From the NCBI GenBank assembly GCA_021813745.1, contig JAKAJO010000093.1, positions 1 through 64,000 of the forward strand: DNA of 64,000 bases, given 5' to 3'. Numbering within the stretch: the first letter of the stretch is position 1; the number at the start of each line of letters is the position of its first letter. Below, piece after piece: positions 1 through 64,000 of this stretch. This stretch comes from Acidobacteriota bacterium (GTDB lineage Bacteria; Acidobacteriota; Terriglobia; Terriglobales; Acidobacteriaceae). A program made the translations under genes and the position numbers. A model generated the notes under the pieces. It was not told the DNA's origin and searched no databases. It saw only the letters and a program-made list of their open reading frames with translations.

Positions 1-2
1 CC

Positions 3-179
3 ACGGACGGCATCATAGAAGCCAGAAACCCAACCTCGGGCGAGCTCTTCGGCTTCGAGCGCACGGCCGCTATCTCCACCCAATCCGCGAAAGAGATCGC
101 CCATGCCGCGCAGACCTTCGGCCAGGAAGACGACATCACCGTCCTCACCCTCGCGCGTACAGCCCCTGCAGTTGTGTAG
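3..179 (+). CDS. SpoIIE/PP2C-type serine phosphatase, C-terminal end (partial)
   Basis: Only the last 58 codons are present; the frame is open to the left edge and stops with TAG at 177-179. The fragment starts TDGIIEARNP and ends with FGQEDDITVLTLAR. These match the two conserved C-terminal blocks of SpoIIE/RsbU phosphatases: the DG(I/V)xEA block and the metal-binding QxDDxTxxxxR block. Such enzymes dephosphorylate anti-anti-sigma factors in partner-switching pathways. The sensor domain lies outside the window, so the signal cannot be told. The downstream neighbour is on the opposite strand and converges 4 bases after the stop. Confidence 0.8.
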   Translation, partial: TDGIIEARNPTSGELFGFERTAAISTQSAKEIAHAAQTFGQEDDITVLTLARTAPAVV

Positions 180-183
180 GAAA

Positions 184-1281
184 TCAGCTGCGCCAGTGCA
201 GCTCCACCGGCCCATCCATCGGGTGCTTGCTGGTTCCCTCCAGCCGCGCCTGCTTCAGCGCAAAATACCACTTCGCCGGCTTGTCCGCATCGTCAATCAG
301 CATCAGGCTCGGGTTGTGCTTCAACCCCTCCGCCTGCTGCATCATCGTCACCTGATCCTGCCGCACAAACTTCGCGCCAAAGAACTTCGCCACCGGCGTC
401 ACAAATGGCACCCGATAAAACACATTCCACGCCGCCACCACATCGATGCGGCAGGTTGACGCCGTCACCGGCGTCACAGTGGTCAGGCTGCTGAACCACT
501 TCTCCCCGCAGCGAATGATCTCCGTCCGCCGGTTCGGCAGCACAAAATCAATCGTCGTCTCCACTGGCTGCCCATACACGCCCAGCAGCTTGTAGGGCGC
601 GGAGTTCCCGCTCGGCGCGTGCGCGCTCATCCTGAAGCCCTCAGCGATCGGCTCAAACCGCTTCGTCTTTTCGCGAATGCTCGCGCGGCTCCGCCACCAC
701 CACGCCTGATGCACAAACGGTCCATGCGCCGGGTCCATCAATCCAATAATCCCGTGATCCACATTGCACGGCAGGTCCGCCGTCAGAAACGCCGTCCGAT
801 ACCGCGGCCCAAATTTCTTCAGTTCGGGGACCGGCCGCGGAATCGCACCCTCCGCCACGCGCCCACTGCCCGCGCCCGGCACATACACCCACGCATGCCC
901 GTCGCGCTCCTCGCAGGGAAACGCCGTCGCATAAATCCGTGTCGCATCCAGATGATCGTGGCTGCTGAGTGAGGGAATCAGGGCGCACTGCCCGCTGCAC
1001 GGCTCAAACTCCCACCCGTGATAGCGGCACGTCACCCGCTCGCCGTCAAACCACCCCACGCTCAGCGGAATCCCGCGGTGCGGGCAACTGTCGCGCATCG
1101 CAAACAGCCTCCCGCTGCTCTTCCTTCCAATCACCAATGGGATGCCGAGCAGCATCGCCGTCGCCAGCTTGTCCCCACGCAGCGCGTCCGTGCGCAGCGC
1201 CGGATACCAGTCGTCGTAAATCAGCGTCGCGCTCGGCCCTTGAATGGGCACGCCCGTCTCGGTTGTCGTCACCAGCGGCAT
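184..1281 (-). CDS. Rieske non-haem iron oxygenase, alpha-subunit type
   Basis: A 365-residue protein with an N-terminal Rieske [2Fe-2S] domain: CPHRG near residue 66 and CRYHGWEF near residue 85 supply the Cys-His and Cys-His ligand pairs. The catalytic half has NVDHGIIGLMDPAHGPFVH near 172-190, which fits the mononuclear-iron site of the PaO/VanA-like oxygenases (two His and a downstream acid). No beta subunit or ferredoxin reductase gene is adjacent, so it probably works as a homo-oligomer with an unlinked reductase. The substrate cannot be read from the sequence; aromatic demethylation or ring oxidation is typical of relatives. It reads away from the DinB-like gene, about 70 bases downstream of it. 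Confidence 0.85.
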   Translation of the reverse strand: MPLVTTTETGVPIQGPSATLIYDDWYPALRTDALRGDKLATAMLLGIPLVIGRKSSGRLFAMRDSCPHRGIPLSVGWFDGERVTCRYHGWEFEPCSGQCALIPSLSSHDHLDATRIYATAFPCEERDGHAWVYVPGAGSGRVAEGAIPRPVPELKKFGPRYRTAFLTADLPCNVDHGIIGLMDPAHGPFVHQAWWWRSRASIREKTKRFEPIAEGFRMSAHAPSGNSAPYKLLGVYGQPVETTIDFVLPNRRTEIIRCGEKWFSSLTTVTPVTASTCRIDVVAAWNVFYRVPFVTPVAKFFGAKFVRQDQVTMMQQAEGLKHNPSLMLIDDADKPAKWYFALKQARLEGTSKHPMDGPVELHWRS

Positions 1282-1350
1282 CTGGCAAATACCTTAGCAC
1301 TCGCGCGCACGCCGCGTCGGTGTCCAACGCGGCGGCACGCTTCCATCCGG

Positions 1351-1920
1351 TTACATGCTGCCGCGGCTCGCCGGCGGCACCAGTCCATTCATCCGCAGAT
1401 ACTCCACCATCTGCCCGTAGTGGTCCATAAAGTGCGCAATCGCAAACGCCGCCGTGCCTGTGCGCGTCCCGTGCGCCGTCATCACAAAAGCATTCTCCGG
1501 CGTCATCGCGTTCACATACGCATGCGCCTCGGCAAACGAGTCCTTCAGCGCCGCCACAATCTCCGCCTTGGTCTTCAACTTCTCAATCGCCGCGCTGTTG
1601 TCCGCCGTGGGCTTCGCCGGATCGGCAAAGTAATGATCGTTGGCTTCAGCTATATGTTTCACCTGCTCGGCAAATGTGCGCACGCCCTTGAACTCGCCCT
1701 GCGTCGGCGCAAAGTTGTACTTGTCCTCCGGCATCGCCTCCGCCAGCGACATAAACTCCCGCTCCCAGCCGCTCAGCACCTGGCCAAACACCTGCGCCGG
1801 CGGCACCTGCGTACCCACCGCGGGCTTCGCCGCCTGCATCTGCGCGCCGCTCACGCCACTCGCCGCCGCCAGCAGGCAGCAGCCCACCACTCCACTCCAG
1901 ACACTCTTGGGGAAAAACAT
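1351..1920 (-). CDS. DinB-family protein, exported
   Basis: The protein is 189 residues from the ATG at 1920. This start is chosen over a longer in-frame one at 1959 because a strong GAGGAGGCGAGGA ribosome-binding site sits directly before it and a classic signal peptide follows (MFFPKSVWSGVVGCCLLAAA, cut after SGVSGA). The mature part is a four-helix DinB/YfiT-like domain; the His in KHIAEANDHYF and the HFMDHYGQM block near the C terminus provide the usual three-His metal site. DinB-superfamily proteins include thiol transferases and many of unknown function. Export of this one is typical of acidobacterial paralogues. Its biochemical role is not known. Confidence 0.75.
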   Translation of the reverse strand: MFFPKSVWSGVVGCCLLAAASGVSGAQMQAAKPAVGTQVPPAQVFGQVLSGWEREFMSLAEAMPEDKYNFAPTQGEFKGVRTFAEQVKHIAEANDHYFADPAKPTADNSAAIEKLKTKAEIVAALKDSFAEAHAYVNAMTPENAFVMTAHGTRTGTAAFAIAHFMDHYGQMVEYLRMNGLVPPASRGSM

Positions 1921-2016
1921 TCCTCGCCTCCTCGCACGGCCCATCATCACCGTGCCCACCGAATCTACCAGAGCGCTCCATCGCAGCGATACCGGCGCAT
2001 CCTTCAGCCGCGCGCC

Positions 2017-3246
2017 TCACGCCTTGTGCAGCCGCCCGTCCTTCACCTCAAACCGCTCGCCGCGCCACACAATCGTGTTCCCCGCAAAACCCGCCACCCA
2101 CAGCCCCATCGCCACCGCATCGCGCAACGGCAGCAGCCAGAGCCAGGGCAACACCTGCCGGTCGCCCAGCACCACCGCGCCCACCGTCATCGCCAATCCA
2201 AGACGCAGAAAAAGACTCAGCGCCAGCAGCCACACGCTCCAGAGACTCACTCCGCTGGCCACCACGTTCAGCACGGCCCACATCAGCCCGTGCGTAAAGA
2301 TCAGCCCCGCATACCCCGCCGGCCGCGCATCCCGCACCGTCCGCAGCCAGCGCAGCTGATGGTCAAAGAACCCGCGCCACCCATACCCCGGCACGCTCGT
2401 CTCCACCACCTCGCCCGCCAGCGCCACGCGATAGCCAGCCTGCGCCACCCGCGCGCCCAGTTCGTAGTCATCGGCCAGATGATCCTTGAGCGCCACAAAG
2501 CCGCCGATGCGCTCCAGCGCCTCGCGCCTTACCGCCAGCGTGGATCCCAGCCCATACCGCAGCCCGCCCTCAATCATCCGCGACAGCAGCACGCCCGCCT
2601 GAAAATCTGTCGCAATCCCCAGCGCCTCCATCTGCGAGGCCAGCGTCCCGTGCGCCCGTCCGCGATAGAGCGCCGTCACCAGCCCTACTTCGGCCGCGCC
2701 CGCAGCCTGCGGCGCAAAGTGCGCCATCACCCGCTCCAGATACCGCGGCCCCACCGTAATGTCCGAGTCGTTCACCAGCAGGTAGTCAAACCGCGCCGCA
2801 CCCTGCATCTGCGCCAGCGTGCTCACCTTGCCATTCGTGCCCAGCCGCTCCGGGCACACCAGCAGCCGAATCGCCCGCTCTGGAAACTCCGCCTCCAGCG
2901 CGCGCACCGCCTCCACCGCCGGATCATCCAGCGCCGACACGCCAAACAGCAGCTCCCACTCGCCCGCGTAACTCTGCCGGCAGTGGCTCCGGAACGCCTC
3001 CAGCATCCCCTCGTCGGTCCCCTTCAGCGACTTGAGGATACTCACGCCCGGCGCAAACACAGGAAGCGCCCGCCGCCGCGCACGCAGAAACACCTGCGCC
3101 GCAATCAGCGCCGCCAGAAAATACCCCATCCCCGCCACGGCCAGCGCCGTAGTCGCCGCCTCAATCCCCACTGCCAATGCGTGCGCCGTCACAGCGCCCA
3201 GTGTAGCCGACAGGCCCCGCTGAGATAAGCACGTCGGTGAAAGCAA
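2017..3246 (-). CDS. hpnI: Family 2/21 glycosyltransferase, HpnI-like (hopanoid or ceramide type)
   Basis: A 409-residue membrane glycosyltransferase related to ceramide glucosyltransferase. Visible motifs are the DSD-type nucleotide-sugar site (NDSDI near 175), the catalytic ADDYELG near 265, and the HQLRWLRTVR (Q/RxxRW) block near 295. One membrane helix lies at the N terminus and a cluster of helices at the C terminus. Bacterial members named HpnI add N-acetylglucosamine to bacteriohopanetetrol during hopanoid biosynthesis. The other hpn genes are not nearby, so the name rests on family resemblance alone. The longest frame begins with TTG; a GTG at 3192 is an equally possible start. Confidence 0.7.
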   Translation of the reverse strand: MLSPTCLSQRGLSATLGAVTAHALAVGIEAATTALAVAGMGYFLAALIAAQVFLRARRRALPVFAPGVSILKSLKGTDEGMLEAFRSHCRQSYAGEWELLFGVSALDDPAVEAVRALEAEFPERAIRLLVCPERLGTNGKVSTLAQMQGAARFDYLLVNDSDITVGPRYLERVMAHFAPQAAGAAEVGLVTALYRGRAHGTLASQMEALGIATDFQAGVLLSRMIEGGLRYGLGSTLAVRREALERIGGFVALKDHLADDYELGARVAQAGYRVALAGEVVETSVPGYGWRGFFDHQLRWLRTVRDARPAGYAGLIFTHGLMWAVLNVVASGVSLWSVWLLALSLFLRLGLAMTVGAVVLGDRQVLPWLWLLPLRDAVAMGLWVAGFAGNTIVWRGERFEVKDGRLHKA

Positions 3247-3350
3247 CTGAAGGTAAGAAAGTGGAGGTCACCGCTCTCCGGATACCGGACTAACCCGCGC
3301 GTCATCGCAAGAAGAATACTGCGTGCGGAGTCTGGCAATCAGCGTCGCTC

Positions 3351-3383
3351 TCCCAGGTCTCAGAATCGAGACCTTGGGCACCC
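3351..3383 (-). repeat. Short palindromic repeat, copy 1 (reverse orientation)
   Basis: On the minus strand this reads GGGTGCCC followed by a stem of about 10 bp (AGGTCTC/GAGACCT core) around a 6-base loop. The same module occurs in the opposite orientation at 5044-5076 with nearly identical stem and loop. It lies in the 244-base gap between the hpnI-like gene and the acyltransferase gene; nothing else is seen in that gap. Confidence 0.7.
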
Positions 3384-3490
3384 AGTTTCGAGATAAGTTA
3401 TCATCCAAAGACCTGCGCCACCCGCCAACTTTCAACGAGTTCCTAGAATGAGTGATCGTGCGTCGATCGCAAAGAAAGTCGCGAGCGTGG

Positions 3491-4834
3491 TTAAGTCTCT
3501 TCCAGTTGGGGCTCGGAGCTTTCGCCGCGCAAGAAATCGATGAAACCGAGGACCGTGGGGTGAGAGCGCATGCGCATGCATGGCCGCTCAATGACCACAT
3601 AGAGCAACGATGCGAGGCAAAAAACCAGCGCGAGACCGATGGCGCCCGCCGCTGCCATGGCACCGAATGGACCGAGACGCGGGGCAAAGACCGGAGCAAG
3701 CCTGGGGAAGAGCCACATGAAAATCATTTCGTGCACCAGGTACACGGAGTAGGAGATCTGCGCGATTGGGTAAAAGCCCTCCCACGAGAGAATACGTGCA
3801 AGCATCCCGCCGAAAAGTTTTGGCGTGTGCATGGCGCCAAGGATGAGGAAAATAGCGCAAAGCGAAAACGCATCGTGGACGCATGTCCACCAAAGCTCTC
3901 GCGCCAAGTAGGGGATGCGGTCGAAGAACGCCGAACCCATCGAGGTGTAGGCAATGTGAATCATGACCGCCAGACAGACAATGGAAATGAGGGTGACACG
4001 AGTCGTGTTCGCGAAGAAGCTTTCGAGCCGGGGCGCGAAGAAGGTGTTGAGATAGGCGCCGGTAGCGCCGGCGAGCAGGCCTCCGAAACGCATCCAGGGC
4101 TTATCGTAGACGACATCGAACCACCTATCCCACTGAGGTGAGAGCGCGACGAAGCGGTACGGCGGTACGATACCGGAAAAATGAATAACCGTGTAACGGA
4201 TGACAAGCGAGAGGCCCATAAGCGCCACAAGAATGCGCATCCGGCCTTTCCCGAGGCCGATAAAGATCAGAATGAAAGCGGGAAGCAACAGGTAGAACTG
4301 CTCTTCAATCGCGAGTGACCAACACCATCCAAGGTACTGCTTAGCGACAGGCAGGAAATCGTTGACGTAGAGAATATTTGTCCAGGAGTTTTCGGCGTTC
4401 AGCCATTTGGGCATCCCAGGAACCTCGTGGAGGAAGTAGAGGCCCAGCAGCATGACTGCTGTGTAGACAGGAATCAGACGAAGAAAGCGTCGCACGTAAA
4501 AGCGTGAGAAGACGATGCCGCCGAATTCCCTGTACTCGCCGAAGAGGATGGAGCCGATGAGAAATCCGCTGATGACGAAGAAGAGGTCGACACCGAGCAG
4601 GCCATTTACGAGCCAGCCAGTGACGGGGTTGGTGAACATGAAGTTGGCTTGTGCCGGAAAGATCCACAAGTGGAAGAAGAACACATGGAGCACGACCACC
4701 CAGAGGACGGCAATGGCGCGCACTCCATCAATCACAGGCTGCTGGAAACCGGGACGGTGGGCAAGATGTGCCCAGTTGTGACGGATGTTGAAAACCGACG
4801 CAAAACTAGCTGAGGTCCCTCGATCGGCTTTCAT
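3491..4834 (-). CDS. Acyltransferase 3 family membrane protein (OafA/YrhL type)
   Basis: The protein has 447 residues and about ten membrane segments. The N-terminal block DGVRAIAVLWVVVLHVF near 36-52 contains the conserved His of acyltransferase-3 enzymes. WSLAIEEQFYLLLP near 170 is the second family signature. These enzymes acylate sugars of O-antigens, peptidoglycan, exopolysaccharide or small molecules at the inner membrane. A GGAGG ribosome-binding site precedes the ATG at 4834. The gene stands alone between two inverted copies of a palindromic repeat (3351-3383 and 5044-5076). Its acceptor is unknown. Confidence 0.85.
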   Translation of the reverse strand: MKADRGTSASFASVFNIRHNWAHLAHRPGFQQPVIDGVRAIAVLWVVVLHVFFFHLWIFPAQANFMFTNPVTGWLVNGLLGVDLFFVISGFLIGSILFGEYREFGGIVFSRFYVRRFLRLIPVYTAVMLLGLYFLHEVPGMPKWLNAENSWTNILYVNDFLPVAKQYLGWCWSLAIEEQFYLLLPAFILIFIGLGKGRMRILVALMGLSLVIRYTVIHFSGIVPPYRFVALSPQWDRWFDVVYDKPWMRFGGLLAGATGAYLNTFFAPRLESFFANTTRVTLISIVCLAVMIHIAYTSMGSAFFDRIPYLARELWWTCVHDAFSLCAIFLILGAMHTPKLFGGMLARILSWEGFYPIAQISYSVYLVHEMIFMWLFPRLAPVFAPRLGPFGAMAAAGAIGLALVFCLASLLYVVIERPCMRMRSHPTVLGFIDFLRGESSEPQLEET

Positions 4835-5043
4835 ACGGATGCCTCCGGGGAATGAATTGCGGGGAAGGAAAGGGCAAAGTGAAACTATTCGGAAGAAGAG
4901 CTCCTTGTCAAGGAAAAAGCGTTAGGGCGCGCGGACCGGCGTGACCGGACGAAGCATCATCCAACGCCATTGACGATTATGCGAGTGACCCGCAAACCGG
5001 ACGGAACCAGAAAATGGGATAATGTCCGGCTTGGCCGGGTGCC

Positions 5044-5076
5044 GGGTGCCCCAGGTCTCGCTTCTGAGACCTGGGA
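5044..5076 (+). repeat. Short palindromic repeat, copy 2
   Basis: GGGTGCC precedes a perfect 10-bp stem (CCCAGGTCTC at 5050-5059, GAGACCTGGG at 5066-5075) with a 6-base loop. It is the inverted partner of 3351-3383. The rest of 4835-5111 holds only the upstream region of the acyltransferase gene and no convincing ORF. Confidence 0.75.
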
Positions 5077-5111
5077 AACCTTCGCGCTAACCACGCAACC
5101 CCGCGAACGTC

Positions 5112-5507
5112 TTACTTCATCCGCCGAACCCCCGCCATGCGCCCAAAGGCCTTATCGAACGTAATCACCTCGTCCGCACCGGACGCGAAGGCAATCTCTG
5201 CAATCAAGTGGTCGGCAAAGCCCGCCGCGCCTTTGCGGCAGGCCTCCAAAGCCTTCCACGCCACGCCCGCCGACTCGACCGTCACGCCTCTCGTCTGCAG
5301 CAGGCCCTCGATGGCGTCCAGAACCCTGCCCCTCTCCCATCGGCCGCGCAGCACCCACGACAACTCCGCCAGCACCGGCAGTGGAACGAAGACTCCGCCC
5401 GCCGAACGTGCCTCCGCCAGGGCCGCGCGCGCCTTGCGCGCCTGCGCCGGCTCGTCGTTCAGGTAAGCCCGCGCCCACACGTTGGTATCCGCTGCCACCA
5501 TCACCAC
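5112..5507 (-). CDS. vapC: PIN-domain ribonuclease toxin, VapC-like
   Basis: A 131-residue PIN-domain protein. Acidic residues expected at the metal site are visible: ADTNVW at 6-11, the Glu of LAELSW near 48, ADHLIAEIA near 100 and ITFDKAF near 117. VapC toxins cleave specific RNAs, often tRNA or rRNA, and are held inactive by the paired antitoxin. Its start overlaps the 3' end of the AbrB-type antitoxin gene by 7 bases, the usual antitoxin-first operon order. The length is normal for the family and all core acids appear intact, so the toxin is probably active. Confidence 0.88.
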   Translation of the reverse strand: MVMVAADTNVWARAYLNDEPAQARKARAALAEARSAGGVFVPLPVLAELSWVLRGRWERGRVLDAIEGLLQTRGVTVESAGVAWKALEACRKGAAGFADHLIAEIAFASGADEVITFDKAFGRMAGVRRMK

Positions 5508-5773
5508 CGCCTCCGCGCCTTGGCCGCATCCATCTCATCAAAGCTCATCACGCCGCCTGCGCGACCGCCCGTATCGGCCATCTTCCACAAGTCTTCGAGA
5601 TCATAGAGCACGGGTTCCACCTTCACCGCGCCGCTCACAGGAATGCTGAACCGGATGCGGCTTCCCCGCTGGATGCCAAGCCTCTTCCGCAGTTCCCTCG
5701 GCAGGGTCACCTGCCCCTTCGAAGTCACCGTCGCTTCCACCGTCGTTGTCTTTGTTTGAGTCGCCCGCGTCAT
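5501..5773 (-). CDS. AbrB/MazE/SpoVT-fold antitoxin
   Basis: A 90-residue protein with an N-terminal swapped-hairpin AbrB domain: VTSKGQVTLPRELRKRLGI near 16-34 is the family signature, followed by GSRIRFSI. The C-terminal tail (DLEDLWKMADTGG and the basic AKARRRW end) is the likely toxin-binding segment. The dimer would bind the operon promoter and repress it with the toxin. An AAGGAGGTGA ribosome-binding site lies directly before the ATG at 5773. Confidence 0.88.
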   Translation of the reverse strand: MTRATQTKTTTVEATVTSKGQVTLPRELRKRLGIQRGSRIRFSIPVSGAVKVEPVLYDLEDLWKMADTGGRAGGVMSFDEMDAAKARRRW

Positions 5774-5788
5774 CTTTCACCTCCTTAC

Positions 5789-5816
5789 ATTATAAAGTGT
5801 TTCTCCTTACCTTCAA
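5789..5816 (-). promoter_or_regulatory. Near-consensus sigma-70 promoter of the toxin-antitoxin pair
   Basis: On the minus strand, TTGAAG (5816-5811) and TATAAT (5794-5789) are separated by 16 bases. The -10 box abuts the Shine-Dalgarno sequence, so the leader would be only about 10 bases. A GTAAGGAG direct repeat spans the promoter and could be part of the operator. Confidence 0.65.
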
Positions 5817-5832
5817 GTGTCCACCGGGGTGC

Positions 5833-5857
5833 CCCGTCCTAGCTCCGCTAGGGCGGG
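5833..5857. repeat. Hairpin with a GGGTGCCCC-like 5' module
   Basis: An 11-base stem with one G-U pair (CCCGTCCTAGC / GCTAGGGCGGG) closes on a 3-base loop and is preceded by GGGGTGCC. The 5' module matches the repeats at 3351 and 5044, but the stem differs. It may be a variant of the same element or a terminator for an upstream transcript. Confidence 0.45.
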
Positions 5858-5897
5858 AAACCGCGAAATCGCTCATGATCGATAGACCACCTCCGCC

Positions 5898-6020
5898 TTT
5901 CTCCTTGCCCCGTCGCTTCACCCGCCCCATACTGGTCTCGTCCCCATGTCGCCCAAATCCCAATCTTTTGAGCCCCGCCCCTCACTGGACCCGCCCGAGA
6001 AGCGATCCATAGCTGAGTGA
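5898..6020 (+). pseudogene. Truncated 5' copy of the YdeI-family gene at 7927
   Basis: About 85 bases here resemble the promoter and first codons of the intact gene at 7927, including an identical CCCATACTGG block and the reading MSPKSQSFEPR, against MPPKPQSFQAR downstream. After about 11 codons the match fades and the frame stops at 6018. The copy lies about 1.98 kb before the intact gene, with the C45-like hydrolase between them. The remaining gap (5774-6114) holds the toxin-antitoxin promoter and the 5833 hairpin. Confidence 0.6.
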
Positions 6021-6114
6021 GCGCTTCATCCGCTAGAATCACGGTCCAGCAGGCTGGGCTGGCTCGTGTCGCCCAGGCAAGCAGAAGATCGAATCCCCAT
6101 CATCGAGGTTGCAA

Positions 6115-7794
6115 ATGACAAAGGCCAGCGGCGGGTCCGAGCAGAATTCAATCGGTGTCGATGGACGCGGTGCGGGTTCAGAGGTCACTCGCAGGGAATG
6201 CTTGAAGCTCACCGCTTCGGCCAGCGTGATGACTCTTGCTTCAAGACCCTTGTGCGGTTTTCCACTCCCCACGCCCAGTCAAATGGACGCTCGAAAACAA
6301 ACGACTCCCCCGGAATGGACGGGCCGTAACAGGAATCTGGGCAAATACTTTCTCGAGAACGGATACCCCGCGTATGAGCCACATCCACGCTACCTCGGTG
6401 AACTTCACGGAACCTGGTATCAGATGGGACGTCAGTACGGCGAGCGCGCAGGCGACCTCATCCGCATGGTCTACGAAGGATGGTACAGAGAACTGTTGCC
6501 AATCCAGCGCAGCAGCGCAGCGATGGAAGCTTATCTGGTCCAGCAGGACCAATACTATGAGTTCCTGTTGCCCGAAGCGCTGGAAATGATGCATGGCATT
6601 GCAGACGGCGCATCGCAGGAGCTTGCCGCTTCTGCCTTCCCACGCGAGCTCGGCCATTTCCATAAGATCCTGATGATCAACAGCTATTTCGGACTAAAGG
6701 GAAAGCCGCCTGAGTCCGCCACCGCCTCGTTGGCACCGGAGGATGAAGCGATCCATTGCTGCAGCGGCGCGGTCATCCTTGGCCCTGCTACGAAGAGCGG
6801 CAAAGCCATTCACGTCAGCTCCGAGGATCAGCACTTCTTCCCGCAGGAGTATCTCGTCACATTCATCGCCAACCCGTCGGACCCGCGAGCGAGCCGCTAC
6901 ACGGTAACCGACTCTGCGGGCGAAATCGGAAGTGAGCACGCGCAGAACATTCATGGGGTCACCTCGAGCGGGTATTCAGGTGGAACGTACGGGATTCTCG
7001 GGCCCACATTGGATCGTCCGTTCTCTGGCTATCGCAGGCCCGGCTTGGACTGGCAGGTCGGCAACTTCTTTGTTGCGGCCTTCGCCAACTCCGCAAGACA
7101 TGCCGTCGAACTTCTAACCCTGGGCAGGCCGGAGTATCGGGCCAAGTCCGGCAACAGGATCGTGATCGGTAAATGCACGCGGGGCGTCAACTGGGTGGTT
7201 TCCGACAGTCGCGAGGCGTTCGTGATCGAGAGTATTCCCGCGGATCAGATCGGCGCTGCGCGCTACGCTGTTCGATCCCCGGGCGACATGGGCGAAATCG
7301 GCGGGCACTACATCGTCTCTACGAATAACGTCGAAGCGACAGACAGCTACGACGAGGCGAATGTTCACCAGGCGGACCATCCGATGCGCCAGCACGGAAG
7401 CGGAAGCCAGAACCCAAAGCATTTCGGCCTCAACCTTACCGGAACACGCTTCTGGACGTTTATGTGGCTCATTCGGCAGAACTACGGCCATATCGATCCC
7501 GAGTTGGTGCAGGCCTGGCGGAGAACTCACTTCATCTACGACGAATCAGGAATCCAGCATGATTTCATCGAGAAGGACAGCAAACAGATTCCCATCTACC
7601 TTGTTCCCGATGCGGCAACACTCTGCTGGCACAGTTCCGGTCCGGCGGGCGTTGACTCGTTTCAAGGCGTCGACACATACGTCAGCATGTCAATAGCGGA
7701 CGACTTGACCTCTTTTCGCACCAAAGGAAGACCCTGCGAGTGGGACGGGCCCTGGGATCGCATTTCCTTGCGAACTCCGCCACACCTTTCATAA
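6115..7794 (+). CDS. C45-like N-terminal nucleophile hydrolase/acyltransferase, Tat-exported
   Basis: The protein has 559 residues from the ATG at 6115, preceded by GAGG at a good distance; a TTG two codons upstream is less likely. A twin-arginine type signal is seen near 24-48 (TRRECLKLTASASVMTLASR). The pair of cysteines at 215-216 in EAIHCCSGAVILG, followed by GKAIHVSSEDQHF, fits the autocatalytic nucleophile region of the C45/choloylglycine-like Ntn hydrolases, which cleave or transfer acyl-amide groups. The first residue after self-cleavage would be one of these Cys residues. The fungal relative is isopenicillin N acyltransferase, but the bacterial substrates are unknown. It is monocistronic and lies between a partial and an intact copy of the YdeI gene start. 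Confidence 0.65.
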   Translation: MTKASGGSEQNSIGVDGRGAGSEVTRRECLKLTASASVMTLASRPLCGFPLPTPSQMDARKQTTPPEWTGRNRNLGKYFLENGYPAYEPHPRYLGELHGTWYQMGRQYGERAGDLIRMVYEGWYRELLPIQRSSAAMEAYLVQQDQYYEFLLPEALEMMHGIADGASQELAASAFPRELGHFHKILMINSYFGLKGKPPESATASLAPEDEAIHCCSGAVILGPATKSGKAIHVSSEDQHFFPQEYLVTFIANPSDPRASRYTVTDSAGEIGSEHAQNIHGVTSSGYSGGTYGILGPTLDRPFSGYRRPGLDWQVGNFFVAAFANSARHAVELLTLGRPEYRAKSGNRIVIGKCTRGVNWVVSDSREAFVIESIPADQIGAARYAVRSPGDMGEIGGHYIVSTNNVEATDSYDEANVHQADHPMRQHGSGSQNPKHFGLNLTGTRFWTFMWLIRQNYGHIDPELVQAWRRTHFIYDESGIQHDFIEKDSKQIPIYLVPDAATLCWHSSGPAGVDSFQGVDTYVSMSIADDLTSFRTKGRPCEWDGPWDRISLRTPPHLS

Positions 7795-7926
7795 ATCTCA
7801 TTCTCCAAGGATCCCTGAGCCGAAGATCATCTCCTGGGGAACGAATCAAGAGTGAAAGGTCGGACTGAGTGCCGCCTCTCCCTTTTGCCCCCGCATCCCA
7901 CCGGTCCCATACTGGATGCCTGCCCC

Positions 7927-8634
7927 ATGCCGCCCAAACCCCAATCCTTTCAGGCTCGCCTCGAGGCCGCCGGCAAGCCCCTCTACTGGACCATCGCCCG
8001 CGTCCCCGTCGAGGTCATCGTCGCCCTACGTCGCGCCTGGCCCGGCTGGACCACCCGCCGCGTCCGCGGCACCATCAACGGCTTTGCTTTCCGCACCACG
8101 CTCTTTCCCGGCACCAACGGCGAAGGCTGCACGATCCTCGTCAATAAAAAGATGCAATCCGGCGCCGAGGCCCGTCCCGGCGACCGCGCCGCCTTCCGCC
8201 TTGAGCCCGACCTTGAACCCCGCTCCGACGAACACCCCGCCGAGCTCACCGCCGCTCTCAAGGGCCAGCGCACCCTTACCCGCTGGCTCCAGAGCTTCAG
8301 CCCCTCCGCCCGCCGCGAGATCGGCCACTGGGTCGCCCAGGCCAAATCCCCCGAAAGCCGCCAAAAGCGCGCCCTCCAGATGGTCGAGCGCCTGTTTCTC
8401 GTCATGGAGGGCGAGCAGGAAATCCCGCCGATTCTGCGTGTTGCCTTCCAGCGCGAGCCGCTCGCCGCCCGCGGCTGGCAGGCCATGACCCCCACCCAGC
8501 GCCGCGGCCACCTCTGGGGCATCTTCGGTTACCAGTCCGTCGCGTCCCGCGAGCGCCGCGCCGCCCAGGCCATTGACCACGCCCTCCGCATCGCCCGCAA
8601 AGACCCACCCCCAGCCGCTGAATCTCGCTGTTGA
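7927..8634 (+). CDS. DUF1905 + YdeI/OmpD-associated family protein
   Basis: The protein has 235 residues from the ATG at 7927; an upstream in-frame extension lacks coding character. The first half (VRGTINGFAFRTTLFPG, VNKKMQSGAEARPGDRAAF) is a DUF1905 beta-barrel. The second half (SPSARREIGHWVAQAKSPES near 150, then a helical tail) is the YdeI/OmdA domain. Members are linked to resistance to cationic peptides in enterics, but the mechanism is not established. The protein is cytosolic and stands alone; its stop lies 67 bases before the sigma-factor gene. Confidence 0.75.
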   Translation: MPPKPQSFQARLEAAGKPLYWTIARVPVEVIVALRRAWPGWTTRRVRGTINGFAFRTTLFPGTNGEGCTILVNKKMQSGAEARPGDRAAFRLEPDLEPRSDEHPAELTAALKGQRTLTRWLQSFSPSARREIGHWVAQAKSPESRQKRALQMVERLFLVMEGEQEIPPILRVAFQREPLAARGWQAMTPTQRRGHLWGIFGYQSVASRERRAAQAIDHALRIARKDPPPAAESRC

Positions 8635-8701
8635 AACTTTTTCCTGACGACCGCCGTTTTTCTGCGGCTTGGCTGCGTGGTTTGTCGTCTAATGGAATAC
8701 G

Positions 8702-9361
8702 ATGTCTGCCGCTGCCGCTCTTCGCTCGATCTTCGCTCCAGGCACCCATGCCAGCTCTGCCTCCGCCGCCGAACAGCTCGCGCGGCAGGAGAGCCTCGCC
8801 ATCGCCGAGGGCCTGAAGCAGCAGCAGGCAGGCCTTCTGGACGAACTGATCGTCCGCTATCAGCATCGTCTGTTGCGTTATCTCATCTTCCTCACGGGGA
8901 ATCGGGAACAGGCCGAAGACCTCTTCCAAGAGGTGTGGATGCGCGTGTTGACGCGTGGTGGGCAGTTCAACGCCAAGGCGCGGTTTGAGACATGGCTCTT
9001 TACGATTGCGCGCAATCTGGTGATCGATCAGAAGCGGAAGCGGACGATGAGCAGCCTGGACGAACTTTTCGAGGTGGGCGGGGACGATGACCGCCCGCTC
9101 GCATACGAGGTAGCGGACGGCCAGCCCAGCCCTTTTGACCGTTGCGCCAGCCAGGAAGACCGTGAGCGCGTGGCCGCTGCGCTCCTCCAGCTCGACACCC
9201 TCTACCGCGAAGTCCTTGTCCTCCGCTTCCATGAGGATCTCTCGCTCGAAGAGATTTCCAAGGTGACTCGTGCGCCTCTATCAACTGTTAAATCAAGACT
9301 TTACCGCGGATTGGCTGCACTCCGGCCTTTCGTTGAGGCGGCGTCACCGGAGGCCGTGTGA
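8702..9361 (+). CDS. ECF-type RNA polymerase sigma factor
   Basis: The protein has 219 residues with both ECF regions. Region 2 runs from about 50 to 115 (YQHRLLRYLIFLTGNREQ, AEDLFQEVWMRV, FETWLFTIARNLVIDQKRK). Region 4 runs from about 160 to 210 (YREVLVLRFHEDLSLEEISK, STVKSRLYRGLAALR). The linker and a 40-residue N-terminal extension are somewhat long for the group. The next gene overlaps its stop by 4 bases and encodes a small membrane protein, suggesting translational coupling with a membrane-bound partner. A GAAAC-17-CGTTTT arrangement at 8633-8660 might be an autoregulated promoter, but the match is weak. Confidence 0.9.
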   Translation: MSAAAALRSIFAPGTHASSASAAEQLARQESLAIAEGLKQQQAGLLDELIVRYQHRLLRYLIFLTGNREQAEDLFQEVWMRVLTRGGQFNAKARFETWLFTIARNLVIDQKRKRTMSSLDELFEVGGDDDRPLAYEVADGQPSPFDRCASQEDRERVAAALLQLDTLYREVLVLRFHEDLSLEEISKVTRAPLSTVKSRLYRGLAALRPFVEAASPEAV

Positions 9362-9741
9362 CACCTTCCGGCCCGGTCGCCCACACGGGACCCGAACCTG
9401 AGCGGGCCGGTTCTGTCGAAGACCTCGCTGCGGCCATCGCCGGGAACCATGCTCAGCACGACTGCTCCGCTGCCCACCGCACCCGCCGCGTCGTCCTCGC
9501 CTCCCTCGGCGTCCTCCAGGAACAGAAATCCTCCAGCCGCCGCAGCCGCGCTCTGGCCCTGCTTGCCGCCCTGCTCTTTCTCGTCGTCCTATCCCCACCC
9601 CTTTGCTGGATTGGCGATATCCTGATCGAAGACGAGCGCATCTCCTCCTTCGTCGGCCAGCTCACCCTCTGGGCACTCTTCGTCCTCGCCGCCCTGCTCG
9701 GCGCAGCCATCGTGGCCCGTCTCCTCCGCAGCCGCTCCTGA
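9358..9741 (+). CDS. Small membrane protein coupled to the sigma factor (possible anti-sigma)
   Basis: A 127-residue protein starting at a GTG that overlaps the sigma-factor stop (GTGA). A soluble N-terminal part of about 60 residues is followed by two membrane helices (ALALLAALLFLVVLSPPLCW and LWALFVLAALLGAAIVARLL). The topology and coupling fit an anti-sigma factor. The usual HxxxCxxC zinc motif is absent; only one Cys lies in HDCSAAH. The family is not recognised, so the anti-sigma role is a guess from context. Confidence 0.55.
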   Translation: MTPSGPVAHTGPEPERAGSVEDLAAAIAGNHAQHDCSAAHRTRRVVLASLGVLQEQKSSSRRSRALALLAALLFLVVLSPPLCWIGDILIEDERISSFVGQLTLWALFVLAALLGAAIVARLLRSRS

Positions 9742-9820
9742 CTCAATCACTGACCCAGTCCGGTACCCCGCGCGAAAAACCTTCGTGCCACCGCAACTTC
9801 TCTTTCTGCGCTCGCGTCCA

Positions 9821-9849
9821 TTGACTAGTGTCTCTGCTGCGGTTAAGTT
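9821..9849 (+). promoter_or_regulatory. Candidate sigma-70 promoter of the zinc-ribbon gene
   Basis: TTGACT (9821-9826), a 17-base spacer and TAAGTT (9844-9849) lie 34 bases before the ATG at 9883. An imperfect inverted repeat (GTGTCTCT near 9828 and AGAGACAC near 9866) brackets the promoter and could be an operator. Confidence 0.45.
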
Positions 9850-9882
9850 CTTTTGAAGCTGCCGTAGAGACACAAAGTCATC

Positions 9883-10407
9883 ATGCGCACTCCAGAATCA
9901 CTACACGCCACCGGCGAAACCCGCCTTGTCCCGCTCTGGTCGATCCTCGTATCGGCTGCGGTCTTCATCCTTGTCGAGTATTACTTCTGGATCGTCTTCC
10001 CGCAGACCCAGCACCATGTTCCGCCTCTCGGCCTTCGCATCTATCTCAATGTCTCCTGGGGCCTGCTCGCCGCGCTCTATATCCTCATGGTCGGCTTCGT
10101 CAGCCAGGATGCACCCCGGCGCGCCATGAGCGCCCGCTTCTGGATGCTCATCTGCTTCGTCATGCCCGGCGGCATCGGTGCTGTCCTCTACTTTCTGCTC
10201 CGCGCCCCGCTCGTCACCCGCTGCCCCGCCTGCAGCACCCACGTCCAGAGCGACTTCCACTTCTGCCCGCAGTGCAGCTACCAGCTTTCCGCCAGTTGCG
10301 GCAACTGCTTCCGCACCGTCCGCGCCACAGACCAGTTCTGCACCCGCTGCGGCCACGAGCTCGCCCGCGATCACATGCCCGCCCGCCTCCACGCCATGGG
10401 CGAGTAG
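9883..10407 (+). CDS. Three-helix membrane protein with double zinc ribbon
   Basis: The protein has 174 residues. Three membrane segments fill the first 110 residues (WSILVSAAVFILVEYYFWIV, YLNVSWGLLAALYILMVGFV, FWMLICFVMPGGIGAVLYFL). A cytosolic double zinc ribbon follows: CPACSTH...CPQC and CGNCFRT...CTRCG near 118-160. Such ribbons usually mediate protein or nucleic-acid contacts. The gene is monocistronic with its own promoter and ends about 90 bases before the response regulator. No enzymatic function can be assigned. Confidence 0.7.
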   Translation: MRTPESLHATGETRLVPLWSILVSAAVFILVEYYFWIVFPQTQHHVPPLGLRIYLNVSWGLLAALYILMVGFVSQDAPRRAMSARFWMLICFVMPGGIGAVLYFLLRAPLVTRCPACSTHVQSDFHFCPQCSYQLSASCGNCFRTVRATDQFCTRCGHELARDHMPARLHAMGE

Positions 10408-10497
10408 CCTCGCGACCAGCTCCGGACGCGTTTGACCCCGGCCACCGGCCTTCCTACAATCAAGAGTCAATCCAGCCTCGACTGGCCAGCGCCCCGC

Positions 10498-11334
10498 ATG
10501 TCCCTCTCCGCCCTCATCATCGATGACGAGCAGCTCGCCCGCGAAGAGCTCAGGTATCTCCTCGACCAGGTGGGCGATGTCGATGTCCTCGCTGAGGGCA
10601 GCAACGGCATTGAGGCGATCGAGCTCATCGAGCAACACCACCCCGACCTCGTCTTCCTCGACGTCCAGATGCCCGGCCTCGATGGCCTCGCCGCCGTCGA
10701 GCGCCTTATCAGCCGCCACAAGACAGAGCCCGCCGCCGAAGCCGAACCGCTCCCGCAGATTGTCTTCGCCACCGCCTATGACCAGTACGCCGTCCGCGCC
10801 TTTGACGTGAACGCCGTCGATTACCTGCTGAAGCCCTTTGACCGCGCCCGCGTCGAGCAGGCCCTCGAGCGTGTCCGGGCCCGCGTCCAAAACCCTCTCG
10901 CCGGCACGCCCGCTGACCTGCACGCCTCCGCCCAACCCCCTCCACAAATCGACGCGCTGCTGCGCCTGCTCAACCACCCCCAGGCCGCTGCGCGCCAGCC
11001 CCAGCGCCTCATCGTCCAGGCGCAGAGCCGCCTCCTGCTCGTCGACCAGGCCGAAATCTGCTTCGCCGCCATCGAGGAAGGCGTCATCCGCGTCGTCACC
11101 CAGACCTTCGAAGGCCAGTCCAAGTGCCGCACCCTCGAAGATCTGCTCGAGCTCCTCGACCCCGCGCTCTTCTGGCGCGTCCACCGCGGCTACGTCGTCA
11201 ACATCAACCACATCCGCGAAGTCGTCCCCTGGTTCAAGTCCAGCTACCAGCTCCGCATGAACGACAAAAAGCAGACCGAAATCCCCGTCAGCCGCGCCCA
11301 GACCAAGCGCCTCCGCGAGCTGTTCAATCTGTAG
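10498..11334 (+). CDS. LytTR-family response regulator
   Basis: The protein has 278 residues from the ATG at 10498. The receiver domain (1-125) has the acidic pair DD at 9-10, phosphoacceptor D55 in LVFLDVQMPG, and K near 113 in DYLLKPFDRA. A proline/alanine-rich linker leads to a LytTR DNA-binding domain from about 165 (RLIVQAQSRLLLVD ... FWRVHRGYVVNINHI ... EIPVSRAQTKRLRELF). LytTR regulators activate promoters by binding spaced direct repeats and usually pair with a LytS-type membrane kinase. No kinase gene is adjacent. An open frame of nearly 500 codons on the opposite strand is a codon-bias artefact. Confidence 0.92.
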   Translation: MSLSALIIDDEQLAREELRYLLDQVGDVDVLAEGSNGIEAIELIEQHHPDLVFLDVQMPGLDGLAAVERLISRHKTEPAAEAEPLPQIVFATAYDQYAVRAFDVNAVDYLLKPFDRARVEQALERVRARVQNPLAGTPADLHASAQPPPQIDALLRLLNHPQAAARQPQRLIVQAQSRLLLVDQAEICFAAIEEGVIRVVTQTFEGQSKCRTLEDLLELLDPALFWRVHRGYVVNINHIREVVPWFKSSYQLRMNDKKQTEIPVSRAQTKRLRELFNL

Positions 11335-11399
11335 CGTGCCACCGGGCAACGCACCTTCCAGATAGGCGACTCTACGGCAAGATGGCCGCAAAGGAGAAT

Positions 11400-11551
11400 C
11401 TTCTGAAATCCCCTTTGCTCAGGAAAGCGATGTTCCGTGCTGCTACGGCAGCCGTCAAGGCTCAAGATGAACTCGCTGCGCTAGGCCTTGACGGCTGCCT
11501 CGCAAGCCGAATCGCATCTTCAACTATCCTGAGCAAAGCAAATTTCAGAAG
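11400..11551. repeat. 150-bp imperfect inverted repeat
   Basis: The left arm (11400-11460) and right arm (11486-11551) are reverse complements in several blocks: CTTCTGAAAT/ATTTCAGAAG at the ends, CTTTGCTCAGGA (11413) with TCCTGAGCAAAG (11527), and GCAGCCGTCAAGG (11448) with CCTTGACGGCTGC (11486). The loop is about 25 bases. The transcript would fold into a long hairpin with internal bulges. It could be a degenerate non-autonomous mobile element, a structured RNA, or a barrier between the response regulator and the convergent TonB receptor gene. The rest of 11335-11759 shows no gene. Confidence 0.75.
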
Positions 11552-11759
11552 ACAACCTCTTCAACGATTTTTTCGCTAGACTCCGACCGGTATACTCATG
11601 GAAGAGATTCCTTAATATCTTGCGCGCAGATATTGTCTAACTCGGATCGCACCAGCTACACGGTCGATGAGGCTTACGTCAGGCCGGGTCGATTATTTTT
11701 ATGTCCAACATCGGAATCGGACCTCGGCGGACCATGCCTGCGTCACAGCGCGCAATGAT

Positions 11760-14687
11760 TCAAAAGCTCAGAGAAAGGCCCACGTTCAACAGCCGGTTGG
11801 CAACAGGATTGCCGACCTGCGCCGAATAAACACCGCTGGCGAGGGCGATCGACTGGCCAAAAAGCGGGGAACCGAGGATGCCGATTGGCGTGGCAAGGTT
11901 GACGTTGTTCAGCGCATTCAGAGCGGAGATGCTCAGAGTGAGCGCGTAGCGGCGGTTTGTTGCCCCGCCAAGGTTTGTGCCGCCGCCGCTGCTCAGGCCG
12001 CGTCCGCCAAGGCCCCGATTCCGCCCCCCTTCTGTTTCGGGTGCGGAACCTTCTCCGCCATGCTTCTCACTGACCACGCGACCAAATCCAAACGTGCGGC
12101 TGAGCCGCATGTTCAACATGAAATTATTCGGCCCCGTCTCTGTGTTGGGACGGATGGGGATATCGTTTGGCCCAGGAGCGATATTGAAAGAGCCGTACTT
12201 TGTTACCACCACGTTGGCCGGGGGCGTCGAGGCAGTTGCCAGCGCAGGGCGGGCATCGTAAACGCCGGTTCCGTAAAGATCTTGCGGAAGCTGGATGCTG
12301 AATGGCTGTCCGGAACTCGCAATGAGCATTGGGCTGAGACGGAAGGCGAATGGCACGGCAAAGCTACCGCCCATGACAACGCGATGGCGAATGTCAAAGC
12401 TGGTGCGTCCATAATCCTGGGAAAGATCCCAGGGATTGGTCTGGAAGCTGAATTCTCCGGCGGGGCTGCTCTGCATGTTCAATCCTGCATCGCCGTTCGC
12501 AGTGTTGAACACGTAGTAGCCGAACAGTGAGGCCCTGCTGGTCTGAACATGGATATTTGCAACCAATTGCGTCTGCTTGTAGATGGCGGCAGACTCGTAG
12601 CTGTAAATGTTCCCGGCAGCGTTCCCCAGCGGCCTGACACCGCTGGTCGGATCGGCGGGATTAAAGGTCCCAGGCAATGGCGCGTTGATGTCATTCGCCA
12701 GGAACTGGTGAACGCCGCGAGAATTGACATACGTTAGCGAGGCGGTTGTACTGCCCGATAGTTGCCGTTCCACGCTGACGGCAGTGTCCATTTCATAAGG
12801 GAAGACAAGGTTTGGGGCAATGCGGAAGGTCGTGGGCGCCGAGGTTGCAGCGCTCGTAAGGTCAGAGAGGGGTGGCGCGGTCGGGAAGAAATCGGGATTA
12901 TTGATGATATAGGTCTGCTGATTTTGTCCATTCAAACGGGCCGCGATCATCATGTGGTCATCGTCAAGGTGTGTATAAAAGATGCCCCATCCTGCTCGAA
13001 GCACGGTCTTGGTATTCGATCCGTGTCCCAGCCCCCAGGCGAGGCCGATCCTCGGTGCCCAATTGACGCGCCTGCTGACGTAGTTTTCCGATTCAAGGCG
13101 CAGGCCGTAGCTGGCCGTGAGGTGCGGCGTGGCGCGCCAGTCGTCATTGATGAAGAGGTCACCGTCAATACGATTGATTGAGGCCAGGAGATTGCCTGCC
13201 GTGACGCTGAACTGGCTGGGGCCGTATCCGGCCGCCTGAATCTGAACCATCGTCATGCCGTTCTGCAGCCCTTGCAATGTCTTCTGGTAATCCGTCAGCG
13301 AGTTGAACGTGTACGTGCCGTTGAACCCTCCATTCGTGGCCTCGCTGCGAGGCAGGTCAAGCAGAGTACCGCCAAACTCGACTTGGTGCTTGTGGAAAGT
13401 CAGGGTCGTATAGTTTTGGATGGTGTAGTGCGTCTCGGAGCGGTTGAACGTGCCCGAATTGTCACCGCCTCCAGTGAATGCGCCGAGGACCTCGATCGTT
13501 GGTGAGAAGTCCTGCGGCGTCTCCGTATTGTGGAAGTGGAGATATTGAAAGAAAGTCTGATTGACGAGGCGCGGGCTCAAAACCTGAGTGTCAATAATCT
13601 GAACGTTCTGGTGATGGAATACCCTGTCGTAGGCCTGCGACGGAAGGGATTGCGTGTCGACGCCGTCATTGTGGTCGCTGATCGCATAATAGCGGTACGC
13701 TGCGCTGAATGTATTCTTCTGACCCAGCTGAATATCTGCATGAGGACTGAAGTTGGTAAGGATACGAGGATTCAGAACCGAAGTCACATAAGGTACGACA
13801 TTCAAATTCGAATCGAGCACGTCCGTATTGACGAGGCTGGCGCGATTGATATTGCGACGCTCGAAGTCGAAGAAGAACGATGCATTCTTCCAGAGCGGTC
13901 CGCCGAGGTCTGCGTCCCAGAGCCACGTATGGTACGAGGGAGGCGGCGCATTCGATGCGGACAGAAACGTGCTGATGGCATTCATCACCGAGTCGTTGTA
14001 TTCGCTCGAAACATCTCCGTGGAATGCTGAGGCCCCTGGCTTGGTGAAAATATCGATCCGTCCATACCCCAGGCGATCGTTTTCCGCTGTGAAGGGATTG
14101 GAGTTGACGCGGATCTCGCGGATCGCCGATTTGGGCGGCATATCGCTGCCCGTGAGGCCGTTGACGTAAATCTCAGCCCCGCTCGCTCCGACTGAAGGGC
14201 CCGCCAGGGATGCTATCTGGTTCTGGAGTTCGTCCGGGTCATTGGAAAGGGCATTCATGTTGTTGCCCGCGACGGACACAGACGAGGCATTCGATTGCGG
14301 CGACACTTCCAGCTGAGGAGCGTTTCCCTGAACGAGAACCTGTTGCGACTCGGTTGCGATGACCAGACGGATGTCCAGCGTAACGATGTGTCGTGAGGCC
14401 GAAATGGCGATTTGCCTTGATGTCGTCCGAAAGCCGGATGCCTCGGCCGTTACCCTGTATTGCCCAGCAGTCAAACCCGTGATGCGATAGCGTCCCTCTC
14501 CATCGGTTTGTACGGTGCGGGCAGGCCCCGAAGGTTTTAGCTCAACAACGACGGACGCGCCCGGTATCACAGCTCCGGAGGGATCCATGACATGTCCCTC
14601 AAGAACATCGGGCTTTTGTGCATGGGCCGCCCCACATATCCACATCATGAACGTGAGGCAGTAAATTAGATACCATCGGAGCGACAT
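11760..14687 (-). CDS. TonB-dependent receptor, Oar-like, with carboxypeptidase-regulatory domain
   Basis: The protein has 975 residues from the ATG at 14687; the longer open frame upstream would overlap the divergent cytochrome and lacks a signal. A signal peptide (MSLRWYLIYCLTFMMWICGA, cut near AHAQ) is followed by a carboxypeptidase-regulatory beta-sandwich (residues about 30-115: VMDPSGAVIPGASVVV, GRYRITGLTAGQYRV). Then come a plug domain and a long outer-membrane barrel ending in LNVGLSLSF, with a C-terminal aromatic residue as usual for such barrels. Oar-type receptors are abundant in acidobacteria and import oligosaccharides, peptides or metal complexes. It is divergent from the nine-heme cytochrome gene, with about 250 bases between the starts. 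The ligand is unknown. Confidence 0.85.
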   Translation of the reverse strand: MSLRWYLIYCLTFMMWICGAAHAQKPDVLEGHVMDPSGAVIPGASVVVELKPSGPARTVQTDGEGRYRITGLTAGQYRVTAEASGFRTTSRQIAISASRHIVTLDIRLVIATESQQVLVQGNAPQLEVSPQSNASSVSVAGNNMNALSNDPDELQNQIASLAGPSVGASGAEIYVNGLTGSDMPPKSAIREIRVNSNPFTAENDRLGYGRIDIFTKPGASAFHGDVSSEYNDSVMNAISTFLSASNAPPPSYHTWLWDADLGGPLWKNASFFFDFERRNINRASLVNTDVLDSNLNVVPYVTSVLNPRILTNFSPHADIQLGQKNTFSAAYRYYAISDHNDGVDTQSLPSQAYDRVFHHQNVQIIDTQVLSPRLVNQTFFQYLHFHNTETPQDFSPTIEVLGAFTGGGDNSGTFNRSETHYTIQNYTTLTFHKHQVEFGGTLLDLPRSEATNGGFNGTYTFNSLTDYQKTLQGLQNGMTMVQIQAAGYGPSQFSVTAGNLLASINRIDGDLFINDDWRATPHLTASYGLRLESENYVSRRVNWAPRIGLAWGLGHGSNTKTVLRAGWGIFYTHLDDDHMMIAARLNGQNQQTYIINNPDFFPTAPPLSDLTSAATSAPTTFRIAPNLVFPYEMDTAVSVERQLSGSTTASLTYVNSRGVHQFLANDINAPLPGTFNPADPTSGVRPLGNAAGNIYSYESAAIYKQTQLVANIHVQTSRASLFGYYVFNTANGDAGLNMQSSPAGEFSFQTNPWDLSQDYGRTSFDIRHRVVMGGSFAVPFAFRLSPMLIASSGQPFSIQLPQDLYGTGVYDARPALATASTPPANVVVTKYGSFNIAPGPNDIPIRPNTETGPNNFMLNMRLSRTFGFGRVVSEKHGGEGSAPETEGGRNRGLGGRGLSSGGGTNLGGATNRRYALTLSISALNALNNVNLATPIGILGSPLFGQSIALASGVYSAQVGNPVANRLLNVGLSLSF

Positions 14688-14936
14688 GAAGGAGTAATCC
14701 TTATGAATCTGCACAAATGCTTCTTCGGCCACACCAAGCGATTCCGCTATTTGCACTATGAGAAATAGTAGCCGGTGTTGCGCCTGACTTTTCCCGTAAT
14801 TCGAAAGACGCGCGGCATTCCTGGCAAGATCAGAACCTGGGCAGGTGATTCGCCCGCGGACTTGGGGATTTGCTGCATTCTGCCTCCAGTGCGCTTTTAT
14901 CCGCGCTGACAGGTCGGCGTACTCGTGGAACTGCGA

Positions 14937-16613
14937 ATGAGGCTCAACAGCATGTCCATTGGGACTAAATTGTGGAGGCGAATTGCCTGGGTGGCCCTCG
15001 GGGCAGTCGCCCTGGCTGCGGTTGTACTCTTGCTGGCGATTTGGCGTGGATTTCGCGCGAGCGAGCCGCCCGGAGTGATGGAGACCGCCGTGGCCCGCCG
15101 CGTAAGAGATCTTGCCATTCCCCTGCACGAGCAGCGCAAGAAGAATCCCCTGGCGGGTGACGCTGCGGCGCTGCAACAGGGCCGTGAGCTGTTTCTGGCC
15201 GACTGCGCGACCTGCCATGGAGTCGATGGCAGCGGTACGACAAGGATTGGCACCCATCTGTATCCGCGGGCACCCGACTTGCGATCCGCTCCTACACAAA
15301 ACCTGAGCGATGGCCAACTCCACTTCATCATTTCAAACGGAGTGCGCTTCACAGGCATGCCGGCGTTGGATAGTGCCCATCGGGTTACGGGGCAGCATAG
15401 CTGGAAACTGGTGCTCTTTGTCCGCAGTTTGCGGCCGCTATCGCAATCCGAGCGGGCTGAAGAGGCACAGACGCTGGTCTCGGCACATTATGTTGGTTCT
15501 CAGGCGTGCCAGCAATGCCACCTGTCCATCTATCAGCGCTGGAAGAAGTCGCCCATGGCGAATGTAGTGCACGATCCCCGCGCCGATCCTCATGCCATCA
15601 TTCCTGATCTCTCAACAAATACTGTCTCGCGGTTTTCCATGGAACAGGTGGCGTTCGCATATGGAACCCTTTGGAAACAGCGATACTTCACTCGGGTGGG
15701 CAACAATCTCTACCCCTTGCCTGTGCAATGGGACATTCGCTATCGAAAATGGCTGCCGTATCACGTTCCGTCACAGGGTGCCGATTGGTGGGCGCATCTC
15801 TATCCAGACGACAACATGCACCGGCCTACCGGGCCAACGTGCGATGGCTGCCATTCTGTCGGTTACAACATTCAGACCCACACCCCGGTCGAGTGGAATG
15901 TCGGATGCGAACGCTGCCACGGTCCAGGCAGTCTGCATGTTCAACACCCCACGCGCGGCAACATCATCAACACTGCACATCTGGATGCGGTGGCGGAAAA
16001 CGACGTCTGCATTCAATGTCATTCGCAGGGACGGCCGCTCACAGGAGAGATTCAAGGCCAATATTATGACTGGCCGGTAGGCTATCAGGTTGGACTACAA
16101 CTGCGGGATTACTGGAAGCTCGAGGAATGCAGTCTGGGGCAAACAGATTTCTACTACTTTCCTGATTGCACAGCCCACAAGAATCGGATGCAGGGCAATG
16201 ATTTCGTGCAGAGCGTGATGTATCGCCATCAGATCAGTTGCTCGTCATGTCACGATGCCCATGGCACAAAAAATTACGCAGAGCTCATCAAACCCGCGAA
16301 TGAGATATGTCTCGACTGCCATGGCCCGATGTCTCCGAACGGGCCGCATACTGTGACCCTTGAGGAGCACACCCATCACAAGGCCGGAAGCGCAGGCAGC
16401 CAGTGCGTGGCTTGTCACATGCCGGCCATTGAAGCAGAAGGTGTTCCAGGCACCTTCGTCCATGCCCATACTTTTCGGTTCATCACGCCGGAAATGACGG
16501 AGAAGTACGGGATTCCCAATCCGTGTACAACCTGCCACCGCAATAAAACAACCGCCTGGGCCGTAGAAGCAATGGGGCGGTGGAATGGAGAACTTCCCTG
16601 GCGTGTGCGATGA
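14937..16613 (+). CDS. Nine-heme c-type cytochrome, membrane anchored
   Basis: The protein has 558 residues from the ATG at 14937; a GTG four codons upstream is possible. One N-terminal helix (WVALGAVALAAVVLLLAIW) anchors it to the inner membrane with the rest in the periplasm. Nine CxxCH sites are visible in order: CATCH, CQQCH, CDGCH, CERCH, CIQCH, CSSCH, CLDCH, CVACH and CTTCH. The first sits in a class-I cytochrome c domain (about 80-180). The others form a cytochrome c554/multiheme module beginning at YVGSQACQQCH. It probably relays electrons across the periplasm. It lies about 420 bases before the first arsR gene and is not clearly co-transcribed with it. Confidence 0.85.
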   Translation: MRLNSMSIGTKLWRRIAWVALGAVALAAVVLLLAIWRGFRASEPPGVMETAVARRVRDLAIPLHEQRKKNPLAGDAAALQQGRELFLADCATCHGVDGSGTTRIGTHLYPRAPDLRSAPTQNLSDGQLHFIISNGVRFTGMPALDSAHRVTGQHSWKLVLFVRSLRPLSQSERAEEAQTLVSAHYVGSQACQQCHLSIYQRWKKSPMANVVHDPRADPHAIIPDLSTNTVSRFSMEQVAFAYGTLWKQRYFTRVGNNLYPLPVQWDIRYRKWLPYHVPSQGADWWAHLYPDDNMHRPTGPTCDGCHSVGYNIQTHTPVEWNVGCERCHGPGSLHVQHPTRGNIINTAHLDAVAENDVCIQCHSQGRPLTGEIQGQYYDWPVGYQVGLQLRDYWKLEECSLGQTDFYYFPDCTAHKNRMQGNDFVQSVMYRHQISCSSCHDAHGTKNYAELIKPANEICLDCHGPMSPNGPHTVTLEEHTHHKAGSAGSQCVACHMPAIEAEGVPGTFVHAHTFRFITPEMTEKYGIPNPCTTCHRNKTTAWAVEAMGRWNGELPWRVR

Positions 16614-17035
16614 AACCATCGGGTTAGGAAGGTTCCATTTTCTTGAGACACCAGCCCTATTTTCGAATAGCGCGAATGCGTCCTGGAGGTCAGGTTCTGC
16701 GTGCCCGGGGCACCGATGAGTACAACCTACGCCAACAAGCACTGGAGGCCGAGTGCGGTAACTCCATACTTCTGGTTGGTCATGTGCCTCGAAGGCGTTT
16801 TCCCGAATTTATCGGGCGAGACATTCCGTTCCAGACTTCGCAGTCCTCCCACTTGCTTGCCGCTTGCAATGTGTCTTCGTGGTCGAGGAATTGGCAAGCA
16901 GACTGCGATCAGCTAGGCAAGAATCTGCTGGCCAATGCAGGATCCTTAAGTAGTCCAACTGGCAAGTGATCAAAATCACAGCTTGCTTTGGCTTTGTCGA
17001 TGAAAATATGGCCAAGTACGCAATACTATTGACGC
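16614..17035 (+). other. Intergenic region with arsR1 control sequences
   Basis: No convincing gene is seen; a 108-codon open frame here has no recognisable motif or ribosome-binding site. The last 70 bases hold a CRP/FNR-like palindrome (16966-16979) and an AT-richer stretch with ATATGGCCAA just before arsR1. A related ATATGGCAAC occurs before arsR2, so this is a plausible ArsR operator. Confidence 0.4.
16966..16979. promoter_or_regulatory. CRP/FNR-like palindrome before arsR1
   Basis: GTGAT-CAAA-ATCAC is a perfect inverted repeat with a 4-base spacer, the geometry of CRP/FNR-superfamily operators. Its centre lies about 63 bases before the arsR1 start codon. The palindrome before arsR2 has essentially the same distance. 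Confidence 0.55.
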
Positions 17036-17329
17036 ATGATGAATCGGAAACAGTTTATCGGACAGGCAAAAATGCTCAAGGTTCTGGCCCACGAGTCGCG
17101 GTTAATGATTGTAGACCGCCTGAGTCGAGGGGCGTGCTCGGTCGGGGATCTCAGAGACCTTGTCGGCGGCGACCTGTCGACGGTGTCAAAGCACCTGGCG
17201 CTTCTGCGCGCGCACGGCATTGTCGAAGACAAGCGCGAGGGAACCACTGTGTTCTATCGGCTGCTGACGCCTTGTGTCTGCAACTTTTTCACCTGTGCTA
17301 CGCAGGTTTTGAAAGAGCGGAAGCGATGA
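17036..17329 (+). CDS. arsR: ArsR/SmtB-family metalloregulator, copy 1
   Basis: The protein has 97 residues. A winged helix is clear: KMLKVLAHESRLMIVDRLSR, the recognition-helix region GDLSTVSKHLALLRAHGIV, then the EGTTVFYRLL wing. The C terminus has clustered cysteines (TPCVCNFFTC). A further Cys lies at about 34 in RGACSVGDL, just before the recognition helix. Cys thiols of this kind bind As(III) or soft metals and release the repressor from DNA. It is about 80% identical to the ArsR at 18451. No structural gene follows directly; the next 400 bases are empty. Confidence 0.92.
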   Translation: MMNRKQFIGQAKMLKVLAHESRLMIVDRLSRGACSVGDLRDLVGGDLSTVSKHLALLRAHGIVEDKREGTTVFYRLLTPCVCNFFTCATQVLKERKR

Positions 17330-17741
17330 ACTCTGCTCGGCGCGCCCCTCAGGGAAAATTGATGATCGTCGGTTTCCTTAAAGAGCCTACCTTGGCGCAT
17401 GTCGAAGGCTCAGGGAGCTGCAGCGGTTTCTATCGCACGCGTACCCGTTTGGCCAAGAACATGGTCTTAGTCGATTGTGTCGGTTGCCATGAGAAGCGCA
17501 GCATGTCAGCGGTAAAGATGCAAACTAGAGGAGGGAGCTCTTGCCGTGCAGGTGGCGCCACGGCCTGCGATGTAGCCTGGACCACACACGCGCACCCAAC
17601 CCTTCCGGAAACCACCTCGGAAGCGGCACTGCGGTTCCGGGACGCGGCAGTACACAAGCAGCCGCGATAAAAGGCCCGGATTCGCTGGTCTGAGGTGCAT
17701 ATATGGATTTGGCGGATCTCCGATGAGGTTCAGTCACTCGC
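17330..17741 (+). other. Intergenic region after arsR1
   Basis: No gene is supported. A 23-codon open frame begins at 17399 (MSKAQGAAAV) and stops soon. Its place directly after arsR would suit the start of an arsenic gene that has since been lost, but this cannot be shown from the sequence. Confidence 0.3.
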
Positions 17742-18194
17742 ATGCTTCAGCCAATTGCACTCGCGATCGTACTGGCCTTCCTGAGCGCGCTCATTCATGC
17801 CCTGGGACTGCTCGGCCTGCTCTACTGGCAAACGCGGCAATGGCCACAAATCGAGGCTGACTTTCGTCCCCGGCGTAATCTGCCCGTATTCCTCCTCCTC
17901 TTTGGCGTGATTCTCACTCTGCACCTGATCGAAATCAGCCTGTGGGCTGCAGTTTACTTATGGCAGCATTGGCTGCCTGACTGGGAGTCAAGCATTTACT
18001 TCTCCGCCACAAGCTATTCGACCACCGGCTACGGTGACATTGTGCTACCCCGTGCATGGCGCTTGATAGGGGTCATGGAATCGATCACCGGGGTACTGCT
18101 GCTGGGATGGTCCGCGGCTTTCTTCTTCACTGTCGTGCACCGCTTTTTTGAGATTCGTATTCGCCGCTGGCAGCGTGAGAGAGACAAAGAATGA
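17742..18194 (+). CDS. Two-helix potassium-channel-like protein
   Basis: The protein has 150 residues. An extra N-terminal helix (ALAIVLAFLSALIHALGLLG) and a second segment near 48-72 precede a pore loop with TTGYGDI (near 94-100), the potassium selectivity filter. A final inner helix (ITGVLLLGWSAAFFFTVVHR) and a short basic tail follow. No RCK or cyclic-nucleotide domain is attached. This fits the Ion_trans_2 family, which would form a tetrameric K+ channel in the inner membrane. It sits between the two arsR copies without an evident link to arsenic. The gap to arsR2 (18195-18450) holds a perfect 14-bp palindrome at 18252-18265 and the arsR2 control region. Confidence 0.8.
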   Translation: MLQPIALAIVLAFLSALIHALGLLGLLYWQTRQWPQIEADFRPRRNLPVFLLLFGVILTLHLIEISLWAAVYLWQHWLPDWESSIYFSATSYSTTGYGDIVLPRAWRLIGVMESITGVLLLGWSAAFFFTVVHRFFEIRIRRWQRERDKE

Positions 18195-18379
18195 GTCCAT
18201 CGCCTAGAGCGATCCGGGTAATGTTGGAGAACGCGTGAACGAGATCCGTGATCTGGCGCGCCAGAACGGCCCGGGTTAAGCGCGGGAGACGATTGTGTAG
18301 TCATTTGCTCCACAATTCGTTCGGGGCCTGCCTGGCCTTTCGCGCAATGGATTGCGATTCCTGCAAAGTCTTCACGCTT

Positions 18380-18397
18380 CTGTGACAGCAATCACAG
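18380..18397. promoter_or_regulatory. CRP/FNR-like palindrome before the arsR2 operon
   Basis: CTGTGA-CAGCAA-TCACAG contains the exact CRP core TGTGA-N6-TCACA. Its centre is about 62 bases before the arsR2 ATG, near the position used by class-I/II activators. An imperfect inverted repeat with TGGC/GCCA halves at about 18414-18435 lies between it and the gene and may be the ArsR operator. Confidence 0.6.
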
Positions 18398-18450
18398 CAG
18401 ACATCATGGTTATATGGCAACATGGCCAATATTGCAGGTTAGCTTACTTT

Positions 18451-18744
18451 ATGGACAAGCGCAATCCTTTCTCGAATCAGGCAAAGATGCTGAAGGCTCT
18501 GGCCCATGAATCCCGCCTCATGATTGTGGACCGGCTAAGTCGTGGGGAATGCTCGGTGGGCGACCTCCACGAACTAGTGGGAGGCGATCTTTCGACCGTG
18601 TCGAAGCATCTGGCGCTGTTGCGTGCGCACGGGGTTGTCGAGGACAGGCGCGAGGGGACCAGCGTGTATTACAGGCTGCTGACGCCCTGTGTATGCAACC
18701 TGTTTACCTGCGCGACCGATGTGCTGAAGGAGAGGAAGAGATAG
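18451..18744 (+). CDS. arsR: ArsR/SmtB-family metalloregulator, copy 2, operon leader
   Basis: The protein has 97 residues, the same length as copy 1 and differing at about twenty positions. The winged helix and the C-terminal TPCVCNLFTC cluster are conserved, as is the Cys in RGECSVGDL. It heads the arsM-to-arsG operon, whose next gene starts 78 bases downstream. It probably represses that operon until trivalent arsenic binds. Two nearly identical sensors so close together suggest a recent duplication and allow cross-regulation. Confidence 0.93.
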   Translation: MDKRNPFSNQAKMLKALAHESRLMIVDRLSRGECSVGDLHELVGGDLSTVSKHLALLRAHGVVEDRREGTSVYYRLLTPCVCNLFTCATDVLKERKR

Positions 18745-18822
18745 CACCGGATTACTTCGCCGGGAGAGTCACAGATGCAGCGGTTGATGGGACAAGCAGC
18801 TTGACGAATGGGGATCTGAAAC

Positions 18823-19917
18823 ATGGACGTGGAAGAAGCAGTCAGGCAAAAGTACGGCAAAGCGGCGCTTCGCGCAGTAGCGTGCGATGGCGGCTGTAGC
18901 TGCGGTTCAAATGTGCTCACCGGAATCGCACAGGCAGGGCGCGCTTCCCACGAGATCTATGATGCGGGCGACACCACCGGAATTCCGGCTGCAGCAATTG
19001 CCGCATCGCTGGGATGCGGCAATCCCGCTGCACTGGCTCAATTGAAAGAAGGAGAAACTGTCCTTGATCTGGGATCCGGCGGAGGAATCGATGTCTTCGT
19101 CTCGGCCCGGCGAGTGGGGCCGGGTGGCAAGGCCTACGGGCTTGACATGACCGATGAAATGTTGGCTTTAGCCTGCGAGAACCAGCGGCAGGCTGGGATT
19201 GATAACGTCGAATTTCTCAAGGGCCGCATTGAGAGTATTCCGCTGCCGGACTCGTCAGTGGACGTGGTGATCTCGAACTGCGTTTTGAATCTCTCAACTG
19301 ACAAAAGTCAGGTCCTCCGGGAAGCCTTCCGCGTTCTCAAGCCCGGAGGGCGCTTTGCTGTGTCCGATGTCGTGCTCTGTGGCGAGATTCCATCGCTGGT
19401 CTGCGGCAATCCGCAGCTGTGGACTGGGTGTCTAGCCGGAGCGATGCAGGAAGAGGAGTATAAGGCGGGACTGATCGAAGCAGGATTTGTGGAACCGGCC
19501 ATTGAGCCAACCCGGATCTTCCAGGCCTCCGATGTCCGCGAGTTTCTCTCTACGGTCGGAGAGGATGCCATTGCTCTCGCCGGGGAGTTAGATGGAAAGG
19601 TGATGAGCGCAGCCGTGCGCGCCGCCAAGCCTGCTGCGGGCGGCGCAACTTCAATGAAAGGACATGCTATGCCGAAGATTCAGATTCTGGGTACAGGCTG
19701 TGCGCGCTGTAAGCAGCTCACGGCGAACACTGAGAAGGCCGTTCAGGGGCTTGGCATCCAAGCGGAGATCGAAAAGGTGACAGAGATCAAGGAGATTCTC
19801 AAGTTTCAGATTTTGATGACTCCGGGTCTGGCCATCAATGGGAAGGTGAAGTCCGCGGGCCGCGTACCGGATCCTGCGGAGATTCGCGAGATGCTGCTGG
19901 AGGAAGGGGGCAACTAA
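18823..19917 (+). CDS. arsM: ArsM arsenite methyltransferase fused to a small thioredoxin domain
   Basis: A 364-residue fusion. Residues 1-275 are an ArsM-type SAM methyltransferase: an N-terminal Cys cluster (ACDGGCSCGS), motif I VLDLGSGGGIDVFVSARRVG near 80-99, and conserved Cys in SNCVLNLS and TGCLAGAMQEEEY used for As(III) binding. From Met283 a complete MTH895-type small thioredoxin follows (IQILGTGCARCKQLTANTEK, then MTPGLAINGKVKSAGRVP). The internal ATG at 19669 keeps an AAAGGA sequence at ribosome-binding distance, so a free thioredoxin might also be made. The enzyme would methylate As(III), and the fused CxxC could supply reducing equivalents. The stop abuts the next ATG (TAAATG). 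Confidence 0.9.
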   Translation: MDVEEAVRQKYGKAALRAVACDGGCSCGSNVLTGIAQAGRASHEIYDAGDTTGIPAAAIAASLGCGNPAALAQLKEGETVLDLGSGGGIDVFVSARRVGPGGKAYGLDMTDEMLALACENQRQAGIDNVEFLKGRIESIPLPDSSVDVVISNCVLNLSTDKSQVLREAFRVLKPGGRFAVSDVVLCGEIPSLVCGNPQLWTGCLAGAMQEEEYKAGLIEAGFVEPAIEPTRIFQASDVREFLSTVGEDAIALAGELDGKVMSAAVRAAKPAAGGATSMKGHAMPKIQILGTGCARCKQLTANTEKAVQGLGIQAEIEKVTEIKEILKFQILMTPGLAINGKVKSAGRVPDPAEIREMLLEEGGN

Positions 19918-20295
19918 ATGGCAGAACAGCTTCCAGGTTTACTGATGTGCGTGTGCACGGGCAAGTGTCCCGGCTTCGAAAAGATGGACATCTGGGACTT
20001 CATTAACCGTGCTCGAGTGGAACTCCCCGTGGAGTATGGCGCGATCCATCCCCAGTTGTGCGAAGTCGATGGCGACCGCTTCCTAGGTGATTTTCTTGAA
20101 GCCAAGCGCCCCGTTGTGATCGCTGCTTGCGCTCCCAACATGCAATACAAAATGTTTCGCGATGCCTTTGCCGCAAAGGGGATGGATGTGAAGCGTGACA
20201 TGACGCCGCTGGACATCCGCGATCTGACGACCGATGAGGCCATCGATAAGGTATCAGCGAAGCTGCGCGAGATGGGGGTGAAGAGCGATGTCTGA
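19918..20295 (+). CDS. HdrA N-terminal-like protein
   Basis: The protein has 125 residues. MCVCTGKCPG near the start and VVIAACAPNMQYKMFRDAF, then MTPLDIRD, resemble the N-terminal region of heterodisulfide reductase subunit A. That subunit has a similar Cys-rich start, an AACSPRMHxxxF-like block and an xxNIRE block. The FAD domain and ferredoxin clusters of full HdrA are absent. The next gene supplies two iron-sulfur clusters separately and overlaps this one by 8 bases. A role in passing electrons or thiol groups to the following DGC/lipoyl proteins is inferred from position alone. Confidence 0.55.
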   Translation: MAEQLPGLLMCVCTGKCPGFEKMDIWDFINRARVELPVEYGAIHPQLCEVDGDRFLGDFLEAKRPVVIAACAPNMQYKMFRDAFAAKGMDVKRDMTPLDIRDLTTDEAIDKVSAKLREMGVKSDV

Positions 20296-20575
20296 AGCAA
20301 CTTTCATGGGTGTCGCCAGGGACAAGATTACCTGGCACCCGACGATTGACTACGACAAATGCAACTTCTGTATGGAGTGCGCAACCTTTTGTCCGCACCG
20401 CGTCTTCGAGCAGCGTGAGGGCGACCGCAGGCTGGTCGTCGCCAACCCAAACAACTGCGTGGTCTTTTGTCGAGCCTGCTCGAAGACCTGCGGTCCGGAT
20501 GCGCTCTCGTTTCCCGACAAGCCTGCGACCATCGCGCAGATCAAGGCGATCCGTGAGCAGGAGAGTGTGCAATGA
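20288..20575 (+). CDS. Ferredoxin with two [4Fe-4S] motifs, one atypical
   Basis: The protein has 95 residues. The first cluster motif is CNFCMECATFCP (CxxCxxxxxxCP-like spacing). The second, CVVFCRACSKTC, has an extra residue between its first two cysteines. Both lie in a compact ferredoxin fold with no signal peptide, so the protein is cytosolic. It overlaps the HdrA-like gene by 8 bases and the DGC-GcvH gene by 4 (ATGA). A dedicated electron carrier for the downstream carrier and zinc-binding proteins is the simplest reading. Confidence 0.8.
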   Translation: MSEATFMGVARDKITWHPTIDYDKCNFCMECATFCPHRVFEQREGDRRLVVANPNNCVVFCRACSKTCGPDALSFPDKPATIAQIKAIREQESVQ

Positions 20576-21426
20576 ACAGCGCGATTCTATCCTGCACTGG
20601 GCTCGATAAACCCGAAGGGTCAGTCGCGCGCGAGGTTGCGATCCGCATGGCCTCCGCGGCGGGCAGCGAAATCATTTGCCCGGTGCTGTTGAATCGCTCG
20701 CTGGCCCGCTACAAGAAGGTACTCGCTGAGAATCCTCTGATCGTGGTCGACGGTTGCTCGACGCGCTGTGCCAGCAAACTTGCGGAAAGTCTGGACCTCA
20801 AAATCGATCGTAAGGTTCTGGTTGCGGACGGGCTGAAGTCTTCCGGATTGACGCTGGAGCCAACGCTCAACCTGGGAGCGAATGGTCTGGCACTGGCACA
20901 AACCATCGTCGACGGTCTGGTGCAAAGTTTAACCGCCCCGGTTTCGGCCGTGCTGTCTACTGCACAGTCGACAGAATTTCCTCCGCCTAGGGAGTACCTT
21001 GTCGTAACCCACGACAAGTTCGAGTTTCGCATTCCGACTGCGGATTACTGGTTCAATGAGAACGATGTCTGGGTGCGGCCGCTGGGCGGTGTTGCGCGCG
21101 TGGGAATCTCCGACTACATGCAGCAGAGCCTGACCGACATCAACTTTGTCGACGCGCCTGCCATGGATCTGACGGTCGAGCAGTTCGGCGAGCTGGGCAC
21201 GCTTGAATCTTCCAAGGCGGTGTTTGAAGTCGTGGCTCCGGTAGCTGGCACGGTTGTAGCCGTGAATCCGGAAGTCATTTCCAATCCCACCCTGATTAAC
21301 GAAGACCCATACGGGAAGGGATGGATCGTGGAGTTGAAGTTGGGTAACTGGCCCGAAGACAGGGAATTGCTTTTAAACTCGGATGCTTATGCGAGGTCCG
21401 TAAAGCACAAGGCAGAAGAAGCGTGA
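20572..21426 (+). CDS. DGC-domain / GcvH-like lipoyl carrier fusion
   Basis: A 284-residue fusion. Residues 1-125 form a DGC domain, a putative zinc-binding family: SCTGLDKPEGS near the start and the signature VVDGCSTRC at 58-66. Residues 140-284 are a glycine-cleavage H-protein domain (VGISDYMQQSLTDINFVD, NEDPYGKGW). The lipoylation site is Lys215 in ESSKAVFEV, encoded at 21214-21216. No glycine-cleavage genes (gcvT, gcvP) are near, so this carrier is not for glycine decarboxylation. Lipoyl carriers of the LbpA type serve other pathways such as sulfur oxidation. Here the setting is an arsenic operon with its own lipoate ligase. Dihydrolipoyl groups bind trivalent arsenic strongly, which suggests an arsenical carrier (inference). 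Confidence 0.82.
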   Translation: MNSAILSCTGLDKPEGSVAREVAIRMASAAGSEIICPVLLNRSLARYKKVLAENPLIVVDGCSTRCASKLAESLDLKIDRKVLVADGLKSSGLTLEPTLNLGANGLALAQTIVDGLVQSLTAPVSAVLSTAQSTEFPPPREYLVVTHDKFEFRIPTADYWFNENDVWVRPLGGVARVGISDYMQQSLTDINFVDAPAMDLTVEQFGELGTLESSKAVFEVVAPVAGTVVAVNPEVISNPTLINEDPYGKGWIVELKLGNWPEDRELLLNSDAYARSVKHKAEEA

Positions 21427-21439
21427 GAGGCGCGCACGG

Positions 21440-21868
21440 ATGGCACAGACATTGAAAGAAGGAGATGTATTGGTCATACCCTGCAGCGGGATCGGCAAGG
21501 TGCATGGGTTGATCGGCCGCGAAGCCACGTACATGGTGACGGATGAAATGGCCTCGGAGAACACAGCCACGCTTTGCCTGGCATTGCTCGTCAAGGGGGA
21601 TCCGGAGGCGGTAGACGCGGTCAAGAGCCATCACTGCATCACCATTGATGGATGCGCGAAGGCCTGCGCTCAGAAGAATGTGGAGATATCTGGCGGCCGC
21701 GTTGCAAAAGCGATTCAAGTAGCCGAGGCGTTCCGTAATTTCCGTGGAGCCAAGCCCGGCACTGCGACGGCGCTGACAGAGGACGGCTGGAAGATCACAC
21801 AGGCGATTGCCGATAGCATCACATGCGAGGCGGCGAACTTGCGGGCACAGGAGAGTGCGGCGCTATGA
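21440..21868 (+). CDS. DGC-domain putative zinc-binding protein 1
   Basis: The protein has 142 residues. PCSGIGKVHGLIGREATY near 17-34 and CITIDGCAKACAQKN near 68-82 are the two signatures of the DGC domain, with conserved Cys residues likely to bind a metal. A further TC is near the C terminus. There is no signal peptide or membrane segment. The gene starts 13 bases after the DGC-GcvH fusion and overlaps the next DGC gene by 4 bases (ATGA). The family has no established biochemical function. Confidence 0.75.
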   Translation: MAQTLKEGDVLVIPCSGIGKVHGLIGREATYMVTDEMASENTATLCLALLVKGDPEAVDAVKSHHCITIDGCAKACAQKNVEISGGRVAKAIQVAEAFRNFRGAKPGTATALTEDGWKITQAIADSITCEAANLRAQESAAL

Positions 21869-22569
21869 GCACGAACACCGCCAAAGTGGGCATCATCTCG
21901 TGCAGTGGTGAGGCTCTTCCCGAAGGCACCATTTCGCGGCTTGCGGCGCGTCGCGTTCTCGAACTGCTGCGCCCGGACCGAACTGTAACACTTTGTCTGC
22001 CGCTGTTTCTGGCCGGCAATGAGGGCGAGCGGAACTTTGCTCGGACCCATCCGACGATCACCATCGACGGGTGCGGCAAGCAGTGCGCGAAGTGGGGCAC
22101 CGAGAAACACAGCGGGCCGGTAAGCGTTTCGCTGGTTGTGCCTGAGATTTTGAAAAGCACGAACGGTGGTTGCCACTGCTCGACCCGTGCGCTGTCAGAG
22201 GATGATACCGAGGCGGTGTGGGCCGTCGCCGAGCGTATTGCTGCTGAAGTAGATTCCGTGCTGGCATCGACTGCGCCGGCCGTCGCCGAGAATGCGGGGT
22301 CCGACACAGGGCCAGGTCATTGCGCATGTTCGAGTCCGCTCCCAGGTGGGAAGCTCACGATTGGCAGCAAAACAGTAGAGATTCCAGGGCTGCCGCTGAT
22401 CTTTGCGCAATTTGCCGAGAAAGCGACGATAACCAATAGCGATCAGGGTGCCGCGCTGCTGGATTTGGTCAAAATCTACCACCCGATTCCAGCAAAAGAG
22501 CAGGAAGCATATAAGGATGCCCTTCTCGCTGAATATCAGAAGTTCGTAGGAATGCAGGCGGCAAAGTGA
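21865..22569 (+). CDS. DGC-domain putative zinc-binding protein 2, extended
   Basis: The protein has 234 residues from the ATG at 21865. The DGC domain covers about 1-150: SCSGEALPEGTISRLAARR and TITIDGCGKQCAKWG, plus a Cys pair in GGCHCSTRAL. A CACSS motif near 165 follows, then a short domain (about 168-234) with TIGSKTVEIPGLPLIFAQFA and a helical tail. The tail resembles a small mobile partner domain but is not recognised with confidence. It is the third DGC module in the operon. The stop overlaps the lplA start (TGATG). Confidence 0.7.
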   Translation: MSTNTAKVGIISCSGEALPEGTISRLAARRVLELLRPDRTVTLCLPLFLAGNEGERNFARTHPTITIDGCGKQCAKWGTEKHSGPVSVSLVVPEILKSTNGGCHCSTRALSEDDTEAVWAVAERIAAEVDSVLASTAPAVAENAGSDTGPGHCACSSPLPGGKLTIGSKTVEIPGLPLIFAQFAEKATITNSDQGAALLDLVKIYHPIPAKEQEAYKDALLAEYQKFVGMQAAK

Positions 22570-23318
22570 TGGATGTCCTGTGCTGGTCAGCCCCAACTGT
22601 GGCTGAAAATATTGCGTTCGATGAGAGCGTGGCCAGATCGGCTTTTTCAACAGGCCGACGCCTGCTGCGTTTCTGGTGGGGCGGTCCGGCTGCGGTTGTG
22701 ATGGGATCCAGTGAACGGGCGGAGCAGGCGGTGAACTCCGAAGCGTGCGAGCAATTGGGCGTGGAAGTGCTCAAGCGGTGTACCGGCGGCGGCACGGTGC
22801 TCCAAACCAGTGGCGTACTGAACTACTCGCTGGTAACGCCCGCACCGGATCGACTCGACCTGATGGCTGGCTTTCGTCAGGGTACGGATCTGATCCGCGC
22901 TTTGCTTGAAGCTTTCGGCATTGCCGGTGGAGTGCAGGGAACGTGCGATGTCGCGGTCGCAGGGCGGAAGATCTCCGGTAACGCGCAGGCAAGGAGGTGG
23001 AAGTCTTTGCTCGTGCATGGAACTTTGCTGGTGGACTTCGATTTTGATCTGGCAGAGAAGGTTCTTCCACATCCACTGCGCGAACCCGAGTACCGCCGGG
23101 CACGCCGCCACCGTGACTTTCTTGTGACCCTGCGAGAACTCGGTATTTGGGAAGATCGCGAAACCATCGAAGATATGGCCGTTCAAGCGGGCGTGCGGAT
23201 TTTCAGTGCATTCGCCCCAACGCGCCCGGCGGAGACAGTGCTCCGGGGCATGCTCCCGCAGGCAAATTTGCAGAGCAACCCTGCAGCCATGCCCCTGGCT
23301 GAATGGAGTGCGCAATGA
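22569..23318 (+). CDS. lplA: Lipoate-protein ligase A family enzyme
   Basis: The protein has 249 residues from the ATG at 22569. Family motifs are visible: the RCTGGGTVLQ block near 75 (RRxGGGxV in LplA), GTCDVAVAGRKISGNAQARR near 130 with the catalytic Lys in GRKISG, and HGTLLVDFDFD near 155. These enzymes attach lipoate (or octanoate) to a carrier Lys through an acyl-AMP. The gene follows the DGC-GcvH carrier in the same operon, so Lys215 of that protein is the obvious target. No lipoyl synthase is in the window, so free lipoate or a housekeeping LipA must complete the cofactor. Confidence 0.85.
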   Translation: MDVLCWSAPTVAENIAFDESVARSAFSTGRRLLRFWWGGPAAVVMGSSERAEQAVNSEACEQLGVEVLKRCTGGGTVLQTSGVLNYSLVTPAPDRLDLMAGFRQGTDLIRALLEAFGIAGGVQGTCDVAVAGRKISGNAQARRWKSLLVHGTLLVDFDFDLAEKVLPHPLREPEYRRARRHRDFLVTLRELGIWEDRETIEDMAVQAGVRIFSAFAPTRPAETVLRGMLPQANLQSNPAAMPLAEWSAQ

Positions 23319-23824
23319 ACGCGAAGACATTTTTCAGAATGGCTTTGTTTCTATTTGTCGCAGCGTGCATCTTTTTCTTCTTTCGCGATCACTTCGGCGC
23401 CCAGCCTGAGCAGGCTGTGCTCAGCCCGAGACCGACCGCTGCGCCTTCTTCGTCGCATGTAACGCACGCGGAGTCAATACCGGATACGACCCGCGTCATC
23501 GCGTATTTCTTCCATGGACATCGTCAATGTCCTTCCTGCCGTCATCTTGAGGCGATTTCAGAGAGGGCCATCGCGGATGGATTCCCCGACGCAATGAGAA
23601 GCGGCACAATCCAGTGGCGGGCCGTGGACATTGAAGATGCGGTCAATCAACACTTCGCCTCGGAATATCAGATCTACTGGAGTTCTTTGGTCCTGGTAAA
23701 GGTCACGGCGGGCAAGCCTGTTACATACAAAAATCTGGAGAAGGCATGGCAGATTCAGCAGAACGATCTAGCGCTCAGAAGCTATGTGCGGGCCGAAGTT
23801 CGCGCGTATCTCGGAGCGAGTTGA
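23315..23824 (+). CDS. arsF: ArsF-like thioredoxin-fold protein, membrane anchored
   Basis: The protein has 169 residues from the ATG at 23315, which overlaps the lplA stop (ATGA). One N-terminal helix (ALFLFVAACIFFFFRDHF) anchors a periplasmic thioredoxin-like domain with the active-site block FFHGHRQCPSCRHLEAISER near 65-84. It matches the ArsF proteins of arsEFG operons, described as part of a nitroreductase pair for aromatic arsenicals. The CPSC dithiol and its place before an ArsG-like transporter support this call. The small thioredoxin domain fused to ArsM might stand in for ArsE, which is a guess. Confidence 0.7.
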   Translation: MNAKTFFRMALFLFVAACIFFFFRDHFGAQPEQAVLSPRPTAAPSSSHVTHAESIPDTTRVIAYFFHGHRQCPSCRHLEAISERAIADGFPDAMRSGTIQWRAVDIEDAVNQHFASEYQIYWSSLVLVKVTAGKPVTYKNLEKAWQIQQNDLALRSYVRAEVRAYLGAS

Positions 23825-23825
23825 A

Positions 23826-24512
23826 ATGTCCACATTTTGGATTGCCATTACGACTGCCTTATGGCTGGGAGTTCTGACCTCGATCAGCCCTTGCCCGCTC
23901 GCCACCAATATCGCGGCCGTTTCTTATGTTGCCAGATCGGTATCGCGTCCAGGATTCATGCTGATGAATGGGGTGTTGTACTCCTTGGGCAGAGCGATAG
24001 CCTATGTGGCAATTGCCGCTCTCCTGGTAAGCAGTTTGCTCTCCATTCCGCAAGTGTCGATGTTTTTGCAGAAGTACGTCGACCTATTGCTTGGTCCGAT
24101 CCTTATTCTGGCGGGCATGTTCCTGGTTGGGCTCCTACGGCTGCCACAAATGGGGATTTCCGCAAGTTCCAGGATCGGTGAACGACTGGCAAAGAACTTC
24201 GGAGGAGCATTTCTGCTGGGCGTGTTGTTCGCGCTTTCGTTCTGCCCGATTTCTGCCGCGTTGTTCTTTGGCAGCCTCATTCCACTCGCTGCATCCTCGC
24301 GATCTTCGATCCTCCTGCCCGCTCTTTTTGGACTCGGGACTGCGTTGCCAGTATTCGCTTTTGCTGTACTCTCCGCATTCGGGGCTGGATCCATCTCCGG
24401 AGTATTTGACAGGCTGACTTCCGTCGAGGTTTGGACGCGACGGCTCACGGGGATCCTGTTCATCTTGATCGGAATCGATTTGTCATGGAACTATCTGATC
24501 CTCCGAGGATGA
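23826..24512 (+). CDS. arsG: ArsG-like / DsbD-family membrane transporter
   Basis: The protein has 228 residues with six membrane helices in two related halves, as in CcdA/DsbD. Each half has a conserved Pro-Cys region: LTSISPCPLATNIAAV near 16-31 and LFALSFCPISAALFFG near 137-152. The pair of Cys residues in opposite repeats is typical of DsbD-type thiol-electron transfer. It matches ArsG, called an aromatic arsenical efflux permease in arsEFG operons. The alternative is a plain transmembrane thiol reductase that feeds ArsF, and the sequence cannot separate the two. It is the last gene of the arsR2 operon. Confidence 0.72.
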   Translation: MSTFWIAITTALWLGVLTSISPCPLATNIAAVSYVARSVSRPGFMLMNGVLYSLGRAIAYVAIAALLVSSLLSIPQVSMFLQKYVDLLLGPILILAGMFLVGLLRLPQMGISASSRIGERLAKNFGGAFLLGVLFALSFCPISAALFFGSLIPLAASSRSSILLPALFGLGTALPVFAFAVLSAFGAGSISGVFDRLTSVEVWTRRLTGILFILIGIDLSWNYLILRG

Positions 24513-24617
24513 ACTTATGTTTTGCGAAATGCACATTTTTCCGTAACAAATCTCACGTCGCGTGACTTTCTTTTTGGGAAGAGACCACGAAAGAACAAAC
24601 CAGAAGAGGAGAAGCAG

Positions 24618-24992
24618 ATGAATCCGGAACAGAAGCCAACCGTTGAGCAGGTCTTCGGCATGATGCGTAAAACTATGGGGTCGATTCCATCGGCCATCGA
24701 GAAGGCAGTCCAGGTGGACGAGGGGCTGTTGTATGAGCACCTGCGCTCACGCGGCTACGCCATGCCCACTGACGGAGCGCTGGATGAAGAGACCCGCACA
24801 CTCATCTATCTTGCCTCGGCACTTGCAGCCAGCAGTAAAGCCTGCATTCAGGCAATGGCCAACAAAGCCAAAATGCAGGGAATCGCGCCGGAGAAAGTGC
24901 TCGAAACCGTGCGCATTGTTCGCTTCGCATTGGCGACCAAAATCGTCGGCGACGCCGAACCTGTCTTCGAAGCGATGGCGCAGAAGCGATAG
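24618..24992 (+). CDS. AhpD-like carboxymuconolactone-decarboxylase family protein
   Basis: The protein has 124 residues from the ATG at 24618, with AGGAGAAG before it. It is all-helical with SSKACIQAMANKAKMQGI near 74-91, the AhpD/CMD core. The CxxC of true AhpD is reduced to a single Cys here, so a disulfide-reductase function is doubtful. It lies 105 bases after arsG, behind a weak TCACG/CGTGA hairpin with a T-rich tail at about 24552-24574. It may therefore be transcribed separately or by read-through. The specific function is unknown. Confidence 0.65.
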   Translation: MNPEQKPTVEQVFGMMRKTMGSIPSAIEKAVQVDEGLLYEHLRSRGYAMPTDGALDEETRTLIYLASALAASSKACIQAMANKAKMQGIAPEKVLETVRIVRFALATKIVGDAEPVFEAMAQKR

Positions 24993-25011
24993 CAGCAATC
25001 GAATGGGGTGT

Positions 25012-25029
25012 CCCCTGGCTAGCCGGGGG
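25012..25029. terminator. Palindromic hairpin after the AhpD-like gene
   Basis: CCCCTGGCT is followed directly by AGCCGGGGG, giving an 18-base inverted repeat with one T-G pair. It lies 20 bases after the AhpD-like stop and 32 bases before the RND adaptor gene. No T-tract follows, so termination would be incomplete. GGGGTG just before it recalls the modules at 5044 and 5827. Confidence 0.4.
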
Positions 25030-25060
25030 CGCTCCTTTCAGCGGGTGTGAGGCGGCAGAG

Positions 25061-26140
25061 ATGAACAAGATTCTTCGGAACTATTTGAAGTGGGGCGTTC
25101 CTATTCAACTCATCATCTTCATGATGGTATGGCTGAGCGGGGCTTTCCACCGCGGCACGATTCATCCCGGAAAGGTAACGGCGGCAGAGACAACGACTGC
25201 TGGCATTGAGTTTTATACCGTCGCCGCCGTAACCGAGCCGCAGGTTGTGGAAGCAGTGGGGACGGTGCAGCCGCAATTCAAGACCTCGGTCTCCGCCCGC
25301 GTGACCGCCAATGTTGTCGAGTTGCCGGTTACCGCCGGACAGCATGTTCGCAGCGGCGACCTGCTAGTCCGGCTCGATGACCGGGATCTGCGCGCAAGAA
25401 AGCAACAGGCGCAGGAAGCACTGCGCCGTGCCGAAGCAACGCGAGATCTGGCGCAGAGCGACTATACGCGGGATAAGGCTCTCTATGAGAAGCAGGTCAT
25501 TCCGAAGTCGGAATTTGATGAGACGACGTTGCGCCTGAAGACCTCAACCGCCGATGTTGCTGCATTCCAGCAGGCAGAGCATGATGCGGAATTTGCCTTT
25601 GGCTATGCCGTCATTCGTGCTCCCTATGATGCGGTCGTTGTCGACAAGCTCTCCGATGTCGGCGACATGGCTACGCCCGGCAAGCCGCTGCTAACTCTCT
25701 ACGAGAGTGGCAAGCTGTGGCTGGAGGCAGCTGTTCCAGAGGAACAGGCGGGCACGCTGCGCATCGGCAAGACCTACGAGATCCACCTGGATTCGCTTAA
25801 TAAGCAGATGCAGGGCCGGTTGATGGAGATCGTGCCTTCAGCCGACTCGTCCAGCCGCACAATCACTGCGCGTGTCGCGCTGCCCTATACCCAGAACGTC
25901 TTTCCTGGTCTCTTTGGCCGGATGATGATTCCGGTCGGCGAGCACGCACGCATCATGATTCCGCAGGCAGCGGTCTTGCGCGTGGGTCAGCTCACCATGG
26001 TGGATGTGGATCAGGCCGGGATGCTGCGCCGGCGTTCCGTGCAGGTGGGCCGCACCATCGGCAACCAGGTTGAGATTCTCAGCGGACTCGCCGCCGGCGA
26101 GAAGGTATCGCTCACTCCACGGAAGGAGCAGCAGCCGTGA
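25061..26140 (+). CDS. RND efflux periplasmic adaptor (membrane fusion protein)
   Basis: The protein has 359 residues. The N-terminal anchor (VPIQLIIFMMVWLSGAF) is followed by a lipoyl-like hairpin (VSARVTANVVELPVTAGQHV, then LLVRLDDRDL), an alpha hairpin near 110-170 and the second lipoyl half with FAFGYAVIRAPYDAVV. The beta-barrel and membrane-proximal domains complete it. It links the inner-membrane RND pump at 26137 to the TolC-type channel at 29577. The last four bases overlap the pump start (GTGA). The substrate is not evident; the neighbouring ars genes make metalloid or organoarsenical export worth considering. Confidence 0.9.
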   Translation: MNKILRNYLKWGVPIQLIIFMMVWLSGAFHRGTIHPGKVTAAETTTAGIEFYTVAAVTEPQVVEAVGTVQPQFKTSVSARVTANVVELPVTAGQHVRSGDLLVRLDDRDLRARKQQAQEALRRAEATRDLAQSDYTRDKALYEKQVIPKSEFDETTLRLKTSTADVAAFQQAEHDAEFAFGYAVIRAPYDAVVVDKLSDVGDMATPGKPLLTLYESGKLWLEAAVPEEQAGTLRIGKTYEIHLDSLNKQMQGRLMEIVPSADSSSRTITARVALPYTQNVFPGLFGRMMIPVGEHARIMIPQAAVLRVGQLTMVDVDQAGMLRRRSVQVGRTIGNQVEILSGLAAGEKVSLTPRKEQQP

Positions 26141-29100
26141 AGCACGATGGCGAAGGCGTGACAATTCGGATTGTCCGCACCTTTCTGGAATCGCATCTGT
26201 CGATCGTGCTGATCCTGCTTGCGCTTATCGCAGGCGGCGCGGCACTGATGGTCACGCCGCGCGAAGAGGAACCGCAGATCGTCGTTCCCAACGCCGATGT
26301 CTTTCTTTCTTATCCGGGCCACTCGGCTGAAGAGGTTGAGAAGCTCATCTCGGCGCCAATTGAACGCTATCTCTACCAGATTGACGGAGTGGAGTATGTG
26401 TATTCGCGCTCGATGCCTGGGCAGAGCATCGTTACGGTCCGCTTCTATGTGGGACAGGACCGCGAGCGCAGTCTGGTCAAACTCAACAAGTGGCTCACGC
26501 AGAATGCGGATAAGATCCCGGCGGGCGTCACGGGCTACGTCGTCAAGCCGCGCGAAACCGACGATGTTCCCATCGTTACATTCACTCTAACCAGCCCGAG
26601 CCACGACAATTACGAGCTTCGGCGCATTGCCGAAGAGGTGCAGAACCGGCTGCAGGCAGTCCCTGATTCAGGTATCAGCTTCATCGTCGGAGGGCGTCCG
26701 CGCGAAGTGCTGGTGCGGCTGAATCCGGAGGAAATGGCCGGCTTCCATGTGACGCCTCTTGATATCTATCATGCGCTGGCGGGAGCGGACAGCAGCCTTC
26801 AATCCGGTTCCTTTACGCGCGGCGATCGCGATATTCGCGTGGAGACTGGCAAATTCTTTGCGGCCGCATCCGATGTTGCATCCTGTGTTGTGGGCACCTC
26901 CGGCGAACGGCCTGTGTATTTGCGCGATGTGGCAGATGTGACGGATGGCCCCGGCGAAGTGACCGACTACGTGCGCCTCAGCCAGGGCGCCGCATGGAAC
27001 CTGAACAAGCACGCCGGTTCGGCGGGCACATGGGTCGGTGAAGTCAATCATCCGCGGCAACCGTTGCTGCTTGAGCAGCCCGCTGTCACTCTTGCTGTTG
27101 CCAAGCAAAAGGGCACCAACAACGTCACTGTGGCACGAGCCCTGCTGGCCAAGATGGACCAGATCAAACGCGAGGTGCTGCCTGCCGATGTGAACGTTGC
27201 TGTCACCCGCAACTACGGCATCACCGCGGATGACAAGGTCAACGAGCTTGTCGAGGGACTAGTTGTCGGCATCATTGTGGTCATTGCGCTCTTAACCATC
27301 GGCTTGGGCTTCGCGGACGCCATGGTGGTTGCGGTTGCTGTTCCCTGCGTCTTCGGATTCACTCTGGCGGCAAACTATTTGTTCGGGTTCTCCATTAATC
27401 GCGTGACCCTGTTCGCCTTGACTGTCGCTCTTGGCCTGCTGGTTGACGACCCCATTGTCGATGTCGAAAACATCCATCGTCACTTCCGCATGGCGGGCAA
27501 GGCGACGCGGCAGATCGTCCTTGAGGCGGTCAACGAGGTGCGGCCGCCGCTGATTGCAGCAACCATCGCCGTCATGATTTCGTTCTCGCCGCTCTTCTTT
27601 GTCACCGAGGAGATGCACGATTACCTGCGGCCGATGGCAGTCAATGTGCCCATGACCATGCTGATGTCCATGGTCGTCTCCTTCACCATTACGCCCTGGC
27701 TTGCGTATTGGGTGATGCGTCGGCGCTACAAGCCTGGCAAGGACGGCAAGGTCCCCGAGAAAGAGGCAGGCGAAACCGATGTGAAGCAGATGTGGACCTA
27801 TCGCTTCTTCCGTCCGCTGCTCGAACCATTGCTCACGAGGCGAAGGAACCGCGTCCTCTTTATTGGAGCGATCATCATTGCCTTCATCGGCAGCCTCATG
27901 CTTGTCGGAACCCGGCGCGTCAAGCCCAAGCAGTTGCCCTTCGACAACAAGGATGAACTGCTGCTGGTGCTGGACATGCCAAGCGGCACAAGCCTGGAAA
28001 GAACGGACGCGGCCGCGCGCGACTTTGAAAGCTATCTCCGCACGGTTCCGGAAGTCACCGACTTCGAGTCATATGTCGGCACTGCCTCACCGTTCGACTT
28101 CAACGGCATGTCGCGCCGCTACTTTCTCCGGCAAGCGCCCGATAAAGGCGACATCCGCGTCAACCTGATTCACAAGACGGACCGGACGCAAGGCAGCCAC
28201 GAAATTGCGCTGCGATTGCGCAGTGACCTGACAGCGATTGCCGTACGTGATGGGGTGAAGCTGAAGATCGTCGAACTGCCCGCTGGGCCGCCCGTAATGT
28301 CCACCGTAGTGGCCGCCGTCTATGGCCGGCCCGGCGACAGCTATGAAGGTCTGATCCACGATGCGCAGATCGTGAAGCACAGGATGCAGCAGGAACCTGG
28401 AATCGTGGATCTGGACGATACCGTCGAGGAAAACCAAGAGAAGCAGGTCTTCACCGTGGATAAGGCCAAGGCCGCATTGAACGGAGTGACGACAGACGAC
28501 ATCAATCGCACGGTCAGTCTCGCACTGTCGGGAACGACGGCCGGGACGGTTGCAATCCCCACGGAGCGCAATCCATTGCCAATCGTGCTGTGGCCGGAGC
28601 GCGCGGACCGCTCGAGCACGGCAGATCTATCCCGCATCTACGTTCGTGGCCAGAAGGGAAACATGGTTCCCATGTCGCAGTTAGGAAGCTGGCAACAGAC
28701 GATTGAGAACAAGACTATCTACCACCGGAATCTGGAGCGTGTCGTGTACGTTACGGCGGAGATGGCCGGGATGCCTCCGGTTGAAACCATTCTTGACATT
28801 CGCGCCGACCAGCGGACTCCAGCGCAACTTGCAGCTGCGGGCTATCCCGAGAAAGATGCAACACCACGCCCGCTGAATACGCGGACGCTGTTCAAAAAAG
28901 GCGGAGGCATCCTGTGGGCCGTGCCGGACGGCGTCACTGTCAACTGGTGGGATGAGGGAGAGATGCGCCTCACCATGCACATCTTCCGCGATCTCGGAAT
29001 CGGCTTCCTCGGGGCGCTGCTCGCCATCTACATTCTGCTCAGCCAGCAGACGGGCTCGTTCCGGTTGCCGATTGTCATCATGATGGCGATTCCTCTCATG

Positions 29101-29580
29101 GTCATCGGGGTCATGCCGGGCTTCTGGCTGCTGAATCACCTTGGCGTGCGACAGGTCGGAGGCTTCGCCGACCCAATGTTCTTCAGCTCGCCCGCCATGA
29201 TCGGCATGATTGCCCTGGCCGGCATCGTCACGCGAAACTCCATCATCATCGTGGACTTCGTGCACATCGCCCTTGCGCGCGGGCGCACGCTGATTCAGGC
29301 TCTGATCGAGAGCTGCTCGGTGCGACTGCGTCCGATCCTGCTTACATCGGGTGCTGCCATGCTGGGTGCGTGGCCCATCACACGGGATTCGGTCTTCGCG
29401 GGCCTTGCGTGGTCGCTCATCTTTGGGCTCTTCGCTTCCACCATCTTCAGCCTGTTTGTTATCCCTGTTGCCTATTACATGATGTATGCGAAGCAACCTG
29501 GACATGGGCTGCCCGAGAACTTTCATCTGCGGGAGGTCGAGCCGACGGCTGACGCAACAGAAGCTGGGGTAACGCAATGA
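26137..29580 (+). CDS. RND-family efflux pump, inner-membrane subunit
   Basis: A 1147-residue protein with the twelve-helix RND architecture and two large periplasmic loops. Landmarks are PREEEPQI in the first loop, the TM4 region GLLVDDPIVDVENIHRHFR with the proton-relay acids, and the second half GFLGALLAIYILL to GIVTRNSIIIVDFVHIA. It is about 100 residues longer than AcrB; the extra length lies partly in a cytoplasmic stretch near 525-560 and in the second loop near 880-930. The VDDPIVDVEN motif matches a group of acidobacterial and proteobacterial pumps distinct from CusA and AcrB. Start is a GTG overlapping the adaptor stop. Confidence 0.92.
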   Translation: MKHDGEGVTIRIVRTFLESHLSIVLILLALIAGGAALMVTPREEEPQIVVPNADVFLSYPGHSAEEVEKLISAPIERYLYQIDGVEYVYSRSMPGQSIVTVRFYVGQDRERSLVKLNKWLTQNADKIPAGVTGYVVKPRETDDVPIVTFTLTSPSHDNYELRRIAEEVQNRLQAVPDSGISFIVGGRPREVLVRLNPEEMAGFHVTPLDIYHALAGADSSLQSGSFTRGDRDIRVETGKFFAAASDVASCVVGTSGERPVYLRDVADVTDGPGEVTDYVRLSQGAAWNLNKHAGSAGTWVGEVNHPRQPLLLEQPAVTLAVAKQKGTNNVTVARALLAKMDQIKREVLPADVNVAVTRNYGITADDKVNELVEGLVVGIIVVIALLTIGLGFADAMVVAVAVPCVFGFTLAANYLFGFSINRVTLFALTVALGLLVDDPIVDVENIHRHFRMAGKATRQIVLEAVNEVRPPLIAATIAVMISFSPLFFVTEEMHDYLRPMAVNVPMTMLMSMVVSFTITPWLAYWVMRRRYKPGKDGKVPEKEAGETDVKQMWTYRFFRPLLEPLLTRRRNRVLFIGAIIIAFIGSLMLVGTRRVKPKQLPFDNKDELLLVLDMPSGTSLERTDAAARDFESYLRTVPEVTDFESYVGTASPFDFNGMSRRYFLRQAPDKGDIRVNLIHKTDRTQGSHEIALRLRSDLTAIAVRDGVKLKIVELPAGPPVMSTVVAAVYGRPGDSYEGLIHDAQIVKHRMQQEPGIVDLDDTVEENQEKQVFTVDKAKAALNGVTTDDINRTVSLALSGTTAGTVAIPTERNPLPIVLWPERADRSSTADLSRIYVRGQKGNMVPMSQLGSWQQTIENKTIYHRNLERVVYVTAEMAGMPPVETILDIRADQRTPAQLAAAGYPEKDATPRPLNTRTLFKKGGGILWAVPDGVTVNWWDEGEMRLTMHIFRDLGIGFLGALLAIYILLSQQTGSFRLPIVIMMAIPLMVIGVMPGFWLLNHLGVRQVGGFADPMFFSSPAMIGMIALAGIVTRNSIIIVDFVHIALARGRTLIQALIESCSVRLRPILLTSGAAMLGAWPITRDSVFAGLAWSLIFGLFASTIFSLFVIPVAYYMMYAKQPGHGLPENFHLREVEPTADATEAGVTQ

Positions 29581-30968
29581 AATCTGCAATGGGATTCTTC
29601 CTGGTGTTCTTCGTGACTTCCACTGCACTGCCTGGCCAACAGCAGGCAACTACGCCGCAGCTTACGTTGCAGCAGGCGGTTACCTATGCCATGGAGCATA
29701 GCCCCGATCTGCAGTCCGCAGTCGCCGAAACAACCAAGCGCCAAGGCAACGTAACCACAGCTCGATCCGCGCTGCTGCCTGAACTGGATGTGGCCGGAGA
29801 CCTTGGCCGCAGCCGGCTCCAACATGGCTATCCGGGCGGAGCGGCTCCGTCCATCCTGCGCTTTTCGCAGACGACGTATTCAGGCAGCGCGGACCTGCAC
29901 ATGCTGGCATGGGATTTCCAGAAATCGCAACTGGAACTCGACGCGACACGAGAGCGCCTCTCTGCCGCGAAGATACTCACAGACCGCAGCAGGCAGGAGC
30001 TTATCTTTCAGGTTGCGCAATTCTATCTGGACGCTCTGACGTACGAGGACTTGCTGCGTTCTGCCGCGCTCACCCGCAAGAGTTTGACTTCCCTGCTCGA
30101 CCGTACTAACGAACTGGTGAATGCCGGCCGCGCCGTGCCTGTCGATGCCTTTAAGATTCAGACGCAGATCGCGCAGATCGACAGCGATTCGGCTACTCTC
30201 GAAGCTGGCCGCCAGGCGGCACTCAGTTCCCTGGCCGCCACGATGGGATACCAGGGGCAATTGCCCGCGCTCCAGTATTCGCCCGCGTCGGAGGTGACAC
30301 CGTCTGCAAGCGTCGACCAGCAACAACTTGTGCAGACTGCCCTGCAGCAGAGGCCGGATCTGAAAGCAGCCATGTTCGACACGAAGTCAGCGGAAGACCT
30401 GGTGAGCGCTGCTCGACGCGCCTACTGGCCGCGCATTGATTTTCGCGCCACTGCGATTCAGTACGGCGGGCAAAACCCTGTTGGGTTTCCCGCTCTCATC
30501 GGACAGATGCTGCCTTCTCTGCATGTGCCGAGCGGCTCTACTCCAGGCGCAGTGAATGACTGGACCGTAGGAGTGCACATCGGAGTGCCGCTCTTTGACA
30601 GTGGGCGCCGGAGTGGCCAGATCAAGGCTGCGAAAGCGCAGGCGGAGCAGGCACGGCTCGCACAGAGTAAGACTGGCCTGAATGTCGCCCGCGAGGTGCA
30701 GACATCGTATGCCGAGTTGCAAAGCGCTCAGGCGCGCGTCAAGGCCATGCAGGAGGCCGTGGTGCAGTCGCAGGAGATCCTGAAGAATGAACAAACGAAG
30801 TATGAGGTAGGCCGGACGGTAATCAACTTTGTGCTTGAGGCGGAAGTTGGCGTGCTGAGCAGCCAATCCTTGCTCTTGCAGGCACAGCGTTCTGAAGCGA
30901 TCGCCTCACTAGCTCTCGCACTGGCCACAGGCCAAATCCAGGCCGATTCACCCGGCATGAATCCATAG
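29577..30968 (+). CDS. TolC-family outer-membrane efflux channel
   Basis: The protein has 463 residues. The signal peptide (MGFFLVFFVTSTALPGQQQA) is followed by two repeats of the OEP domain: LTLQQAVTYAMEHSPDLQSA near 28-47 and the equivalent LVQTALQQRPDLKAAMFD near 250. Long coiled helices make up the periplasmic tunnel (near 95-190 and 345-440). The start overlaps the pump stop (ATGA), completing a three-gene export operon. It belongs to the usual length class of TolC relatives. Confidence 0.9.
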   Translation: MKSAMGFFLVFFVTSTALPGQQQATTPQLTLQQAVTYAMEHSPDLQSAVAETTKRQGNVTTARSALLPELDVAGDLGRSRLQHGYPGGAAPSILRFSQTTYSGSADLHMLAWDFQKSQLELDATRERLSAAKILTDRSRQELIFQVAQFYLDALTYEDLLRSAALTRKSLTSLLDRTNELVNAGRAVPVDAFKIQTQIAQIDSDSATLEAGRQAALSSLAATMGYQGQLPALQYSPASEVTPSASVDQQQLVQTALQQRPDLKAAMFDTKSAEDLVSAARRAYWPRIDFRATAIQYGGQNPVGFPALIGQMLPSLHVPSGSTPGAVNDWTVGVHIGVPLFDSGRRSGQIKAAKAQAEQARLAQSKTGLNVAREVQTSYAELQSAQARVKAMQEAVVQSQEILKNEQTKYEVGRTVINFVLEAEVGVLSSQSLLLQAQRSEAIASLALALATGQIQADSPGMNP

Positions 30969-30976
30969 CTTCCACG

Positions 30977-31792
30977 GTGAGATCTTCATGCCGCCTGACC
31001 CGGGTGAGGACCTTTCGCACGCTCTTAGACAGAGTTCGGAACAACCCCAATGCCGCACGTGCACGACGCTCAGGGCCAGGGCCGGAAGCTGGGAAGTCGG
31101 CTCTGGATAAGCGTAAGCTTGAACGTTCTCATTCCCTCGTTCTCCTCTACTCGGCGATCACTTTTATCGTCACTCCGCTCGCAGTTGGTGTTGCGCTCAG
31201 ACAATGGCTTACCCGCACGCATGGTAGCCAGTGGTTCAATGAGGTATTTCTTCCGAAGTTCAGCCCTGTAACGATCCTCGCCCTGCTGGCAACGCTGGTG
31301 CTAATCTTCGGCTTCCAGTCTGTGAATACTCGCGGACGCTACTTCCAAGTCTTGTTGATCGCGATTCCGATTCTTAATCAGGTGTATTTCAACTCGTCTC
31401 TTACCTACGGGCAGATGCACTGGAAGGTCTTCTCCGGAGCGTTGAACGCGAAGACCATGATTGGCTTCATGAAGCGGCTTGCGCATGGACGGCAGAAGCG
31501 AGTTTTCCTGATCCGGGACAACCTGCGCGTACATCACTCGAAGGCGGTCAGGAAGTGGCTCAAGGAGAACGAGGACAAGATACTGGTCTTCTACTTGCCC
31601 AGCTACTCGCCGGAACTAAACCCGGACGAGTTGCTCAACGCTGACTTAAGGCAGCACCTCACCGAAGCTGTTACGGCCAGGAGCAAGATTGCCCTGACCC
31701 GAACCGCCATCGGCGCCCTGCGCAGCATCCAGAAGCAGCCCGGAAGGGTCGAAAGCTACTTCGGCCCAGAAGATGTCGCCTATGCCGCATAG
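30977..31792 (+). pseudogene. Chimeric remnant: ACR3 arsenite permease fragment joined to IS630-type transposase fragment
   Basis: The open frame of 271 codons is a mosaic. From about 31097 to 31400 it reads like the C-terminal half of an ACR3 permease: LYSAITFIVTPLAVGVALRQ, FLPKFSPVTILALLATLVLI and IAIPILNQVYFNSSL. It then switches at about 31405 to the C-terminal half of an IS630-family DDE transposase: FLIRDNLRVHHSKAVRKWL and VFYLPSYSPELNPDE, with the second Asp and the Glu of the triad but not the first Asp. The N-terminal 40 codons match neither. Both parts are incomplete, so neither product is functional. It shows that an acr3 gene once lay after the RND operon and was broken by an insertion or recombination event. 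Confidence 0.8.
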
Positions 31793-31837
31793 GTCACACT
31801 CTTCAGGGCCGGATCGATAGGATAGTGCCCCCTCGCA

Positions 31838-31866
31838 TTGCCTCCACTCCCGCTTTCCTGTACACT
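31838..31866 (+). promoter_or_regulatory. Sigma-70 promoter of rpsT
   Basis: TTGCCT (31838-31843), a 17-base spacer and TACACT (31861-31866) lie about 70 bases before the rpsT start, a normal layout for a housekeeping gene. The leader of about 60 bases contains AAGGAAG before the ATG. Confidence 0.6.
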
Positions 31867-31936
31867 AGAAAATTGCGAGGGATGCGGCTCGGCTTGCATT
31901 CTGAACCGCACATCCCAAAGAGCTTAAGGAAGCACA

Positions 31937-32212
31937 ATGGCCAATCACGTATCCGCGCTCAAGCGCGCCCGCCAGACCGAAACCCGCACCGCGGTGAACC
32001 GCGCCAACCGGACCCGTGTCCGCACCAGCCTCCGCGCCCTGCGCGAGGCCATCGCCGCCGGCGACGTCAAGGCCGCCCAGTCCCAGTACCGCGCTACTGC
32101 CTCCCTGCTCGACAAGGGCGTGCAGAAGGGCGTCCTCCATGACAACACCGCCTCGCGCTACAAGAGCCGCCTCAACGCCCGCGTCAAGGCCCTCGTCACC
32201 GCCAAGGCATAG
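31937..32212 (+). CDS. rpsT: 30S ribosomal protein S20
   Basis: The protein has 91 residues, highly basic and helical, with the S20 pattern [18 protein letters not shown] at the start and the [20 protein letters not shown] block near 55-74. It binds 16S rRNA in the small subunit. AAGGAAG precedes the ATG. The gene is monocistronic, and marks a return to ordinary chromosome after the mobile-element scar. Confidence 0.95.
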
Positions 32213-32334
32213 GCTCCCGCGGCCCCAACGGCCGCATCTCAGGTACCAGAAACACAGCGGCCAGGGCGCAACCGATTGCTTCCTGGCCGTTTCTGCACCA
32301 TGCTCCCCATCCGAGCAGACAGGCCCGGCAGTTC

Positions 32335-33801
32335 GTGATTCTCCACGCCCGAAAACGCTGCGCCGCCACACCGGCTCTCCTGTGCGCCGTCCGGGCAAGT
32401 ATCATCGCCGCCGCGCTTCTTCTAGCATCGCGCGCCGCTTTTGCAATCCAGCCGGACTCGGCTCAGGCTCCGCCCGCGCCTGCCGCGTATAACGAGCCGA
32501 ACGCCCCCGGCGGCAACGCCACGCCCGATCCCACCGGCCACTTCCGCGTCCCTGCCCGCGACTCCGCAACTGCCTCCTGCGACAGCGCCCATCTTGATAT
32601 CGAAGCATTCAATTATCCCGGCGCGGAGCTCCTCCTCCCCACCTTTGCTGACTCCATCACCGGCGGCGACAACCCGCTGCGCCACGAGCTGCTCTGCCAC
32701 GGCCTCGCCTATCGGGTCGTTAGCAATAACAACTTCACGGCCAGCCCGCAGAGCGACCCCGCCCCTGGCACGCCGCAAGTCTATGTCGGCCAACGCCCCA
32801 CATGGACCCTCGCATCCTACTACTTCCTCGCCGCCGACCTTCGCAGCCTCCATCTAGCCGGGTACCAGATCAGCACTATCGCCGTCGTCTCCAGAACCAG
32901 TTGGTATCCCGGCACGCTCGAGGCATCCAAGATGCTCCAGGCCGTCGTCTACAAATCCTTCCTGCACAAGCGGGTTGAGGTCCGGGCCGGCTATCAGAAT
33001 AACGACGACCAGTTCGCCGGCATGCAGGTGGGCGGCAACGCCGCGTCCGGCTCCGTAGGCGTCTTCGCGGTTCCGCAGAACGAGATGGGCCTGGCCTACG
33101 CTCCTCTCTCCGCGCCTTCGGTCACGGTCCGCGTTCAGCCCGTGGGCAACTTCTACGCCAAGGGCGGCCTGCAGCGTTCCGCCAGTCCCGCCGGCGGGCC
33201 TGAGGATCTGCATCGCGACGCCGCCGGTTTTCGCTTTGTGCCCCACGGCGATGGGCTTCTCTCCATCTTTGAGGGCGGTTACCAGCGCAATGCGCAGCCA
33301 GACTCCCGCGCCACCTGGGTACGCGCCGGCTACATGACCAACACCACGCCCTACCTCAGCGCGCGGACCAACGCCGAGACATCCGGCAATCGTTGCTGGT
33401 TCGTGCTCGCCGACCGCCAGTTGCGCCTCCCCAGCGACGCCGCTCCCAGCCACGGCCTGTATATGGGCGTCTCCGCCATTTCTGTGCCGTCGGACCTCAA
33501 TGCCTACCCCACTTACGACGAGTTGCGCTTCTACCAGGTCGCTCCCCTGCGCAGCCGCCCCAGTGATATGGCCTCCCTGGTGCTCTCCCACACCGGATAC
33601 AGCCGCTTCACCCGCGCACAGTTCGCCGCCGCCGGAAAAACCACCGCATCCAGCCTGTCAACCGCCTCGGCCAGCTACTCCGTCCACCTGCGCTCCGGCA
33701 TCTACGTCTCCGCCGGCGCCGCCTACAACACGCGCCCGGCCATCACCCCGCGCCTGCCTGGAGCCTTCACCGCAAACCTACAGACCATGTTCTTTTTCTG
33801 A
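32335..33801 (+). CDS. Carbohydrate-selective porin, OprB-like
   Basis: The protein has 488 residues and begins with a GTG at 32335. A signal peptide (ASIIAAALLLASRAAFA near 21-37) is followed by a proline-rich segment. Alternating beta-strand patterns then run to a C-terminal FFF. Blocks such as FRFVPHGDGLLSIFEGGYQR, ATWVRAGYMTNTTPYLS and GLYMGVSAISVPSDLN fit the OprB family of outer-membrane sugar porins. No sugar-utilisation genes are adjacent. The gene converges on the thiolase gene with only 8 bases between the stops. Confidence 0.72.
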   Translation: MILHARKRCAATPALLCAVRASIIAAALLLASRAAFAIQPDSAQAPPAPAAYNEPNAPGGNATPDPTGHFRVPARDSATASCDSAHLDIEAFNYPGAELLLPTFADSITGGDNPLRHELLCHGLAYRVVSNNNFTASPQSDPAPGTPQVYVGQRPTWTLASYYFLAADLRSLHLAGYQISTIAVVSRTSWYPGTLEASKMLQAVVYKSFLHKRVEVRAGYQNNDDQFAGMQVGGNAASGSVGVFAVPQNEMGLAYAPLSAPSVTVRVQPVGNFYAKGGLQRSASPAGGPEDLHRDAAGFRFVPHGDGLLSIFEGGYQRNAQPDSRATWVRAGYMTNTTPYLSARTNAETSGNRCWFVLADRQLRLPSDAAPSHGLYMGVSAISVPSDLNAYPTYDELRFYQVAPLRSRPSDMASLVLSHTGYSRFTRAQFAAAGKTTASSLSTASASYSVHLRSGIYVSAGAAYNTRPAITPRLPGAFTANLQTMFFF

Positions 33802-33809
33802 AGCGCGCT

Positions 33810-34994
33810 CTACCCCAGCCGCTCAAAAATCCCCGCCGCGCCCATCCCGCCGCCCACGCACATCGTCACCATCCCATAGCGCGCGCCGCGCCGATCCATC
33901 TCCCCCAACACCGTCGCCGTCAGCTTTGATCCCGTGCATCCCAGCGGATGCCCCAGCGCAATCGCACCGCCGTTCACGTTCACCCGCTCCGGGTCCATCC
34001 CCAGCTCGCGCATCACCGCCAGTGACTGCGCGGCAAACGCCTCGTTCAGCTCGATTACGTCAATGTCGCTCAGCTTCAGCCCCGCCCGCTTTAGCGCCAC
34101 TGGCACGGCAAACACCGGACCCATGCCCATCTCTTCCGGCAGGCATCCCGCCGCGGCATAGGCCGCAAGCCGCGCTCGCGGCTTCAGCCCCAGCTCCTGC
34201 GCCCGCGCCGCCTCCATCAGTACCAGCGCCGCCGCTCCATCCGATGTCTGCGACGAGTTGCCCGCCGTCACCGTCCCCTGCGCATGAAAGACCGGCTTCA
34301 GCGCTGCCAGCGCCGCGGCCGACGTGTCCGCGCGCGGTCCCTCATCGGCGGCCACCACCGTCTCCGTCACCACAGGCTTGCCCGCCTTCGCACCCGGCAC
34401 AGCCGTCGTCACCGTCACCGCAACCAGTTCATCTGCAAACCGCCCCGCAGCCTGCGCGGCCAATGCTTTCTCATGGCTGCGCAGCGCAAAGGCGTCCTGT
34501 TCTACTCTCGTAACGCCATACCGTCGCGCGACCCGCTCCGCCGTCAGTCCCATCGTCAGCAGCGCCGCCGGATAGTGTTCCGCCAGCCACGGATTCGGGC
34601 TCGGCTTCAGTCCGCCCATCGGGATTAAACTCATCGACTCCGTGCCGCCCGCCATCACCACGCGGCAGCCGCCCGCGCGGATGCGCATATCGGCCTGCGC
34701 AATCGCCTCCAGCCCTGAGGCGCACAGCCGGTTCACCGTCACACCGGGAACCGCCACCGGCAGCCCCGCTCGCAGCGCCGCATAGCGCGCCACGTTCCAG
34801 CCCTGCTCGCCCTCCGGCTGCGCGCAGCCCAGAATCACGTCCTCAATCTCACCTTTGTCCAGCCCCGGCACGCGCTCCAAAGCTCCGCCCAAGGCAACGG
34901 CAGCCAGGTCGTCGGGCCGCTTCGTTGCAAAGGCGCCCTTCGGCGCGCGTCCCACCGGCGTCCGCACCGCGCTCACAATCACTGCTTCCCGCAT
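33810..34994 (-). CDS. fadA: Acetyl-CoA acyltransferase (thiolase)
   Basis: The protein has 394 residues, the normal thiolase length. The active-site Cys is in [11 protein letters not shown] near 90, followed by GGTESMS. The C-terminal pair is [10 protein letters not shown] near 350 and [13 protein letters not shown] near 380 with the second catalytic Cys and conserved His. It cleaves 3-ketoacyl-CoA in beta-oxidation. It is the last gene of an operon with the FadN-like dehydrogenase/hydratase and a small exported protein. AAAGGAG precedes the ATG at 34994. Confidence 0.93.
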
Positions 34995-35018
34995 GGCATT
35001 GGCTCCTTTTGCGCGCGG

Positions 35019-35642
35019 CTACTGGGGGGTTGGCAGCAGCGTCCATGCGCGCTTTTCATAGAAGTGATAGATGGTGCGATGCTCCACGACGGAATCCGCA
35101 AGGGCATCGTGTGCGATGGGCGCGGGCCGCGGCGCGAGGCCGGCCTGTGCATCATGCACATCTTCTGGCGAGGCCGCGTCGATGCCCCAGTTGAAGCCCA
35201 GGACCCCGCTTGGATCGTGTGCCTGCAAACGCTCCGTGACTGGAGCGGATGCGAGCTCCATTGCAATGCCGGGTGCCGAGCCAAAAAAGACGAGCAGCGT
35301 TACAGTTCCCTTGGCTTCGCAGAGGACAGCCCAATCGTGGCTGCCGGCCTCTTCCAGACTGCCTTGCACCACGTTTTCTGGCCGGTGCGCCTCATAGGTC
35401 TGCGGGATCATGCAGCCGCTGGCGTTGAGCGCAGCGGCCGTGGCCGCAGGCAAATCGGGAAAGGACACCACCGGCAGCCGCCGGATCAGGTACGGAGCTT
35501 TTTTCCCCTCCACTGTTACCTGCCCACGTTCGGTCAGCGGCGGCATCGCCTGGGGATTCCACCGCGTCTGCGCCGTCATGAGGCTCGCCGCCATCTGCAC
35601 CACTGCCGCGCAACTCGTTGCCCACACCTTCGCTCGTAGCAT
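35019..35642 (-). CDS. Hypothetical exported protein within the beta-oxidation operon
   Basis: The protein has 207 residues. The N terminus (VWATSCAAVVQMAASLMTAQ) looks like a signal peptide. No recognised family. A central part (DWAVLCEAKGTVTLLVFFGS near 103-122) and an acidic, His-containing C terminus are visible; two Cys (near 82 and 108) could form a disulfide. It lies 6 bases after fadN and 24 bases before fadA. The co-transcription says nothing clear about function, since a periplasmic protein would not act in beta-oxidation directly. Confidence 0.6.
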   Translation of the reverse strand: MLRAKVWATSCAAVVQMAASLMTAQTRWNPQAMPPLTERGQVTVEGKKAPYLIRRLPVVSFPDLPAATAAALNASGCMIPQTYEAHRPENVVQGSLEEAGSHDWAVLCEAKGTVTLLVFFGSAPGIAMELASAPVTERLQAHDPSGVLGFNWGIDAASPEDVHDAQAGLAPRPAPIAHDALADSVVEHRTIYHFYEKRAWTLLPTPQ

Positions 35643-35648
35643 CCGGCC

Positions 35649-38087
35649 CTAGTTCCTCAGTGGCTTTCCCGTCTTCAGCGTAAACGCAATCCGCTCCTGC
35701 GTCTTGCGTTCGCCACACAACGACAGAAAAGCCTCGCGCTCCACATCCAGCAGATACTGCTCGCTCACCGCCGTGCCCGTCGTCACGCGTCCGCCACACA
35801 AAACGTACGCCGACCACTGCGCCACCTTCTGGTCGTGCTCGCTTGCATAGCCCGCCTCGCCCATCAGATAAACGCCCGTCTCCAGCATCGCCAGTGCGCC
35901 CAGCCCCGGCGCGGGAACCTGCGTCCGCTGCGTCGGTGGCGCATACCCAGCCTCAGCCAGCGCGAGTACCTGCTCCTTCGCGTCCAGCAATAATCGCTCG
36001 CGATTCAACGTCACCCGATCGCTCGCTGCCAGCAGACCCAGCGCCTTTGCCTCCGCCGCCGAAGTGGACACCTTCGCCAGCGCAATCGTCTCGAAATTCC
36101 GTTTCAGCGCCGTTGCCATCTCCGCGCCCTGCGTAAAGCGCGATGGCGGGTCTTTCGGATCAGGCGGTGCCAATGCCAGCGCCGCGTCCACCGCGCGCAG
36201 CAGCATCTCCTTCGTGCCGCCGCCGCCGGGAATCAGCCCCACGCCCGCCTCCACCAGGCCCATGTACGTCTCCGCATGCGCGTGCCGCCGCGCCGCATGC
36301 AGGCTCATCTCCGCGCCTCCGCCCAGCGTCATGCCAAACGGCGTCACCACCACCGGCCGCGGGCAGAACTTGATCGCCTGCGTCATCTGCTGGAAGCCGC
36401 GAATCGCCAGATCCACTTCCTCCCACTCGCCCTCTTGCGCCACCAGCAGCAGTTGCAGCAGATTCGCGCCCACGCTCAGGTGCTCGCGATCGCCCGAGAT
36501 CACAAACCCCGCAAAATCCCTTACCGCATCCGACGCTGCGTTTAACACCGCCGTCACCATCTGCACCACGTCCGCGCCGATCGCGCTTTTCACCGCGTGC
36601 AGCTCGATGCACCCAATCCCGTCGCCCAGGTCCACCAGCGACGCTCCGCTGTTCCCGCGCACCACGCCATTCGCGCGCCTGAAGTCCGCCACCCGCGCAT
36701 GGCCCGGCCGCTCCGGCAGCGGTTCCCACGCATGCGTCCGCGGGTTGTAGCACTGCGGACCATCCGCTGCATACCAGCGGTCATACTTCGCATCCAGCAG
36801 CGCCCGCGCCGCCGCGCACACCGGCATGCCCAGCGCCTGCATCCGCTCCACGCTCGCGCGCACGCCCACCGCATCCCACATCGCAAACGGACCCAGCTCC
36901 CAGTTGAAGCCCGCGCGCATCGCCGCATCGATTGACGGCGCATCGTCCGCCGCCTCGCCAATCCGCTCCGCCGCAAAGTTCCACACCGCGCCCAGCAGCG
37001 GCCAAAGGAAGCGCGCCGCCTTGTCCTTCGCCGGATCGTTCGCCATCAGCAGCCGCAGCCGTTCCTCCACCGTCGCCGCGTTCTTCGCCATCTCCAGCGC
37101 GGGCAGCGCCGCCTTCTGCGCAGGCCGGTACTCAAATGTCTTCAAATCCAATACCAGCCGCTCGTCCTTGCCATCAGCGCCGCGCTGCTTTTTGTAGAAG
37201 CCCTGTCCCGCCTTATCGCCAATCCATCCGCGCCGGACCATCTCCTCCAAAACAAGCGAAAAACCGCCCGCAGCGCCGCCCGGAAAATTCCGCGCCACGT
37301 GTGCCATCACGTCGATGCCCACCATGTCCGCAAGCCGAAAGGTCCCCGTGCGCGGCCATCCAATCGCAGGGCCCGTCAGCGCGTCAATCTCCTCCACCGT
37401 CAGGCCCTGTTCCTGCATCAGCTCCGCGGTCCGGAACATCACCATCATCCCCATCCGGTTCGCAATGAAGTTTGGCGTGTCGTGCGCAAACACAATCTGC
37501 TTGCCTAGCATCTGGTCAGCAAAAGCCGCAAATGCCCGCACCAGCTCCGCGTCCGTCTCCGCCGTAGGAATGATTTCGAGCAGCCGCATATACCGCGGCG
37601 GATTGAAGAAGTGTGTCCCGAAGAACCGCGCCCGGTGCGATGTCAGCTCCGCTGCAATCTTTCCTACCGGCAGCCCCGACGTGTTCGTCGTCAACACCGC
37701 ATGCGCATCCAGATGCGGCGTCACCCGCGCTAGCAGCGCCCGCTTGATCTCGAGATTCTCCGCGACCGCCTCAATCACCCAATCGCAGCCGCGCAGCTTC
37801 GGCAGGTCATCGTCAAAATTCCCCGGCACAATCCGCGCCGCCGCGCTCGCCTCATACAGGGCCGCCGGTTTCGCCTTCGCCAGCGCCGCCAGCGCGCTCT
37901 CCGCCAGCCGATTCCGCGCGCCGTCACCCGCCGGGACCATATCCAGAAGCAGCACCGGAATCCCCGCATTCGCCAGGTGCGCCGCAATCCGCGAGCCCAT
38001 CACGCCCGCGCCCAGCACCGCCGCCCGCCGCACCAGCATGGGCCTCGCGCCCACGCCCTCTGCCATTGCCGGAGCCGTTGCACTCAT
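35649..38087 (-). CDS. fadN: 3-hydroxyacyl-CoA dehydrogenase / enoyl-CoA hydratase, FadN-like
   Basis: The protein has 812 residues. The N-terminal NAD-binding domain has VLGAGVMGSRIAAHLANAG near 23-41 and FFGTHFFNPPRYMRLLEIIP near 150. C-terminal dehydrogenase domains follow to about 440. The remaining half is an enoyl-CoA hydratase domain (GMTLGGGAEMSLHAARRH and GVGLIPGGGGTKEMLLRA near 590-635). The order, dehydrogenase then hydratase, is that of FadN rather than FadB. Together with the thiolase it performs steps 2-4 of fatty-acid beta-oxidation. AAGGGAG lies before the ATG at 38087. Confidence 0.9.
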   Translation of the reverse strand: MSATAPAMAEGVGARPMLVRRAAVLGAGVMGSRIAAHLANAGIPVLLLDMVPAGDGARNRLAESALAALAKAKPAALYEASAAARIVPGNFDDDLPKLRGCDWVIEAVAENLEIKRALLARVTPHLDAHAVLTTNTSGLPVGKIAAELTSHRARFFGTHFFNPPRYMRLLEIIPTAETDAELVRAFAAFADQMLGKQIVFAHDTPNFIANRMGMMVMFRTAELMQEQGLTVEEIDALTGPAIGWPRTGTFRLADMVGIDVMAHVARNFPGGAAGGFSLVLEEMVRRGWIGDKAGQGFYKKQRGADGKDERLVLDLKTFEYRPAQKAALPALEMAKNAATVEERLRLLMANDPAKDKAARFLWPLLGAVWNFAAERIGEAADDAPSIDAAMRAGFNWELGPFAMWDAVGVRASVERMQALGMPVCAAARALLDAKYDRWYAADGPQCYNPRTHAWEPLPERPGHARVADFRRANGVVRGNSGASLVDLGDGIGCIELHAVKSAIGADVVQMVTAVLNAASDAVRDFAGFVISGDREHLSVGANLLQLLLVAQEGEWEEVDLAIRGFQQMTQAIKFCPRPVVVTPFGMTLGGGAEMSLHAARRHAHAETYMGLVEAGVGLIPGGGGTKEMLLRAVDAALALAPPDPKDPPSRFTQGAEMATALKRNFETIALAKVSTSAAEAKALGLLAASDRVTLNRERLLLDAKEQVLALAEAGYAPPTQRTQVPAPGLGALAMLETGVYLMGEAGYASEHDQKVAQWSAYVLCGGRVTTGTAVSEQYLLDVEREAFLSLCGERKTQERIAFTLKTGKPLRN

Positions 38088-38124
38088 CTCCGCGCTCCCT
38101 TCGTCAGCCTACCAATCGCCTGAG

Positions 38125-39003
38125 CTATCCGTTGGCCGCGTAGCCCATGCCCGTCAGCACGCCGCGCATGTAGGCTTCGCTTTCGGTGACGCCCGGCAAG
38201 GGGTCATCGCCATGAATCTCATATTCGAGGTCGACCCACCCTGGATATCGGATGGCAATCAACGCCTGAAAGATTTCGCGGATGGGCAGCTTGCCCTGGC
38301 CGACGGCCACCTGGCTCTCCTTGACCTTCAGGTCAGCCAGGTCCTTCATGTGGACGTTGAAGAGGCGTGGCCCGGCCGCATGGATTGCTTCCACCACGTC
38401 AGTGCCAGCTCGCACGCAGTGACCGACGTCGATGCAGCACCCGATGCGGGAATCCATGTGGCCGACTGCCTTGAGGACATCGAGAGGTGAGTGATAGATC
38501 GCGTCTTCCGGTCCGTGGTTGTGGATCGCGAAACGAATATCGTATTCGCGCACGAATCGCTCGATGAGCGGCAATGCGGCTGGTAAAGGATCTCCGGCGA
38601 CGATGACTGTCACTCCGGCGCGATGCGCATATTCAAATTTAGATCGAATATCCGCTTCTTCATCCTTGCGGAAATAGACCGCACCGACGGCGTGAAGCGT
38701 GATGCCGTGTGCTGCGTAATCGGCGAGGGCCTCAGCTTCGCCTGCGGGGTCCATGGGCAGGTGGTCCTTGACGTCCTTTGCATTGAGGCCAGTGATGCCG
38801 AGGGTGTGAAGGTCGGCGATCATTTGCGCCCGTGAAAATTCGCGAAATGTATAACTCGCCATTCCGAGGCGGATGGGCGGAGCTCCGCCGCTCTCCGCGC
38901 GCGGTTTGATGGAGGAGGCCATGGCTGCGGAAGGGAATGCAGATGCAGCCGCCACGCTGGCCACTGCACGAAGAAAGGCTCGTCGACGCATTGTGGGGTC
39001 CAT
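38125..39003 (-). CDS. Sugar-phosphate isomerase/epimerase-like TIM-barrel protein, Tat-exported
   Basis: The protein has 292 residues from the ATG at 39003, chosen because AAAGGA lies at proper distance; a start 10 codons upstream has almost no space to its ribosome-binding site. It begins with a twin-arginine signal (RRRAFLRAVASVAAASAFPS). The mature part is an AP-endonuclease-2-type TIM barrel with likely metal ligands in FAIHNHGPED near 170 and GCCIDVGHCVRAG near 200, and near the end in VDLEYEIHGDDPL. Such exported isomerase-like proteins are common in acidobacteria and planctomycetes. The substrate is unknown. It follows the ABC permease genes on the same strand by about 75 bases. Confidence 0.78.
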   Translation of the reverse strand: MDPTMRRRAFLRAVASVAAASAFPSAAMASSIKPRAESGGAPPIRLGMASYTFREFSRAQMIADLHTLGITGLNAKDVKDHLPMDPAGEAEALADYAAHGITLHAVGAVYFRKDEEADIRSKFEYAHRAGVTVIVAGDPLPAALPLIERFVREYDIRFAIHNHGPEDAIYHSPLDVLKAVGHMDSRIGCCIDVGHCVRAGTDVVEAIHAAGPRLFNVHMKDLADLKVKESQVAVGQGKLPIREIFQALIAIRYPGWVDLEYEIHGDDPLPGVTESEAYMRGVLTGMGYAANG

Positions 39004-39078
39004 CAGCAATGAGTCCTTTCTGGAACCACTCATTCCTAACAGACAATGGCCCTGCTGCTCAAGTTGGGGCCGCGCGAC

Positions 39079-40335
39079 TTACTCGTAGCGGAGGGCCTCA
39101 ATCGGATCCATGGATGCTGCCTTCCATGCCGGATAGATGCCGAAGACGAGACCGACGAGGCAGGCTACGACGAAGGCAACGATGACCCAGGTGGCGGAGA
39201 GCGCGGCGTGAAGAAAGGAGACTGCGAAGTGCAGAATCAGGGTGAAGAGGGAGCCTGCAAGGATCCCAACCAGTCCACCTACCATGCAGAGCGTGACAGC
39301 TTCGACCGTGAATTGCAGAAGGATGTTCTTTTTGGTGGCGCCGATTGCCTTGCGCACTCCGATTTCGCGCGTTCGTTCCGTAACACTGACCAGCATGATG
39401 TTCATGACGCCGACGCCGCCGACCATGAGGCCGACCGAGGAAACGGCCACCATGAATAGGAAGAGTCCGCCGGTGAGCTGGTTCCAGAGGCGCGTCAGGG
39501 AGTCGGGGCCGAAGATGGCGAAGTTGTCGTCCTGATTGGCGCGCAGGCCACGGCGCACGCGGAGCAGTTCGCGAACCTCCTCAGCGACGAGAGCCTTGTT
39601 GGCCTGGTGGTCATACCTCACCACGATCCAGTAATCCTTGATCTCCGGGTGAATTTTGTGGAATGTCGACAGGGGGAAATAGGCTGAGTTGTCCTGGGTG
39701 TTGCGCCCGCTTCCGAAGGGTTGCGGCTGCTTGTCCAGGACTCCAATCACGGTAAAGATGTCACCGCGGCATTCAATGTCTTTGCCGATGGGAGACTCAT
39801 TGGGGAAAAGATCTTCGGCGGCATCATGCCCCAGGACGACGACATCAGCGGAACGCTTTTCCTCGTCGGGGGTCCACATGCGGCCCTCCAACAGTTCGAT
39901 GTCGGCGGTGTCCTTCACCTGCGAGGTGGTTCCATTCAGGATGGTGTTATGTATCGAATATTTGCCTCGTCTGACGGAGACATCGCCAAGGCCGGTCTGG
40001 AAGTCCTGCGAAGTCAGTTCCGGATCGACTGCCAGGACATGGGGAAGGGCACGCATGGCGATGCCATCGTCATAGGTGAGTTGCTTGCGGTTGAGCTCTT
40101 CCGTGGTTGGCCGCTTGCCGAATGGCTCGAAGCGGAAGACCCAAAGGTCGTTGGTGCCCAGTGAATTCACGAACTGCGCAATGTTGGTATTGAGCCCGTT
40201 GATGGCCGAGGAGATGAGGATGACCGTCGAGATGCCGATGGAGATGCCAAGAATCGTGAGCGAGGAACGCAGCTTATTTTTCCGCAGCGTATCCAGGGCC
40301 AGCTTGACGGACTCGATTGAATCGCTGAATCGCAT
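39079..40335 (-). CDS. MacB/FtsX-type ABC transporter permease, second of pair
   Basis: The protein has 418 residues. An N-terminal helix (SSLTILGISIGISTVILISS) is followed by a large periplasmic MacB-PCD domain (about 50-280) and three C-terminal helices with the FtsX motif (VGVMNIMLVSVTERTREIGV, RKAIGATKKNILLQF). The gene starts two bases after the upstream paralogue ends. The ATPase that should power the pair is not adjacent. Substrates of such exporters include macrolides, peptides and lipoproteins, and cannot be told here. Confidence 0.85.
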   Translation of the reverse strand: MRFSDSIESVKLALDTLRKNKLRSSLTILGISIGISTVILISSAINGLNTNIAQFVNSLGTNDLWVFRFEPFGKRPTTEELNRKQLTYDDGIAMRALPHVLAVDPELTSQDFQTGLGDVSVRRGKYSIHNTILNGTTSQVKDTADIELLEGRMWTPDEEKRSADVVVLGHDAAEDLFPNESPIGKDIECRGDIFTVIGVLDKQPQPFGSGRNTQDNSAYFPLSTFHKIHPEIKDYWIVVRYDHQANKALVAEEVRELLRVRRGLRANQDDNFAIFGPDSLTRLWNQLTGGLFLFMVAVSSVGLMVGGVGVMNIMLVSVTERTREIGVRKAIGATKKNILLQFTVEAVTLCMVGGLVGILAGSLFTLILHFAVSFLHAALSATWVIVAFVVACLVGLVFGIYPAWKAASMDPIEALRYE

Positions 40336-40337
40336 CG

Positions 40338-41564
<1,227 letters not shown>

Positions 41565-42061
41565 AAGGTCAGGCTTTCCTGTCTGAGCCGCCCAATTCGC
41601 TGGCTCCGGGGCATGGCTGCGCAAGACTCCGCTTTACCCACTGGTGCACCTAGTGTACGCAAAGACCAGGTCAGTTCTTTGCGTCCCGAGCCCTGGAGGG
41701 TCGGAAACGACCCTTTGTAGCCAATGTGGCCGGTCATTCTCTTGGACGAATCACGAAGGCGCAGGGCCGCAAAGATGCGGCTTTGGGTTGCGTAGTTCTC
41801 TTCAGCAATACGCGGGATCTTGCGGGATGGTTCCAGAGAGGTGAGAGAGGAAGCGGGGTCCAATGCAAAGGAATCAATAGGCAAATATTTTTGCAATTGA
41901 CATACTCGGAGAGCCGTCTATACACTTCGCCAGAATTCATCCCGCTCTGTCCGGCTCGTTTCAGCGCTTCCCCGGTTGTCATCTGCACCGTAGCCGGCGG
42001 TTGGTTTGGGGGGGGGCGGGCTGGGCTCTGGCCAGAGAGCGCGCGGGGTAAGGGAGAGGTT

Positions 42062-45000
42062 ATGAGAGCGAGACGCTGCGGATTCGGGTTTCACAAGTCG
42101 CTTGTTTTTTCGGCTTTGATGCTGCTATCGAGTGCGACGGCCATGGGCGGGGCCCAAGATGCTTCAAACCCATTGAAGAGCGGCTTTGAGAACCCGCCGC
42201 AGAGCGCACAACCGCGCGTGTGGTGGCATTGGATGAACGGCAACATCACGAAGGAGGGCATCCAGCTTGATCTTGAGTGGATGCATCGCGCGGGGCTGGG
42301 CGGCTTCCAGAATTTTGATGCCGCGCTCTTTACACCGCAGGTGGTCAAGGAGCGACTGGTTTATATGACGCCCGAGTGGAAGGACGCCTTCAACTACGCG
42401 ACGACACTGGCCGACCAGTTGGGCTTAGAGGAAGCAATTGCGGGATCGCCGGGGTGGAGCGAGACTGGCGGGCCATGGGTGCCAGCCAAAGAAGCGATGA
42501 AGAAGTATGTCTGGAGCGAGACGGCAGTGGAGGGTGGCAAGCCCTTCGCGAAAGCGCTGGCGCATCCGCCGTCAAACACCGGGGCCTTTCAGAATCTTGG
42601 TGTGGAGGATATTGGCGCGATTGTCGGCACCAGTTACAAGCCGCCAGAGTACTATGCGGACTCAGTTGTGATTGCGTATCGGAAAGCTGCAACGGATGTC
42701 CCGCTTGAGGCGTACCACCCGGTGATTACGACGAGCGGCGGCACGATTGACATTGGGCTGCTTTCGGACGGTGATCTGGTGAAGCCTGTGGCGCTTCCCA
42801 TGGCTTCCAAGATAGGCGACAAGGCCTGGATCCAATATGCCTTTGCCAAGCCGGTGACGATCCGCGCGCTGACGCTGGTTGCCGGCCAGCGCAACCCCGC
42901 GGATATTTTTTTGCCGCCGGGCGAAGAGAGTGGCCGAGCCTTGGAGGCCAGCGATGACGGCCAGAACTTCCGCGTGGTGCTGAAGATTCCGAAGAGTGGA
43001 GCAACGGAGCACACGCTCTCATTTGAGCCTGTGACGGCGAAGTATTTTCGGGTGACGTTCAAGACGATGCCCGTGCCGCCGAATTCGATGGAGGACTCGG
43101 GATTCAAGCTTCCCCCTCCGCCGAAGGATCATCTGATTGAAGAATTGGTGCTCCATCCCGGTGCGCGTGTGAATCGGTTTGAGGAAAAGGCAGCCTTCAA
43201 TCCGGTGTGGGATCTTTACAGCATGGCGACGCCCGCTTTCACGTCGAAAGATGCGATTCAGAAGTCTGATGTGATCGATTTGACGAGCAATGTGCGGCCA
43301 GACGGCACGCTTGACTGGACGCCGCCAAAAGGGCACTGGGTCGTGTTGCGCTTTGGCTACTCGCTGCTGGGAATCACCAATCATCCCGCGACGGCCGAGG
43401 CGACGGGGCTGGAAGTGGACAAGCTGAATGCCGGGTATGTGAAGCACTACATGGACAACTACCTGAACAGCTATCAGAACACGGTGGGCGCCGGCATGAT
43501 GGGAGCGCGCGGCATCCGCTATGTGATCACCGACAGCTGGGAGGCGGGAGCGCAGAATTGGACCGACAACATGATCGCCGAGTTTACGAAGCGGCGGGGC
43601 TATGATCCGCGGCCCTGGATGCCGGTGCTGACGGGGCGCATTGTGGAGAGCGCGGAAGCGAGCGATCAATTTCTATGGGATTTTCGCAAGACCATTGCCG
43701 ACCTGACGGCAGATGAGCATTACGGGCAGGTGGAGGCTTCACTGAAAGAACGCGGGATGGGGCACTATGGCGAATCGCATGAGTCTGGTCGCGCGTTTAT
43801 CGCGGATGGCATGGAGGTGAAAAAGCTGGACGATATTCCGATGAGCGCGATGTGGGTTCAAAAGCCGGGCGTGAACAACCCGACTTATGGCTACAACGCA
43901 GACGATCGTGAGTCGGCTTCCGTAGCGCATATCTACGGACAGAACGTGGCGGCGGCGGAGTCGATGACCTCGTGCGACGCGCTCACGGCATGGGCATGGT
44001 CACCGGCGACCCTGAAGCAAACGGCAGACCAGGAGTTTCTGAACGGCATTAACCGCTTCGTCATTCACGAATCAGCGCACCAGCCGCTGGTGGGCAAAGC
44101 GCCTGGAGTTACGCTGGGGCCGTGTGGGCAGTGGTTCAATCGCAATGACACCTGGGCAGAGCAGGCGCAAGTGTGGACAAGGTACCTTGCGCGCAACTCC
44201 TTTCTGCTGCAGGAGGGACGCTTCGACGCAGATGTTCTCTATTTTTATGGTGAAGATTCGAACTTGACGGCGATCTTTGCTGAGTCCGCGCCGGATGTGC
44301 CCGTGGGATACAACTTCGATTACATCAATGCAGATGGGCTCATTCACGAGCTCAGCGTGCACAACGGCCAAATCACGACGCGCTCGGGTATGAGCTATCG
44401 GGTTCTGGCGCTCGACAAATACAGCCGACACATGTCACTCCCCGTTCTTCGCGCGATTCATGCGCTGGTGGAGCAGGGCGCAGTGGTGGCCGGGGAGAAG
44501 CCTGTGGGGACGCCGAGCCTTGCGGATGATGCCAAGACGTTCAATACCTTGAGCAGCGAGCTCTTCGGAGATGGGACCGGCGTTCACTCAGTTGGCAGAG
44601 GCAAGGTGTACGCGGGAGCCAACGCTGAGGCTGCGTTGAAGGATCTCCAAATCCCGCCAGATTTTGAGATCACGCATAATGCGAACGGGCAAGCCATCCC
44701 GTTTGTCCATCGCAAACTCAGTGATGGTGACCTGTACTTCCTGGATAATCGCGGCGATCAGCCCTCGACGGTCGAGGCGACATTCCGGGTTACGGAGAAG
44801 GCGCCAGAGCTTTGGTACTCGGAAACGGGTAGGACGGTGCCGGCGTCATATACGATTTCGAATGGCCGCACGACAGTGCCGTTGCACTTTGAGCCGTGGG
44901 GCACGGTCTTTGTGGTTTTCCAGAAGCCAACGAGTGAGCGCTCTCGCACGGTACCTGCCATGCGAGCAACGTCCCTGGCCACGTTGGATGGACCCTGGAC

Positions 45001-45463
45001 TCTTGCCTTCCAGCCGGATCGTGGTGCGCCGGACTCCATCGCTCTCGACAAACTGATTGCATGGGACACGAGCAGTGATCCGGGAGTGAAGTACTTTTCG
45101 GGGACCGGGACCTACACGAAGACGTTGACTGCATCTGCGGAATGGTTTCAGACGGGTGCGACACTGTGGCTCGATCTGGGCGATGTGCGGAACATGGCGA
45201 TTGTGACTGTCAACGGGAGGCAGCTCGGTACCGTCTGGCACGCACCGTTCCGTGTCGATGTGACATCAGCACTACGGCCCGGAGCGAATCAACTGACGAT
45301 CCAGGTGATCAATTCCTGGGTGAACCGGATCATCGGCGATCAGCAGCCGGGGGTCACGAAGAAGTACACATTCGAGACGTGGAACTCGTACAAGGCGAAC
45401 TCGCCGCTGCTGCCATCGGGCCTGCTGGGGCCGGTGACCTTGCTCCGTGAGTCGAAGGAGTGA
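42062..45463 (+). CDS. GH106-type alpha-L-rhamnosidase, exported
   Basis: The protein has 1133 residues from the ATG at 42062, which has GGGAGAGG before it and is followed by a signal peptide ([20 protein letters not shown]). The GH106 opening is clear: [20 protein letters not shown] then [16 protein letters not shown] catalytic (beta/alpha) region runs to about 780, including [20 protein letters not shown] and [10 protein letters not shown] with likely catalytic acids. C-terminal beta-sandwich domains end in a jelly roll ([18 protein letters not shown]). The family removes rhamnose from plant pectin or glycosides. It is monocistronic; a run of nine G (42008-42016) sits about 46 bases upstream. 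Confidence 0.85.
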
Positions 45464-45469
45464 TTGCAG

Positions 45470-45501
45470 GCCGGTTCTGCCTGGATGCAGGCGGAACCGG
45501 C
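45470..45501. terminator. Strong hairpin between convergent genes
   Basis: GCCGGTTCTGCCT and AGGCGGAACCGGC form a 13-bp stem with one G-U pair and a 6-base loop, starting 6 bases after the rhamnosidase stop. There is no U-tract. It probably ends transcription of the rhamnosidase gene. Confidence 0.6.
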
Positions 45502-45615
45502 ATCACGATCCAATGTCGACTCTAGGGGCGCTTCTGCGATTGCGCTTTGCGGGCAATCAAGGTTTTGCAAATGCGCGCGGATGAAAATCCCATGCATGAA
45601 AGGGCAAAATCAGCG

Positions 45616-47643
45616 TCAGGGACGCATGGGCTGAACCGGGGATGGAATGGGTGGGGGAACAAGAGGCGGCTCCGGTGAGGGCAGTTGCGGTGTTGTGCCG
45701 GTGGGTTTCTGGTCCATGTCCTTGATATGAACGCTGGCTTGCACCTCAGGAACCACGCCATCATTCAGCTGGATCTGCGTGGGCTCGTTCATGAGCAGGA
45801 GCCGGTGAGTGATACTGCCGCGGCCGGGAATGAAGACGCGATCTGTGACGGTTGTTTTAGCAGTGTGCGCGGTAACGGGGACCTCCACGCCGGCATAGCC
45901 AGCATTCGAGAGGTTGATGGAAACGAGCCATGTGCCTGCGTGCGCTGGTTCATAGAAAACATTGCCGATGCTGAGATCAGGCAGGCCTTTATCGGCGTCA
46001 ATCCAGTCTGCAAAGAACCAGGTGCAGTCTTTGCCCGAGGCTTTGGCGGCATTGCGCAGAAGGGCTTCCATCTCACCCGCGGGTGGTTCGGCGTCCGGCC
46101 CAAGGTCCGTGTCCAGCTTCGGCTGATAGTTATGAAATGCCTCGCGGAGCGCAGGGACGTCGATGAGGTCACGTAGCATCCAGAAGATGTAAGCGGCTTT
46201 GGTGCGGTAGTAGATGGGCGCGATGGCCTGCGCGAGCGGCTGACCGGGGCTTTCGCCGGGACTGGCCGGTTCTTCAAGCGCGAGGGCTGAGCGAGATGCT
46301 TCAAGCACGCCAAGGGCTTCGTCGCGGCCATGAAGTTTCTCGATCCAAAGCGTGCCCATAAAAGTGGCGACTCCCTCACGCACCCAGGCACGCGGAGATG
46401 GCATCCAGGCATGCGTGAGGGCGTGCACCAGGACGCTTTGAAGATCGGCCGCGCTGGTCTCATGCAGGCTGGCGGCAAGCAGAGAACCGGATTCGAATGG
46501 CGCATCGTCAGGATCTGGCAAGTCGAGCAGCGTGAGCTTCGAGCGTGGGACCTGGCCGAGCCAGTCAGCAAGGAACGGCGTGACGGTGGTAGCGGCTGCA
46601 TTCCATGCCTGGATGGCGACCTCGTCGTCTGGTAATGTCCACGCGGTGAAATCTGGGCCGTCGTGCGCGGTGCGGCGTGCGACGAAGAAGCTTGGCTCTT
46701 CAAAACCAATCTGATCAGTTTGAAAGGATGCCGCGGCAACGCCATCGGAAGCCGGGCCAAAGCCACCTTTGGAGAGGATGGCGAGCGGAACGGAGGTGCC
46801 ATCGATGACGGCGACGGTGGGTGGCTGATCGTATGGAAACTCAATTGTGAGTTGGACGCGAAGATGGGCAGGGGAGAGCCGCAGCTTGTGTGCGCCGACT
46901 TCGTTGAAAAGCCGTGCGCCATCGCCCAGGAGAACGGGCACGCTGCTTACGGGGTACCAGACGACATTGCCAAAGCCGCGCAGGCCGGTAAAGGGAACAG
47001 AGACTTCATCCCAGTCGGAACGAATGGCGACATCGTGGGGCGTGCCTAGTGCGACGAGGCGTTGGGCAGAGAGTGTGATGGCGCCGCCGTAGTTGCAATC
47101 GATGCGCAGAGTTTGACGAGGTGCGAGCGGTGTTGCGAGCGGGATTTCTGCTTCGTGGAGCTGGCCGGTGTGATCGGTGTCGGAGTTGAGCGTGGCGATG
47201 GCCGCAGAGACATCCTTCCCTTCCACGCGCACTCGCTGCCAGGTGAGCGCAGAAGAGATTTGCAGAGGAATGCGGGTGAGGGCTTTAGGGCTATCGTTAC
47301 GCACGGTGACGAGCGCGTGGATGGCGAGCTGGCTGTCCGCCGGATGGAGATGGACATCAAGGTCCATGGCGGTGATAGTGACGGCTTCGCGCTCGGCATT
47401 GTCGATGGCGGGGGCACTTGTCGCGGGTAGTGCGGGCATACCGGATGCGTTGCCGGCTTGTGTGGTGGCCTCTCCGCCATGGTCGATAGAGCGCGAGAAG
47501 ATCACCTTGCCGTGCGGGGGCTGCGCCGACTCATTTGGTTGAGTCGGCGTGGACTGCGTGGCTGTGGTGGGAGCTTGGGGAGATGCGCTGAGCGGGACGC
47601 ACCGCAGGGCGAGCGCCACACCACAGGCGAGGAGAAACTTCAT
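45616..47643 (-). CDS. Gluzincin (M1-like) protein lacking the catalytic glutamate
   Basis: The protein has 675 residues. A signal peptide (MKFLLACGVALALRCVPLSA) is followed by a Pro/Thr-rich linker, an M1-like beta-sandwich (about 85-270) and a helical domain that should hold the zinc site. The motif there is HALTH (407-411), then VREGVATFM with Glu423. The two His and the distal Glu ligands are kept, but the catalytic Glu of HExxH is Ala408. The C terminus is proline-rich. It could bind zinc without peptidase activity. It overlaps the rlmB stop by 4 bases (ATGA) and is the last gene of its operon. Confidence 0.72.
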   Translation of the reverse strand: MKFLLACGVALALRCVPLSASPQAPTTATQSTPTQPNESAQPPHGKVIFSRSIDHGGEATTQAGNASGMPALPATSAPAIDNAEREAVTITAMDLDVHLHPADSQLAIHALVTVRNDSPKALTRIPLQISSALTWQRVRVEGKDVSAAIATLNSDTDHTGQLHEAEIPLATPLAPRQTLRIDCNYGGAITLSAQRLVALGTPHDVAIRSDWDEVSVPFTGLRGFGNVVWYPVSSVPVLLGDGARLFNEVGAHKLRLSPAHLRVQLTIEFPYDQPPTVAVIDGTSVPLAILSKGGFGPASDGVAAASFQTDQIGFEEPSFFVARRTAHDGPDFTAWTLPDDEVAIQAWNAAATTVTPFLADWLGQVPRSKLTLLDLPDPDDAPFESGSLLAASLHETSAADLQSVLVHALTHAWMPSPRAWVREGVATFMGTLWIEKLHGRDEALGVLEASRSALALEEPASPGESPGQPLAQAIAPIYYRTKAAYIFWMLRDLIDVPALREAFHNYQPKLDTDLGPDAEPPAGEMEALLRNAAKASGKDCTWFFADWIDADKGLPDLSIGNVFYEPAHAGTWLVSINLSNAGYAGVEVPVTAHTAKTTVTDRVFIPGRGSITHRLLLMNEPTQIQLNDGVVPEVQASVHIKDMDQKPTGTTPQLPSPEPPLVPPPIPSPVQPMRP

Positions 47644-48443
47644 GAACCGAGGCCTTTCTGTTGCTTTGGTTTGGACGCGCCGGATGCCGAAGGGCGAGCC
47701 TGACCGTGAGCTGCAGCGCGGCGTTGGCGCGCAGCTTCATAGAGCACGACAGCGCCTGCGGCTGAGACATTGAGCGAACTGACGCCGCCAGCCATTGGGA
47801 TGCGTAGCAGATGATCGCAGGTTTTGCGAACGAGGTCATGCAGGCCGGCTCCCTCGCGGCCCAGAACAAGAACACAGTCACCGGTGAAATCGAACTCGTC
47901 GTAGCTCTCGGTACCACGCTCATCAAGGCCGATGACCCATAGGTTGCGCTGTTTGAGATCTTCAAGGGCGCGGACGAGATTGACGACGCGCGCGATGCGG
48001 AGATGCTCAGAGGCTCCGGCACTGGCCTTCACGGCAACAGGACTCAGCGGGGCAGCGCGGCGCTCAGTGAGCACAACGCCGTCGGCGCCTGCCCCATCGG
48101 CGACACGGAGCAACGCACCCAGGTTCTGCGGATCTTCCACGCCGTCGAGTGCGAGAACAAGGCGGGTGCGGCCGGGCACGACAGGCTCAAATAAGTCTTC
48201 AATCGCGAGCATTTGTTGTGGTCGAACGAGGGCGACGATACCCTGGTGCATCGATGTGCCGGCGATGTGGGTGAGGTGCTCGCGCGGCTCCTGGCGCACG
48301 CGGAGGCCCGCGGCCCGGCATTCGGCGATGAGGCGAGCGAGTCGGTCATCATGACGCTCGCGCGCAACGAGAACATGATCAAATTTGCGCCGGCCCGCGC
48401 GCACGGCCTCTTCGACGGAGTGCACGCCATAAAGAACATCCAT
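47640..48443 (-). CDS. rlmB: 23S rRNA 2'-O-ribose methyltransferase, RlmB/TrmH (SpoU) family
   Basis: The protein has 267 residues. An N-terminal substrate-binding domain (VLYGVHSVEEAVRAGRR) is followed by the knotted SpoU domain with its three motifs: LDGVEDPQNLGALLRVADGA near 98-117, CVLVLGREGAGLHDLVRKTC near 195-214 and IPMAGGVSSLNVSAAGAVVL near 219-238. It would methylate the 2'-OH of G2251 in 23S rRNA. A basic, low-complexity tail of about 25 residues is extra. It lies between modBC and the M1-like gene on the same strand. Confidence 0.88.
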   Translation of the reverse strand: MDVLYGVHSVEEAVRAGRRKFDHVLVARERHDDRLARLIAECRAAGLRVRQEPREHLTHIAGTSMHQGIVALVRPQQMLAIEDLFEPVVPGRTRLVLALDGVEDPQNLGALLRVADGAGADGVVLTERRAAPLSPVAVKASAGASEHLRIARVVNLVRALEDLKQRNLWVIGLDERGTESYDEFDFTGDCVLVLGREGAGLHDLVRKTCDHLLRIPMAGGVSSLNVSAAGAVVLYEAARQRRAAAHGQARPSASGASKPKQQKGLGS

Positions 48444-48475
48444 GCTTCAAGTGTAGAAGATGGGGGATGGGCAGA

Positions 48476-50302
48476 CTACGAACCAGGGTCTTCGAGCAGC
48501 AGCAGGCGGGCAGGATCAAGCTGCACGCGCCATGGCTGTGGCTGCGCGCTGAGCGTGAGCCAGTGGTCTTTGGGAATGTCTGCCTGGATGTGGTGGGGCT
48601 CGCCGGGAGCGGGTGCGGCGTGGAGACGCAGATAAAGCGTCATCTCATGCGGAGCTTCACTGGTCTCCACCAGCCAGCACAGAAATGTGTTGGGCGCATC
48701 GCCGGGTGGCAGGAAGCGCAGATGATGCGAGCGGTAGCCAATGTGCGTAAGAGCCGTAGGCGGCGTGGTTGCACATTCAAGCTCGCACTGCCATGCGGGG
48801 ACGTCGATGCGCGTGCGCTGCGACGAGATCAGTTGGGCGGCTGCGATGTTTTTGCATCCGGTGAGGCGGGCAGCGGCGACGGTGCGAGGCTGTTCGAAAA
48901 GCTGCTGGCGCGGGCCGCTGGCGATGACGCGGCCACCATCGAGCACGAGCAAATCGGTGCAGAAGCGGAAGGCTTCCTCCATATCGTGAGTGACGAAGAG
49001 GACGACCCCGCGGTAGCTTGCGAGGCTACGGCGCAACTGGCCTTCGAGCTGGCGGCGCAAGTGGGGATCCAGTGCGGCGAAAGGCTCATCGAGAAGGAGT
49101 GCTTCAGGGTCGAGGGCCATGCAGCGCGCAAGGGCGGTTCGCTGGCGCTCACCGCCAGAGATTTCTCTGGGAAAGCGATGCGCGAGATGCGTCAAATCAA
49201 GTTGCCCGAGCCACGAATGAACGCGGAGGCTGCGTTCCGCAGGCCCCAGCGAGTGCAGGCCGAAGGCGATATTTTCAGCGACCGTCATGTGGGGAAAGAG
49301 CGCGTAGTCTTGAAAAACTACGCCGATGCGTCGTTCGGCTGGTGGAATATGAATGCCTTCGCTACTGCTGAAGAGGGTGCGGCCGTGGAGTGCGATGTGG
49401 CCGCGCGTTGGCGTGGCGATGCCGGCGATGAGGCGGAGCGTCATGGATTTACCTGCCCCGGAAGCGCCAAGCAGGCCGACGGCCCCGCGGCCTGCGCGGA
49501 GGCCGACGCGCAGCACGAAATGGTTGAGGGCCTTCTCGATCTCGACGTCAAGGAGCGGCGTTGCGGGAGGCGTGCCGGGTGTAGCGATGGGAGCAGGTAT
49601 GGGTTCTGACGTGGAAAGGCGTGCTTGCGCTTTGCGCCGCCGGCGGCTCGTGCGGGCTTCCACATGGAGAAGGCGAATGATAGCCAGAGAGAGAGCAACG
49701 ATGAGCACGACCCAGAGTGTGGCGGCGCGCATGTCATCGCGCTCCGCAGCGCTGTAAATGGCGATGGGCATGGTCTGGGTGCGGCCGGGGATGTTGCCTG
49801 CGAGCATAAGCGTAGCGCCAAACTCTCCCATGGCGCGGGCGAAGGCGAGTACCGTTCCGGCGAGCACGCCCGGCGCGGCGAGCGGCAGCAGAATGCGGCG
49901 GAAGATGCGGCCCTCGGACGCGCCGAGGGTGCGCGCCGCATCGAGCAGGGTGGGATTGACCTGCTCAAAAGCGCCAACAGCAGTGCGATACATAAGAGGG
50001 AAAGCAACGACTGTGGCGGCGATGACGGTGGCCGGCCACGAGAAGACGATGGAGATGCTGAGGTGCGCGAGCAGACGGCCGATCGGGCTCTCTCGGCCGA
50101 AGAGCAGCAGAAGTAGGAAGCCGACGACTGTGGGTGGCAGGACGAGAGGAAGCGTGAGAAGGCCATCGATCCAGGGGCGCAGAGGACTCTTCGATGCGTA
50201 GAGGGCGCGTGCGGCAACGAGGCCAAGAAAGAAAGTAAAGATAGTAGCTACAGCCGTGGTGGCCAGCGAGATGAGAAGCGGCGATGGATCAACGGCGAGC
50301 AT
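48476..50302 (-). CDS. modBC: Molybdate ABC transporter permease-ATPase fusion (ModB-ModC)
   Basis: A 608-residue fusion from the ATG at 50302, which overlaps the modA stop (TGATG). Residues 1-225 are ModB: five membrane segments and the EAA-type loop LLDAARTLGASEGRIFRRIL. A linker of about 30 residues leads to ModC (255-608): Walker A LLGASGAGKSMTLRLIAG, Q-loop VVFQDYALFPHMTV, signature ISGGERQRTALARCM, Walker B ALLLDEPFAALDPHLR and the H-loop VLFVTHDMEEAF. The C-terminal region (about 480-608) is where ModC carries its TOBE domain, but it is divergent. One chain per permease-ATPase half suits a homodimeric importer fed by ModA. Confidence 0.92.
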   Translation of the reverse strand: MLAVDPSPLLISLATTAVATIFTFFLGLVAARALYASKSPLRPWIDGLLTLPLVLPPTVVGFLLLLLFGRESPIGRLLAHLSISIVFSWPATVIAATVVAFPLMYRTAVGAFEQVNPTLLDAARTLGASEGRIFRRILLPLAAPGVLAGTVLAFARAMGEFGATLMLAGNIPGRTQTMPIAIYSAAERDDMRAATLWVVLIVALSLAIIRLLHVEARTSRRRRKAQARLSTSEPIPAPIATPGTPPATPLLDVEIEKALNHFVLRVGLRAGRGAVGLLGASGAGKSMTLRLIAGIATPTRGHIALHGRTLFSSSEGIHIPPAERRIGVVFQDYALFPHMTVAENIAFGLHSLGPAERSLRVHSWLGQLDLTHLAHRFPREISGGERQRTALARCMALDPEALLLDEPFAALDPHLRRQLEGQLRRSLASYRGVVLFVTHDMEEAFRFCTDLLVLDGGRVIASGPRQQLFEQPRTVAAARLTGCKNIAAAQLISSQRTRIDVPAWQCELECATTPPTALTHIGYRSHHLRFLPPGDAPNTFLCWLVETSEAPHEMTLYLRLHAAPAPGEPHHIQADIPKDHWLTLSAQPQPWRVQLDPARLLLLEDPGS

Positions 50303-51099
50303 CACTGTGCTGCCATGGTAAATCCACGCTGCGTGAAGAAAGTGCGCGCGGCAGGCGAGCCGAGCCATGCAAGAAAACTTTCCGATTCGCCGGGATGCGC
50401 ACCGGCGCGGAGCACGGCGACCGGATAGATGATGGGGGCATGGGTCGACTCCGGCGCTGTGGCGACGACGCGCACCCTGTGTGTGGTTGCCGCATCGGTG
50501 GCGTACACGAGGCCGGCGTCGGCATTACCCGTTTCTACGTAGGTGAGTACTTGGCGGACGTTTTCTCCGAGGACAAGGCGCGGCTCCAGGGCGGACAGCA
50601 GGTGCAGCGCGGCGAGCGTCTGCTGCGCGTACATGCCAGCAGGGACATGGCCCGGATCGCCGATGGCTACAGTGCGCACATCGGGGCCTGTGAGTTGATC
50701 GAAGCTGCTGAGCTTCGAGTCCAACGGTGCGATGAGCACAAGCGTGTTGCGCAGCAAGTTGCGACGTGAGCCGGGAACAAGGAGACCTCGTGCGTCAACT
50801 TCGCTCATAGGTTCCTCTGCCGCGGCGAGGAAAATATCCACCGTTGCACCGAGCTCAATTTGCTGCGCCAGCATCCCGGAACCGCCAAAGTTATTGCGGA
50901 ACTGAACGCGTGGATGAGCGTGTGTGTAGACGGCTTCTGCTGCCTGTATTGCGTCAGTGAGACTTGCTGCAACGGACACCGTGAGGACGACGGGCCTAGC
51001 AGTGCGACAGGCCGCGCAAGCCGTGAAAAGCGCGCTGGCGGTGAGCGCAATCAAAGCCCGAAGAAATGAGCGAGGCGGCATGGGAACACCAGATTTCAT
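50302..51099 (-). CDS. modA: Molybdate-binding protein ModA
   Basis: The protein has 265 residues (259 if starting at the second ATG at 51081). The N terminus is a lipoprotein-type signal (ALIALTASALFTACAACR) with LFTAC as lipobox. The mature protein has the ModA opening LTVSVAASLTDAIQAAE, then NFGGSGMLAQQIELGATVDI and ETGNADAGLVYATDA, where residues binding the oxyanion are expected. It delivers molybdate (or tungstate) to the ModB-ModC fusion directly downstream. An outer-membrane protein gene lies 21 bases upstream. Confidence 0.92.
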   Translation of the reverse strand: MKSGVPMPPRSFLRALIALTASALFTACAACRTARPVVLTVSVAASLTDAIQAAEAVYTHAHPRVQFRNNFGGSGMLAQQIELGATVDIFLAAAEEPMSEVDARGLLVPGSRRNLLRNTLVLIAPLDSKLSSFDQLTGPDVRTVAIGDPGHVPAGMYAQQTLAALHLLSALEPRLVLGENVRQVLTYVETGNADAGLVYATDAATTHRVRVVATAPESTHAPIIYPVAVLRAGAHPGESESFLAWLGSPAARTFFTQRGFTMAAQ

Positions 51100-51120
51100 G
51101 GACGTTGTAGCGGCAGCCTC

Positions 51121-52029
51121 TTAGAAGGGCAGACGCACGGTGAGGATGAGGTTGTGGTTTGTCGTGTGGAAGTGGGTCACGGCGATCTGCTCGCCCGCTC
51201 CGAAGGTGAGACCGAGACGGCCGGGCGTGCCCTCAGAACCGTGGGAAAGCGGAACGCGGCCAATGACCACTCCTGGCGTGGCGTAGGTGGTCGCTTTGCC
51301 ATCGCTAGCTCCCCCAAAGAAGAAGCTGGAGTTCATCTCAACTTCTGGCCAGAAGAGGCGTGCGATACCGGTGTGTTCGAGGCGGTACTGCGCAACACTG
51401 TTCCAGAGCACGGTGTGGCCAAGGCCCTTGCTATTGGTGACAGGGAGCGTGCCACCGGCGGTGGAAGTGAGATCGAAGAGCCCCCAGCCTTTACCCACTG
51501 CGAGCGTGGGGGTCACGATGGCGCAGCAGGAGCCGTTGCCGTTCTTGCCGGTGGGGACTGAGCCGCCAAAGAAGGCAGTGATGATGGCATTGCCGTGTTC
51601 TTCATTGCGCGCAAAGAACCGGTACTTGGTGAGAAAGGAAACATCGCCAAAGCCATCGTTGGTGTTTGGGGCGAGATGATTGAAGAAGGGTGGCGTGTTG
51701 AAGAGCAACTCAATGTGGCGGAATGGAATCAGCTCGAGACCCTTGCCGTTGTCATAGACCCAGGTGTCGTAACCCGTATTGGAGACATTCCGGACAAAAT
51801 CGGTACGAAGCTCCTGCTCAAGGCGGGGTGTAATGGTGACGAGCGGGGTGATCCAGTGGGGCTGTTCATTCTGGGTCGCGGTGACGCGTGCCTGATAGCG
51901 CTGAATCCACCCGTCCAGTCCGGACTGGCCACGCGCAGTGATCGGCAAGCTGAGAACAGCCAGGATCGCCAGCACGACGAGAGAGACATCTGGAGCGCGA
52001 TGTGGACTGCAGGAGGGCTTCCGGAGCAT
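51121..52029 (-). CDS. Outer-membrane beta-barrel protein of the molybdate operon
   Basis: The protein has 302 residues. A signal peptide (VSLVVLAILAVLSLPITARG) is followed by repeating amphipathic strands and a C-terminal LILTVRLPF, typical of an outer-membrane barrel. Blocks such as TNDGFGDVSFLTKYRFFARN and IITAFFGGSVPTGKNGNG resemble the transporter-like barrels of the phenol MetA-like group. It is the first gene of the operon with modA and modBC, so passage of molybdate across the outer membrane is plausible but not shown. Confidence 0.68.
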   Translation of the reverse strand: MLRKPSCSPHRAPDVSLVVLAILAVLSLPITARGQSGLDGWIQRYQARVTATQNEQPHWITPLVTITPRLEQELRTDFVRNVSNTGYDTWVYDNGKGLELIPFRHIELLFNTPPFFNHLAPNTNDGFGDVSFLTKYRFFARNEEHGNAIITAFFGGSVPTGKNGNGSCCAIVTPTLAVGKGWGLFDLTSTAGGTLPVTNSKGLGHTVLWNSVAQYRLEHTGIARLFWPEVEMNSSFFFGGASDGKATTYATPGVVIGRVPLSHGSEGTPGRLGLTFGAGEQIAVTHFHTTNHNLILTVRLPF

Positions 52030-52033
52030 ATCA

Positions 52034-52058
52034 CGATTCTACACGTCTAGATGTAACG
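52034..52058. promoter_or_regulatory. Candidate ModE-like operator
   Basis: An imperfect inverted repeat with CGATTCTACA on the left and TGTAACG on the right around TCTAGA lies just before the first gene of the molybdate operon. The outer CG-TT/AA-CG halves resemble ModE sites. The divergent HTH-TOBE gene is the likely regulator. Confidence 0.35.
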
Positions 52059-52185
52059 ATTTTATGCGGATGCTTCCTTTAGTGCATGAGGGAGCGGAGG
52101 GTCGTTGCAAGGTCGTGTCGTGGGGCTGTAGTCTGAGGCTTCCTGCGGCGGCCCGGGGTGGCGTGCGCAGCGATGGAGGCGACCG

Positions 52186-52599
52186 ATGCCGGAGAGCGAT
52201 GTGCTCCTGACGCCGCGCGAGGCGGCGGCTGCGCTGGGAGTGAGCTACGCCACGATCAAGCAGTGGATTTTGGCGGGAAAGTTGACGACGCGCAAAACCC
52301 CAGGAGGACATCATCGAGTACCACAGAGCATCTTGAAGCCCCTGTTGAAGAGCGCCCCGGCTCGGCCGCAGATTGAGTCGCGAGAACGATACAGAAATGT
52401 GAGCGGGCGCAATCAGCTTGTGGGCCGCGTGGTGGAAGTGAAGTTCGGCGGGCTACTGGCCAAGGTAGTTTTGGAGATTGCAGGCCAGCGAATCACTTCA
52501 ATTATCACGGCCGATGCGGCGCGCGAAATGCAGCTGCGCAAGGGACAGACGGCAGCGGCGCTGATCAAGTCGACTGAAGTGATGATTGTCCGGGTGTAG
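52186..52599 (+). CDS. HTH (MerR/excisionase-type) and TOBE-domain molybdate-responsive regulator
   Basis: The protein has 137 residues with GGAGG before the ATG. Residues 8-55 form a MerR-like helix-turn-helix of the excisionase type (LTPREAAAALGVSYATIKQW, then KTPGGHHRVP). Residues 70-137 are a TOBE/Mop domain (NQLVGRVVEVKFGGLLAKVV, GQRITSIITADAAREM) that binds molybdate in ModE and Mop proteins. The divergent position facing the molybdate operon fits a ModE substitute that senses oxyanion level. It is smaller than ModE and has one Mop unit. Confidence 0.8.
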   Translation: MPESDVLLTPREAAAALGVSYATIKQWILAGKLTTRKTPGGHHRVPQSILKPLLKSAPARPQIESRERYRNVSGRNQLVGRVVEVKFGGLLAKVVLEIAGQRITSIITADAAREMQLRKGQTAAALIKSTEVMIVRV

Positions 52600-53044
52600 A
52601 CCCGAGGCGCCACCCGTCAATCGAGATTGAGAACAGCGCCCGATTTGGCGAAGCAGAATTGCGCGTCGCAGCCCTGATTTCCAATAATTTTGTGATCGAG
52701 CGCACGAGGGCGAATCGCACTGGCTTGTCTTCTTGTTGAGTGGAAAGTGCTTTTCTACCTACAACTTTCTTCTGTTCGGGAGCAGGTCGCCCGAGTATCT
52801 GAGAGTGATGCATTTCACGCGCCTCCGATGCAATGAAGAGAGTCATGTGACGCGGGTCACATACACCCCCCCCAGCAGTTTGGTTCCATGCATATGAACG
52901 ACACCGAGACGATCCGGTGCATGTGGAAGCCAGGCAGGTTTGATAAGAATCTGCCTCGTCATTCGTGCATTCGGTTCGCCTAAGTTACAGGGTGCCGCGT
53001 AAGCTTCGGTCCCCACCAATTCACAACGTAAGCAAGGAGGAACT
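52600..53044 (+). other. Long leader region of the cytochrome operon
   Basis: No convincing gene in 445 bases. It holds a CRP/FNR-like palindrome (52845-52862), immediately followed by a run of eight C (52866-52873), then about 180 bases of leader to the cupredoxin ATG with AAGGAGG before it. Confidence 0.5.
52845..52862. promoter_or_regulatory. Perfect CRP/FNR-like palindrome before the cytochrome operon
   Basis: ATGTGAC-GCGG-GTCACAT is an 18-base perfect inverted repeat containing the CRP core TGTGA-N6-TCACA. It is the best operator-like sequence in the window and shares its core with the arsR2 palindrome at 18380. Confidence 0.65.
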
Positions 53045-53629
53045 ATGAAGTACATCGTTCCATCAGTTCTTTTGTTTCTGATGGCCGCCGCCTCTGGGCA
53101 GGCCGGAACCATTCATGGCAAAGTTACAGGCGCAAAGGGTGAGTCGGTCGTCTATGTCGATGCGATCCCCGGCAAGACATTTCCCGCACCTGCGCAGCAC
53201 GCGGTGATGAACCAGAAGGGTTTGATGTTCATGCCCCATCTTCTGGCCGTGCAGGTGGGAACCACGGTGGACTTCAAGAACGAAGACAGTGTTGAACACA
53301 ACGTCTTCTGGCCCGCGATCAACGGCAACAAGAGCCTTGGTCACAATATGGGCACCTGGCCGCGCGGCGAGCAGCGCAGCTTCAAGTTCACCTCGACCGG
53401 CGTTGTGCCGCTCCTGTGCAATGTGCACCCGGACATGGCGGGATACATCATCGTTTCGCCTACGCCGTATTTCGCAATTAGCGACAAGACGGGCGCATAC
53501 AAGATCGAAAACGTTCCCAACGGGAGCTACAAGCTGACGGCATGGAATGAGGGCGGGAAGGTTCATACCCATACCGTTGACGTGAATGTGTCAGGCGACG
53601 CAACCGCGGACATCCCAATGGGCAAGTAG
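53045..53629 (+). CDS. Cupredoxin (plastocyanin-like) with C-terminal regulatory-like beta-sandwich
   Basis: The protein has 194 residues and a perfect AAGGAGG before its ATG. The signal peptide (IVPSVLLFLMAAASGQAG) leads to a cupredoxin domain with type-1 copper ligands in sight: His in VEHNVFW near 80, then LLCNVHPDMAG near 125 with Cys, His and Met. A carboxypeptidase-regulatory/CNA-like domain follows (TGAYKIENVPNGSYKLTAWN near 154-173). It would carry single electrons in the periplasm. It is the first gene of the cytochrome operon and lies about 70 bases before the flavoprotein gene. Confidence 0.85.
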   Translation: MKYIVPSVLLFLMAAASGQAGTIHGKVTGAKGESVVYVDAIPGKTFPAPAQHAVMNQKGLMFMPHLLAVQVGTTVDFKNEDSVEHNVFWPAINGNKSLGHNMGTWPRGEQRSFKFTSTGVVPLLCNVHPDMAGYIIVSPTPYFAISDKTGAYKIENVPNGSYKLTAWNEGGKVHTHTVDVNVSGDATADIPMGK

Positions 53630-53699
53630 GCCTGCGGGGTGGGTGCGGAAGGCGGTGGCAACCAGGACAGCGAAGCGACAGGACAGGGAGACATCTGAC

Positions 53700-55673
53700 A
53701 TGCTGAAGCGATTAGAGAACAAAGCAGTCGATGCGGGGTGGTTGAATAGCAACTTTCCCTGCATGATGGCCTGTCCTGCGCACACCAACGCGGGTCGATA
53801 CGTTGCGCTGATTGCGGAAGGAAAGTTCGAGGAAGCCTATCGCTATGCGCGCGAACCGAATCCGCTTGCCAGTATCTGTGGCAGGGTCTGTGCGCATCCA
53901 TGCGAGACGGCCTGCCGTCGCGGAGCGATTGACCGCCCAGTCTCCATTCGAGCACTGAAGCGATTCCTGACCGAACGCCATGGGCCGGAATCAAGGCGGC
54001 CAGTGGATGTGAACCGGGGCCGCAATCAAAGGAAACTGCCATTCAAGGTAGCGGTTGTCGGCGCCGGACCTGTCGGGCTATCGGCTGCCCACGATCTAGC
54101 CTTGATGGGCTATTCGGTCACGATCTTCGAAGCCGCTCCAGTGGCCGGTGGAATGCTGCACCTGGGTGTGCCGGAGTATCGGTTGCCGCGCAGCGTGATT
54201 CAGGCGCAGGTGCGGGAGATCCTCGCGGTTGGCGATATCACGTTGAAGTTAAACCAGGCGGCAGGGCGGGACTTCACGGTCGCGGGGTTGAAGAGTCAGG
54301 GCTTTGACGCGGTTCTGATCGCAGTTGGAGCGCATCGCAGTCGCGATCTGTCCATTCCCGGCGTGGACATGGATGGAGTGCACAAGGGCATCGACTTTCT
54401 GCTGAACGTCAACCTTGGATATCAGTTCACGATCGGCAAGAAGGTGATTGTGATTGGCGGCGGCAACGTGGCGATGGACGTAGCCCGTTCCGCGGCGCGC
54501 GAGGTGGTGCGGCAGCATGCGCCCGGAGTTGAGGAGCATGAGCCGGATCAGGAAAACATGGACGCGGTTGCAGGCAAGGAGATGATGGACATCTCGCTCT
54601 CTGCGCTGCGTCTTGGGGCACGCGAGGTCCATCTGGTCTGCCTGGAAAGCCGCGCGGAGATGCCGGCTTCGGATGAGGAGATCGTCGAGGCTGAGGAAGA
54701 AGGAGTGATCCTTCACCCGGGTCTTGGTCCGAAGCGGATTGTGGGTGGCCCCGGTGGCGTGACGGGCCTGGAAGTGATCAAAACCAAGCAGGTTTTTGAT
54801 GCGGATGGGCGGTTCAATCCCACATTTTACGAGAATAGTGAGTTCCTGCTGGATTGCGACACGATCATCATGTCGATCGGACAGGCCCCGAAGCTGGACT
54901 TTCTGCGGCCTGAAGACGGCGTCGAGATCTCGCGTCGCGGATTAATTGCGGTGCAGCCGCGTACTTTGATGACATCAGCGCCTGGCATCTTTGCCGGCGG
55001 CGACTGCGCCTTCGGGCCTCGGTTGATCATCGACAGCGTTGCGGACGGTAAGCGCGCGGCGATGGGAATTGACGAGTATCTGCGCGGCACGGTCCATCCT
55101 GAGCCGGCCATCGAGGTGGAGGTTCTCAATCGCCATAGCATGCCGCTCAACCTGCTCGACATTGTCAGGAAGGATCCACCTGTCCTTCCTCTCGACCGTC
55201 GCACCGGCGTGACAGAGGTGGAAGTTGTCTATGACGAGGAGACGGCTCGGGAAGAAGCGCAGCGATGCCTGCACTGCTGGGTCAATACCATCTTCGAGGG
55301 CAACGCGCAGGATGGTAGCCTCTGCGTCCTATGCGGTGGATGCGTGGATGTGTGCCCTGAGAGCTGTCTCGAACTGGTAAGCCTGGAGCGCTTTGATTTC
55401 GAGCCAGGAGTGGTGCAGCAACTCGTTGAGAACGAACAACTGCTCAACGTGGAACTGGACAACGTGCGAGCCGAGGAGCTGGGCGTGATCTCCGGCTCGG
55501 TGATGCTCAAGGATGAGACGCGCTGCATTCGTTGCGGCCTGTGTGCCGCGCGGTGCCCAGCAGGCACGATCACGATGGAAGCCTACAACCTGATCCCGGC
55601 CGAAGCGACCGGACTGATCTCCATTGAATCCATCAATGCGCCTTTGCGCGCGGCGATGGCAGACAGGAAGTGA
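53700..55673 (+). CDS. GltD-like FAD/NAD(P) oxidoreductase with N- and C-terminal iron-sulfur clusters
   Basis: The protein has 657 residues from the ATG at 53700 (GGGAG before it). The N-terminal cluster domain has CMMACPAHTNAGRYVALI and SICGRVCAHPCETACRRG, as in glutamate-synthase small subunits. FAD and NAD(P) sites follow: VVGAGPVGLSAAHDLALMGY near 118-137 and VIGGGNVAMDVARSAAREVV near 252-271. The C terminus adds ferredoxin motifs CVLCGGCVDVCP and CIRCGLCAARCP. It is cytosolic and would exchange electrons between pyridine nucleotide and iron-sulfur partners. It is translationally coupled to the Rieske gene (TGATG), so it may dock on the bc-type complex. Confidence 0.85.
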   Translation: MLKRLENKAVDAGWLNSNFPCMMACPAHTNAGRYVALIAEGKFEEAYRYAREPNPLASICGRVCAHPCETACRRGAIDRPVSIRALKRFLTERHGPESRRPVDVNRGRNQRKLPFKVAVVGAGPVGLSAAHDLALMGYSVTIFEAAPVAGGMLHLGVPEYRLPRSVIQAQVREILAVGDITLKLNQAAGRDFTVAGLKSQGFDAVLIAVGAHRSRDLSIPGVDMDGVHKGIDFLLNVNLGYQFTIGKKVIVIGGGNVAMDVARSAAREVVRQHAPGVEEHEPDQENMDAVAGKEMMDISLSALRLGAREVHLVCLESRAEMPASDEEIVEAEEEGVILHPGLGPKRIVGGPGGVTGLEVIKTKQVFDADGRFNPTFYENSEFLLDCDTIIMSIGQAPKLDFLRPEDGVEISRRGLIAVQPRTLMTSAPGIFAGGDCAFGPRLIIDSVADGKRAAMGIDEYLRGTVHPEPAIEVEVLNRHSMPLNLLDIVRKDPPVLPLDRRTGVTEVEVVYDEETAREEAQRCLHCWVNTIFEGNAQDGSLCVLCGGCVDVCPESCLELVSLERFDFEPGVVQQLVENEQLLNVELDNVRAEELGVISGSVMLKDETRCIRCGLCAARCPAGTITMEAYNLIPAEATGLISIESINAPLRAAMADRK

Positions 55674-56173
55674 TGCCGAAGATGACCACAACGACTCAAA
55701 CCCATCTGTCTCAAGAGGGCGCCGAACTGGATCGCAGAGAGTTCTTTACCAGACTCGGTCTCGGATCCCTGGGGGTGGCAGCGGCGGGAACCCTAGCCTT
55801 CTACTACCAGTTTCTTTCACCCAATGTTCTGTTTGAACCTTCGCCGATTGTGAATGCAGGCAAGGCGATCAACTTTCCGCGTGGCTCGGTCACTTTGGAT
55901 GTGGATTCGGCGATTTATCTGGTTCACATTGCCGAGGGGTTCTTTTCGCTGAGTGCGATCTGCACCCATCTGGGCTGCATGACGGCGTGGAAGCCGGAAC
56001 TGAACATGATTGCGTGCCCCTGTCATGGCAGCCGTTTCAACCGCGAGGGTCAAAAGCTGGCAGGGCCTGCGCCGAAACCGCTTCCTTGGCTGAAGACCTG
56101 GCTGAGTGACGACGGGGACCTGATGGTCGATCGCTCCGTAACGATTCCAGAACTCCAGTTCCTGAGGGTATAG
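55673..56173 (+). CDS. petA: Rieske iron-sulfur protein of a bc-type complex
   Basis: The protein has 166 residues. A twin-arginine-like N terminus ([20 protein letters not shown]) serves as the membrane anchor. The [2Fe-2S] domain has CTHLGC near 101 and CPCHGSRF near 121; the two extra Cys form the stabilising disulfide of bc/b6f Rieske proteins. The ATG at 55673 overlaps the flavoprotein stop; an ATG three codons on is possible. The next gene is cytochrome b. Confidence 0.9.
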
Positions 56174-56176
56174 AAG

Positions 56177-56962
56177 ATGCCGAGTACCATCGAAACCTAT
56201 TTCGACAAGCTGGAACGCACGCGGGTCTGGAAATCGATCTTCCGCAGCGGGAAAGGCAGCAGCACGCTTCATAATGCGCTGGCGATCCAGCAGAACGTCT
56301 TTCTGCACCTGTTTCCCACCAAAGTCCGCAAGAGAATGCTGGGTCTGGGTGCGACCTGGTATCTGGGCACATTGACGCTGGGCACTTTTCTGGTGCTGGT
56401 CGTCACGGGCATCCTGCTGATGCTCTATTACCACCCTTCGGTGCCCCAGGCTTATTCCGACGTGAAAGACCTGCAATTTATTGTCTCGTCGGGACTTTTC
56501 CTGCGCAACCTGCACCGCTGGGCGGCGCACGCGATGGTGTTTCTAGCCTTTGCCCACATGTTTCGCGTTTTCTACCGTGGGGCATACCGCGCACCGCGGG
56601 AGTTTAACTGGGTGGTTGGCGTCGTGCTTCTGCTTGTGACGCTTCTGCTCAGCTATACCGGCTACCTGCTGCCCTGGGATCAGCTGGCGTACTGGGCGAT
56701 CACAGTTGGCACAAACATCTCATCGGCAGTGCCGCTGGTTGGCGAAAAGATCCGTTTCCTCCTGCTGGGAGGGCACTTGGTAAACGCCAATGCGCTGCTG
56801 CGTTTCTACGTGCTGCACACCGTGATCCTGCCGATCTCCGCGGTCCTGTTTCTGGCGATCCACTTCTGGCGGATTCGCAAAGATGGTGGCCTCTACGTTC
56901 GTGAGAGCGAACCCGGCGCGGCCGCAGCTCAGCCTACTTCAGAGGAGCAGAAACCGCTATGA
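56177..56962 (+). CDS. petB: Cytochrome b, N-terminal half (b6-like)
   Basis: The protein has 261 residues with four membrane helices. The b-heme ligands are in [20 protein letters not shown] (two His, helix B) and [20 protein letters not shown] with the following His in IHFW (helix D). [11 protein letters not shown] is the conserved region near the quinol-oxidation site. The split b6-plus-subunit-IV layout is common in bacteria with b6f-like complexes. The start follows the Rieske stop by 3 bases. Confidence 0.92.
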
Positions 56963-57663
56963 CACCTCCCAAAGATTTCACAGCCGCGATCGGCTCGGAC
57001 ATGCGGACCTCAATGAGACGCGTGCTTTTCATCACGCGGCGCACCTCTCCTCAGGTCAAGGCCTATGACGAAGAGAGGGTCCAAACGTTTCCCGAAGTGC
57101 TGATCCGTGCGCTGCTTGCTGTCGAGTGCATGCTCATCGCACTGGTGCTGATGTCGCTTTTCTTCAACGCCCCGCTGGAGGGGATTGCGAATCCCACCAA
57201 CACACCGAATCCGGCTAAGGCGCCGTGGTATTTCCTCGGTCTGCAGGAGATGCTGCACTACTTTCCACCGGTTGTCGCCGGCGTCCTGATTCCTGGCCTG
57301 CTGGTGATCGGACTCATTGTGATTCCCTACTTCGACATCAACATCGAGGCCGAAGGATTTTTTCTCAAGAACCGGCAACGGCGACTGAGACTCTCGATGA
57401 TCGTGGCTGGTGCGCTGACGATCTTTCTTGGAGTTTTCGATGTCTATGTGGCGCTGGTGCCAACAGTCCTGATTGCCGGGCTGCTGTTGCTTGCCGCCTT
57501 CAGCTCTCCTGAATCGACCAACCGCTTCCGTCGTTATCTCGCGCAAAGACCGATTTCCTGGTGGATCATGACCTGGTTTCTTTTTGAACTCATCGTTCTC
57601 ACGGCAGTGGGCACGTACTTCCGCGGCCCCGGGTGGTCGTGGGTATTGCCCTGGAGGAGCTAA
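56959..57663 (+). CDS. petD: Cytochrome b C-terminal half (subunit IV-like)
   Basis: The protein has 234 residues. [20 protein letters not shown] near 83-102 is the PEWY-equivalent block of the quinol site, here PWYF. Several hydrophobic helices follow. It overlaps the b6-like gene by 4 bases (ATGA), so the two halves are made together. The first 45 residues are extra and basic. The stop is followed directly by the ATG of the multiheme cytochrome. Confidence 0.88.
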
Positions 57664-59724
57664 ATGCAGACGCACAAGACTGGCATCATCTCCTCCATCA
57701 AAGCTTTCGTGCGGGATCCGTTCCGCATGTTTGGCATCGTCAGCGTGGTCCTGCTGCTTCTGCTGACCATCGCGCCGGCAAAGGACTATTTCAGCCAGTG
57801 GCATGGCTACCAGCGGCAGTATCTGCGCTTTATCCAGAATCGCGGCGATGCGGTGACACTACGCCGGCATTTTGAGGGCGGCATTCAGCAGATATGGATT
57901 CCGCAACTCGGCGTGGTCGACCGCTGCCAGACCTGTCACCTGGGATTGACGGAGGCGAGCCTTGCCGATGTCAAAGAGGAGCCGTTCCGCGCACATCCGG
58001 TCATGCCTCACAAGTTGACCGAGTTCGGTTGCGTGATCTGTCATCGCGGGCAGGGCGCGGCAACCACCGTCAAGGAGGCGCATCACAGCGAGATGGCCGG
58101 GGAAGAACCAATTCTTCCTGCGCGCTATATGGAGTCCTCCTGCGGCCAATGTCACCAGGAGCCACTGGAAGGCACGCCGAAGCTGAACAAGGGCCGTGTG
58201 ATCCTGTCGCGCTACGGCTGCGTGAACTGTCACTCGATCGTTCTTCCTGATGGCACGAAGATGGAGGCCAGCGACAATCCACCGCCGTTGACACATATTG
58301 CCGATAAGACAACCCGCGAGTGGATCTATGCGTGGCTCAAGGATCCGACCAGCTATTCGGCTTCTGCCACGATGCCTAATTTCAATTTGAGCGATGCCGA
58401 CGCGAGCGATATCTCGGCCTTCCTTATTGCGAATAGCGTGCCGCAACCCGGCGACACCGCAGAGGTCTCGGCCGAGAGCCATGGGCCCGCGCCTGATCCT
58501 TCTGCTGGGGCGAGCCTTTACGGCGAGTCCTTCTGCGCTTCCTGCCACGCCACGCAGAACGCTGCTGGCAATCTGGTGGGCGGCGACCTTGGCCCGGAAC
58601 TGACGAACGTTGGCACCAAGGTGAAGCCAGGTTGGCTGGTGGCATGGATGCGCGATCCGCAGAAATACGACCCGAAGACTCCGATGCCGCAGTACCGCTG
58701 GTCGGATGCGCAACTGAAGCTGATCTCGGCTTACGTGCAAAGTAAGACTAACCCCGACCTGCTCGCTAACGTTCACCTGGCAGCGGCAACGCCGGCACAG
58801 ATTGCGCACGGCAAGAAGCTGGTGATCGAGTATGGCTGCGCCTCCTGCCATGAGATTCCGGGGGTTCCGAAGTCTGACAACTTTGGCCCCAACCTGAGTC
58901 GTATCGGCAGTAAGCCGGTTGTTCAGCTCGTCTTCCTGCCGGGTATGGAGCACACTCTGCCGGCATATCTCGCGCAGAAGATTCGGCAACCACGCTCCTT
59001 CGGATCCTCGTTCCGCATGCCGCGCTATAACTTTACGGCGAGCCAGGTGGATGAGGTCACGACGGCGCTGCTTGCCCTCACAGATCGCAGCTTCAGCCTT
59101 CCCGCGAACTTGCAGTTGGCAGCAGTCCACGAAACAAATTACCGGCCGGCAGGCCAGGCAGGCCAGATTATGACCAGCCTCAACTGCCTCAGCTGTCATC
59201 GCATCAATGGGCGTGGCGGCGATATGGCTCCGGACCTGAGCTGGGAGGGAACGTCAGTGCAGCGCCAGTGGCTTGACGACTTCCTGAAGAATCCGAACAC
59301 ATTGCGTCCGGCGCTGATCCGGCGCATGCCAAGGTTCAACCTCACGGATTCCGAACGCACCATTCTGACGGACTATATGATGACCGTTTATCAGACGGCC
59401 GCGTTCCAGCGCGATGAGATGCCGCTGACCGGCTACCCACCGGAGCTGGTCGAGAAGGGACGTCAGCTCTTCTATTCGAAGTATGCGTGCCAGTCCTGCC
59501 ACATCGTGAATCCAAACGAAGACAAGGGCTACATCGGCCCTACATTGACCAAGGTGGGCGCGCGACTGAATGCAGCGTGGATCTTCCACTATCTGAAAGA
59601 TCCGCAGGCACTGCGACCCGGGACCATTGAGCCTAACCAGCACATGAGCGACGATGACGCGCGTGCGCTGACGGCATTCCTGATGGCGCAGAAAACCGGC
59701 GCTGGCCAGGGGGCAAAACGATGA
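57664..59724 (+). CDS. Eight-heme c-type cytochrome of the bc-type complex
   Basis: The protein has 686 residues. One N-terminal helix (MFGIVSVVLLLLLTIAPAKD) anchors it. Eight CxxCH motifs are visible in order: CQTCH, CVICH, CGQCH, CVNCH, CASCH, CASCH, CLSCH and CQSCH. Several sit in class-I cytochrome c domains with the usual distal Met blocks (SATMPNFNLSDADASDISAF, KTPMPQYRWSDAQLKLISAY, SFRMPRYNFTASQVDEVTTA). It occupies the cytochrome c1 position of the operon. It would receive electrons from the Rieske protein or deliver them to it. The size and heme number exceed those of ordinary c1 partners. Confidence 0.88.
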   Translation: MQTHKTGIISSIKAFVRDPFRMFGIVSVVLLLLLTIAPAKDYFSQWHGYQRQYLRFIQNRGDAVTLRRHFEGGIQQIWIPQLGVVDRCQTCHLGLTEASLADVKEEPFRAHPVMPHKLTEFGCVICHRGQGAATTVKEAHHSEMAGEEPILPARYMESSCGQCHQEPLEGTPKLNKGRVILSRYGCVNCHSIVLPDGTKMEASDNPPPLTHIADKTTREWIYAWLKDPTSYSASATMPNFNLSDADASDISAFLIANSVPQPGDTAEVSAESHGPAPDPSAGASLYGESFCASCHATQNAAGNLVGGDLGPELTNVGTKVKPGWLVAWMRDPQKYDPKTPMPQYRWSDAQLKLISAYVQSKTNPDLLANVHLAAATPAQIAHGKKLVIEYGCASCHEIPGVPKSDNFGPNLSRIGSKPVVQLVFLPGMEHTLPAYLAQKIRQPRSFGSSFRMPRYNFTASQVDEVTTALLALTDRSFSLPANLQLAAVHETNYRPAGQAGQIMTSLNCLSCHRINGRGGDMAPDLSWEGTSVQRQWLDDFLKNPNTLRPALIRRMPRFNLTDSERTILTDYMMTVYQTAAFQRDEMPLTGYPPELVEKGRQLFYSKYACQSCHIVNPNEDKGYIGPTLTKVGARLNAAWIFHYLKDPQALRPGTIEPNQHMSDDDARALTAFLMAQKTGAGQGAKR

Positions 59725-60452
59725 AAGCGAATCCATGGATCACCGGAATGCTCGCCGTCACAGCGTGCACCGGATGCATGCATCAGAAGGCATCTGCTCC
59801 GGCGCTGAAGGCAAAGGCGACGGGAACAGCCATTGTTGTGGTGAGTGGCGATAAGCAACTGGGAGGTATCGGGGCCAGGCTCTCACAGCCTCTGGTGCTG
59901 CAGGTAAACGACGATCAGGGCAATGCCGTGACAGGCGCCAAGGTGGACCTTACCGGGCCACGCGGCGTTGTCCTCGATCCAGCAGAGGTGCTCACAGACG
60001 ACAACGGACAAGCGACGATTAAGGTCACGCTTTCAGGAATCCCTGGAAGATATGAAGTGACAGCCTCTTCGCAGGACGCGCATGGGAAGCCGTTCACTCT
60101 TTCTGTCGCCGAATTTGCGGCCGGGTACCAGCAGGAGGTGGGCTATGAAGTTAATGAGAAATACTGCTCACGTTGCCATAATCCCGACTCGACGGTGGAG
60201 CAGGTGTCGAACTACGACAATCTTGCGGTGAAGCCACATGCCTTTACGAGTGGGGACATCTATAACAAGCTTTCTGAGTCTGATCTGTCCAACATCATTG
60301 AGCACGGCGGTCCGGCGATGAACCGGTCTGCACTGATGCCGCCCTATGAGTGGACGCTGAATAAGGCAGAGATCCAGGCAATGATTGCCTACATCCGCCT
60401 TGTCTCTGATCCACCCTATATGGCGCCGGGGGTTGTGTATGGGAAACATTAG
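59721..60452 (+). CDS. Monoheme cytochrome c lipoprotein with Ig-like domain
   Basis: The protein has 243 residues. A lipobox-like end to the signal (MLAVTACTGC) suggests a lipoprotein. Residues 35-135 form a Big-1/invasin-like Ig fold (LVLQVNDDQGNAVTGAKVDL, DDNGQATIKVTLSGIPGRYE). The C-terminal class-I cytochrome c domain has CSRCH near 151 and a distal-Met block with LMPPYEWTLNKAEIQAMIAY. The Ig spacer would hold the heme away from a membrane. It overlaps the eight-heme gene by 4 bases. Confidence 0.8.
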   Translation: MKANPWITGMLAVTACTGCMHQKASAPALKAKATGTAIVVVSGDKQLGGIGARLSQPLVLQVNDDQGNAVTGAKVDLTGPRGVVLDPAEVLTDDNGQATIKVTLSGIPGRYEVTASSQDAHGKPFTLSVAEFAAGYQQEVGYEVNEKYCSRCHNPDSTVEQVSNYDNLAVKPHAFTSGDIYNKLSESDLSNIIEHGGPAMNRSALMPPYEWTLNKAEIQAMIAYIRLVSDPPYMAPGVVYGKH

Positions 60453-60524
60453 GCCGCGCGGAAGCAGCTTCAGAGGATCAGATGTCGGCGAGAGTAGGTT
60501 CACCCTCGCTTCGATCGCGAGCTC

Positions 60525-60540
60525 GCTTGATGTCTCAAGC
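60525..60540. promoter_or_regulatory. Perfect 16-bp palindrome before the Cyc2-like gene
   Basis: GCTTGA-TGTC-TCAAGC lies 87-102 bases before the ATG at 60627. A 4-base spacer between 6-base arms is the geometry of FNR/DNR-type operators (TTGAT-N4-ATCAA). The gap 60453-60626 holds no gene. Confidence 0.45.
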
Positions 60541-60626
60541 AGCGTCCGTGAGTACACATGGCACTCTGCTGCGCTTGGCAGGTTCCACTTTTTACTTCAT
60601 AGCAACTTTTTTCTTAAGGAGGCTTT

Positions 60627-61982
60627 ATGAAACACCTGCCGTGGGGAACTGGCAAACTGTTCACCGTTGCCATGCTATCGGCACTCATTTTTGCATCGTC
60701 TCGCAGCGCGAAGGCACTGCCGAGCTATGCGCGACAGACAGGACTTGCCTGCAGTGGCTGCCACTACAACCCGCCGGAGTTGAATCCGGCTGGACGCCTC
60801 TTCAAGCTTCTTGCCTACACCCAGAAGATGGATAACAGCACTGTGCCGGCACCGACTCCAGACAAGCGGCGCCCTGGCCTCGAGATGCTTCAAAGCCTGC
60901 CCCTTGGTGCATGGTTTGAGACGTCGATGACGAGCACCAAGAAGGCGCAGCCAGGAAGCCAAAACTCTAGCTTCGAATTTCCGCAGGACATCTCGCTCTT
61001 TCTCGCCGGCGCCTGGGCCGATCACCTGGGAAGCTTTCTGCAGGTGACGTACGACGCGCAGGCCGACCACTTCGGCATGGACAACACGGACATTCGGTAC
61101 GCGAACAAGGCCAAAGTGAAGGGCAAGGACCTGATCTATGGATTGATGATGAATAACAATCCGACTGTAGAAGATGTCTGGATGACCTTGCCTGCCTGGG
61201 GGTATCCATTCATCGCTGCCGACTCAGCACCGACTCCCGCAGCGTCGGCGATTCTGCAGGGCGCGCTCGCGCAGGATGTGGCAGGCTTCGGCGGCTACAC
61301 GATGTGGGACAACCATCTGTATGGGGCTGTGACTCTGTACCGTTCGGATCACATCGGTTCACCTCAGCCCAATGCAGGGACCGGCGCGAGCTACAACATC
61401 AGCGGGCTTGCACCTTATTGGCGAGTGGCGTACCAGGAAAGTGGAAGAACCAACGTCTTTGAAGCCGGCCTTTACGGAATGCATATGTCTTCCTTTCCCG
61501 GTGCAGTGACCGGAGCCACGGACGACTATACAGACTTCGGCCCGGATGTCGAGTATGACCGGACGATCGGGCGCGATGTACTTTCTTTCCGCGGTACCTA
61601 CCTGCGTGAGAATTCCACTCTGAATGGAAGTGTTGCGGCTGGGAGCGCCTCACCGGGCAGTCATCATCTCAACACGGGCAACGCAAACATTGAATATCAC
61701 TATGGCAATCGCATCTCCGGGGCCTTCGGATATTTCCTAACCTCGGGAACCGCGGATGCCACGCTGTATGCTCCTGCAGCAGTTTCCGGAAGTGCCAACG
61801 GAAGCCCCAGAAGCGAAGGGTACACCGCCAACTTCTCGTACTGGCCTGTGCAGAACATTGACTTGGCGTTCCAATACACCGGCTATAACCGCTTCAATGG
61901 CGGCTCGACCAACTACGATGGCAGCGGCCGGAATGCCTCGGATAACAACACGTCGTACCTGCTCATCCGCTATATCTTCTAA
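60627..61982 (+). CDS. Fused monoheme cytochrome-porin, Cyc2-like
   Basis: The protein has 451 residues with a perfect AAGGAGG before the ATG. A signal peptide ends near residue 30 (ASSRSAKALP). A short heme segment follows: SYARQTGLACSGCHYNPP, then ELNPAGRLFKLLAYTQ. The remaining 370 residues show alternating strands of an outer-membrane beta barrel ending in SYLLIRYIF. One CxxCH at the N terminus followed by a porin barrel in one chain is the architecture of Cyc2, the iron oxidase of Acidithiobacillus and neutrophilic iron oxidisers. The ARQTG-x-x-C-x-x-CH context and GRLFK block match that family as recalled. Fe(II) oxidation or other extracellular electron uptake is inferred. Confidence 0.65.
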   Translation: MKHLPWGTGKLFTVAMLSALIFASSRSAKALPSYARQTGLACSGCHYNPPELNPAGRLFKLLAYTQKMDNSTVPAPTPDKRRPGLEMLQSLPLGAWFETSMTSTKKAQPGSQNSSFEFPQDISLFLAGAWADHLGSFLQVTYDAQADHFGMDNTDIRYANKAKVKGKDLIYGLMMNNNPTVEDVWMTLPAWGYPFIAADSAPTPAASAILQGALAQDVAGFGGYTMWDNHLYGAVTLYRSDHIGSPQPNAGTGASYNISGLAPYWRVAYQESGRTNVFEAGLYGMHMSSFPGAVTGATDDYTDFGPDVEYDRTIGRDVLSFRGTYLRENSTLNGSVAAGSASPGSHHLNTGNANIEYHYGNRISGAFGYFLTSGTADATLYAPAAVSGSANGSPRSEGYTANFSYWPVQNIDLAFQYTGYNRFNGGSTNYDGSGRNASDNNTSYLLIRYIF

Positions 61983-61989
61983 GGTCACT

Positions 61990-62020
61990 GGACGATGCTG
62001 CATTCCACGCAGCATCGTCC
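61990..62020. terminator. Perfect 12-bp hairpin after the Cyc2-like gene
   Basis: GGACGATGCTGC and GCAGCATCGTCC pair perfectly around a 7-base loop, 8 bases after the stop. No U-tract follows; it may end transcription or protect the 3' end of the message. Confidence 0.6.
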
Positions 62021-62058
62021 ATGTTCCGCAGGAGAGGGATGAATCTCAAAAGTCCGGC

Positions 62059-62089
62059 GATGGCCTTGTGCGATGTGTACAGGGCCATC
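62059..62089 (+). promoter_or_regulatory. Leader hairpin before the diheme cytochrome gene
   Basis: GATGGCCTTGT and ACAGGGCCATC form an 11-bp stem with one G-U pair and a 9-base loop, 80-110 bases before the GTG start at 62169. It may be a structured 5' leader or part of the upstream terminator. Confidence 0.35.
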
Positions 62090-62168
62090 ACTGCATTTGA
62101 CGCTGACTTTCCATGCAACGAATTTGGGATGAAACACGATGTATATGGGGACATCCGGAGGGATTAAA

Positions 62169-62732
62169 GTGAGGTTGCGACAGGGACATGGATTGCCAGT
62201 GCTGGCAATTCTGATGAGTGCAATCAGCGGATGGACGCTGGCTGCGCAGGCACCAGCAGCGCAATCGAGCAAGACTGTCAATGCGCAGGATCGCGGAGCG
62301 AAGCAGACACCCATTGAGTATCCGGCACCGGTGAATCTGCGGGTTCTGCCCAAGACGATGACGGGACAGCAGGTTCACGATCTGATGGAAGCGTGGTCGA
62401 GCCAATTGAACACGAAGTGCGATGGCTGCCACGCGTATGACCGCAATCATCTGGGCCCGGATGGCAAGCTGGCGCTGAACTATGCGGATGACTCGAAGGA
62501 TCTAAAGCGCGTAGCACGCATGATGGTTACGATGATGGATCAGATCAACACCGATTACATCGCAAAGATCGAGGGATCAGGTGTTCCCGTAAGTTGCGGC
62601 ACATGCCATCGCGGGGACATTGGCGCGCAGCCGTATGAGCCGCAAAAGACGGTGGAATTGCCGGCGAGCGAGACTCGCCAGGTGGACTGCGCGGAGCAGG
62701 AACTGGAAAGAGCCGCGCAAGCCAGGCGCTGA
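62169..62732 (+). CDS. Diheme cytochrome c resembling photosynthetic reaction-centre cytochrome subunits
   Basis: The protein has 187 residues from the GTG at 62169, chosen because GGAGGGA lies 5 bases before it and a signal peptide follows (LPVLAILMSAISGWTLAAQA). An ATG ten codons upstream is possible. Two heme sites, CDGCH near 92 and CGTCH near 146, lie in the CytoC_RC fold (NLRVLPKTMTGQQVHDLMEA, LNYADDSKDLKRVARMMVTM). Such half-length relatives are common in non-phototrophs as periplasmic electron carriers, so no photosynthesis is implied. It follows the Cyc2-like gene and could take electrons from it. Confidence 0.82.
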   Translation: MRLRQGHGLPVLAILMSAISGWTLAAQAPAAQSSKTVNAQDRGAKQTPIEYPAPVNLRVLPKTMTGQQVHDLMEAWSSQLNTKCDGCHAYDRNHLGPDGKLALNYADDSKDLKRVARMMVTMMDQINTDYIAKIEGSGVPVSCGTCHRGDIGAQPYEPQKTVELPASETRQVDCAEQELERAAQARR

Positions 62733-62803
62733 CTCGCTGGCGACGGCCCGCGCGAATCAGCGCCGGATTGGATGCGAGTGCCTACGCATTCGCAATGCGA
62801 GCC

Positions 62804-64000
62804 CTAAAGCACGATAAAGGCGGATTGGCCGCGCATCATGGTGAGAGCGATATTGAGGCCGAAGACAAGCACTCCGCTGAGTTCGAGTACGCCAGAGATC
62901 GGTAGCGACTTCCATGCAAAGGCCGTGATGCCCTCATACGCTAGCGGCTCAGAGATGACGCGCAGCGTGCAGCCTATCTGAATCAGCAGAAGACTGATCA
63001 ACATGAGGCGCTTGCTGTAGAGCTCACGGATGCCGGTGAAGTGGGGCAGGATGCGCGGACCGATCGCGAAGACCATGGTTGCGGCAAAGCCCACCGTGAG
63101 CGCGTGACGTGAGGCGCCCCAGATGCCGCCGTGCACATCCGCATTCGATGCCAGAACGCCGAGTAGTGCGGCGATTACAAGCCAGATGTACGCGGCGCGA
63201 ATGAAGACGGGAAAGCTGGAGTGAATACCAAGCACCTTCGCAGGGCCGAGTGGCTTGCTGGTGAGATGCAGCGCTGCGACCACGAGGACGGCTGCGGTGG
63301 CAAGCAAAGGAGTCGCGATCCGTGGCCAGCCGCTGACGCCGACGAGCACACCTGCGAGATCAAGCAGCAGGACAAGCTGGAGAAGCTGTGTGTGAGGTCG
63401 TGGGAGATTCAGGAAAGTGGGCAACCAGCGTGTTGAGAAGCCCCAGACGACGGGAGCGAGAAATCCCCAGCCAAGGAGAATGAGATAGCGCTGATCGAGG
63501 CCATGCGGAAAGGCTGGATCGGCGGCGCTGCGCGCGAGCAGGATGCACTCCGCGAAGTTGAGCAGCACTGCTGCGGCAAGACCCGCAGTGCTGAGCAGGA
63601 CAAGGATCATCCACATCTCCATCTTCGGCCTCATCCTGGAATCGGCGTTAATCTGGCCGGCGGGCACAGGCAACTTGTGCCGGGATGAAGCGCGCAAGAA
63701 GAGCAGGATGGCGATGAGTTCGAGCGTGGCGGAGATCGGCAGCAGCGCGCGCCACTGCCAGAGATAGACGTTGGCAAGCCAGCGCAGCAACACGCCCGAA
63801 GTCCACAAGACGTAGCATGTCAACGGTAGCTGCAGAGGCGAGCGCTTGCCGAGCGGCTGTGAGTAGAATCCGATGCCAAGGATGAAGCTGCCAATCCAGC
63901 CAAAGACCTGAGCGTGGCCGTGACCTTGCATCCATGCGGCGGGCAAAGCGCTGGCGCCATGATGCGCGCTGATGGACATAAGACTGGAAAAGCCCAGAAG
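62804..64000 (-). CDS. NnrS-family membrane protein (5' end beyond the window)
   Basis: At least 391 residues with about ten to twelve membrane segments. GHGHAQVFGWIGSFILGIGF near the N terminus and SRHALTVGFAATMVFAIGPR, HFTGIREL near 290-320 match the NnrS family of heme-copper containing proteins that protect against nitrosative stress. The frame has an ATG at 63979 but stays open to the window edge, and the first helix looks incomplete. The true start therefore probably lies outside. It converges with the diheme cytochrome gene; 62733-62803 shows no distinct terminator. Confidence 0.72.
   Translation of the reverse strand, partial: LLGFSSLMSISAHHGASALPAAWMQGHGHAQVFGWIGSFILGIGFYSQPLGKRSPLQLPLTCYVLWTSGVLLRWLANVYLWQWRALLPISATLELIAILLFLRASSRHKLPVPAGQINADSRMRPKMEMWMILVLLSTAGLAAAVLLNFAECILLARSAADPAFPHGLDQRYLILLGWGFLAPVVWGFSTRWLPTFLNLPRPHTQLLQLVLLLDLAGVLVGVSGWPRIATPLLATAAVLVVAALHLTSKPLGPAKVLGIHSSFPVFIRAAYIWLVIAALLGVLASNADVHGGIWGASRHALTVGFAATMVFAIGPRILPHFTGIRELYSKRLMLISLLLIQIGCTLRVISEPLAYEGITAFAWKSLPISGVLELSGVLVFGLNIALTMMRGQSAFIVL

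What the first reader, a model, noticed from the sequence alone, without database searches (positions are those of the whole stretch)
18451..24512. Arsenic operon carrying its own lipoyl carrier, lipoate ligase and HdrA/ferredoxin pieces
Seen: ten genes on one strand, most overlapping by 1-8 bases: arsR, arsM-thioredoxin, HdrA-N-like, ferredoxin, DGC-GcvH fusion with lipoylation site Lys215, DGC, DGC, lplA, arsF-like, arsG-like. Known: lipoyl dithiols bind trivalent arsenicals tightly; LbpA-type carriers serve sHdr sulfur oxidation; arsEFG handles aromatic arsenicals. Inference: a dedicated dihydrolipoyl protein may hold As(III) or methyl-As(III) as a substrate carrier between ArsM, the reductive HdrA/ferredoxin module and the ArsF/ArsG membrane system. 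I know of no described pathway with this set.
Basis: partly seen in the sequence, partly recalled or inferred. Interest (0 to 1): 0.93.

Follow-up and report, generated by a model that had tools for sequence, protein, structure and literature searches.

The report
Arsenic-linked lipoyl protein gene module
Soil Acidobacteria carry a special copy of a lipoic-acid-bearing protein inside arsenic resistance gene clusters, in some relatives fused to the enzyme that reduces arsenate, which suggests that these cells turned a well-known target of arsenic into a tool against it.

Summary
The ten-gene operon is real, and DGC-GcvH has the lipoylation lysine at residue 215. The core trx-hdrAN-fdx-DGC/GcvH-DGC-DGC, plus lplA where the contig continues, recurs at 11 loci in 10 genomes; ArsM is a variable partner (fused at 4 of 11). 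A second architecture, stand-alone GcvH with two DGC proteins and OsmC, lies at 8 further loci. Arsenic markers lie in 16 of these 19 loci, in 0 of 18 loci of the canonical gcvH of the same 18 genomes, and in 1 of 76 ordinary gcvH loci elsewhere. The 19 H domains form one clade (98/93) with a private DKF.F motif; all keep the lysine. Most telling, 16 of the 120 best protein hits fuse this H protein to an arsenate reductase. A lipoyl protein dedicated to arsenic is thus well supported. It is not LbpA: the two hallmark cysteines are absent. Whether the dithiol carries As(III), reduces ArsC, or both, is inferred, not shown; I favour an arm that takes As(III) and passes it on, kept reduced by thioredoxin and ferredoxin. 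Ten full-text searches found no description.

The parts
18451..18744 (+). arsR: ArsR/SmtB repressor, Cys34, 80, 82, 87
   Evidence: NF033788 85.5 bits; Cys positions; similar arsR directly before trx in most relatives
18823..19917 (+). arsM fused to a thioredoxin (CARC at 293-296); ArsM domain about 2-272, thioredoxin 285-358
   Evidence: NF008823 332.5 bits, TIGR00412 96.5 bits; thioredoxin without fused ArsM at 7 of 11 loci
19918..20295 (+). hdrAN: 125-aa HdrA N-terminal-like protein, Cys11, 13, 17, 48, 71
   Evidence: weak match to HdrA 7bkb E=0.013; the other 10 loci are 84-97% identical
20288..20575 (+). ferredoxin with two four-Cys cluster motifs
   Evidence: PF00037/PF12838; Cys 25,28,31,35 and 57,61,64,68
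20572..21426 (+). DGC-H-protein fusion; lipoylation Lys215; DGC Cys8, 36, 62, 66; no Cys in the H domain
   Evidence: PF08859 and PF01597; Lys215 and Cys positions; K215 invariant in the 20-row alignment
21440..21868 (+). DGC2: DGC-domain protein
   Evidence: PF08859 53.6 bits
21865..22569 (+). DGC3: DGC domain plus C-terminal domain with CxC at 153-155
   Evidence: PF08859 57.1 bits; alignment
22566..23318 (+). lplA: lipoate ligase catalytic domain
   Evidence: PF21948 122.3 bits; at 9 of 9 loci not cut by a contig end
23315..23824 (+). arsF-like thioredoxin-fold protein (fold recalled) with CPSC (Cys72, 75)
   Evidence: NF040494 95.3 bits; Cys
23826..24512 (+). arsG-like membrane protein of the DsbD_2 family
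   Evidence: NF040495 268.1 bits; PF13386
24618..24992 (+). small protein that I take from recall as carboxymuconolactone-decarboxylase/AhpD-like, one invariant Cys; probable further member
   Evidence: relatives at 8 of 11 loci, the window included; one invariant Cys in 8 rows; its own Pfam result was never shown (scanned only inside, whose list of 25 does not name it)
25061..30968 (+). tripartite efflux genes (membrane fusion, RND, outer membrane; names from recall and from the relatives' families) downstream; relation uncertain
   Evidence: gaps; related or EmrB-type efflux genes lie downstream at 8 of 11 loci; HlyD, OEP, ACR_tran

Best explanation
It is an arsenic detoxification module built round a dedicated lipoyl H protein. 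LplA attaches lipoate to Lys215 (inferred). The dihydrolipoyl arm is the dithiol partner of arsenic enzymes: it takes trivalent arsenic, as it is formed by arsenate reductase or as it enters, in a dithioarsenite ring, and passes it to the three- or four-Cys sites of the DGC proteins and on to ArsM or an exporter (ACR3, ArsG, ArsP). Thioredoxin, HdrA-N and ferredoxin, or OsmC and other thiol proteins in relatives, keep the arm reduced. Shown: gene content, order, clade, conserved lysine, arsenic neighbourhood, ArsC fusion in relatives. Inferred: lipoylation, arsenic binding, direction of transfer.
For: Arsenic markers at 16 of 19 loci (8 of 11 fused, 8 of 8 stand-alone) against 0 of 18 canonical gcvH loci of the same 18 genomes, 0 of 18 gcvH loci of other acidobacteria and 1 of 76 in the named collection. 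Fusion to arsenate reductase in 16 of the 120 listed best of 5177 hits, CX5R loop kept in all 16; ArsC overlapping the H gene in L225 and next upstream in L221. One clade 98/93. DKF.F in 19 of 19 against 0 of 112. Lysine motif in 240 of 240 listed proteins of two searches, the window's own included. A separate canonical GcvH in 15 of 15 genomes searched. Dihydrolipoamide binds the arsenical melarsen oxide with a constant of 5.47e9 per M (PMC7072575, passages).
Against: No biochemical or expression data. Three of 11 fused loci show no arsenic marker (L168 on a 4.1-kb contig, L170, L173). The marker queries came from these and related loci, so relatives there are found more easily. The fused and stand-alone H proteins sit on long stems (1.03 and 0.88) on few columns, so long-branch attraction is not excluded. 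The ArsC fusions found are close relatives of each other, one branch only. One DGC2 (L170) has a stop at its DGC cysteine. Both DGC structure models were poor (mean pLDDT 53.8 and 57.7), so an arsenic site in DGC is a guess from cysteines. Rhodanese occurs in 3 flank proteins of the stand-alone type.
Confidence: 0.5

Rival explanations
1. Redox relay only: the lipoyl arm never holds arsenic but carries electrons from thioredoxin and ferredoxin to arsenate reductase, OsmC and other thiol enzymes during arsenic stress.
For: An OsmC-like protein at 8 of 8 stand-alone loci; Ohr, which I recall as an OsmC relative, is reduced by lipoylated proteins (PMC5962072, passages); ferredoxin, Trx and DsbD-like genes; the ArsC fusion fits a reductant equally well.
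Against: Fused loci with no ArsC marker in the stretch searched keep the core (the window, L171, L173); three DGC domains with 3-4 conserved cysteines each are more than a relay needs (inference).
Confidence: 0.3
2. Sulfur carrier: the arm carries sulfane sulfur, either for sulfur oxidation or to make thioarsenicals.
For: LbpA of the sHdr pathway is a lipoyl protein with its own LplA (PMC6067878, abstract and passages); some ArsR-type repressors sense sulfane sulfur (PMC12423496, start of abstract in listing); rhodanese in 3 flank proteins, one next to the H gene in L222, and Cys/Met metabolism enzymes in 2.
Against: No HdrB-type CCG protein in the window's ten genes, and own-genome CCG hits lie on other contigs; no DsrE, TusA or CCG among the 25 commonest flank families of either type, though rarer families were not listed; LbpA cysteines absent.
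Confidence: 0.12
3. Ordinary H protein: glycine cleavage or lipoyl relay to other enzymes, beside arsenic genes by chance.
For: The GCV_H domain and the lipoyl lysine are kept.
Against: Separate clade, a canonical copy elsewhere in 15 of 15 genomes searched, no GCV_T or GDC-P among the 25 commonest flank families, recurring arsenic neighbourhood.
Confidence: 0.03
4. Carrier-bound organoarsenical synthesis: As(III) on the lipoyl arm is the substrate of ArsM or of the radical SAM enzyme, as on a carrier protein in a biosynthetic line.
For: ArsM fused at 4 of 11 loci; radical SAM/SPASM protein at 5 of 8 stand-alone loci; arsenical efflux proteins ArsG, ArsP.
Against: Neither enzyme is constant; the three radical SAM proteins put to NCBIfam are nearest to a tungsten-cofactor maturase model and below its cut-off (293-306 bits, cut-off 380).
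Confidence: 0.05

Closest known systems
LbpA with its LplA in the sHdr sulfur oxidation system
   Same: A GcvH-like lipoyl protein, a lipoate ligase gene beside it, Hdr-type neighbours, an ArsR-type regulator (PMC6067878, PMC12423496).
   Different: No conserved cysteines in the H domain, no HdrB/C, only an HdrA N-terminal-like piece, arsenic neighbours, DGC proteins.
Glycine cleavage H protein (GcvH)
   Same: Domain, lipoyl lysine, about 40% identity.
   Different: Own clade, DKF.F in place of the EH.W motif, fused to DGC or ArsC, not with glycine genes among the commonest neighbours; a canonical copy lies elsewhere.
arsEFG operon for aromatic arsenicals (recalled; NCBIfam names)
   Same: ArsE-type thioredoxin, ArsF and ArsG families.
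   Different: The lipoyl and DGC core is extra and keeps its order where ArsF and ArsG were not found.
Thioredoxin-coupled arsenate reductase (pI258 type)
   Same: An arsenate reductase with the same Pfam domain, named so by its sources, is fused to the H protein in relatives.
   Different: A lipoyl domain is attached, so the thiol partner may be lipoyl in place of, or besides, thioredoxin. The window shows no ArsC in the 20 kb searched.
ArsD/ArsA arsenic metallochaperone system
   Same: Would likewise hand As(III) on by thiols (recalled).
   Different: Lipoyl cofactor and DGC proteins; both systems occur together in L176 and L225.

Membership tests
LbpA (sHdr lipoate-binding protein) | Strictly conserved lipoyl lysine | tested here: met
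   Lys215; invariant in 20 aligned rows, motif in 120 of 120 listed hits
LbpA (sHdr lipoate-binding protein) | Two strictly conserved cysteines, near N- and C-terminus (PMC6067878, passages; some archaeal LbpAs excepted) | tested here: not met
   No Cys in the window H domain; any Cys at all in 13 of 120 (residues after 140 of DGC-GcvH hits) and 19 of 119 (after the DKF motif, stand-alone type)
LbpA (sHdr lipoate-binding protein) | Encoded with hdrB/hdrC-like (CCG) genes | tested here: not met
   No CCG in the ten genes; own-genome CCG hits on contigs C2, C113, C32, not on C79 or C67
GcvH of glycine cleavage | GCV_H domain with lipoyl lysine | tested here: met
   PF01597 102.7 bits; just below the two NCBIfam GcvH cut-offs (NF002270 113.3 of 117; TIGR00527 93.8 of 115.85)
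GcvH of glycine cleavage | Groups with canonical GcvH | tested here: not met
   Outside the 112 ordinary rows, branch 98/93, few columns and long stems
GcvH of glycine cleavage | Works with P, T and L proteins | not testable with these tools
   Only indirect: no GCV_T or GDC-P among the 25 commonest flank families
Lipoate-protein ligase | LplA/LipB catalytic domain | tested here: met
   PF21948 122.3 bits; TIGR00545 94.1 bits against cut-off 280, so not over the cut-off of that equivalog
arsEFG-type arsenical operon | ArsE-type thioredoxin, ArsF and ArsG families present | tested here: met
   TIGR00412, NF040494, NF040495 all over cut-off in the window
arsEFG-type arsenical operon | Action on nitro- or amino-aromatic arsenicals | not testable with these tools
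   needs assays
HdrA | HdrA N-terminal domain followed by FAD and other domains (layout recalled) | tested here: not met
   125 aa only; weak match to the N-terminal part of a 671-residue HdrA

The most novel reading that the evidence does not exclude
A lipoyl swinging arm carries a metalloid: As(III) rides as a cyclic dithioarsenite on a dedicated H protein between arsenate reductase, DGC thiol sites and methyltransferase or exporter. This would be a new class of lipoate-dependent system and a carrier-protein pathway for arsenic.
Probability: 0.4. Interest if true: 0.95.

Novelty: new variant of a known kind. Interest (0 to 1): 0.86.

Why it matters
Lipoyl groups are a classical target of trivalent arsenic. 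A lipoyl protein recruited into arsenic resistance would turn the target into the tool, add a further role of lipoate to central metabolism and sulfur oxidation, and give a first functional handle on the DGC family, of which one search alone scored 5790 relatives. It is directly testable: the protein is small, a ligase gene lies beside it, and natural ArsC fusions are ready-made test enzymes.

Tried and rejected
HdrA-N and DGC as one family: the cysteine patterns look alike to the eye, but profile comparison found nothing (probabilities 0.1%), with shallow alignments. DGC2 and DGC3 are related (99.4%).

Structure of DGC2 and DGC3: models with mean pLDDT 57.7 and 53.8, too poor for a fold search; none was made.

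Plasmid spread: a DGC3 relative (L221) had no match in 72,556 plasmid records. DGC-GcvH matched 136 records, none over 80% of the query; the 20 listed cover only the H part and its edge, mostly annotated gcvH.

ArsR site: the window protein has Cys34, 80, 82, 87. The A. rosenii repressor uses Cys41, 80, 82 (PMC11868830, passages). No alignment between the two was made, so I do not claim the same site.

Selenocysteine: an apparent TGA in hdrAN of L180 was only the end of the gene; the TGA in DGC2 of L170 stays open (no tRNA gene in either locus; the rest of that genome was not searched for selenocysteine genes).

AhpD-like role for the protein at 24618-24992: 8 relatives have one invariant Cys, not the AhpD CxxC (recalled).

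Greedy longest-ORF gene calling gave shadow genes and was replaced by a codon-weighted call, which still misses or shortens some small genes.

Papers: ten searches, seen as listings; the outline with abstract and passages of PMC6067878, and passages of PMC11868830, PMC7072575 and PMC5962072. PMC10579247 was opened for 'lipoyl' and concerns pyruvate dehydrogenase.
Full report
WHAT IS THERE. The window lies in a 4.6-Mb draft genome of 136 contigs, acidobacterial to judge by its named relatives. Between 18451 and 24512 ten genes run on the + strand: arsR, arsM-thioredoxin, an HdrA-N-like protein, a ferredoxin, DGC-GcvH, two DGC proteins, lplA, arsF, arsG. Families were checked with Pfam and NCBIfam. 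The names hold; HdrA-N rests on a weak match (E=0.013) to HdrA of known structure.

THE CORE IS SMALLER THAN THE OPERON. I searched the HdrA-N protein in overlapping draws of the phylum, order, class and family. Any match: 15 of 396, 15 of 397, 21 of 399 and 13 of 329 genomes. Strong matches (E below 1e-70): 2, 9, 3 and 9 of these, in all 10 genomes and 11 loci, so the module is rare. The own genome has two copies, 75% identical in DGC-GcvH. All 11 loci carry thioredoxin, HdrA-N, ferredoxin, DGC-GcvH, DGC2 and DGC3; lplA follows at all 9 loci not cut by a contig end. Arsenite methyltransferase is fused to the thioredoxin at 4 of 11; the other 7 have the thioredoxin alone. ArsG is found at 4 of 11 (in L176 as a fragment cut by the fetched edge) and ArsF at 5 of 11. 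So ArsM, ArsF and ArsG are optional.

A SECOND ARCHITECTURE. A search for the DGC family in 199 genomes of the phylum matched 14. Seven of these have tandem DGC genes of another type than the fused one; with the earlier locus L037 that makes 8 loci. At all 8 a stand-alone H protein lies with the two DGC genes, directly before them at 7 and with two genes between in L222, and an OsmC-like protein lies with them. A thioredoxin of the ArsE kind was called at 6 of 8 (not L221, L037), and a radical SAM/SPASM protein at 5 of 8. No lplA was found at these. A further DGC pair on a contig end in the genome of L037 (G1074:C657) was not examined. Of the 5 fetched single-DGC loci, 1 has arsenic markers (L227), and at none was an H protein called.

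IS ARSENIC THE CONSTANT NEIGHBOUR? I asked for ACR3, ArsC, ArsP, ArsM, ArsF, ArsG, ArsA or ArsD at fixed bit thresholds in each fetched stretch (4-20 kb). Fused type: 8 of 11. Stand-alone type: 8 of 8. Canonical gcvH of the 18 genomes that carry these loci: 0 of 18 (two of these stretches are only 5-6 kb). Ordinary gcvH of other acidobacteria: 0 of 18. Ordinary gcvH loci from the named collection: 1 of 76. The three negative fused loci are L168 (4.1 kb), L170 and L173. Fisher's test of 16 of 19 against 1 of 76 gave 3e-14; the loci are related, so that number must not be taken at face value. Query proteins for the markers came from these loci and a related one (L181), which favours them; against that, the one control hit (L053) scored 530 bits. 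A Pfam census (E up to 1e-8) took 101 of 119 listed flank proteins of the fused type (10 of 11 loci; left out: ArsR copies, the window's ArsM and ArsG, repeat efflux proteins) and 112 of 115 of the stand-alone type (left out: two efflux proteins, one very long protein). Commonest in the first: efflux proteins, LMWPc (ArsC-type), methyltransferases, SBF (ACR3), ArsR. In the second: OsmC, SBF, ArsR, ArsP, radical SAM, DsbD-type, LMWPc, thioredoxin. No glycine-cleavage enzyme, DsrE, TusA or CCG is among the 25 commonest of either; rhodanese is, with 3 members in the second. Only 25 of 70 and 25 of 83 families were listed.

THE H PROTEINS ARE ONE FAMILY. In a tree of 131 H domains the 19 arsenic-locus rows are one side of a branch with support 98/93, in 98% of 200 bootstrap trees. 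There are only 135 columns, and the fused and stand-alone groups sit on long stems (1.03 and 0.88), so long-branch attraction is not excluded; the shared motif argues against it. All 19 have DKF.F near the start; none of the 112 others has. All 19 keep the lipoyl lysine motif. In the two protein searches DKF.F is in 119 of 120 and 119 of 120 listed hits, the lysine motif in 120 of 120 and 120 of 120. The 15 genomes searched each hold a canonical H gene elsewhere, scoring 123-161 bits against 90-118 for the arsenic one.

THE FUSION. Of the 120 listed best of 5177 hits to the stand-alone H proteins, 16 are fusions of 282-296 residues: an arsenate reductase (PF01451) with the CX5R loop (CVHNSAR or CTHNSAR) and a downstream cysteine pair, then the H protein. 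Several are named arsenate reductase by their source. They are close relatives of each other. L224 carries such a fusion, with gap bases inside its ArsC part; in L225 arsC overlaps the H gene by 4 bases and in L221 it lies next upstream. DGC in one branch and ArsC in another are two different N-terminal fusions to the same H-protein family, and one partner is a known arsenic enzyme. This is the strongest single pointer to function.

HDRAN AND FERREDOXIN. Of more than 30 weaker HdrA-N hits I fetched 9 stretches; 5 hold arsenic markers and no H protein of this kind (L177, L181-L184), with ferredoxin called beside HdrA-N in L177, L181, L183 and L184. The other 4 hold no marker. They look like a separate redox pair that the fused type has taken in.

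HOW IT MAY WORK. Dihydrolipoyl dithiols bind trivalent arsenicals tightly (PMC7072575, passages). I think the arm takes As(III) from arsenate reductase or from the cell, passes it to the DGC cysteines (three or four conserved per domain; one exception, L170, below) and on to a methyltransferase or exporter, with thioredoxin, ferredoxin and HdrA-N, or OsmC and, in L221, a CoA-disulfide-reductase-like protein, keeping thiols reduced. A pure electron relay explains most of the same facts and cannot be set aside by sequence.

MEMBERSHIP. It works like LbpA but is not one by the tests: the two hallmark cysteines and the HdrB/C genes are absent. It is not the glycine-cleavage H protein by phylogeny. 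The own genome has a lipoyl synthase and a second gene of the ligase family, so it can probably make lipoate.

IN PRINT. Ten full-text searches listed no paper on a lipoyl or H protein in arsenic loci or on DGC-domain (PF08859) proteins and arsenic. The library holds open-licence papers only and I judged by titles and abstract starts, so this is weak evidence of absence.

Noticed in passing
G000:C67, locus L084 7127-10078: A second copy of the core in the same genome, with thioredoxin but no fused ArsM, beside ArsP and a chromate transporter; the contig ends in DGC3.
   Followed up: partly
L170 11289-11291: DGC2 has TGA exactly at the cysteine of its DGC motif: selenocysteine, mutation or sequencing error.
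   Followed up: partly
window 17036-17329: A second ArsR, similar to the operon's ArsR, about 1.1 kb upstream; similar ArsR pairs in L084, L169 and L170.
   Followed up: no
L219, L220, L222, L224, L225: Radical SAM/SPASM protein near the H-protein genes; the three scanned with NCBIfam are nearest to a tungsten-cofactor maturase model (TIGR04317) but below its cut-off.
   Followed up: partly
L176 7134-9734: An 866-aa frame with a ferredoxin-like start and hydantoinase A parts sits between hdrAN and fdx, with a second piece of hdrAN at its end: an insertion with duplication, or an assembly fault.
   Followed up: no
flanks of both architectures: DUF169 and FmdE domain proteins each occur twice in both flank censuses.
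   Followed up: no
window 14991-16613: A 540-aa protein with CXXCH haem motifs (Paired_CXXCH_1) shortly upstream of the ArsR genes.
   Followed up: no
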